DNA from: a virus
Direction: 5' to 3' (one strand)
IMG/VR virus record: IMGVR_UViG_3300025276_000120
Location: 1 to 31,889 of that record
DNA: 31,889 bases
A program made the translations under genes and the position numbers. Positions 1 to 31,889 of the stretch are shown here, one piece after another; the first letter of the stretch is position 1; each line of letters starts with the position of its first letter. The notes beneath the pieces are model-generated. The model saw nothing but the letters and a program-made list of their open reading frames with translations, was not told the origin of the DNA and searched no databases.

Positions 1-2027
1 TTGTAAAAACGTTTGATTTTTCTGTGTCCATAGATGAACATTATTTATGCGTATTAACTGGGGGTGCTGAAGTAAGCAGCTCTTTAGGAAATATGCAAAT
101 TTACAAAATAACTGCAGATCAAGTAAGCTATAAACCAGTAGCATCATTACAAATACCAATTAAATCTTCTCAGGTACCAACTGTTAGATCAGTACAAACC
201 GAAAATGTAATGCTGTTATTTCAAGAAGATCTTGTTCCATTAAGAATTATAAGAAACGATGTAGGAGCCAATAATTGGGATTGGGTTGTTGATGAGATTC
301 CTTTTTTAAATGTTCCTCAATTTGATTACAATGACGCAAAAAGCCCTACTCCGGTTGATTATGTAACCATATTAACTTTTTCGAATTTTGAAGTAGGCGA
401 ATCATATCAAATTGATGTTGAAGGGATACTAAGCAAAAACATAATTTATGCTACGAACCAATCTTCAACTGCATTTAACTTGCAAAAAAATCTGCAAGAA
501 ATGCCAAGCTTTGGAGATACCGGAGTCGAAGTATTAGCGCAAAGTGCTACAGTGTTTCAAATTACTGTATCGGGAGAGTCTACAAAAGATTTTGAAGCGT
601 GGACAGGTTTTGCAACTGGTGGCCCATCAACAACTCCTCAATTGACATTTACAATTCCTGGGGGGTCTCCTACTGCAGTTTCTCGCAAAGAAGATGTGTG
701 GTCAGCTACCAGAGGGTATCCAAAAATTGGAGCGTTCTTTGGAGGCAGATTGTGGTTTGGCGGCACTAAGTCAAAAAATCAAAGTTTATTTGCATCTAGG
801 TCTGGATCATTTTTCGATTTCTTTACTGAAGCAGGTGACGATGATGAAGGTATATTTATTACTATATCTTCTCGTAAGCTAACTCAAATTGTAGATGTAA
901 ATCCGGATAGAGGTTTACAAGTATTTACTAACGGATCTGAGTTCTTAGTTACTGGAACCACTCCATCTAATATTGCTGTGGCTTCACAAACTCAGCATGG
1001 ATCTTTAAATTTAGAAGTGCAGTCCGTTGACGGTGCAACTTTGTTTGTTGACGCTAACGGAAATACTTTAAGAAGTTACATATATAACTTTAATGAAGAT
1101 GCGTTTATTAGTAATGACATTTCAGTATTTAACAGTCAATTAATTAATCAACCCAAAGATATGGCTATATTAGATGGGACAACATCTGAAGACGCTAATT
1201 GGGTATTTATAATTAATCAAGATGGCAATGCGGCAATATTAAACACATTGCGCAGTCAAGATATTAACGGATTTACTAAATGGACAAATGCTTCAACTAA
1301 CAGTGATTACCCTTTAATTTTAGAAACCGTTTCTGTAGTTAATGACGAACTATTCGTAGTGTACAAGCGTGACAGTTCGTTTAAACCTGAACGTTATATA
1401 GCGCGATGGACATTCGATCAGTTTTTTGACGTAGGTGTAAAAATTACGAATAAAGATTTAATAAGTGCCGATTATAAACTTTATCTATCAACTAAACATT
1501 TAATAGGCGACACTGTTAACTTAGTAGCTCGCGGCACTAACTTTAGCAAAAGAGTCGTTGTATCTACAGGCGCGCCAATACAAATTGGAACAGAAGTTAT
1601 TTACTCGTATGTTCAGTTAACAAAATCTGAAGCAGAATTTATATTAGGCAGTCCAACCCCTTTTGCTAAAATCGATGTTGAGGTTGGATTTAATTTTGTT
1701 GTAACAGTTAAACCAATGCCTTTAAATACAAACGCAACTAATATTGCAGGTTCAAATCAAATGCGGATAAAGAAAGTTTCGCGAATGAACATAAGAATGT
1801 TTGAATCAGCAGGAGTATTTGTAGATGGCAATCCAGTGCCAATTAGGGAATTTGGTGCGGCTGGCCCAAGTTCTCCATTAAATAATAACCTACCAATTAA
1901 GTCAGGTATTATTGAGAATAACAATGGAGGCAATGGATGGGGCGTTGATGTAGTTCCAGTAATTACAGTTCCTGATCCAACACCATTCCAAATGCAGGCT
2001 ATTGAATATCAAGTAGAATCTTCCTAA
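1..2027 (+). CDS. tail tubular protein B / nozzle protein (T7 gp12-like), 5' truncated
   Basis: Forms the distal nozzle of the short tail through which DNA leaves the capsid. The frame is open from base 3 to the window edge (codons read VKTFDFSV before the GTG at 24), so the GTG is internal and the true start lies upstream. At least 674 residues are visible against about 794 in T7 gp12, so roughly 100 may be missing. A mid-protein block with GAFFGGRLWFGGT followed by LFASRSGSFFDFF matches the motif typical of these nozzle proteins. The product is rich in beta-type sequence. The stop codon overlaps the start of the next gene (TAATG), and the genes that follow are the usual gp14-gp16 virion set. 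Family call is firm; the start is not in the window. Confidence 0.85.
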   Translation, partial: VKTFDFSVSIDEHYLCVLTGGAEVSSSLGNMQIYKITADQVSYKPVASLQIPIKSSQVPTVRSVQTENVMLLFQEDLVPLRIIRNDVGANNWDWVVDEIPFLNVPQFDYNDAKSPTPVDYVTILTFSNFEVGESYQIDVEGILSKNIIYATNQSSTAFNLQKNLQEMPSFGDTGVEVLAQSATVFQITVSGESTKDFEAWTGFATGGPSTTPQLTFTIPGGSPTAVSRKEDVWSATRGYPKIGAFFGGRLWFGGTKSKNQSLFASRSGSFFDFFTEAGDDDEGIFITISSRKLTQIVDVNPDRGLQVFTNGSEFLVTGTTPSNIAVASQTQHGSLNLEVQSVDGATLFVDANGNTLRSYIYNFNEDAFISNDISVFNSQLINQPKDMAILDGTTSEDANWVFIINQDGNAAILNTLRSQDINGFTKWTNASTNSDYPLILETVSVVNDELFVVYKRDSSFKPERYIARWTFDQFFDVGVKITNKDLISADYKLYLSTKHLIGDTVNLVARGTNFSKRVVVSTGAPIQIGTEVIYSYVQLTKSEAEFILGSPTPFAKIDVEVGFNFVVTVKPMPLNTNATNIAGSNQMRIKKVSRMNIRMFESAGVFVDGNPVPIREFGAAGPSSPLNNNLPIKSGIIENNNGGNGWGVDVVPVITVPDPTPFQMQAIEYQVESS

Positions 2028-2404
2028 TGAATGTAACTAAACAAGATCAGATTTTAAAATTACAAGATATTATATTAAAATTAGATCAACAAGTTAACTT
2101 AACAACCTCTCACCATTTTAGTGAGGGTTTGTACGCTAGGGAATTAACGATTCCTGCAGGTGTGGTTGTAGTTGGTGCTAAACATTTAACAACACACATG
2201 TATATGGTTGTAAAAGGTAGATGTAAAGTACTAAGCCAGTTTGGAGATTATGAAGTTGAGGCACCTTTTATTGGTGAAACGATCCCTAATACAAAGAGAG
2301 TAATATTAGCAATAACCGATTGCGTTTGGATTACATTTCACCCTACTGATTTAACTGACGTAAAAGAAATTGAACAGGCTATATTAGAGCCAGAGGATAT
2401 ATAA
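2027..2404 (+). CDS. cupin-like conserved phage protein
   Basis: 125 aa. The first 35 residues look helical; the remainder is a compact beta domain with a THMYMVVKGRCKV segment, a GETIPNTKRVILAI segment and a closing VWITFHPTD. This His, TKR and T-x-H pattern is the one I know from small cupin-fold proteins found after tail tube genes in podophages. The biochemical role is unknown; a structural or assembly part in the tail is inferred from position only. The start overlaps the nozzle gene stop as TAATG, so translation is probably coupled. Confidence 0.6.
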   Translation: MNVTKQDQILKLQDIILKLDQQVNLTTSHHFSEGLYARELTIPAGVVVVGAKHLTTHMYMVVKGRCKVLSQFGDYEVEAPFIGETIPNTKRVILAITDCVWITFHPTDLTDVKEIEQAILEPEDI

Positions 2405-2830
2405 ATGTCATTTTTAGTAGCGGCCGCAGTAGCAGTTGTAGCAGGTCAAGCCGTAAGTACTTATGCAACTATTCAGGCAGGCACTGAAGCAGAAAAAGCC
2501 GCAAGGGTTCGTGCTAGAGAATTAAAACTCCAAAACAAAATGGATGAAGCAGATAGACGAGCAGAAGTTAACAGGTTATTAGCACGTAATATAAATAGCC
2601 AAGCGGCAGGTGGCATATTAGGTGAAGGAACGCCTGCAAGTGTAAGTTTAACAACAGCGGAAGATTTAAGCACTTCTGAAGCCGGAGCAAGTTTAACTGC
2701 ACGATTACAAATTGCACAAGTTGAAAGGCAAGGAGCGCAAGCTAAAAAACAAGGTTATCTAAACGCGACGTCGAGTTTATTAAAAGCTGCACCTGAATTA
2801 GCATCAGCCGCCAAAACAATTAGTGCTTAG
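2405..2830 (+). CDS. internal virion protein, T7 gp14-like
   Basis: 141 aa, shorter than T7 gp14 (196 aa). It opens with a hydrophobic Ala/Val-rich segment (residues 2-20), then a long charged helical region rich in Ala, Arg, Gln and Glu, a Gly-rich turn (AAGGILGEGTP) and a second helical half ending in Ala-rich sequence. This layout is typical of the smallest ejection protein, which inserts into the outer membrane at infection in T7. The call rests on composition and on its position directly before gp15-like and gp16-like genes. It starts one base after the preceding stop codon. Confidence 0.65.
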   Translation: MSFLVAAAVAVVAGQAVSTYATIQAGTEAEKAARVRARELKLQNKMDEADRRAEVNRLLARNINSQAAGGILGEGTPASVSLTTAEDLSTSEAGASLTARLQIAQVERQGAQAKKQGYLNATSSLLKAAPELASAAKTISA

Positions 2831-2839
2831 GGAAAAAAC

Positions 2840-4663
2840 ATGGCTATTGAAAGATTACAAATAAAAAACATGTTTAGAGCGCAAGCTTTAGATACAAGTC
2901 GTGTAAGAACGATGCAAGCACTAGCAGGTGTTGGTCAATCGCTTTCTAATCTCGGATCTATGGCAGGCGAAAATATTGCTAGTTCAAACGCAAATAACAC
3001 TGCTAGAGATTTAATGGAAGAAGCTAATTTAGGCGAAGTAGAAATAACGAATGAAGACGGTTCGAAAGATACTGTAACAAAATACGACAACATTCCACAG
3101 CAATTTGGTTGGGGTGCAAGAGCAGTTGATAGTGCAATTAAAGCAGGGTATAGAGCTACCGCTAAAAACAATAGTACAAAAATTACATCTGTGTCTCGCG
3201 AAGAATATCCTAACGATCCTGAAGGGTACATAAGGGACGTAGAAGCAAGCATGAAAGGCATGTCTTCACAAATGCCTATTGAACTATCTGAGCAATTTGA
3301 AACTTATACTAAAGCATCGATGGAAGTTGATCTTCGAGCAATTAGAGGTGTAGCAAGGCGAGAAGCATTAGTTGAATCGGAAGCTGAAGTTGAGCAAATG
3401 ATTAAGCATACAAATGTGTTAGCTAGTACATTGGCTTTTGACGGCAATGTTTTTGACCTTGATAAGATTGTTGCAGACTTTGCAGAAGAAGGTCAGAAGT
3501 TAGTTGACGAAAACTTAATGTCGCCTACTCAATTTGAGAACGAAAAGTTTACTTTAATTGAGCAAATAACTGAACAATCTGTTTTAGGTAGTGTTGATCA
3601 AATAATTAGTGCCGAAATGGTTACAGACAAGGACGGTACTCAAAGAAGAATTACCCATAGAGAACGCATAACTGCGGCAGAAAACGCATTAGAAGTTTTC
3701 AAAGATTCTAAAGGAACACCTGTCGCTGATCCGTTTAATCCAAAAGGGCCTCCGGTATATTTAAGTTTAGAACAGCACGATAGAGTTACGACTCAAATTC
3801 GAGCGCAGATTTCTGAAGCTAACCGAATTGATAGACGAGACACGTTGTTAGCAAAAATTGATGTAGTAACTCAACAAAACAACAATATGCAAAGTTGGGA
3901 CAACGACACGTTATATAACCAAGATTCAAACAACGGTGGGTATAGTCCTGATGAATTAGCACACCAGTTAAACGAACTAGTCAGAACAGGAAACATTACT
4001 GAAACGCAATCTAACATTAGAAAAAAATTAATTACTTCTAAAAAAGCTATTACTGCTATTGACGATACCGATTCTGCTAACAAAATTGTAAACAGTGTTT
4101 ATGCAATGCTAGGAGAAACCGATCCGCTTGAGTATCAAAAAAAATACATGCAAATTTTTAATGAAATGGCTCGGTTGCAAGACGTAGGAAAATTAACAAA
4201 AGACAAAGTTCAATCGCTAGAAGGATCTATAACCTATTTAACTGCGCCTTCTAATGCCAAGTCAATTAAAAGACTTAGTAGAAGATTATTTTCAAATGAT
4301 ACGAGGAATGCAATTGATCGCGAAATACCTAGCTACTTACGCTCACAAGTTCAGCAACAAATATTCACAGAAGCTTGGCCTCTTGTTGAAGCGGCTCAAG
4401 TTAAGGCTGAAGCAGATGGTGATACTTTTGGAGATAATGAACGTGAAAAGATATATTCTATGGAAGCAAATAGAATTATCGACGAGACACAAAAGACTGA
4501 AGCTTATAAAGGGGCTGAAATCCTTTCTGGGCGTATGAAAGCAGTTCCAACTGTAGAAAGTGGATTTGAGTTACGAAATATGAATGGAAGAGATAGGTAC
4601 GTTAGACCTGTCTACGATAGCAACGGTAAATTAATAGACATTGAATATTGGGATGGTCGTTAA
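2840..4663 (+). CDS. internal virion protein, T7 gp15-like
   Basis: 607 aa, mostly charged helical sequence without membrane segments. It starts after GGGAAAAAAC at a plain ATG. The N-terminal 55 residues (RTMQALAGVGQSLSNLGSMA) resemble the start of many gp15-type ejection proteins, which line the periplasmic conduit in T7 (747 aa there). A stretch around residues 100-160 (FGWGARAVDSAIKAGYRA and the following block) looks like the best conserved part. Its stop forms TAATG with the next start. The function is inferred from order and overall character and not from a catalytic motif. Confidence 0.65.
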   Translation: MAIERLQIKNMFRAQALDTSRVRTMQALAGVGQSLSNLGSMAGENIASSNANNTARDLMEEANLGEVEITNEDGSKDTVTKYDNIPQQFGWGARAVDSAIKAGYRATAKNNSTKITSVSREEYPNDPEGYIRDVEASMKGMSSQMPIELSEQFETYTKASMEVDLRAIRGVARREALVESEAEVEQMIKHTNVLASTLAFDGNVFDLDKIVADFAEEGQKLVDENLMSPTQFENEKFTLIEQITEQSVLGSVDQIISAEMVTDKDGTQRRITHRERITAAENALEVFKDSKGTPVADPFNPKGPPVYLSLEQHDRVTTQIRAQISEANRIDRRDTLLAKIDVVTQQNNNMQSWDNDTLYNQDSNNGGYSPDELAHQLNELVRTGNITETQSNIRKKLITSKKAITAIDDTDSANKIVNSVYAMLGETDPLEYQKKYMQIFNEMARLQDVGKLTKDKVQSLEGSITYLTAPSNAKSIKRLSRRLFSNDTRNAIDREIPSYLRSQVQQQIFTEAWPLVEAAQVKAEADGDTFGDNEREKIYSMEANRIIDETQKTEAYKGAEILSGRMKAVPTVESGFELRNMNGRDRYVRPVYDSNGKLIDIEYWDGR

Positions 4664-7600
4664 TGGCAATTGATTCAGCGCAGTTAAGAATTGATGCTTA
4701 TCTTGCTAGCACAGACATAAGCAATCTTGACGACACTAGGTTAGAAACAGAGCTTAACGATCCTGATGTGATTGTTAACGAACCAATTGTGCAAGAAACA
4801 ATTGTAGAAACTGACCCAATAGCTCCGTCTGAAGATGAGTTGTTTGAAAGAGAAATGCGCGTTCAGTCTTACAACGAAAGTATAAGTTCCCAGGATAATG
4901 ATCTCGGCTACTTAAACTTGCCAGAATATAATCTAAATGCAATGGGAGAGCAGTTAGACCCAGACGTAGATAAAGACGATATTAATTTTGTTCAGGTGCA
5001 AAGTGACCACAACGAAAATCAAATATTAAAAGTATCTGAATTATTATTTACCCCTAACGAAATAAGTTATTTTAAAAAAACGCCAATCGGAATTAGCGAG
5101 GCAGGCAGATTTTTAGATGTTGAAGACTATTTGCCTGCAGGCGGTTTTTATAAAGGATACGAAGCATTAAGTGTTCAAACAATCGCCAATGATATACAAG
5201 AAGGAAAAGATGTTTCTAATAATGATCTAAAAACTTTTAATGATTATTTAAAGAAACATATGGAAGTCCAATTGAGAGGATTCACTTGGGCAGGTGGTGT
5301 TAGATACTACGGTACGCCAATGCCTGCATTCATTGCTGAATTTATGTTTTCTGGTGGTGTAGGAAAAGTAGCGCAAAAAGCTACGACTCAAGCATTAATA
5401 AAAGGTGCAGTTCAAAGTTCAATAGCTGCTTCTGAAAAAATAGCGATAGGTACATTAGGCTACGGTGCAAGAGGGGCGGCTATGACCGTTGCTATGGCAC
5501 CATCGGTTTCACGAACTTATGGACAATTAAGGGTAAACGAACAATTAACTTTAACTGAACAAGGTAGAGCAATATTAAGCGAAGCTGAAGAATCTCCTGC
5601 TATAAGTGTAATGAAAGCATACGCGTACACTTCTGTTGACGTTGTATCTGAAATGACGGGCGCACCACTAAGCCGCGTTATAGCTCCACTAACAAATAGA
5701 ATGGCTAGTAAGGTCTACACTACGGCAACTAGCGCACTGCCTCCAAAAGTAGTAAACGGATTCTTAGACGCGTATCAAAAAATAAAACCAAATGCCGCTT
5801 TGCAAAACGTACTAGACAAAGCAGGATGGCATGGAATGCTAATGGAGCTTGGCGAAGAAAGAGTCGCTGATGTCTTACGAGTACACGCTAACATAGCGTT
5901 TGGTGAGTCGTATACGTTTGACGAAATACTTGATCAAATAACTCCAAGTAAAGAACAATTTTTAATTGAAGCAGGAATCATTGGGGGCTTAAAAACAGCT
6001 TCATCGGCAATAGCAATAGGTCAAAATGTACTGTCAAAAAGAATGTACAACGAAGAAGACATTACATTAGCAACTAGTACGTCAGAAAATGACGTAGAAA
6101 ATTTAGTTGAAGAAAGTTTAAACATTGAAATTGAACCACCAGATGTTAATTCGCCAGAAGCAATTTACACTTTAGAGTCTCAAGAAGCGTTTGAACTTGA
6201 TGAAACAAAGCCGGACTCTGATGTTGATATGGATACGTACGTAGAGTATGAATCTAGTTCGCAGAAGGTGGCAGAAGATCAAGTAAACTCTAAGTTACAA
6301 ACAGCTTATAAGCGTGTTGCAGAATTAAAAAGATTAGCAAAACGCAATAATGACAGATTTGTTGATTGGATTTTAAAAGGTGGTCAACTATCTTATGATC
6401 AGCTATCTAGCATGGGAATTGATGGACTCTCATTAGACTCTGTTAACCAAGCTTTAAAAGGAAAAATTCCTAGAAGACCTTGGATTCGAAATACGAATAA
6501 CCCAAACACTGGCCCTACGCAAACGATAGATCAGTTAACAGAAAGGTACAACAGCGATTTTGTACCATATGATCCTAATATATCTACTGATCAATCTGCA
6601 CAAATTACCAATGAAGAAATGGTAGACATAATTCGTGAGTTTGTTTATGAGCAAGGGTTCAGAGGTCAAACAGGATTCGAAGCAATTATGGATCTTGAGG
6701 TTGCTGCTGAAATATTAGAACTAGAAAATGAAATAGACTTTTTTAGTCAGATGAGTGCGCGAGATGCAGACCTCTATTTTAGTGACATGACTTTAGATTT
6801 ACCCGATCTTGGTAATGCAGATTACAACAATATAAATACAAATATTCCACTTGAAACAGAGATTGATCTAGAAACAATTTATGCAGACAGTGCGCAGGAC
6901 ATAGATCAAGAGCTTATTAATCAAGACATCGATGCAGAGTTGAGAGGGTTTTTGCTTAACTATATGCCAGTGTTGCCACAAATAACTGAGCAAGATGAAG
7001 CAGACATACCAATTCCTAAAATTGATTATAGTGAAAGCAACGCTGATGCAATAAAAACTGCTTGGGTAACTAAGTACTTTGCAATTGATAAACTCGTTTC
7101 AATGTACGAAGGCAAATACGGAGCTATACCTGACAGCTTTAATCCTAAGTTATTGATCAGTGCTTATGGTGGAATTATTGGTCGATTTGAACAGGCAGTA
7201 AAATTTGGAACATTTAAGTTTACCATTGACGGAAAAGCTATTAGAACGGGTCAAGGTTTTAAACCTATTCTTGATATTTTTGACGGATTAATAATTCCAA
7301 TTGAAGGCAATCGAGCGCAAAGAAAATTAGATTTAAATAAGTATTTAATTGCTAGGCGTATACAACAAGATATACAAAATTATGTTAACAAAGAAACTGG
7401 CGAAGATTTAGTTGGCCCAGTGCAAGAGCGCAGAGCATCTAAAGAACAACAGCTTCAGGCTGATTTAGATTTGGTGTCGCTAGAAATTAAGTACGGAGAC
7501 AGTATAGATTACTTTGATCGTACTGCTAGAGAGTTGTATGCATATCAAAGACGCAATTTAGAATTGCTTGTTGATTCTGGAAACATGTCTCGCGATAGGT

Positions 7601-9795
7601 ACAAACAAATTATTGAAGATAATCCTAACTACATACCGTTTCATCGCGTTATGTTAGATACATTATTTGATAAAGATGGAAATGTATCAAAAGAAACTGC
7701 TCAAATTTATAAAATCCTTGGAGCGGAAGAAGCTAACATAATGGAAGAGACAGGGATTTTGTCTCAAAAGCAATATGACATGATTGCTAAAGAAGATCCT
7801 TCGTTAGCTAGTCAATTAAATGACATGATTGAAATCACTAAGGCCCCAAGTGCTATCAAAGGATTGTTTAACAAAGCAACATCAAGGTACATAACACAAA
7901 GGTTAACTGGGTCTCAAAGAGCCATTAAGGATCCGCTGTATTCTATAATGCAGTCTACATACAATGTAATGAATATTGCGGCACGAAACGATGTAGCACA
8001 GTCAGTAGCTAAGATGGCAGATCTTATGCCAGAACAAATACAACGTATTATGCCAACTACATTACGAGATTCAAAAAACAGAATTGTAAAAGATGAAGAC
8101 GGCAAGACTATTATGGAACTCGTTACTAACGACAATTCCATAGAAGTATATGTTGATGGTCAACGACAAGCATACGAGGTTGCAAAACCTATACGCGAAG
8201 CATTGAACATGCAAGACATCAAAAGCATGGCTATGTTTGAAAAGATCTTTGTTACACCAATTACTTTATTTAGAATTGGAACAACAATTACACCTGACTT
8301 TATATTAAGTTTGTTTTTTAGAGATCAGTTTGTTGCGGCATTGCAGTCTAAAACTGCGGCTAATCCTGTAATTGATTTACCTATGGCAATATCAGCCATG
8401 ATAAACAAAACTAATTTGTACCATGAATGGCAAGCTTCTGGCGGCCAAATGACGAACTACATGGATCTGTCCGATCAAGGTATTGAAAAAGCATACGAAG
8501 ATATTATGGACGACAGTTCATATTTAAACAAAGTAATAAAGTCTTATGGCTTAAAACCATTAAGAGACATGCAAAGAGCATTCGATTCAGTTACTAGAAT
8601 ATCGATTTACAATGCTAATGTACGAGCAGGAAAGTCTAGTAGAGAAGCATCTTATGAAGCAAGAGAAGCATTAGCAGACTTTCAAAAAGCAGGAACACAG
8701 GCAGAAAAAGTTAATAGATATCTTCCATTCTTTAACGTAGCAATTCGTGGTACGGATGTAATGCAAAGGTCTGCAAGAGAAAATCCTGCTAAATTTGCTT
8801 TGATAGGTCTGAGTACTATTACTTTGCCAAGCTTAATATTAACTGGTTATTATTTATTTGGGGCTGATGAAGAAAGTCGTAGAGCATATTTAGCATTGCC
8901 GCAATCTGATAAAGATTATAATTGGATGTGGCGCAATGAAGATGGCACTTGGAGTGCAGTTCCGAAACCATACGCCCCAGGATATTTGTTTGGCACGATG
9001 CCACAGAAGTACCTTGAATGGATGTATGCGACACATCCTAAAGATGCTAAAGAGTTCTTTGTTGATTTTATACAAGGAGCTACAACGAGTGTAAGCCCTA
9101 TTCAAAGCATTCCTGCAGTAGCACCACCGCCTCTTAAAACTTGGCTAGAAATAAAAAGCAATTATTTGTTTTATAACGAAGGTGCAGTTATCCCAACGTA
9201 TAAAGTAAATATGGAACCGGATCTGCAAGCTAGTAGATTTGGAAGTTCTACTGCTACATTAATCGGTGACAAATTTAATATGTCGCCAATAGTTGTAGAC
9301 AAAATAATTAAAGATGTATTAGGTAATGCAGGTCAGTATGGATTAGATGGAGCAGAATTACTTTCCGACAAATTAAAAGATGCTAGAAATGAGCCTATTC
9401 CTGCTGACCCAAGTAAATTGCCAAGGATTGTAAGAAGATTTATTAAACAAGATCCTTTGTTAGCTAGATCTGAAACTGAAAATGCATGGTGGGATACATA
9501 TTCTATTGTACAAACAAAAATAAATTCGTTAAGGGAATATGAGAAACTTCCCGATTTAAAACAAGCGGATGAATATGAAAACAAATTTAAGACTATTTTT
9601 GATCAGCAATATCAAATGCTAGACAACGGTAAACTAATATCGCAATTGTATCGTGAACGTAACGAAATAATAGATGATGCTAATTTAACCGTTGAAGAAA
9701 AAGATAAACAGTTAGAAAGAATTAACGTTGAAAAAAATGAAGTTATTACAGAATCACTAAACGAATTTAACAATGCCATACAGGATGCAAACTAA
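4663..9795 (+). CDS. large internal virion / polyvalent protein, gp16-like, LPD38-type
   Basis: 1710 aa from the ATG at 4663, which overlaps the previous stop; a TTG at 4648 in the same frame would add five residues but has no advantage. Several hydrophobic or amphipathic stretches lie at about residues 215-290. An acidic middle follows, then a long region that I recognise from LPD38-type large polyvalent proteins: NYIPFHRV near residue 990, NIAARNDVAQSVAKM near 1105, KVNRYLPFFNVAIRG near 1350, and a transmembrane-like ITLPSLILTGYYLF near 1387. By position it is the gp16-equivalent ejection protein delivered into the cell with the DNA. I see no obvious transglycosylase motif at the N-terminus, unlike T7 gp16. 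The tail end is coiled-coil-like. Confidence 0.75.
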   Translation: MAIDSAQLRIDAYLASTDISNLDDTRLETELNDPDVIVNEPIVQETIVETDPIAPSEDELFEREMRVQSYNESISSQDNDLGYLNLPEYNLNAMGEQLDPDVDKDDINFVQVQSDHNENQILKVSELLFTPNEISYFKKTPIGISEAGRFLDVEDYLPAGGFYKGYEALSVQTIANDIQEGKDVSNNDLKTFNDYLKKHMEVQLRGFTWAGGVRYYGTPMPAFIAEFMFSGGVGKVAQKATTQALIKGAVQSSIAASEKIAIGTLGYGARGAAMTVAMAPSVSRTYGQLRVNEQLTLTEQGRAILSEAEESPAISVMKAYAYTSVDVVSEMTGAPLSRVIAPLTNRMASKVYTTATSALPPKVVNGFLDAYQKIKPNAALQNVLDKAGWHGMLMELGEERVADVLRVHANIAFGESYTFDEILDQITPSKEQFLIEAGIIGGLKTASSAIAIGQNVLSKRMYNEEDITLATSTSENDVENLVEESLNIEIEPPDVNSPEAIYTLESQEAFELDETKPDSDVDMDTYVEYESSSQKVAEDQVNSKLQTAYKRVAELKRLAKRNNDRFVDWILKGGQLSYDQLSSMGIDGLSLDSVNQALKGKIPRRPWIRNTNNPNTGPTQTIDQLTERYNSDFVPYDPNISTDQSAQITNEEMVDIIREFVYEQGFRGQTGFEAIMDLEVAAEILELENEIDFFSQMSARDADLYFSDMTLDLPDLGNADYNNINTNIPLETEIDLETIYADSAQDIDQELINQDIDAELRGFLLNYMPVLPQITEQDEADIPIPKIDYSESNADAIKTAWVTKYFAIDKLVSMYEGKYGAIPDSFNPKLLISAYGGIIGRFEQAVKFGTFKFTIDGKAIRTGQGFKPILDIFDGLIIPIEGNRAQRKLDLNKYLIARRIQQDIQNYVNKETGEDLVGPVQERRASKEQQLQADLDLVSLEIKYGDSIDYFDRTARELYAYQRRNLELLVDSGNMSRDRYKQIIEDNPNYIPFHRVMLDTLFDKDGNVSKETAQIYKILGAEEANIMEETGILSQKQYDMIAKEDPSLASQLNDMIEITKAPSAIKGLFNKATSRYITQRLTGSQRAIKDPLYSIMQSTYNVMNIAARNDVAQSVAKMADLMPEQIQRIMPTTLRDSKNRIVKDEDGKTIMELVTNDNSIEVYVDGQRQAYEVAKPIREALNMQDIKSMAMFEKIFVTPITLFRIGTTITPDFILSLFFRDQFVAALQSKTAANPVIDLPMAISAMINKTNLYHEWQASGGQMTNYMDLSDQGIEKAYEDIMDDSSYLNKVIKSYGLKPLRDMQRAFDSVTRISIYNANVRAGKSSREASYEAREALADFQKAGTQAEKVNRYLPFFNVAIRGTDVMQRSARENPAKFALIGLSTITLPSLILTGYYLFGADEESRRAYLALPQSDKDYNWMWRNEDGTWSAVPKPYAPGYLFGTMPQKYLEWMYATHPKDAKEFFVDFIQGATTSVSPIQSIPAVAPPPLKTWLEIKSNYLFYNEGAVIPTYKVNMEPDLQASRFGSSTATLIGDKFNMSPIVVDKIIKDVLGNAGQYGLDGAELLSDKLKDARNEPIPADPSKLPRIVRRFIKQDPLLARSETENAWWDTYSIVQTKINSLREYEKLPDLKQADEYENKFKTIFDQQYQMLDNGKLISQLYRERNEIIDDANLTVEEKDKQLERINVEKNEVITESLNEFNNAIQDAN

Positions 9796-12700
9796 TGACA
9801 GTTCCAACTCAAGTAACTAGAAATGATGCAATAGCTATTGCCGGTCAAGTAGCTTATGACTTTGGATTTGAAGCTTTAACGGATGCTGACCTTCAAGTGT
9901 ACGTTAATGGACTGCCAGAGTCAGGTGGATATACTATTGCGCGTAACATAGCTCCGCAAATTGGTGGCACTGTTACATTCTTCGCCCCATATATTCCTAC
10001 AGCAGGGCAAAATGTAAGCCTAGTTTTAGAGATGCCTCTTGATCGCACTACTGATTATCAGAACAGCGGTGACTTTTTAGCAAGTGCAGTTAACGCTGAC
10101 TTTGACAAAATATATATTGGGGCAATTCAAAACGAAAACTTTTTGGATAGAACACTACGACTGCAAAATGTAGATCCTACGCCTAGCAATGGCGAAGAAT
10201 ATCCTATGGCATTGCCACTTACTGATGCTCGGAAAGATAGAATATTGGCATTCAACAATATTGGTGTACCGATTGCAGGCCCAAAGACAAGTGACATAAC
10301 AGATGGTCTAAGTCTTAAATCAACGTTAACAAACGGCAACGTTACTGGCGGCACTGACATTGATATTAGTGTTGGCGATTCAATCACTACATTAAATAGT
10401 GGAATAAAAATTAATCGTTTTTATAACGAGGGCGATTTTGCATCAAACAGTGCAACAGGATTAGCCACACAACAGTCTATTAAAACGTACGTTGATTCAG
10501 CCGTAGGGCTTTTCGATAGTTTATCCGAAGTACTTGCTAACGGAAATACTTCTGGCGGCAATGATATCTCTATGAGTTCCGGTGACAATATTATATTTGC
10601 AGGAAGTAGTGGCCAATTAAAGATTGGATCCGATCCTCGGGTAAATATTGATGCTACCGGTGTTGATTTATTTGGTGCAGTATTCTTGAAAAGCCAAATA
10701 GGTCAACCTAATAGTACTCTAGGTTTTAGCCAAGGTGCTACTGTTAACGAATTTAGCATTGATGGAACATTATCAGGAAATAGTGATACTTCACTTCCTA
10801 CAGAAAAAGCCGTAAAAACGTACGTTGATAATGCTGTCCCTGCGGCAGAGTCTTTAGCCAATACATTAATAGCAGGTAATGTTACGAGTGGCACTAATAT
10901 TGAAGTAAGTACTAGCGATGCAGTACAGTTTGGTACTAGCGTTTCTAATAACTTAAAAATTAGCCATGATGGAACAGTAGGCTTAATTAAAGAAATTGGG
11001 TCAGGCTATTTAAAGATACAAGGAGATCAGTTAGATATAAGAGGTAATGATGGAACAAGCGGAATAACTATTTCTCCTGTACCAAGTCAAACCTATAATG
11101 ATATTACGTTTCAAACTGGGCCGTCAGGATCAGTACAATTATATGTTACTGCTGATGGTGTTGCTTTTTCTACAGGTCAAAGCGTTCAATCTATTCAAAC
11201 AAGTACAGCTTTAAGCACTAGCAACACAACCTTGTCTACAACTGGCGCAATTAAGTCTTATGTAGATACAGCGGTTGCAGGACTACCTGTTGGAGACATA
11301 ACAGCAATTACCGCTACTGCCCCTATTACAGGTGGTGGCACATCGGGTGCTGTTAGTATAGGAATAAACCAAGCAACCACAAGTCAAAGTGGATACTTAT
11401 CTAATACAGATTGGAATACTTTTAATAGTAAATCCACATTTTCTGGTGCTTATGCAGATCTTACTGGCAAGCCTACTATACCTACTAATAACAATGAGCT
11501 TATTAATGGTGCAGGGTATATAACATCGGCAGGTGTTCCTAGTTCTGTCACTTCAGTAAGCGCAACTGCTACTGGAGGAATTACTGTAACTGGTTCGCCA
11601 ATTACTACAAGTGGTACCTTAGCGTTTGCTTTAGATTCCACTGTAGTTAAAACAACTGGCACTCAAACAATTTCAGGCAAAACAATGAGTGGCGTTATTC
11701 TTGACGGTAACGTTAATGGAACTGGTGTTTTAGATAGCACTCAATTTCCTACAGGTGCTGACAACAATAATATTGCGTCAGCATTAGCTGTAAAAACATA
11801 CGTCGATGCGCAAGTAGGCACCTCTGATACTCTTAAAGAAGTTTTGGTTAACGGAAACGTAACTGATGGCTCAAATTTAGTAATTAGTTCAGGCGATGCA
11901 ATTTCTATTGGCGGTCAAAACAGTACTGATACAGTTACAACTATCGACGCTAGTTCTACTGATACAGATCTTGCAACTGCATTAGCAATTAAAACTTACG
12001 TTGACTCTTCTGTACCTTCCGCAGAATCTTTAAAAAATACTTTGGCCGCTGGAAATATTAGTGACGGCACTGATTTAATAATGAGTACTGGCGATGATTT
12101 AACAATAAGTGCAGGATCTTCTTTAGATATTAAGACAGCGGGATTGTTTAAATTAAACAACGCTCAAGTATCAGACATTGTAAACGTTATTGATGCTAGT
12201 ACTAGCTCTGCGGATTTAGTAACTGGAACAGCAGTTAAAAACTATGTCACTTCTGTATTACCTTCTTCGCAATCTTTGTCAGCTACATTAGCTGTAGGAA
12301 ATAGTACTGGCGGTACTGATATAGAGTTAAGTCCACTCGATACTTTTAACGTTCTTACTAGCGGTAGTGTTTCAAAAACCGTAATAAGTCGTCGTCTAGG
12401 TCTTCCTTCTATTGGCAACATAACTTTGATGGGCGACACTGACGGAGCTTTGTTTGAAGCTGATGAAGTTCATTATAGTAGTGAAGGTAAAAAACGACTT
12501 CAGTTTATTGCTAGCGGTGCTACAAGATTTATATCCGAATCAACTGGCGCGTTTGATTTTGAAAATACTAGCGGCCAAAGCATAATACAATTTGCTAATA
12601 ATGGTGCCATTAGCATTATGAGTCCAAACCCAGTGCCTGCTAACAGTGCTATCGCTGTTGGTGGCAACGTTGTAATTGATAACTTAAGAAACATTAAAAA

Positions 12701-15700
12701 CGTACCTGTTATCTATAACAATAATTCTGGACTGCAAGCAGTAGATTTAAACAACTCTGACTCACTTATTTTTAATACACCAGACGGTCACTCTGCATTA
12801 TTGTTAAGCGGTGGTTCTTTCGATACTAACTATTACAGTAACGAAACGCATTACTTTAGAGGAATAGATGGTTTAGATATTCATGCAATCATTAATACTT
12901 CGGGAATAAGAAGTCTTGGTAATCTCCAGTTAGGTAGTTCAACCGCAGTTACTAGCATATTAGACGAAGACGACATGGCATCTGATAGTAGTGTTGCATT
13001 AGCTACTCAACAATCCATTAAAGCCTATGTTAATGCTCAAGTAGGCACCGCTGATTCTTTATCTGAGGTATTGGCTAACGGTAATACAACTGGTTCAAAC
13101 AATATCCTTTTTGGTGCCAACAACAAAGCTATATTTAATAGTAGTTTTGAAATCTACAGGGATGCAAGCAACGCTATAATTTCTGAAACTGGCGCAGGAA
13201 GTTTGATTCTACGAGGCACAAACCTCATTCTGCAAAGCGATGATAATGACGCGTACATTCAATGTATAGAGAATGGTTCGGTTACACTTTATCAACAAAT
13301 AGGAGGTAGTTCAGCCCCTAGATTAAATACTACTACGGTTGGTGTAAATGTTACTGGCACAATGGAATCAGATAGCTTACTTCTCGGAAGCGGTGCTACA
13401 GTTACTGAAATTTCAACTGGCACATCGTTAAGTACCAGTAACACAACCCTATCTACTACAGGTGCAATTAAATCTTATGTAGACACTGCAATATCTGGTG
13501 GTGGATTTGGAACTGTAACTTCGGTTGCTTCTACTATTGGTGGAAATGCTATAGCTGTAGGTGGAAGTCCAATTACATCGAATGGCACATTGGCATATAC
13601 ATTCCAAGGATCCGCAAGTCAATACATTAATGGTGCAGGTAACTTAGTAACTTTCCCAACTGATCAACAAGGTGTAACTTCAGTAGCATCTACAGTAACA
13701 GGAAATGCATTAACAGTTAGTGGATCGCCAGTAACTTCAACCGGAACATTAGCATACGCTTGGGCAGGTAATGCATCGGAATATATAAACGGTGCAGGTA
13801 ATTTAACTGCTTTCCCATCTATTCCTAGTGTTGGAAACGGCGTATTAACTATAGCCACTTCAGGTACAGTAAGTGGTAGTGGTACGTTTACTGCTAATCA
13901 ATCAGGCAATGCCACAATTACTATAGTTGGAGACGCGTTTCCATCTATACCAACTGTTAACGATTCGACTATTACATTTACTGCGGGTAACAAATTATCC
14001 GGTGGTGGAACTATTACTTTAAATCAAAGTAATGCTGAAACTGTTAGTTTTGGATTGGCTAGCAACAATGTATCTCAGTTTACTAATGACGCAGGGTATC
14101 TAACAGGTGTTACTGGATTTTTACCATTAAGCGGAGGCACACTTACAGGTGGTTTATTAGGAACTACAGCTAGTTTCTCGGGTACAACTTCATTAAACAA
14201 TTCATCTATTAACTTTGGTTTTGCTTCAGGGTCTGCTGAAATTAAACCGAAGGGTAGCTCTGGTTCTCTGTCAGCAGGCATAGATCTGTTCCGTACAAAC
14301 AGTTCAGGCTTTACTCTTCTAGGGTTGAGAATTTTGCCAGAGGGAGGTCTCAGCGTTAGTACTGGTGCTGTCACTATGGACGGCCTTCTTGAAGGTGTTA
14401 CTTCGCTTCAAATGGGTGGTGCGCTAACTGGTGCAAGTAGTATTCAGGTATCTGGAACAACTATTAGTTCTATCTCAACAAGCACATCATTAGGTACTAG
14501 TAACACAAGTCTATCCACAACTGGCGCAATTAAATCTTATGTCGATACGGCTGTAGCAAGTGTACCAGTAGGAGACATTACTAACATTTCTGTAAGTTCA
14601 CCAATTACAGGTGGAGGTTCATCTGGTTCTATAGGAATAGGAATACAAGTTGCTACTGCATCACAAGCAGGATTTTTATCTGCAGCTAACTTTAATACTT
14701 TTAATAACAAGTCTAATTTCTCTGGTGCTTACGCAGACCTTACCGGTAAACCAACCATTCCAACCAACAACAACCAGTTAACAAACGGTGCAGGCTACAC
14801 TACTAACACAGGTACAACTACTGCTTCTAACACGCAAACATTTACTAATAAGTCGGGTAATATTAGTCAGTGGACAAATAACTCGGGATACTTAACAAGT
14901 GTTACTGGATTCCTGCCGCTAACTGGCGGCACACTTACGGGTAATTTAACGGGAACAACTGCAACTTTTAACAACACTGTGACGTTAAGCGGTTCTGGCC
15001 TTGTTAATATCACCAAAGGTTTAGGGGTCTATATCTCTGCCAATTTAAGCGTTGCCGGACTCATCTTTAACACTAATGGTGGTGCTGTTGAAGTATCAGG
15101 TGATTTAAATATTAACTCTGGTGGTTTAACGGGCGCAAATAGTATTGGGCTGTCTGGAGTAACTGTTAGCTCCATTTCAACAAGCACAAGTTTGGCAGGA
15201 GCATCCAATACACAACTCGTAACAGCGTTAGCAGTTAAAACTTATGTTGATAACAGTCCTGTAGGTGACATAACTGGTGTCGCTGTTACTAGTCCACTTA
15301 CTGGAGGTGGAACTTCTGGAAATGTAACGGTAGCAATACAACAAGCAAGCGGTTCGCAAGCAGGATTTTTAAGCGCGGCTAACTGGACTACATTTAATAA
15401 TAAATCTACCTTCTCCGGTGCGTATTCTGATCTTACTGGAAAACCAACGATCCCCACCAACAACAATCAATTAACTAATGGTGCCGGATATATTACATCG
15501 AGTGCAGTTCCTACTAATAACAACCAGTTAACTAACGGTGCAGGTTATACAACTAACACTGGAACAGTAACAAGTGTAACAATTAATGGTAATGCTTATT
15601 CAGCTAGTGGAAGCACTGGAGTAACGATTGCACCACAGGGTAATGCGACACAATATATAAATGGTCAAGGTAACTTAACTACATTCCCATCTATTCCCTC

Positions 15701-16841
15701 AAGTGTAACCAACAATAACCAATTAATTAATGGTGCAGGCTATACAACTAATTTAGGTTTTGCTAGATACAACGCAGGTACAACTTACAGTAGTTACACT
15801 AATTTACAAAGATTCTATTCAAACACTAACATGGCTACAAGTGCAGGTAGTCAGTCAAGTTTAGAATGTTTCTCTAATGGATCAGGTAATGATGCCTTTA
15901 TGACATTCCATGTAGGCGGTGATTACGCTACCTACCTTGGATTAGATGGTGGCACTAACAAACTATCTACAGGCGGTTGGTCAGCAGGTGCGGTTTCACA
16001 TGCTATTTTCCACGAAGGGAACGTTCCGACTTATTCCCAACTTGGATCAATGCCATATTCAAATTTAAGTGGCACACCAACTATTCCTACTAACAACAAC
16101 CAGTTAAGTAATGGCGCAGGGTATATAACTTCAGCTCCAACCGTTTATAACGCGGCAATCCAATTTAACGCTAACGCTAATATGACAGGTGGAGGTTTAA
16201 TTACTCTTAATCAGTCAAATAGTGGATCAGTTAATTTTGATTCATTTACTGAAGATAATATTACTAATCCATCGTGGACAGGATCTTTAAACCAAAATGG
16301 TACAGGTAGCGGAGTCGCCCAAGAAGGTCGTATTGATAATGGTAATGGAGAAACAGTATTTTTAGGAATCAATTCTTCAGGTAGACTTTGTGGCGCAGAA
16401 TATGAAACTTCTATTACTATGAGCCTTCAGCAATTTAATAATTTAGGTTCAAATACTGACACCACAGTAATTCCGGGTCGAGCAGGATACATAGTAATAC
16501 CACTTGAAAGTATGTATATTATGAAATGTTCAGAGCAACTTGACCCTGCCTCTTCTATTGGTAATGATCTTCCTAACCTAATTCAAATAAGGCAATTTGG
16601 GCCAACCTCTTCTCAATTTACTGTATCTCAAATTACAGGTCAAAATATACTTGACGCAAGTGTTACTGGTACATCACTTATACAAAGAGATATTCCTTTA
16701 GTCCAAAGGGCTTATAAAGAAAACTCGCCTACACTCTTTAGGTTTGGAGGTTCAGGTGGTGGTTGGGATACAGCGGCCGGCTTTACATCAATGACGATCT
16801 TGTTAAAATATAGACTAATTAAAACGAGTGATTACAACTAA
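9795..16841 (+). CDS. giant repetitive tail fibre protein
   Basis: 2348 aa, about 7 kb. Residues 1-115 form a T7 gp17-like attachment domain (DADLQVYVNG, then LDRTTDYQNSGDFLASAVN). The shaft consists of Ser/Thr/Gly/Asn-rich modules: seven GN-x-T-x-G-x-D-I units, ten A-I-K-x-Y-V-D units, four DLTGKPTIPTNNN-type units, two FLPL-x-GGTLTG units and three ITGGGTSG units. Near residues 1990-2075 is a YSNTNMATS to HEGNVP block like those near the tips of T4-type fibres. The last 200 residues are non-repetitive beta-rich sequence, probably the receptor-binding tip. No intramolecular chaperone domain is recognisable. The start overlaps the previous stop (TAATG). Confidence 0.85.
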   Translation: MTVPTQVTRNDAIAIAGQVAYDFGFEALTDADLQVYVNGLPESGGYTIARNIAPQIGGTVTFFAPYIPTAGQNVSLVLEMPLDRTTDYQNSGDFLASAVNADFDKIYIGAIQNENFLDRTLRLQNVDPTPSNGEEYPMALPLTDARKDRILAFNNIGVPIAGPKTSDITDGLSLKSTLTNGNVTGGTDIDISVGDSITTLNSGIKINRFYNEGDFASNSATGLATQQSIKTYVDSAVGLFDSLSEVLANGNTSGGNDISMSSGDNIIFAGSSGQLKIGSDPRVNIDATGVDLFGAVFLKSQIGQPNSTLGFSQGATVNEFSIDGTLSGNSDTSLPTEKAVKTYVDNAVPAAESLANTLIAGNVTSGTNIEVSTSDAVQFGTSVSNNLKISHDGTVGLIKEIGSGYLKIQGDQLDIRGNDGTSGITISPVPSQTYNDITFQTGPSGSVQLYVTADGVAFSTGQSVQSIQTSTALSTSNTTLSTTGAIKSYVDTAVAGLPVGDITAITATAPITGGGTSGAVSIGINQATTSQSGYLSNTDWNTFNSKSTFSGAYADLTGKPTIPTNNNELINGAGYITSAGVPSSVTSVSATATGGITVTGSPITTSGTLAFALDSTVVKTTGTQTISGKTMSGVILDGNVNGTGVLDSTQFPTGADNNNIASALAVKTYVDAQVGTSDTLKEVLVNGNVTDGSNLVISSGDAISIGGQNSTDTVTTIDASSTDTDLATALAIKTYVDSSVPSAESLKNTLAAGNISDGTDLIMSTGDDLTISAGSSLDIKTAGLFKLNNAQVSDIVNVIDASTSSADLVTGTAVKNYVTSVLPSSQSLSATLAVGNSTGGTDIELSPLDTFNVLTSGSVSKTVISRRLGLPSIGNITLMGDTDGALFEADEVHYSSEGKKRLQFIASGATRFISESTGAFDFENTSGQSIIQFANNGAISIMSPNPVPANSAIAVGGNVVIDNLRNIKNVPVIYNNNSGLQAVDLNNSDSLIFNTPDGHSALLLSGGSFDTNYYSNETHYFRGIDGLDIHAIINTSGIRSLGNLQLGSSTAVTSILDEDDMASDSSVALATQQSIKAYVNAQVGTADSLSEVLANGNTTGSNNILFGANNKAIFNSSFEIYRDASNAIISETGAGSLILRGTNLILQSDDNDAYIQCIENGSVTLYQQIGGSSAPRLNTTTVGVNVTGTMESDSLLLGSGATVTEISTGTSLSTSNTTLSTTGAIKSYVDTAISGGGFGTVTSVASTIGGNAIAVGGSPITSNGTLAYTFQGSASQYINGAGNLVTFPTDQQGVTSVASTVTGNALTVSGSPVTSTGTLAYAWAGNASEYINGAGNLTAFPSIPSVGNGVLTIATSGTVSGSGTFTANQSGNATITIVGDAFPSIPTVNDSTITFTAGNKLSGGGTITLNQSNAETVSFGLASNNVSQFTNDAGYLTGVTGFLPLSGGTLTGGLLGTTASFSGTTSLNNSSINFGFASGSAEIKPKGSSGSLSAGIDLFRTNSSGFTLLGLRILPEGGLSVSTGAVTMDGLLEGVTSLQMGGALTGASSIQVSGTTISSISTSTSLGTSNTSLSTTGAIKSYVDTAVASVPVGDITNISVSSPITGGGSSGSIGIGIQVATASQAGFLSAANFNTFNNKSNFSGAYADLTGKPTIPTNNNQLTNGAGYTTNTGTTTASNTQTFTNKSGNISQWTNNSGYLTSVTGFLPLTGGTLTGNLTGTTATFNNTVTLSGSGLVNITKGLGVYISANLSVAGLIFNTNGGAVEVSGDLNINSGGLTGANSIGLSGVTVSSISTSTSLAGASNTQLVTALAVKTYVDNSPVGDITGVAVTSPLTGGGTSGNVTVAIQQASGSQAGFLSAANWTTFNNKSTFSGAYSDLTGKPTIPTNNNQLTNGAGYITSSAVPTNNNQLTNGAGYTTNTGTVTSVTINGNAYSASGSTGVTIAPQGNATQYINGQGNLTTFPSIPSSVTNNNQLINGAGYTTNLGFARYNAGTTYSSYTNLQRFYSNTNMATSAGSQSSLECFSNGSGNDAFMTFHVGGDYATYLGLDGGTNKLSTGGWSAGAVSHAIFHEGNVPTYSQLGSMPYSNLSGTPTIPTNNNQLSNGAGYITSAPTVYNAAIQFNANANMTGGGLITLNQSNSGSVNFDSFTEDNITNPSWTGSLNQNGTGSGVAQEGRIDNGNGETVFLGINSSGRLCGAEYETSITMSLQQFNNLGSNTDTTVIPGRAGYIVIPLESMYIMKCSEQLDPASSIGNDLPNLIQIRQFGPTSSQFTVSQITGQNILDASVTGTSLIQRDIPLVQRAYKENSPTLFRFGGSGGGWDTAAGFTSMTILLKYRLIKTSDYN
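10309..13120 (+). repeat. seven degenerate coding repeats, SL-x3-L-x2-GN-x-T-x-G-x-D-I type
   Basis: Units of about 25 residues start near 10309, 10518, 10849, 11826, 12024, 12271 and 13053. Each has S-L-x-x-x-L followed by G-N-x-[TS]-x-G and a D-I/L-x-x-S turn. They usually sit directly after an A-I-K-x-Y-V-D unit. They are protein-level repeats; at DNA level they have drifted. Confidence 0.8.
10460..15260 (+). repeat. ten A-[IV]-K-x-Y-V-[DNT] coding repeats in fibre shaft
   Basis: Copies lie near 10474, 10798, 11230, 11770, 11970, 12220, 13000, 13450, 14512 and 15217. Three carry an almost identical longer unit, SNTTLSTTGAIKSYVDTA or a close variant, near 11220, 13440 and 14500. They are likely trimeric shaft nodes. 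Confidence 0.8.
11439..16137 (+). repeat. four DLTGKPTIPTNNN-x-L-x-NGAGY-type coding repeats
   Basis: Copies begin near 11439, 14718, 15411 and 16057; the third has a doubled NNNQLTNGAGY, and a partial copy lies near 15706. DNA of these copies is more alike than the other repeats (for example GGTGCTTA[TC]GCAGA in the first two), suggesting recent duplication or recombination. Confidence 0.75.
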
Positions 16842-16868
16842 AACAACTAACTTTTATTGGAGAACAAA

Positions 16869-17132
16869 ATGAGCATAACAAAAACAGAAGAATTAGTAAC
16901 ATGTATTGCGTATCCGGCACTAGATTCGTCGGCTGAACCAACTACTAATGATGGCAACCCTACTTTACAAGTTGCAATAAACATAACTTTTGACGATCCG
17001 GATGACTTTGAATTGCCTGCAACAAGCAATCATTATTCTGTCATATCTCGATTTGATAAAGATGGTCAGCCAACCTCAGTAGATAGTCAACCTGCATTAG
17101 TAAAGAGTATTGCAGAGGCTATTTGGATCTAG
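16869..17132 (+). CDS. hypothetical protein after tail fibre
   Basis: 87 aa from the ATG at 16869, chosen because GGAG lies six bases upstream; a TTG at 16857 in frame would overlap that ribosome site. I do not recognise the family. The protein is acidic, soluble and likely beta-rich (QVAINITFDDPDDFELPA), with a C-terminal helix (ALVKSIAEAIWI). Its position between fibre and lysis genes would fit a fibre accessory or a small conserved late protein, but nothing in it proves a role. Its stop overlaps the next start as TAGTG. Confidence 0.6.
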   Translation: MSITKTEELVTCIAYPALDSSAEPTTNDGNPTLQVAINITFDDPDDFELPATSNHYSVISRFDKDGQPTSVDSQPALVKSIAEAIWI

Positions 17133-17314
17133 TGGCTACCATAAAAGAAACCATTATCAGAATGGAAGCGCATGAGAAAGAATGTCTTGTGCGCTACACT
17201 GATATACAACGGCAATTAGATACCGCAGGGACTAAACAAGTAAGACTAGAAAGAATGGTTCTTGCAATATATCCGTTTATATTAACTGCAATTGCGTTTG
17301 CGAAATATGGATGA
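17132..17314 (+). CDS. small XhlA-like membrane protein, possible holin partner
   Basis: 60 aa from the GTG at 17132 (TAGTG overlap with the previous stop); a TTG at 17123 with AGAGG four bases upstream would give 63 aa and cannot be excluded. An amphipathic charged helix (HEKECLVRYTDIQRQLD) is followed by one C-terminal transmembrane segment (MVLAIYPFILTAIAFAKYG). This order resembles XhlA-type proteins that act with holins. It lies in the lysis cluster ahead of a 3-TM holin. The role in lysis is inferred; it could also be an antiholin or unrelated. Confidence 0.5.
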   Translation: MATIKETIIRMEAHEKECLVRYTDIQRQLDTAGTKQVRLERMVLAIYPFILTAIAFAKYG

Positions 17315-17356
17315 AGGTGTAATAATTACATCTCAAATTAATTATAGGAAACGATA

Positions 17357-17572
17357 ATGGATATTACTAACGGTGAAACAGGTGAAGTTCACACAATCGA
17401 CGAAGAAAATTTGTCTTCAGACAAAGCAATCTTTTTTGCAAAACTGAAAGAAAAAATGGAAGCTAAAATTCAATGTCAGTTAGCACTTCAAGAGTTAGAT
17501 CATGTAATTACCATGTACGCTAACATAATGCTGAAAGAAGAAGAAGAAGAAGTACAGGAAGATGCTGAGTAA
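17357..17572 (+). CDS. hypothetical acidic protein in lysis cluster
   Basis: 71 aa, starting after AGGAAACGATA. Highly acidic, with a C-terminal run of Glu (EEEEEVQED) and a central helical region (FFAKLKEKMEAKIQCQLALQELDHVITMY). No membrane segment and no family that I recognise. Its 3' end overlaps the holin start by 11 bases, so its translation probably drives the holin gene, whose own ribosome site (AGGA) falls inside this gene. Confidence 0.6.
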   Translation: MDITNGETGEVHTIDEENLSSDKAIFFAKLKEKMEAKIQCQLALQELDHVITMYANIMLKEEEEEVQEDAE

Positions 17573-17954
17573 CGTGTTACTTAATAGTCTGATTGGCCCT
17601 GTCTCTGATATTATTTCTAAATTTGTAGTAGACAAAGACAAGCAGAACGAACTAGCCCATGAGGTATCTACTCTTGCGGCTAGACATGTTCAAGAATTAA
17701 ACAAGGGTCAATTAGAAATTAACAAGATAGAAGCCGCACATCCGTCAATATTTGTGTCTGGATGGCGGCCTGCAGTTGGTTGGTGTTCTTGTTTTGGGCT
17801 AGCGTACAGTGCAATCTTGTCTCCATTTCTTGCTATATGGTTTGACGTTCCAGAATTAGATACCAGTTTATTGTCTACAGTATTGATGGCAATGTTAGGT
17901 ATGGGCGCGCTTAGAAGTTTTGACAAAAAAAATGGCGTAGGTCGAATGCGATGA
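17562..17954 (+). CDS. holin, 3-TM gene-transfer-agent type
   Basis: 130 aa. The N-terminal half is helical and charged; the signature SIFVSGWRPAVGW starts near residue 63, followed by hydrophobic segments CSCFGLAYSAILSPFLAIWF and LLSTVLMAMLGMGALRSF and a basic tail. This is the pattern of the 3-TM holin family known from gene transfer agents and many phages (Pfam GTA_holin_3TM, from memory). It forms inner-membrane lesions that release the endolysin. The next gene, an M15 peptidase, overlaps it as ATGA, the usual holin-endolysin arrangement. Confidence 0.85.
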   Translation: MLSNVLLNSLIGPVSDIISKFVVDKDKQNELAHEVSTLAARHVQELNKGQLEINKIEAAHPSIFVSGWRPAVGWCSCFGLAYSAILSPFLAIWFDVPELDTSLLSTVLMAMLGMGALRSFDKKNGVGRMR

Positions 17955-18304
17955 AAGATGTAAAACATTTTAAACTATCAGAGTTTGATTGTATGGAAAC
18001 AGGTGAAAACGAAATGGACTTGGAATTCATTAAGGGTCTTGATCACCTAAGATTAGTATGTAATTTTCCATTTAGGATTACATCAGGCTTTAGAAGTAAA
18101 AATCATAGCGTTGAAATAAAAAAGCCTGGGGGGGGAGGGACGCATACCCAAGGAATTGCGGCAGATATTTCTATATTTGACGGAGAACGACGACATACAA
18201 TAGTGAGACACGCGCTTGCATTAGGATTTACAGGCGTGGGAATTGCAAAAACATTCGTTCACTTAGATATGAGGAAAACAACACCAGTAATTTGGGTTTA
18301 TTAA
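17951..18304 (+). CDS. endolysin, M15 (D-Ala-D-Ala carboxypeptidase-like) peptidase
   Basis: 117 aa, a single catalytic domain with no signal peptide. Zinc ligands are visible as H65 and D72 in GTHTQGIAADIS, and H104 in FVHLD; the substrate loop SGFRS is at residues 45-49. This is the M15A/M15_3 family, which cleaves peptide cross-bridges of the cell wall. It overlaps the holin as ATGA. A run of eight G (18127-18134) encodes the Gly loop just before the first ligand and is unusual in this AT-rich DNA. The gene end overlaps the end of the convergent gene at 18301 by four bases. Confidence 0.85.
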   Translation: MKDVKHFKLSEFDCMETGENEMDLEFIKGLDHLRLVCNFPFRITSGFRSKNHSVEIKKPGGGGTHTQGIAADISIFDGERRHTIVRHALALGFTGVGIAKTFVHLDMRKTTPVIWVY

Positions 18305-18435
18305 TAGCTCGACATCATTGATTTCTTCTTTTTCTTTTTGTTTTTAACAGGTTTTCCGGTAGCCATAGAAGCTTTCTTTGCGGCCATTTGTCCTTTAGGT
18401 GTATAGCTAAAATGTTTGTTTCCTACTTGTGGCAT
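18301..18435 (-). CDS. very small Lys-rich conserved phage protein
   Basis: 44 aa, starting MPQVGNKHFSYTPKGQMAAK and ending in a run of six Lys, then SMMSSY. TAGGACT precedes the ATG. Short basic proteins with an MP-x-V-x-K-K-x-[FY]-x-Y-T-x-x-G start are common in aquatic phages. The charge suggests nucleic-acid binding, but no function is established. It lies four bases after the similar basic gene upstream and is the last gene of the leftward operon. No terminator is visible behind it; the convergent endolysin stop overlaps it. Confidence 0.7.
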   Translation of the reverse strand: MPQVGNKHFSYTPKGQMAAKKASMATGKPVKNKKKKKKSMMSSY

Positions 18436-18439
18436 AGTC

Positions 18440-18727
18440 CTACCCTATTATTGACTTCTTTTTTTTGTTATTAGCAGCAAACTTTCTAGCGGCTTCTTTG
18501 CTACCAAATCCCCATTTACTCAGTGCTTTTTTTAATCTAGTTGGCCTGCCTTTACTATCTTTTAGAGGTCCAGCCATACCACCAAATCTTGCGGCAAAAC
18601 TTACTCGTCTTGGATTCTTGCCTTTGCTTACAGGTGCTTTTAAATTAGACCCTTCGGTTTTTTTAAAGTGCGCACGACCTGCGGCATTCAACCCACCTTC
18701 AGGATTTTGATATTTTTTAGCAACCAT
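18440..18727 (-). CDS. DUF6321-like basic phage protein
   Basis: 95 aa, strongly basic. Core features are GGLNAAGRAHF (residues 11-21), GSNLKAPV, RRVSFAARFGGMAGPLKD and KGRPTRLKKALSKWGF, which match my memory of the DUF6321 family of phage proteins. The C-terminal third (RKFAANNKKKKS) is Lys-rich. Nucleic-acid binding is likely from charge, with function otherwise unknown. The start ATG at 18727 has only a weak GAG upstream. It forms a pair with the 44-aa basic protein behind it. Confidence 0.75.
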   Translation of the reverse strand: MVAKKYQNPEGGLNAAGRAHFKKTEGSNLKAPVSKGKNPRRVSFAARFGGMAGPLKDSKGRPTRLKKALSKWGFGSKEAARKFAANNKKKKSIIG

Positions 18728-18743
18728 GCTCGATTATACCATT

Positions 18744-18974
18744 TTACGCCATTAATGGGTGAAGTGCTTTTAACTCATGTAATGTAGGAATTTCCATCAT
18801 TAAATCGTGTGCCTCTTCGACCTCTCCCCACATGGAGTTTAATTCTTCTATAGCGTATACAGGTAAAGCATTACTATACAATACTGATTCTAATATTAGG
18901 TCTATTTGATCAGGTATTTCAGTCATACCTGCGTGAAGTGCTTTTTTGCGCAATTCTTTTAAAAATAAACTCAT
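18744..18974 (-). CDS. hypothetical helical protein
   Basis: 76 aa, acidic and helical (LFLKELRKKAL, then IDLILESVLYSN and ELNSMWGEVEEAHDLMMEI). No known domain recognised. A GAGGA site lies nine bases before the ATG, inside the NinG-like gene, whose stop overlaps this start as ATGA. Translational coupling is therefore likely and both products are probably made in similar amounts. Any role in replication or recombination is only suggested by the operon. Confidence 0.6.
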   Translation of the reverse strand: MSLFLKELRKKALHAGMTEIPDQIDLILESVLYSNALPVYAIEELNSMWGEVEEAHDLMMEIPTLHELKALHPLMA

Positions 18975-19375
18975 AATAATCTGTCCTCATGGTATTTTAT
19001 TAAGGAATTAAATTCTGCAAGCATGTCCTTGTAATCAGCAGTGTATAATTTTTTAATATCCCTTTTCTTTTGGTGCATTTGGCGAACAAAATCGTGACCA
19101 TACCAATCAATCATCCACAAAGTGTATTGCCCTTCAGCACTCCCATGTTTCATCCCAAAAATATTGCATCCTTTGCATTGTGGGTGTATGTTTTCAAGCT
19201 CTAACGACCAATAAGAACTTGAGCCTTTAGAAATGTAATGTCCACCATCAGCATCCTTCCAATGCAAACGCTTATTGCATGATACGCATTGCACAAGTCC
19301 ATATTCATCAGCGGCAGATATTCTTGCTAATTTTTGCGCTTTTTCTAAACATTTTGCGCGTAGCGTTTTAGCCAT
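18971..19375 (-). CDS. NinG-like HNH/zinc nuclease (recombination)
   Basis: 134 aa from the ATG at 19375, chosen because GAGG sits seven bases upstream; an in-frame start at 19414 lacks one. C30-x2-C33 (CVSC), GGHY at 44-47 and NIHPQCKGCN at 62-71 form the zinc-bound HNH-like core, closely following the C-terminal part of lambda NinG/Rap, which cuts branched recombination intermediates. The longer N-terminal region of lambda NinG is absent. It sits with a NinB-like protein and an O-like initiator, and across the divergent region from ERF, exonuclease and SSB, so a recombination role fits. Confidence 0.8.
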   Translation of the reverse strand: MAKTLRAKCLEKAQKLARISAADEYGLVQCVSCNKRLHWKDADGGHYISKGSSSYWSLELENIHPQCKGCNIFGMKHGSAEGQYTLWMIDWYGHDFVRQMHQKKRDIKKLYTADYKDMLAEFNSLIKYHEDRLL

Positions 19376-19455
19376 TTTAAACCTCATTTTAACATAACTG
19401 ATAGGGTATATCATCTTTTCGCCTAATTGCCGTTAAACAGCCCTTAAAAGCCGCT

Positions 19456-19905
19456 TTATGAGCCTTTCATCTCTACTGAGGGGAAGGGTATGTGAAGACT
19501 ATAATGTTCAACAAATAATTCGTTTAAAACATCGTAAATTACAGTCACTTTGTCGCTTGTTAAATCTTTTGTGCTATCGACTTCATACATATTTAATTGA
19601 ACGCATCGCCATAACGTTTTAACTGAAGCATTAGTCCAAGGAATTTTCATAACTTTATCCGCACTAAACTCCAACCGATTATAAATCCCTGCATTATTTA
19701 GAATTTCAGCCACGCGCTTAAACCAAAGTTCCATTGCGTTTCTTTGCTTGGGGCTTCTGGGCTTTCCATAAACATAGTTAAAGGTGATGTATTTTTTATC
19801 TTCGTAAACATGATCAATAAATTTCTTAAAATCATCGCGCGATTGATTGCTGTTAACAGTAAAGGTATCGCCCTCGTAAAATTTATCTAAATTAACGTGA
19901 TTCAT
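19456..19905 (-). CDS. NinB-like conserved phage recombination-region protein
   Basis: 149 aa. The start at 19905 is supported by TGAGGAA upstream and by an ATGA overlap with the preceding gene; an in-frame ATG at 19923 is less likely. Residues around 55 read RSPKQRNAM, followed by a helical VAEILNNAG and then the pattern IPWT, LWRCVQ, LTSDKV, VLNELF and HIPFPS. This pattern belongs to a widespread unnamed phage family. The N-terminal beta part plus R-x-x-K-Q-x-N segment resembles NinB (lambda Orf), an SSB-associated recombination mediator. The NinB link is an inference; the family identity as a phage protein is firm. Confidence 0.55.
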   Translation of the reverse strand: MNHVNLDKFYEGDTFTVNSNQSRDDFKKFIDHVYEDKKYITFNYVYGKPRSPKQRNAMELWFKRVAEILNNAGIYNRLEFSADKVMKIPWTNASVKTLWRCVQLNMYEVDSTKDLTSDKVTVIYDVLNELFVEHYSLHIPFPSVEMKGS

Positions 19906-20312
19906 AATTTTTTCCTCAACCATTCTTTGCTCAGAGAGTGACTTGTTGGCCTTTCTAGTACTTCCCTGTTGCTTTGAGAGGCCCTAACGTGCCAATTATA
20001 CAAAACCCTTTCGCCATCTTTAATACGTTTTTGCAAAGCATTGCTTCTGATTCCGGTAATTTCTTCAAGTTCAACCAGAGTATATTTTTGGCCTTTTTTT
20101 AAACCAACGTAATTGCCATTGAATTTATACAAGCGTGGGGCAGTACTAGTTAAAAAATATTCGTCCAAAAATTTATCTTTGTTTTTTAACCGGTCAGCGA
20201 CGTACTGATAAGATGTTCCCATACCTTTTGCAATTTCTTTCATTGTGTATGATTCATCTTTTTTAAATTTAAACCTGCTACCTTCATAAATATAACGTTT
20301 TGTTTTGCGCAT
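19902..20312 (-). CDS. tandem helix-turn-helix-like basic protein
   Basis: 136 aa from the ATG at 20312, which overlaps the upstream stop (TAATG); an in-frame start at 20336 is not needed. Two similar halves each carry an HTH-like segment: YTMKEIAKGMGTSYQYVADR (about residues 22-41) and YTLVELEEITGIRSNALQKR (about 78-97). Each follows a Lys-rich lead-in, and both continue to a basic end. A sequence-specific DNA-binding role is likely. Its place between initiator and recombination genes suggests a regulator or a replication-associated factor. No named family recognised. Confidence 0.6.
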   Translation of the reverse strand: MRKTKRYIYEGSRFKFKKDESYTMKEIAKGMGTSYQYVADRLKNKDKFLDEYFLTSTAPRLYKFNGNYVGLKKGQKYTLVELEEITGIRSNALQKRIKDGERVLYNWHVRASQSNREVLERPTSHSLSKEWLRKKL

Positions 20313-21028
20313 TATCCAATCTCCCCTGTATACCAACTAGTGTCAGTCAACTGATCTTGGATAGGGGTGTCCCTTATCGACATTTCAGAAATCGGTTTAA
20401 GAGGCATTTTGCTTTGAGCATTTGTATGCAAATCATCTTCCCAACGCTCCTGATTAAGATAAGTAGATGGGTGCGGTATGAATTTAACGTCAGACCATTC
20501 ACCCTGCAATACTCGCTGTTCTATGTTTTCAGCGATAGCCCTTTGCACGTCTTCACTACGCACCATCTTCAACCAAGCCTTTTTAGCCATAGCTTTGCCT
20601 ACTTTTCTAGGGTAAACAGACCAAAAATCTTCAAAGTGTGATGTATTAGATGTAATACTAATTGTATTATTAATACTTGTATTATTATCCTCAGTCTTTT
20701 CCTTTATAGGCCTATCAAGATTTTTCTTGATACCCTCACCAGATAATCGGATATACCTATACTTAACTTCGCGTGTACCTTCGTGATAAATCATTTGAAT
20801 GCTAATATGATCTGCTATCACAAGCTTTCCAATCCAATCACTAACAGTATTCTTATGAACGTTGTAAAGTTCAGCAAAATATTTGTTTTGCGCCCAACAA
20901 TAACCTTCTTTGTTACATAAAGCGGTAATCTCGCCATACAAAAGCTTGGCATTGGCAGGTAATTTGTCGTCATACCTTACTACCGCAGGAATAATTGCGT
21001 AATAACTGGGTTTTGCCTCCGAATCCAT
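20312..21028 (-). CDS. replication initiator, lambda O-like / HTH_36 type
   Basis: 238 aa. Residues 5-75 form a winged HTH of the type at the start of many phage initiators (YYAIIPAVVRYDDKLPANAK, then NKYFAELYNVHKNTVSDWIG). A Thr/Asn/Ser linker follows (about 108-128), then FEDFWSVYPRKVGKAMAKKA and a terminal HPSTYLNQERWEDD motif seen in O-like and DnaT-like proteins. It is expected to bind the origin and recruit the host helicase. A clear AGGAGA site precedes the ATG. No helicase loader or helicase gene is visible, so host replication proteins are probably used directly. Confidence 0.75.
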   Translation of the reverse strand: MDSEAKPSYYAIIPAVVRYDDKLPANAKLLYGEITALCNKEGYCWAQNKYFAELYNVHKNTVSDWIGKLVIADHISIQMIYHEGTREVKYRYIRLSGEGIKKNLDRPIKEKTEDNNTSINNTISITSNTSHFEDFWSVYPRKVGKAMAKKAWLKMVRSEDVQRAIAENIEQRVLQGEWSDVKFIPHPSTYLNQERWEDDLHTNAQSKMPLKPISEMSIRDTPIQDQLTDTSWYTGEIG

Positions 21029-21029
21029 A

Positions 21030-21227
21030 TTATTCTCCTGCCTTTACAAAATTACTTACAGTAACGCTACAGCCCTCAGCCAATTTTACCAACGTAGAGA
21101 CTCTAATGTCCCTGCCTTGCATGATCATAGTCAGACTTGCATAAGATATTTTCGATCTTTCTGCCAACCTTGATTGATTCATGTTTTGCGTGTACATAAA
21201 GTACCTGCAGCTCTTCTTAATGTTCAT
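21030..21227 (-). CDS. Cro/CI-like XRE-family repressor
   Basis: 65 aa from the ATG at 21227, which has AAGGA upstream; an in-frame start at 21254 lacks support. A single HTH_3-type domain spans residues 15-60: MNQSRLAERSKISYASLTMI then GRDIRVSTLVKLAEGC. There is no C-terminal oligomerisation or cleavage domain, so it is Cro-sized. It is the first gene of the leftward operon and faces the control region, consistent with autoregulation. With no CI-like gene or integrase in the window, whether the phage is temperate cannot be decided. Confidence 0.75.
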   Translation of the reverse strand: MNIKKSCRYFMYTQNMNQSRLAERSKISYASLTMIMQGRDIRVSTLVKLAEGCSVTVSNFVKAGE

Positions 21228-21251
21228 AACATATCCTTTAAAGTTAGACCC

Positions 21252-21285
21252 CAAGTGCGAAGTACAAAAATTAACCTGGCACTTG
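21252..21285. promoter_or_regulatory. inverted repeat, possible operator or leader hairpin
   Basis: CAAGTGC (21252-21258) and GCACTTG (21279-21285), a perfect 7-bp dyad with a 20-base gap. It lies in the leader of the leftward transcript ahead of the Cro-like gene, so it may be the repressor's own site or an RNA stem. Confidence 0.35.
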
Positions 21286-21304
21286 TGGTTGTTTGTGAAT
21301 GGGT

Positions 21305-21333
21305 AGTGTAATAATGTTTACGGCAAGGGTCAA
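21305..21333 (-). promoter_or_regulatory. sigma70-like promoter for leftward replication operon
   Basis: On the minus strand TTGACC (21333-21328), a 17-base spacer, then TACACT (21310-21305). The predicted start near 21298 gives a leader of about 70 bases before the repressor gene. Read by eye. Confidence 0.55.
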
Positions 21334-21338
21334 TTCTT

Positions 21339-21367
21339 TTGCTTATGGTAAATTAAATTGGTAAGAT
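21339..21367 (+). promoter_or_regulatory. sigma70-like promoter for rightward recombination operon
   Basis: TTGCTT (21339-21344), 17-base spacer, TAAGAT (21362-21367). Its -35 lies five bases from the -35 of the leftward promoter, a tight back-to-back pair. The match to consensus is moderate. Confidence 0.4.
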
Positions 21368-21372
21368 AGTTA

Positions 21373-21395
21373 AATCGGTGACCAAAACACTGATT
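21373..21395 (+). promoter_or_regulatory. dyad at the expected start of the rightward transcript
   Basis: AATCGGTG (21373-21380) pairs with CACTGATT (21388-21395) across a 7-base loop; eight pairs including one G-U. It begins about where transcription from the 21339-21367 promoter should start. It could be an operator in DNA or a 5' protective hairpin in RNA. Confidence 0.35.
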
Positions 21396-21421
21396 CAAAT
21401 AAACTTTTAACGGAGTGAAAT

Positions 21422-21739
21422 ATGGAAAATCCAATACAAACACCTGATGATCAAGATCAAATTGATAATTGGTTTAATAAATTAGTGGATCCTTCATGTC
21501 CAGTGGACGATATATGGGCATTACCAATGGAGAAACAAAAGCATTGGCGTGGTCGAACTGCTAGATGGTTCAGTCAAAATGATTTTACTTGCGCTGAACG
21601 CGCAGAATATGACTTTATTAACCATCACGACCCAAAATGTAATGAAACAGTGGAGTACATCAATGAATTTTCAAAATTGGTGGCGATCTCCGAAAACTTA
21701 ACTAAGCAAACGGAGTACGAATATTATGAAAACGTCTGA
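21422..21739 (+). CDS. hypothetical first gene of recombination operon
   Basis: 105 aa, acidic, with a CGGAG site before the ATG. Rich in Trp and aromatic residues (DNWFNKLVD, KHWRGRTARWFSQNDF, YEYYENV). No family recognised. As the first gene of the early rightward operon it could be a host-interaction or small accessory protein. Its 3' end overlaps the ERF start by 14 bases. Confidence 0.6.
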   Translation: MENPIQTPDDQDQIDNWFNKLVDPSCPVDDIWALPMEKQKHWRGRTARWFSQNDFTCAERAEYDFINHHDPKCNETVEYINEFSKLVAISENLTKQTEYEYYENV

Positions 21740-22349
21740 AAATATCAACGAAATAGCAACCGCGTTAGGGTTTGCACAAGCAGAAATGGGTGCGGCAATG
21801 AAAGATGGCACTAATCCCCATTTTAAATCTGGTTTTGCCTCTTTAACGAGTGTAATTTTATCTGTTAAGGAACCTTTTTATAGTAATGGTTTGTCTTTTG
21901 TTCAACCCACTATCAGAGTAGACGGTTATGTCGGGTGTATTACTAGAATTATGCACACTTCTGGGCAGTGGTTAGAGGGTGAATTAACATTGCCTTTAAC
22001 TAAGCAAGATCCTCAAGCGGCAGGTTCAGCAATTACTTACGCTAGGCGTTATAGTCTAATGTCTATGGTTGGTTTGCCTACTGCTGACGATGATGCGCAA
22101 TCTACTGCCATGCAAGTTCATAGATTAACTGATGCTCAATGCAAAGAAATAAAAGGGTTATTGGAAACCCATAACCTTCCAGTGGCGCAATTTGTTAAGG
22201 CTCACAATGCAGAAAGTGTTGAAGACATGCTTTCTAATCAATATGAACTGGCAATGAATAGAATCTTGGAAAAGGTCAAAGCATTAGACATCCAGAAAGG
22301 AATTGATGAACTTAATAAAGCTAACAAGCCAAAGGCGGTGAAAAAATGA
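21726..22349 (+). CDS. ERF-family single-strand annealing protein
   Basis: 207 aa. The ERF core is clear: INEIATALGFAQAEMGAAMK at the start, a NPHFKSGFASLTSV segment, and GSAITYARRYSLMSMVGL then TADDDAQ near residues 100-122. ERF proteins (named from phage P22) anneal complementary strands and work with a 5'-3' exonuclease, here the YqaJ-like gene two positions on, and with SSB. The C-terminal 80 residues are helical and basic. It overlaps the next gene as ATGA. Confidence 0.9.
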   Translation: MKTSENINEIATALGFAQAEMGAAMKDGTNPHFKSGFASLTSVILSVKEPFYSNGLSFVQPTIRVDGYVGCITRIMHTSGQWLEGELTLPLTKQDPQAAGSAITYARRYSLMSMVGLPTADDDAQSTAMQVHRLTDAQCKEIKGLLETHNLPVAQFVKAHNAESVEDMLSNQYELAMNRILEKVKALDIQKGIDELNKANKPKAVKK

Positions 22350-22663
22350 ATACTCGCCTCGATGAAATGTACCTTTCGTTTGATTCTTTTGATAAGGAGA
22401 ATCCAGAAATTTGGGCTTCGTTCAAAAAATTTGCTTTTGATAGAATTAACATGGGCTACAAGAATTATTCTGTAAACGGAATTTTTGAGCGAATACGGTG
22501 GGATACTGGCCATCCCTATGAGCGTGATTTTAAAATGCCTAATAACCATCGACCATTTTACGCTCGTAAATTTATGTCCCTGTATCCAATTTATGACGGA
22601 TTTTTTAGGACTAGGACGCAAAAAAGCGCATTGAGACCGCCAAAGGAAGCGTCATGCTCATAA
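22346..22663 (+). CDS. conserved phage protein between ERF and exonuclease
   Basis: 105 aa, basic and aromatic. The stretch MGYKNYSVNGIFERIRWDTG, then NNHRPFYARKFMSLYP and GFFRTR, is a pattern I recognise from small phage proteins that travel with recombination genes; the function is not known to me. It overlaps both neighbours (ATGA at its start, 10 bases at its end), so it is made together with ERF and the exonuclease. A role as a recombination or DNA-binding accessory is inferred from context only. Confidence 0.65.
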   Translation: MNTRLDEMYLSFDSFDKENPEIWASFKKFAFDRINMGYKNYSVNGIFERIRWDTGHPYERDFKMPNNHRPFYARKFMSLYPIYDGFFRTRTQKSALRPPKEASCS

Positions 22664-23253
22664 CTGAGTTTGAACAAGGCACTGATGAATGGTTGTCAGT
22701 AAGGCTAGGGCGCATAAGTGCATCTAGGCTTAACAAGCTTATAACGACTACCGGAAAAGCTAGTGCATCTGGCGATAAATACTTAGCCTCTTTGATTGCG
22801 GAAAGATTAACTGGTCGCAGGGAAGAGGTTTTTGTTAACTCTCATATGGAGCGCGGCACTCGTCTTGAATCAAGCGCAAGATGCTGTTACGAATGGGAGA
22901 CAGGTAATTTAGTCACCGAATGTGGCTTTATACTTGATGATTTGGGGGAATTTGGATGTTCTCCCGATGGGCTTATTGGTGATGATGGGGGTATTGAAAT
23001 AAAAGTGCCTGCTGATTCAACAATGATGGGATACCACCTTGATAATGAGAAATTTTACACAGCTTATAAACAGCAAGTTCAATGTTGTATGCTTGTAACT
23101 GGTAGAGCATGGTGGGATCTGTATGCGTATTCTGATTCGATTGAAGCTATTTGCATAAGAATAGAGCGCGATGAAGAGTACATTGAAAAGATGTTGGCAG
23201 TCATAATGAATGCCATTATAATTATTAACGATACAACGGAGAAAATGATATGA
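22654..23253 (+). CDS. YqaJ-like exonuclease (lambda exonuclease family)
   Basis: 199 aa. Motifs in order: QGTDEWLSVRLGRISAS (residues 8-24), MERGTRLESSAR (65-76), metal-binding D105 in CSPDG, E115 and K117 in GIEIKVP, and Q143 in KQQVQ. These give the PD-(D/E)XK nuclease core that resects 5' strands of double-stranded DNA to create substrate for ERF. AAAGGAAGC precedes the ATG. It lies directly before SSB, overlapping it as ATGA, so the operon encodes a complete Red-like recombination set. Confidence 0.9.
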   Translation: MLITEFEQGTDEWLSVRLGRISASRLNKLITTTGKASASGDKYLASLIAERLTGRREEVFVNSHMERGTRLESSARCCYEWETGNLVTECGFILDDLGEFGCSPDGLIGDDGGIEIKVPADSTMMGYHLDNEKFYTAYKQQVQCCMLVTGRAWWDLYAYSDSIEAICIRIERDEEYIEKMLAVIMNAIIIINDTTEKMI

Positions 23254-23669
23254 GTATTAATAGCTTAGTTTTTACAGGTAACTGCGGCAGGGATATGGAA
23301 GTGCGTCATACTCCCACCGGAAAAGTGGTTGGAAGCTTCAGTGTGCCAATGAAACAGGGTTGGGGTCAAAACGAAAAGGTTAACTGGGTTGAATGCTCAG
23401 TTTGGGGTGAAAGAGCTACTAATTTAGCGGCTTACATCACCAAAGGGACTTCAGTTACTGTGCAGGGTGAACTGGGGGTAGACACTTGGGAGGATAAAGC
23501 CACTGGCGATTTAAAAATGAAATTGACTTGTAATGTAAGTCAGCTTGCATTTGGTCAGTCAGTAAAAAGTGACAATCCACCTGTTGCACCGATAGCGCAA
23601 GTTAGTGCGCCTGTTACTGCACCTGTTACTACTTCAACTGCGGATATTTGGGGTGAACCTCCATTCTAG
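23250..23669 (+). CDS. ssb: single-stranded DNA-binding protein
   Basis: 139 aa with an OB fold over residues 1-110: INSLVFTGNCGRDMEVRHTP, a KVNWVECSVWGERA segment and LAAYITKGTSVTVQGELG, all standard bacterial-type SSB motifs. A Pro/Val/Thr linker follows and the end is ADIWGEPPF, related to the acidic PF tip that recruits partner proteins. It coats single strands made by the exonuclease and at the replication fork. An 87-base gap with two repeats follows. Confidence 0.92.
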   Translation: MSINSLVFTGNCGRDMEVRHTPTGKVVGSFSVPMKQGWGQNEKVNWVECSVWGERATNLAAYITKGTSVTVQGELGVDTWEDKATGDLKMKLTCNVSQLAFGQSVKSDNPPVAPIAQVSAPVTAPVTTSTADIWGEPPF

Positions 23670-23688
23670 GAAACCTCCGTTAGGGTTA

Positions 23689-23736
23689 ATGCACCTATAT
23701 CAACGCATGAGGCTTGATGCACCTCTACCAACGCAT
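23689..23736 (+). repeat. two direct 20-bp repeats with inverted ends
   Basis: Copies at 23689-23708 and 23717-23736 agree at 18 of 20 bases and are offset by 28 bases. Each starts ATGC and ends GCAT; the second extends to GATGC/GCATC. They sit between the SSB gene and the next small gene. Confidence 0.75.
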
Positions 23737-23757
23737 CACCAATCTTGGAGGGGATAA
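23689..23757 (+). CDS. possible 22-codon leader ORF over the repeats
   Basis: An ATG at 23689 opens a 22-aa frame (MHLYQRMRLDAPLPTHHQSW then RG) whose TAA shares its last A with the ATG at 23757. TTAGGG lies four bases upstream. The coupling geometry matches the other junctions in this genome, but the frame is very short and the repeats beneath it are not in phase, so it may be fortuitous. Confidence 0.25.
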   Translation: MHLYQRMRLDAPLPTHHQSWRG

Positions 23758-23927
23758 TGAAAATAGGAATTAAAACTGCAACTATCAGCATTGAAGTCTT
23801 AACTGACTACACCTATAAAGACATAGACTCAGCTAGACGATTTTTGGTTGCCCTCACTGAGAGAAAACAACATTATGAAACATCTAGTCATTCCGGACAC
23901 TCAAGTAAAACCAAACTGCCCCACTGA
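23757..23927 (+). CDS. hypothetical small protein
   Basis: 56 aa from the ATG at 23757, preceded by a very strong GGAGGGG; a TTG at 23745 in frame would cover that site and is unlikely. The first 40 residues (IGIKTATISIEVLTDYTYKD, then ARRFLVALTERKQHYE) look like a real alpha/beta mini-domain. The last 18 overlap the next gene by 53 bases and are low-complexity. No family recognised. Confidence 0.5.
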   Translation: MKIGIKTATISIEVLTDYTYKDIDSARRFLVALTERKQHYETSSHSGHSSKTKLPH

Positions 23928-24642
23928 CCATTTAAGATGGGCAGGACTCTACGCGGTAGATAAAAAACCTGACGTAATAATCCATATTGGCGATCATTTT
24001 GATATGCCCTCGCTTTCATCATGGGATGTAGGCAAGAAGTCATTTGAAGGTCGTAGGTATATGGACGATATTGAAGCAGGCATTTCTGCAATGCATCTTT
24101 TTATGGATCCAATCAAAAAAGAACAAAAACGGCTTAAACACCAGAAGAAAAAACAATGGAATCCGCGCCTGATTTACACCTTGGGAAACCATGAGAATCG
24201 GATTAAAAGGGCTATCGAGTCAGACTCTAAACTAGAGGGGTTGATCGGTTATAAGGATCTGGAATTAGAATCTTTTGGTTTTGAGGTTTATGACTATCTG
24301 GAAGTGGTGGTTGTTAACGGAATTGCTTACTCTCATTTCTTTACTTCTGGAGTTATGGGCAGACCAGTGGCTAGTGCAAGAAGTCTGGTTACAAAAAAGA
24401 TGATGTCTTGCGTTATGGGTCACGTCCAAGATTGTGACATTGCATTCGGTCGCAGGGCTGATGGCAAAAATGTGCTTGGGTTATTTTCTGGAATATTCTA
24501 TCAACACGACGAAGAGTACCTGACTCACCAGACAAACGGATCATGGCGTGGTGTTTGGATGTTACATGAGGTAGATGATGGTAATTGCGATGAAATGAAG
24601 GTATCAATGCGTTATTTGAAGCAAAAATACCAAAACAAGTAA
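23875..24642 (+). CDS. calcineurin-like metallophosphoesterase
   Basis: 255 aa from the ATG at 23875; an earlier in-frame start at 23848 would overlap the upstream gene further. Metal-binding motifs appear in order: D8-x-Q10, GDHFD at 39-43, GNHENR at 104-109, GHVQD at 182-186 and a later H in FYQHDEEY. It hydrolyses phosphoester bonds; the substrate (nucleotide, RNA end or phosphoprotein) cannot be told from sequence. It is the last gene of the recombination operon. Only a weak GAGAG-like site lies upstream, so coupling to the previous gene is likely. Confidence 0.85.
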   Translation: MKHLVIPDTQVKPNCPTDHLRWAGLYAVDKKPDVIIHIGDHFDMPSLSSWDVGKKSFEGRRYMDDIEAGISAMHLFMDPIKKEQKRLKHQKKKQWNPRLIYTLGNHENRIKRAIESDSKLEGLIGYKDLELESFGFEVYDYLEVVVVNGIAYSHFFTSGVMGRPVASARSLVTKKMMSCVMGHVQDCDIAFGRRADGKNVLGLFSGIFYQHDEEYLTHQTNGSWRGVWMLHEVDDGNCDEMKVSMRYLKQKYQNK

Positions 24643-24790
24643 AAACGACCTCCACAATTGCGTTCTAAGCGACTTTATGGGGTCAACCTTGGCAAACCCA
24701 TGGGGTAAAAACGGCCTTTTCGACTTCTCTAAACTGGATCCTTTATATAAATAAGTTTAAAAAAATAAAAAAAAATAAAAAAAATCCAAT

Positions 24791-24823
24791 AAAAAACCCA
24801 ATCACTGTGCTAGCTGATTGGGT
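24791..24823 (-). terminator. intrinsic terminator of the leftward three-gene operon
   Basis: On the minus strand a 9-bp perfect stem (24815-24823 with 24796-24804) and a 10-base loop are followed by six T (24796-24791) and more T-rich DNA. It starts seven bases after the stop at 24830. The plus-strand side has no T-run, so it acts leftward only. Confidence 0.85.
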
Positions 24824-24829
24824 GGTCGT

Positions 24830-25129
24830 TTATCGTTCGACGCTTATTGTTAAGTTTTCCAAAGCACTATCTATAGCTTCCTCGATTTTCCGCTCAATAT
24901 CGTCATCGTCCATCGTGTTATCTGATATTAAACTTTCAATGTCGTAGGTATCAAGTATTTCAGTCTCTTCGTGTTCGCTCCTTAGTGTCTGAACCGACTC
25001 AACTAACTGCACTACCGTTAGCCGCAGGTCTTCGAGTTTTGCCTCTTCGTGCCAGTGGTTAACTAGCTCGATCTCGGTTCTTATCTTCTCTTCGATGTAC
25101 TGGTCGAACATTTCTAATAACTTCTGCAT
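24830..25129 (-). CDS. hypothetical acidic coiled-coil protein
   Basis: 99 aa, strongly acidic and helical throughout: FDQYIEEKIRTEIELVNHWH, LRLTVVQLVESVQTLR, and a very acidic NTMDDDDIERKIEEAID. A GGAGA site lies eight bases before the ATG. No family recognised. It is the last gene before the terminator. Small acidic early proteins often bind host factors or mimic DNA, but this is only a possibility. Confidence 0.6.
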   Translation of the reverse strand: MQKLLEMFDQYIEEKIRTEIELVNHWHEEAKLEDLRLTVVQLVESVQTLRSEHEETEILDTYDIESLISDNTMDDDDIERKIEEAIDSALENLTISVER

Positions 25130-25130
25130 T

Positions 25131-25388
25131 TTAACTCTCCGTTTGAAATTTGATTTCTTTGTCTATCACATAAGCAGTTTTGACCACTTCCCCGTCAACA
25201 TAAAAGCGAAACTCCTGAGACCCGTCCTTGTGTTTCCTATGGGTGGTTTTATGGCTCACAAAAGAGTGTGAATTTTGTGGTGATGTTCCCACCACTACAT
25301 CAACCTCTGATTGTTCACGCGCTCCCCAAGACTTACCGCTTTTATAGATACAAGCTGCAACATTATTCCAGATTGGATAAGAAGCCAT
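25131..25388 (-). CDS. conserved small phage protein, beta-rich
   Basis: 85 aa from the ATG at 25388, which overlaps the upstream stop (TAATG) and follows a G-rich ribosome site; an in-frame start at 25442 would run far into the previous gene. Sequence features are IYKSGKSWGARE, VVVGTSPQNSHSFV, TTHRKHKDG and FRFYVDGEVVKTAYV, a beta-rich layout that I recognise from hypothetical proteins of aquatic phages. Function unknown. Confidence 0.6.
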   Translation of the reverse strand: MASYPIWNNVAACIYKSGKSWGAREQSEVDVVVGTSPQNSHSFVSHKTTHRKHKDGSQEFRFYVDGEVVKTAYVIDKEIKFQTES

Positions 25389-25576
25389 TACGCACCCCCA
25401 AGATTGAGGGACATAATCAGAACCGTTGTGACTCCAACCCAAGCAACCAGAACGATCATTATGATCTCATCCCATTTAAGCTTGGACATCTTCGCTTGAT
25501 ACTTTTTTAGGGCTAAATATCTTACAGCCTCGTCAATTCCCTTCTGCTTAATGTAATCATCTTTGAGCTTATTCAT
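25388..25576 (-). CDS. small single-pass membrane protein
   Basis: 62 aa from the ATG at 25576, with CGGAGA upstream; an earlier in-frame start at 25633 is unsupported. A charged N-terminal half (LKDDYIKQKGIDEAVRYLAL) is followed by one transmembrane segment (IIMIVLVAWVGVTTVLIMSL). No family recognised. It is the first gene of the leftward three-gene operon. The membrane site suggests a host-envelope role such as exclusion or an accessory lysis function, but nothing specific is shown. Confidence 0.55.
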   Translation of the reverse strand: MNKLKDDYIKQKGIDEAVRYLALKKYQAKMSKLKWDEIIMIVLVAWVGVTTVLIMSLNLGGA

Positions 25577-25593
25577 GGTTATTTCTCCGTTAG

Positions 25594-25602
25594 TTATGCA
25601 CA
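25594..25602 (+). promoter_or_regulatory. single DnaA-box match
   Basis: TTATGCACA fits the TTATNCACA consensus exactly. No second perfect box is visible nearby, so chance occurrence is possible. Confidence 0.3.
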
Positions 25603-25685
25603 GACTTACCCCCTGCAGCTTGTGCCTGGTCAACTTTTATTGATGTCGCGGGTTAACTGGGCTAGAACTGAATACCCACAAGTTA

Positions 25686-25714
25686 ATAACAGAAACTGGC
25701 TAAAAAACGATCAA
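25686..25714 (-). promoter_or_regulatory. candidate promoter of leftward small operon
   Basis: Minus strand TTGATC (25714-25709), 17-base spacer, TGTTAT (25691-25686). It would give a leader of about 100 bases before the gene starting at 25576. A second -35-like TTGACC at 25633-25628 has no good partner. Confidence 0.35.
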
Positions 25715-25839
25715 GCCAACATGCCAAAACATAGGGGGGGAGATAAGTCACATTTTTAAAGAACAGCTTACGCCAGATGGGTAAGTGCATTAACTGTAGT
25801 TTATCGTAATGTGAAATGTCAACTATTAAAGGGGTAAAG

Positions 25840-25848
25840 TGTTAAAAT
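25840..25848 (+). promoter_or_regulatory. candidate extended -10 promoter of packaging operon
   Basis: TGTTAAAAT has the TG-N extension and a five-of-six -10 match; no good -35 lies upstream. The expected start near 25855 leaves about 70 bases before the ATG at 25927. Confidence 0.4.
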
Positions 25849-25926
25849 CGGATAGTATTTAAACTAAGCAAATCAATCAATTAACATAAAGAAACGCGCA
25901 ATAGTTTCTCACTGGAGAGGTAAACC

Positions 25927-26235
25927 ATGGGCAGGCCTAAAGGAAGTCTAAATAGAAACGGTAAGGAGCTATTAAGGGAGCGATTAGAGGCGCGCTTCAA
26001 CCATTCTGGAAAGGGTGGATGGTCACCAGTTGTGGATATGGCAGATCTAGCAGTCGAGCTTAGAGAGCAGGCCAAGCTGTCAGGCTCAGCCAGTGACATA
26101 GTAAAGGCTATTGATGGTATGGATAAAGTCGCCCGTTACCTTGTGCCACAGATGCGGAGCGTTGAACTAGCCACGACTAATGAACTCACTGTTTCAGTAC
26201 AGCGCAAAAAGTATGGGGAAACAAAACCCTCTTGA
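25927..26235 (+). CDS. putative terminase small subunit
   Basis: 102 aa. It opens with a basic GRPKGSLNRNGKELLRERLE, then a helical middle with WSPVVDMADLAVELREQAKL and a VARYLVPQMRSVE segment near residue 73. A similar layout (basic GRPKGS start, A-x-Y-x-x-P-x-x-x-x-V-E near the end) is found in small DNA-binding proteins encoded before large terminases. It is the first gene of the packaging operon, with GGAGAGG before the ATG. The role, recognising phage DNA for packaging, is inferred from position and these features; a different DNA-binding function is possible. Confidence 0.5.
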   Translation: MGRPKGSLNRNGKELLRERLEARFNHSGKGGWSPVVDMADLAVELREQAKLSGSASDIVKAIDGMDKVARYLVPQMRSVELATTNELTVSVQRKKYGETKPS

Positions 26236-26237
26236 TA

Positions 26238-26257
26238 CCTGCAGTCAGGATTTTTTT
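26238..26257 (+). terminator. weak terminator-like hairpin
   Basis: CCTG/CAGG with a 4-base loop followed by A and seven T, right after the gene ending at 26235. The stem is only four pairs, so it may at most attenuate transcription into the next genes. Confidence 0.25.
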
Positions 26258-26337
26258 AAATAATAAAAGGCTACCCCTACCCCGAAGCGTAGCTTATTAC
26301 ACTATATATGTCTGGCTCAAAAAAAAATTAGACTCAA

Positions 26338-26541
26338 ATGGGTAAAGTAACTAAGATAAGACCAGATGCACAAGATGCTTTAAAAGCTTCTATAGATCGT
26401 TCTAAAGAGTTTATTTTAATAAGTATAGGCGAGCATGGGGTAGAGGTGGGAAGTACGTTAGAAGAGGAAAGAGAGCTATTTTATATTGAGTTAGCAAAGC
26501 ATATGATATTAGATGATTGGTTAGGAAAATCAAATGATTAA
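26338..26541 (+). CDS. hypothetical small protein
   Basis: 67 aa, alpha/beta-like: a basic start (GKVTKIRPDAQDALKASID), a strand region FILISIGEHG and an acidic helix LEEERELFYIELAKHM. No family recognised. The ATG has no clear ribosome site (an A9 run and TTAGACTCAA lie upstream), which weakens the start. The gene end overlaps the next start. A position before the terminase would fit a packaging-region accessory. Confidence 0.5.
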   Translation: MGKVTKIRPDAQDALKASIDRSKEFILISIGEHGVEVGSTLEEERELFYIELAKHMILDDWLGKSND

Positions 26542-26716
26542 AATGGACACTGATGAAAGTATAACGGATGCTGAATTTGAATTGATAGAAGCATTTTGTT
26601 TAGCATTGGTTGATAAAGATATATATGCAATGAAAGAAGTAATGTATTTGGTGAATCAAAAATTAACTAGCGAATGTGTTTGTTTAGAAGAAACTTGTAT
26701 TTGTAAAAACTGGTAA
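26534..26716 (+). CDS. hypothetical small acidic protein
   Basis: 60 aa, acidic, with a Cys-rich end (C-V-C-x4-C-I-C over residues 48-57) that could bind metal. AGGAAAA lies seven bases before the ATG at 26534; an ATG at 26543 in the same frame is an alternative. The N-terminal part is helical (DAEFELIEAFCLALVDKD). No family recognised. It overlaps the previous gene by eight bases. Confidence 0.5.
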   Translation: MIKMDTDESITDAEFELIEAFCLALVDKDIYAMKEVMYLVNQKLTSECVCLEETCICKNW

Positions 26717-26722
26717 GGATCT

Positions 26723-26884
26723 ATGGCGCAAGATTTACTAAAAACTTTGGACAAAGAAACAAGAGATCGACATTTCCCTGAAAAGAATGGTGGGAAAGGA
26801 GATCATCCAAGAAAAGCAAACAAGCGTACCCGAGAAGCTTATGCTTCAAACTACGACAAAATTAAATGGAACCCATGCAAATAG
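26723..26884 (+). CDS. small conserved protein overlapping terminase start
   Basis: 53 aa, basic: MAQDLLKTLDKETRDRHF, then a Gly/Lys-rich centre, a KANKRTREAYASNYDKIKWN segment and the end PCK. AAGGAT precedes the ATG. It overlaps the large terminase gene by 19 bases. Short basic proteins with an N-Y-D-x-I-x-W-type end ahead of the terminase recur in my memory of podophage genomes; a role in packaging is possible but unproven. Confidence 0.6.
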   Translation: MAQDLLKTLDKETRDRHFPEKNGGKGDHPRKANKRTREAYASNYDKIKWNPCK

Positions 26885-28332
26885 AATACGAGCTAATGGC
26901 ACAAGGGCAAGTGCTACAAGACTTTACAGATTGCAGGGCGCGTAACTCATTTATAATGGGGCCGCTCGGTTCTGGCAAGACTGTTCAATGCATTTTAAAA
27001 CTTTTTGATTTGATGGTAGAGCAAGAGCCTGTTAAAGATAGACATAACAAAAATTACAACGTGCGGCTATCTAGAATTATCGCGGCAAGAAATACTTACT
27101 CTGAGCTTTTCTCCACAACAATTAAAGATTGGTTAGAAATACATGGAGAGTTAGGAGATTTTAAGCAAGGTAACAAAGAACCGCCAACACACTATATAAG
27201 GTTTAAGTTAGAAGATGGTACTTATGTACATTGTGACATTATATTTATTGCTTTTGACCGTCCTGAACACGTTAAAAAAGCAAGGGGTATTCAGACAACT
27301 TGGGTGTGGCTTAACGAAACAAAAGAACATGCAAAGGCTGTTTTGGATATGCTTGATTTGCGCCATGGTCGTTATCCATCCAACAAAGAGGGGGCTACCC
27401 CAACGCACCATGGAATCATTGGCGATAGTAACGCACCAGACGAAGATCATTGGTACTTTAAATTAGCAGAGATAGAGCGTCCGGACGGTTGGGCATTCCA
27501 TAGACAAGCAGGTGGTGTAATTCCAGACGGGGAATCTTGGAAAGTAAACGAAGATGCAGAAAATTTAAACAATTTGCCTTCAGATTATTACAAGCGTGGA
27601 CTGCAAGGTAAAACAAATGATTGGATCAAGGTTAATTTAGCTAATGAATATGGGTTTGTGTCAAATGGAAAGCCTGTACATCCTATGTACACTGATTCCG
27701 TTCATTGCCAACATATGGATTTCGTGCCTGATAAATCTACCCCTATCATTCTTGGCTTTGACTTTGGGCGTACCCCAGCTTGTGCATTTTTACAGCGAAC
27801 AAGTATTGGAAGGTGGATATGTTTTGATGAATTGGTCGAGTCCGACTCTGGAGCAGTAGACTTTGCGCCTAGTTTAAAAAGATATATTGAAGTACATTAC
27901 CCTAATTATAATTTTAGAGGATGGGGCGATCCCTCTGGAAGCAATAAAAACCAATCAAATTCGGAAACTCCTTTCCAAATACTTAGGGCGGCAGGTATAC
28001 CCTGTGTTCCAACCAATAGTAATGACCCGTTAAAGCGCAGAGCATCTTTAGAAACGCCTATGAAAGAGATGTGCATGGATGGAAAGCCTAGATTTATAGT
28101 GTTGCCAAGAGCATCTATGATTAGAAAAGGTTTGCAAGGAGGGTTTTGTTATAGAAGAATCCAAAAATCTGGCGAAAGGTACACTGACGAACCAGATAAA
28201 AACGAATATTCGCACCCAGTAGAAGCTTTAGAGTACGCATTGCAAGGCGAAGGAGAAGGAAGAAGCGCATTAAGTCGTATGGGAAACTTTGACAAGCCGC
28301 ATAACGCCAAGATTAATGTAAGTGTCTTCTAA
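26866..28332 (+). CDS. terminase large subunit
   Basis: 488 aa. The ATPase has Walker A GPLGSGKT at residues 32-39 and a Walker B-like region TTWVWLNETKEH around 145-155. The nuclease domain begins near ILGFDFGRTPACAF (about 295-308), whose Asp is a metal ligand, and includes GWGDPSGS (about 350). It drives DNA into the prohead and cuts at the end of packaging. The start is at 26866; ATG at 26875 is an alternative. The end overlaps the next gene by 11 bases. Confidence 0.92.
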   Translation: MEPMQIEYELMAQGQVLQDFTDCRARNSFIMGPLGSGKTVQCILKLFDLMVEQEPVKDRHNKNYNVRLSRIIAARNTYSELFSTTIKDWLEIHGELGDFKQGNKEPPTHYIRFKLEDGTYVHCDIIFIAFDRPEHVKKARGIQTTWVWLNETKEHAKAVLDMLDLRHGRYPSNKEGATPTHHGIIGDSNAPDEDHWYFKLAEIERPDGWAFHRQAGGVIPDGESWKVNEDAENLNNLPSDYYKRGLQGKTNDWIKVNLANEYGFVSNGKPVHPMYTDSVHCQHMDFVPDKSTPIILGFDFGRTPACAFLQRTSIGRWICFDELVESDSGAVDFAPSLKRYIEVHYPNYNFRGWGDPSGSNKNQSNSETPFQILRAAGIPCVPTNSNDPLKRRASLETPMKEMCMDGKPRFIVLPRASMIRKGLQGGFCYRRIQKSGERYTDEPDKNEYSHPVEALEYALQGEGEGRSALSRMGNFDKPHNAKINVSVF

Positions 28333-28660
28333 ATATTACGTTGTATTCAAAAATGACAGTCACCGATGGTGGTCTTTTGCGTTAAAAAAAGATTGCCGTC
28401 ATTGTTTTATTGTAAAAACTGATCCAAATTGCTTAATAATTTTTGGAAAAGACACCAATAAGTTTGATTTATTTACTGTATCTGACGAAAAGAGTATAAT
28501 CGGGGACATCTATGCAATGGTTTCTGTTGTTCCGAAAGAATATAAGCGATCTCTTTTTATGCTAAATACATGTGTGGGTCACGCCAAACAAATACTTGGA
28601 ATTAATAAACCATTTATTTTAACTCCGTATCAACTTCTAAAATATATAAGGACACTGTAA
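28322..28660 (+). CDS. conserved phage protein, possible papain-like fold
   Basis: 112 aa from a GTG at 28322 inside the terminase end; no ATG in frame near it and no good ribosome site, so it is probably coupled. Sequence features are WWSFALKKDCRHCFIV near residues 16-31 and TCVGHAKQILGI near 83-94, followed by FILTPYQLLKYI. The T-C-V-G-x-x-K-x-x-L-G-I then T-P-x-x-L pattern recalls the Cys-helix part of NlpC/P60 and related papain-like folds, with a His-bearing strand earlier. I recognise it as a family often placed between terminase and portal in podophages; enzymatic activity is a guess. Confidence 0.6.
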   Translation: MSSKYYVVFKNDSHRWWSFALKKDCRHCFIVKTDPNCLIIFGKDTNKFDLFTVSDEKSIIGDIYAMVSVVPKEYKRSLFMLNTCVGHAKQILGINKPFILTPYQLLKYIRTL

Positions 28661-28908
28661 TGGGGGGATCATCTAAACCACCTAAGCCTACGCAAGAACA
28701 ATTAGCCGCTGAAACAAGAGCGCAAAAAAGACTTGATGATGAAACTGAAAAAAACGAAAGGCGACTAAAAGCTTTGGCTAGAGGTAAAAGTGGTTCTCAA
28801 TCTTTGTTAGCGCAAGGAGGGGGTGGAGGAACTTCAGCCTCAAGAGCAAACGCTCCGGCAGGTATGCCAACGAATAACGGTTTTATGGGTTATAGGGGTG
28901 GAAGATGA
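28660..28908 (+). CDS. small Gly-rich protein upstream of portal
   Basis: 82 aa. Starts GGSSKPPKPTQEQLAAE, continues as a charged helix (RAQKRLDDETEKNERRLKAL) and ends in a Gly/Ser/Ala-rich tail (QGGGGGTSASRANAP to GYRGGR). Gly/Pro-rich short proteins in this slot are common in podophages; their role in the head is not known. The start overlaps the previous stop (TAATG) and its stop overlaps the portal start (ATGA), so expression is coupled. Confidence 0.6.
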   Translation: MGGSSKPPKPTQEQLAAETRAQKRLDDETEKNERRLKALARGKSGSQSLLAQGGGGGTSASRANAPAGMPTNNGFMGYRGGR

Positions 28909-30476
28909 AGATACCTAGACAACTAGGAACTTTACAAGACCTGCAAAACAGAGAACAGCAAGCATTTGACACTAACTCTTCTTGGCATAGTTTACTAGAT
29001 AGTGCGTATGAATATTTTTTGCCGAATAGAAACTTGTTTAACGGTTATGTTGCAGGCCAACAAAAAATGGATCGAATATTTGATTCGACTGCTATCGAGG
29101 CTATACAACAAGGCGCAAGTAAATTACAAGAAAACATTGCACCTATTTGGTCTAACTGGGCAACCTTTGAGCCAAGTGAATCAACAATTAGAGAAATAGA
29201 AAATGAAGACTATGGGGTTAGCATTGAAGACATTAGAGCTAATCTTCAAGAGCAGGCCGTTATTGTCTTTGATTATATTAATAGATCTAATTTTGCTACT
29301 CAGTTTTTTGAACATGCCCTTGATTTACTAATAGGAACTGGAACGCTTAGAATTGACGAAGACAATGATAACGATTACCCAATAATTTTTAATGCTATTC
29401 CGCAGAAAGGAATTGCTTTTGAAGAAGGCCCGTACGGAAATATTGAAACCCATTGGCGCAAGTTTGATGTCAAAGCAAGAAACCTTAAAAGAATGTGGAA
29501 GGGTTTTAAGCCGTCAAACACCGTTGCGAATTTAATTGAAAATCAACCAGAAGCTAATGTTTATTGTTGCGAAGGTGTAATCTTTATTCCGGAAGATAAA
29601 ACATACTTTGGCTGTGTATGGGTTACCGGTGAAGACAGACTAAGTTGGACGCAAGATTTTGGTGATTCGAGTCCTTGGGTTACAGGTAGATATTCTAAAG
29701 TATCAGGAGAAATTCGTGGTCGCGGCCCTGCTATTCAAGCATTGCCTGATGTTAAATCGTTAAATAAAGTAAAAGAATTTGTGTTGCAAAAAGCAGCAAT
29801 AGATCTTTCTGGAATGTACACAGCTACTGACGATGGTGTTACTAATCCATATAATATTACTATAAGTCCTGGAGTTGTTATTCCAGTTGGTTCTAACAAC
29901 ACTGCTAATCCGTCAATTCAAAGACTTGATACTGCTACAAATTTACGATTGGTTGAGTTTGAAGTGCAAGAATTACAACAAACTATTAAACGCACTTTGT
30001 TTAACGACATGCGAGATCCCACTGGCCCCGTAAGATCTGCAACAGAAATTGCAATTGACTCAAGAGAATTAGCAAAACGTATAGGGTCTGCTTTTGGTCG
30101 TTTGCAAACAGAAGTGCTAGTGCCAATATTGACTAGAGTTGTACACATACTTACTAGAAGAGGTTTGTTACAACCTATTAAATTAAATGGAAGAGAAATT
30201 GATATTAAATTTTTGTCACCATTAGCAAAAGCTCAAGATGGGGAAGACATTATTAATGTTCAACAAGCGGTTCAATTCGTGTTGCAAAATGCAGGCCCAG
30301 ATCAATCTAAACTAGCATTCAAATTAGAAGATTTTGGTACATGGGTAGCAGGTAAAACTGGTATGCCTGAAGAGTTAGTTCGTAGCCCAACAGAAAAGGC
30401 CGCCGCACTAGAAGCCGCCGCTAATGCGGCTATGCAAGGAATTGACCCAGTATCTCAGCCGACGCAACTACAATGA
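28905..30476 (+). CDS. portal / head-tail connector protein (T7 gp8-like)
   Basis: 523 aa, close to T7 gp8 (536 aa). Motifs: WHSLLDSAYEYFLPNRNLF near residues 26-44, DSTAIEAIQQGASKLQENI at about 61-79, and WVTGRYSKVSGEIRGRGPAI with LPDVKSLNKVKEF around 265-300, the conserved core of head-tail connectors. Twelve copies form the ring at the capsid vertex through which DNA is pumped and to which the tail attaches. Near the C-terminus is an Ala-rich helix (KAAALEAAANAAMQG), as is usual. It overlaps the next gene as ATGA. Confidence 0.92.
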   Translation: MKIPRQLGTLQDLQNREQQAFDTNSSWHSLLDSAYEYFLPNRNLFNGYVAGQQKMDRIFDSTAIEAIQQGASKLQENIAPIWSNWATFEPSESTIREIENEDYGVSIEDIRANLQEQAVIVFDYINRSNFATQFFEHALDLLIGTGTLRIDEDNDNDYPIIFNAIPQKGIAFEEGPYGNIETHWRKFDVKARNLKRMWKGFKPSNTVANLIENQPEANVYCCEGVIFIPEDKTYFGCVWVTGEDRLSWTQDFGDSSPWVTGRYSKVSGEIRGRGPAIQALPDVKSLNKVKEFVLQKAAIDLSGMYTATDDGVTNPYNITISPGVVIPVGSNNTANPSIQRLDTATNLRLVEFEVQELQQTIKRTLFNDMRDPTGPVRSATEIAIDSRELAKRIGSAFGRLQTEVLVPILTRVVHILTRRGLLQPIKLNGREIDIKFLSPLAKAQDGEDIINVQQAVQFVLQNAGPDQSKLAFKLEDFGTWVAGKTGMPEELVRSPTEKAAALEAAANAAMQGIDPVSQPTQLQ

Positions 30477-30754
30477 GTTGGAATAACATTGATAATACTC
30501 TTGATCCTGCACATGCAAAAATGCAGTCTGACAAACATAGAGAAAACCAAGCTAGTTTAGCTAAAGCCTATAGTAGAGCCTTTACATCTGATGATGGTCA
30601 GCGTATTCTTTCCGATCTAACTAAAAGATTTATCTATGAAAACGATACTTCTTTTGGATCAGGTAATGTTAATTATGAGTCTGCGTATCATAATGGAGAA
30701 GCAGGCGTAATTAAATTTATCATAAATCAAATGAAACAAGCGGAAATATTATAG
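30473..30754 (+). CDS. Bbp19-like virion protein
   Basis: 93 aa. The pattern KAYSRAFTSDDGQRILSDLT at residues 31-50 and the ending YHNGEAGVIKFIINQM matches small phage proteins named after Bbp19 of Bordetella phage BPP-1, encoded beside the portal gene. The exact function is not known; association with head or connector is likely from position. It overlaps the portal stop as ATGA and is followed by a short gap with the ribosome site for the scaffold gene. Confidence 0.7.
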   Translation: MSWNNIDNTLDPAHAKMQSDKHRENQASLAKAYSRAFTSDDGQRILSDLTKRFIYENDTSFGSGNVNYESAYHNGEAGVIKFIINQMKQAEIL

Positions 30755-30763
30755 GAATATATT

Positions 30764-31483
30764 ATGTCAGAAGAACTTCAACAGACCGATGCTGTAGAAC
30801 CAGTACGCGATACTCTGTTAGATAGTGCTGAACCAGTATTAGAGCAAGGGCAATATTATTTAAGCGAAGGAATTAAGGGTGTTGGTGAAAAGCCTGATTG
30901 GTTAAACGATAGATATAAAAGTGTATCAGACCAAGCTAAAGGGTACGCTGAATTAGAAAAGAAATTTGGTGGGTTTAAAGGATCTCCAAAAGATGGTTAT
31001 ACTCCTCCCGAAGGAATTGAATCATCCGATGCTTTATATCAAGAGCTAGAATCTTTTGCTACAAAAACTAATATGAGTGCTGATGCGTTTGGTGAAGCTT
31101 GGGAATTGTTATCAACTCAAAACGAAGTTCAAGAAGAATACGATCAAAAAGTAGAGATTAATAAGCTAGGCGAAAGAGCGCAAGAGCGTATAAAAAACGT
31201 CGAAGGTTATATGAAAAATAATTTAAGCCCTGAAGATTATGAAATTGCACAAGGGTTAGTTACTACTGCCGATGCAATTGAACTAATTGAAATGATGGTT
31301 AATGCAACTACTGAAGCAAAACTTCCAATTGATGGCGGTGTACATCCAGAAGGTTTAACGTGGGCAGACGTAGAAGTTGAGATGTTTAGGAAAGATGATA
31401 CGGGCCAATTGTTAAGAATTACAAGCCAAGCGCATGAACAAAAACTAAAAAAAATGATGGCTACGTTTGAGAATCGTGCCTAA
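30764..31483 (+). CDS. capsid assembly scaffolding protein
   Basis: 239 aa, acidic, helical and without Cys. KPDWLNDRYKSVSDQAKGYA (about residues 43-62) and FGGFKGSPKDGYTPPEG are typical of scaffolds in T7-like podophages, and the basic-helical end (EQKLKKMMATFENRA) would contact the capsid protein. It guides prohead assembly and then leaves. AGGAATATATT precedes the ATG. Placement directly before the capsid gene is standard. Codon use is of the common AT-rich type (TTA and AGA), in contrast to the next gene. Confidence 0.85.
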   Translation: MSEELQQTDAVEPVRDTLLDSAEPVLEQGQYYLSEGIKGVGEKPDWLNDRYKSVSDQAKGYAELEKKFGGFKGSPKDGYTPPEGIESSDALYQELESFATKTNMSADAFGEAWELLSTQNEVQEEYDQKVEINKLGERAQERIKNVEGYMKNNLSPEDYEIAQGLVTTADAIELIEMMVNATTEAKLPIDGGVHPEGLTWADVEVEMFRKDDTGQLLRITSQAHEQKLKKMMATFENRA

Positions 31484-31512
31484 TTGTAAAATCTTCTGTA
31501 AAAAGGTATAAT
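31484..31512 (+). promoter_or_regulatory. strong sigma70-like promoter of the capsid gene
   Basis: TTGTAA (31484-31489), exactly 17 bases, then a perfect TATAAT (31507-31512). The expected transcript starts near 31519. It begins immediately after the scaffold stop codon, giving the capsid gene its own transcript on top of operon read-through. This is the best promoter match in the window. Confidence 0.75.
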
Positions 31513-31518
31513 CCAAAT

Positions 31519-31641
31519 ACTGGATACCTATATCTATAGCCCAGTAAATTTAGGTTGATTGACTGACCATTTTTACTGGGTACTCAGTTCCAACCTTGAA
31601 AAAACTATTTTAATTTATTACTCTTTTTCGAGGAAATTCTT
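31519..31641 (+). promoter_or_regulatory. structured leader RNA of capsid gene, possible translational switch
   Basis: Three pairings can be drawn. A: 31540-31548 with 31572-31580, nine perfect pairs. B/C: 31552-31557 with 31591-31596, continued by 31561-31566 with 31584-31589, 12 pairs including one G-U. D: 31594-31603 with 31624-31633, ten pairs with one G-U, covering the GAGG of the ribosome site at 31630-31635. D shares bases 31594-31596 with B, and A uses the loop of C, so the structures compete. No T-run follows, so this is not a terminator. Found by eye, without energy calculation. Confidence 0.5.
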
Positions 31642-31889
31642 ATGAGTAAGTTTCTATCGTCCGTAGCAGTCATTGAGTTTGACTCTATGGTAAAACACGC
31701 ATATGCCAACAAAGGGCTACTTAAGCCTTCTGTTACGCTACGCAACAATGTAGTAGGTGAAACCTACAAATTCCGTCTAATGGGTCGTGGCCTAGCTAAC
31801 CAGAAGTCTACTTCTGATCTAGTAACTCCTATGGATATCAATCACCAATTCAAAGTCGCTACTCTGCAAAACTGGAATGCTCCAGAATA
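31642..31889 (+). CDS. major capsid protein, 3' truncated by window edge
   Basis: The first 82 residues are visible. It starts at ATG 31642 with GAGGAA six bases upstream. FDSMVKHAYANKG, then NNVVGETYKFRLMGRGLA and SDLVTPMDINHQFKVATLQN, follow the N-terminal pattern of major capsid proteins of marine T7-like podophages, an HK97-type fold. Position after scaffold agrees. Codon use differs sharply from other genes: of eight Leu codons, six are CTA and none TTA; the three Arg codons are CGC or CGT with no AGA. This fits selection for very high expression. Confidence 0.85.
   Translation, partial: MSKFLSSVAVIEFDSMVKHAYANKGLLKPSVTLRNNVVGETYKFRLMGRGLANQKSTSDLVTPMDINHQFKVATLQNWNAPE

Follow-up and report, generated by a model that had tools for sequence, protein, structure and literature searches.

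In DNA phages, expression of the major capsid gene is commonly held to depend on nothing more than a strong promoter and a strong ribosome site. Control at the leader RNA of a structural or abundant phage protein has precedents in the autoregulation of the phage P22 scaffolding protein, in the repression of replicase by the RNA-phage coat protein acting at its operator, and in the leader pseudoknot of T4 gp32. The capsid leader described here would share the site of control with these virion-protein-controlled leaders, but is predicted to be a two-state element with a built-in anti-SD and not a simple operator. With translational riboswitches it has in common a sensor region followed by an anti-SD that serves two exclusive helices. 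Unlike them, it contains few conserved unpaired bases that could form a pocket (AUAC, xAC), precedes a structural and not a metabolic gene, and has no Rfam match.

Leaders with transient folds have been described in other systems. In the account of the MS2 maturation-gene leader, a stable fold hides the ribosome site and a transient fold admits ribosomes (van Meerten et al. 2001, as summarised in PMC6733600). As far as that account goes, the likeness to our locus would be that of a phage 5' leader in which a stable fold hiding the ribosome site is set against a transient open fold. However, MS2 is an RNA phage whose leader forms a cloverleaf with a long-range partner, whereas the capsid mRNA of this DNA phage is predicted to have two complete, conserved folds that rely on an anti-SD close by and on a copy strand at the 5' terminus; the two show no sequence or structural relation. 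The toxin mRNAs hok and AapA3 (the latter of H. pylori) fold co-transcriptionally under the guidance of a metastable hairpin at the 5' end or of alternating SD/anti-SD pairings, and compensatory changes back the transient hairpins (PMC6733600). These mRNAs also involve toxin silencing, 3' processing and antisense RNA, none of which was seen in the capsid leader. A glutamine riboswitch proposed from sequence in marine phages such as Melnitz (PMC9004378) is a different RNA at a different gene (tmRNA), unrelated by Rfam search.

The window, i.e. the whole 31,889-nt stretch of viral DNA that was analysed (IMG/VR record IMGVR_UViG_3300025276_000120), carries its leader between a putative scaffold gene, whose stop codon ends at 31483, and the ATG of the major capsid gene at 31642. 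The product of the latter was recognized as a phage capsid protein through the full-length relative L003 (PF19821 Phage_capsid_2, E 2.5e-65, and phrog_3437). PHROG/Pfam matches are present for the portal (28905-30476) and capsid ORFs, and no PHROG or Pfam match was found for the ORFs at the expected positions of the large terminase (26866-28332, 488 aa) and the scaffold (30764-31483, 239 aa). The same record, 32 kb in size, also contains two adjoining giant ORFs, 4648-9795 (1715 aa) and 9795-16841 (2348 aa).

A sigma-70-type promoter directly follows the putative scaffold gene, with TTGTAA at 31484-31489, a 17-nt spacer and TATAAT at 31507-31512. Its position predicts a transcript 5' end near 31519, which is the first base of a helix that we call P1. 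The distance from the end of the -10 element to this base is exactly 6 nt in 93 of 106 distinct leaders and 7 nt in 11 more, and this constancy suggests that P1 starts at or beside the first transcribed base. No intrinsic terminator was found in the leader region. The promoter, helix P1 and the hairpin P0 that caps it were absent from the initial annotation of this DNA. The features of the region are collected in Table 1.

Table 1. Predicted features of the capsid leader and its borders (window coordinates)
Feature	Position	Strand	Remarks
Sigma-70-type promoter, TTGTAA-17-TATAAT	31484..31512	+	10/12 consensus matches; predicted +1 ~31519
P1 5' strand, ACUGG	31519..31523	+	Pairs 31541-31545; rival of A 3' arm for those bases
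AUAC bulge of 5' hairpin	31524..31527	+	AC unpaired in both folds; A9, C10 invariant (alignment A3)
Hairpin P0	31528..31539	+	Caps P1; sequence varies, covaries
Stem A 5' arm	31540..31549	+	31541-31545 double as P1 3' strand; covariation
B 5' arm, AGGUU	31552..31556	+	Open fold: pairs ACCU (anti-SD); closed fold: GGUU 31553-31556 pairs GACC
C 5' arm	31561..31566	+	Compensatory types GC/AU at several pairs
Hairpin E 3' arm, GACC	31565..31568	+	With GGUU 31553-31556, in A loop; from MFE; nearly invariant
Stem A 3' arm	31572..31580	+	Imperfect direct repeat of P1 5' strand
Linker UAC	31581..31583	+	AC invariant (alignment A3)
C 3' arm	31584..31589	+	Covariation
B 3' arm, AACCU	31592..31596	+	CCU 31594-31596 = anti-SD, common to B and D
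D 5' arm (anti-SD + extension)	31594..31603	+	Masking tests
D 3' arm with ribosome site GAGG 31630-31633	31624..31633	+	Masking tests
Major capsid gene start	31642..31887	+	PF19821 / phrog_3437; extends beyond window end

The initial annotation had placed three pairings in this leader, and all of its coordinates, including those of the shared CCT (31594-31596) and of GAGG, agree with the sequence. Stem A joins CCCAGTAAA (31540-31548) to TTTACTGGG (31572-31580). Helix B joins AGGTTG (31552-31557) to CAACCT (31591-31596) and helix C joins GACTGA (31561-31566) to TCAGTT (31584-31589), so that B/C totals 12 bp. The masking stem D joins CCTTGAAAAA (31594-31603) to TTTTTCGAGG (31624-31633) with one G-U pair. 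In addition, ACUGGAUAC (31519-31527) and ACUGGGUAC (31575-31583) form an imperfect direct repeat, which corresponds to the P1 5' strand and the A 3' arm. The two copies track each other across groups, with AC invariant in both, and these AC dinucleotides of the bulge and the linker are among the few invariant unpaired bases in alignment A3. The layout common to the relatives begins at +1 with the P1 5' strand, an AUAC-like bulge, P0, the A 5' arm and AGGUU. After a few bases it continues with the C 5' arm, CC, the A 3' arm, xAC and the C 3' arm, and after a few more with AACCU, a variable platform, the ribosome site and AUG.

The fold of region 31519-31660 has an RNAfold MFE of -33.7 kcal/mol, compared with -22.6 +/- 3.2 for 200 dinucleotide shuffles (z -3.47), none of which was as good as the native leader; z ranged from -1.96 to -4.96 in 12 distinct relatives. 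The MFE structure of the window RNA consists of A, the GGUU/GACC hairpin in the A loop, and D. As the arms of D are A-rich and U-rich, they could pair by composition, and an AT-rich leader might thus be structured by chance. The z value of -3.5, the covariation of all helices and the presence of a masking structure that beats shuffles in every tail refute this reading, to which we give a negligible probability. The initial annotation had named two outcomes that would speak against it, arms neither covarying nor conserved in relatives and folding energies like those of shuffled leaders, and neither was observed.

Covariation was scored in A3, an ungapped, fixed-register alignment of 68 distinct leaders. 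In A, 98.4% of cells were paired, with 131 changed on both sides and two-sided changes at 8 of 10 pairs (slid controls 22-42%), and in B/C 97.5% were paired, with 45 changed on both sides and two-sided changes at 6 of 11 pairs (slid controls 15-47%); the percentages for A and B lean upward, because their register was chosen by pairing. The registers of P1 and C were not chosen in this way. P1 had 99.1% of cells paired, 77 changed on both sides and 4 of 5 pairs with two-sided changes (slid controls 9-54%), and P0 had 88% paired and 38 changed on both sides, all three counted (first) pairs being two-sided. In a tree-based test, for which a capsid protein tree of 102 rows was used, a standard pair survived 30 of 32 inferred changes for P1, 67 of 73 for A, 16 of 17 for B and 15 of 16 for the first five pairs of C. 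In many leaders the P1 5' strand simply copies the corresponding segment of the A 3' arm (ACUGG, GUCGG, AUCGG). In about 18 distinct leaders the two differ, and most of these P1 strands still pair with the A 5' arm (e.g. GUCAG/CUGAC, GUUGG/CCGAC, or AUCGG/CCGGU where A has ACUGG).

The platform downstream of B differs in length and sequence from group to group, and the anti-SD:SD pairing is kept in nearly all of them. The D arms are CCUUGAAAAA/UUUUUCGAGG, CCUUUAGAAAAG/CUUUUUUAGAGG or CCUCA/UGAGG in some groups, and CCUUAGAGU/ACUUUGAGG with an inner hairpin or CCUACAAAAC/GUUUUGAGG with a bulge in others. When CCU and AGG were fixed and the bases between them shuffled, the masking structure was stabler than the shuffles in all 71 distinct tails (all z < -1, mean -3.2), with a mean contiguous masking helix of 7.6 bp against 3.6 in shuffles. 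Leaders L312, L350 and L346 have an altered anti-SD (CUUC, CCGC) and a weaker or changed SD pairing; they count against the proposed switch, but may also serve as natural test cases of it. An extra stable hairpin (GAGGC/GCCUC or GUGUUUCA/UGAAACAU) was observed within the masking stem of L084, L102, L122, L132 and the L091/L526 groups, where it brings the anti-SD and the SD together across a longer distance.

The alternative helices predicted around the capsid ribosome site are conserved, with compensatory changes in the arms of A, B/C and D alike. As in an anti-SD switch, the SD would be sequestered by a local anti-SD, and a conserved alternative helix would take up the latter. Competing structures of this kind, with B/C opening the site and D closing it in the manner of an expression platform, had been proposed for the window, and both the covariation and the masking hairpin in 71 of 71 tails support this.

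The shared bases define which helices are compatible. P1 and A are mutually exclusive, because both use 31541-31545, and so are B and D, which both contain CCU 31594-31596. The GGUU/GACC hairpin, in turn, overlaps bases of both B and C. This leaves two compatible sets: A, GGUU/GACC and D (closed) and P1, P0 and B/C (open). Based on our observations, we suggest that the capsid mRNA leader is probably a bistable translational switch. In the closed form, A would be accompanied by the loop hairpin GGUU/GACC, occupying the B 5' arm, and by D, with CCU laid over GAGG, giving low translation. In the open form, the RNA would begin with P1, capped by P0, in which the first transcribed bases are paired with the outer half of A's 5' arm, and B/C would replace the loop hairpin and take CCU, which would block D and free GAGG. 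The two forms would be interconverted by strand exchange, eased by the near-identity of the 5' strand and the A 3' arm. The 5'-terminal P1 may, in the open fold, also shield the mRNA 5' end. We infer that the folds alter translation, which is the usual consequence of anti-SD pairing, and that the leader would be closed by default and opened by a folding window or a bound factor. A default-closed switch would be unexpected for the most abundant virion protein.

In the nascent RNA, P1 could form first, the two folds would be nearly equal in energy up to the end of B, and the closed one would be favoured once the ribosome site has been made. For RNAs ending just after B, the open fold minus the closed one came to +2.2 +/- 1.9 kcal/mol in 80 distinct sequences, 66% being within 3. 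All 94 full-length leaders tested were computed to prefer the closed fold at temperatures from 4 to 37 C; in this data set the rows of L531, L559 and L560 are invalid and are to be ignored, since their open-fold energies are wrong owing to a generic C constraint that misfits them. Prefix folding gave P1 as the first helix formed. In L526 the open fold was the MFE structure from about nt 78 to about nt 120, before D exists. In the window RNA A prevails as soon as its own 3' arm is made, and the open fold would need kinetics or a factor. The open fold is hence the MFE structure before the SD is made in some lineages only.

These energies bear on two further readings. An RNA thermosensor with cspA-like refolding, one of the options listed in the initial annotation, would suit alternative folds at a ribosome site in phages of marine hosts. 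However, the sign of the closed-open difference was constant between 4 and 37 C in all 94 leaders, the mean change being only about 2 kcal/mol; the computed preference for the closed fold throughout this range disfavours a thermosensor, which we consider highly improbable. The second is a folding-delay timer that uses neither ligand nor protein, in which each new mRNA would be briefly open and then permanently closed, as has been proposed for the MS2 maturation leader. Such a timer, which we hold to be somewhat unlikely, agrees with the early formation of P1, the near-equality of the folds before D and the closed end state. On the other hand, the A 3' arm precedes the 3' arms of C and B and can displace P1 fast by starting from the inner half of the A 5' arm, which P1 leaves free. 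Fast closing of the most heavily used mRNA would moreover be wasteful, and a timer has no need of the invariant unpaired AC bases.

A different arrangement is a permanently open pseudoknot of A and B/C, acting as a 5' mRNA stabiliser or a roadblock to decay, with D and P1 as by-products of folding. Compact pseudoknots typically have short, near-constant linkers, like CC and xAC here, and unpaired bases that do not vary, and a crude rigid-helix model makes A, B and C together geometrically feasible. The same model does not uphold the earlier argument that the linkers are too short for A and full B/C. The alternation of A with B/C, which that argument was meant to support, stands on the firmer basis of the competition between P1 and A. 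P1 covaries although it cannot coexist with A, and D, which has its CCU in common with B, is kept in every group even though its sequence changes, so that a permanent pseudoknot seems unlikely to us. The energy model leaves out pseudoknots, and covariation does not separate coexistence of A and B/C from their alternation; as the geometry allows both, the open form of the proposed switch may itself be a pseudoknot that keeps A.

The distribution of the element was followed by searching IMG/VR with capsid queries, which yielded several hundred loci. The full signature lies directly upstream of the capsid start codon in 350 loci with 101 distinct leaders, a set which includes duplicates of one contig and was drawn from loci with capsids like those of the window's group. 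The exceptions were nine loci cut by the contig end and L238, a distant Vibrio phage; L507, whose layout was misparsed, was left out of the later counts. Practically all close relatives that could be checked thus have the predicted element ahead of their capsid gene, and the phages bearing this leader of about 120 bases are a large, uncultured, marine group. Among the 120 matches listed in a motif scan of IMG/VR, 47 were structurally valid, and in all of these this capsid gene followed at a distance of 108-142 nt. When bacterial genomes of GTDB were scanned in the same way, no credible case was present among the 118 matches listed, and one of them, L390, was discarded as a single chance 7-bp case.

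A covariance model found one strong copy per record in 15 of 15 members, window included, and none in seven isolates and three records of the MEP301 clade. The isolates with related capsids that lack the element are SI2, MEP301, CKB-S2, 1.254.O, EXVC031P Hodr, HTVC010P and HTVC028P, and the capsid region, when compared as DNA with 50,697 isolated phages, gave no match. A looser pseudoknot descriptor had produced false matches in the MEP301 clade and was replaced by the stricter signature.

With respect to what opens the proposed switch, a factor that recognizes the 5' hairpin or the repeats with AC is a serious candidate, to which we give a little less than an even chance. It would most likely be a phage or host protein, because the element goes together with the capsid gene and the invariant AC is never paired. 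A pure folding-delay window on new mRNA comes close behind. A small ligand is an unlikely opener, and any other cause, temperature included, is less likely still. Protein control could take the form of autoregulation or coupling, in which free capsid, scaffold or another virion protein would bind either the 5' hairpin or the ACUGG(A/G)UAC repeats and shift the fold balance, matching synthesis to assembly. The occurrence of the element once per genome, solely before this capsid gene, and the invariance of AC in both repeats speak for such control. P0 and most arm sequences vary freely, however, and a sister clade with a related capsid has a different leader RNA, and we regard this as a tentative possibility.

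At the gathering score, neither the window nor any of 15 relatives matched an Rfam 15 family; with relaxed thresholds the best E was 0.29, to eukaryotic snoRNA/miRNA models. In the open-licence literature searched, we found no described capsid-leader element, and the statement of the initial annotation that no element of this kind is known in capsid leaders is supported by the Rfam result. Judging from sequence comparison, capsid production in these phages appears to be under an RNA switch of a previously undescribed type. A deeply conserved two-state RNA before the capsid gene suggests that a widespread group of marine phages regulates capsid synthesis at translation, which simple reporters built on the named helices could test. 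Were a virion protein the signal, assembly would be linked to synthesis, and if kinetics alone sufficed, DNA phages would have in this leader a natural counterpart to the timer of MS2. For synthetic biology it might offer a compact switch, both folds of which are documented by covariation.

The MEP301-like sister clade mentioned above (L561-L640, L235), whose capsids are about 40% identical, has a different, likewise structured capsid leader in place of this element, and no Rfam match was found for that leader. Although this is a speculation that we consider rather doubtful, the element of the window's group might represent a new RNA family that senses an assembly-related signal (free capsid or scaffold) through its 5' hairpin and repeats and opens or closes capsid translation in response, and the second, unrelated leader RNA of the sister clade might answer the same problem. 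The latter is situated some 145 nt ahead of the capsid start codon and has 19 predicted pairs, 14 of which show compensatory changes in 24 sequences.
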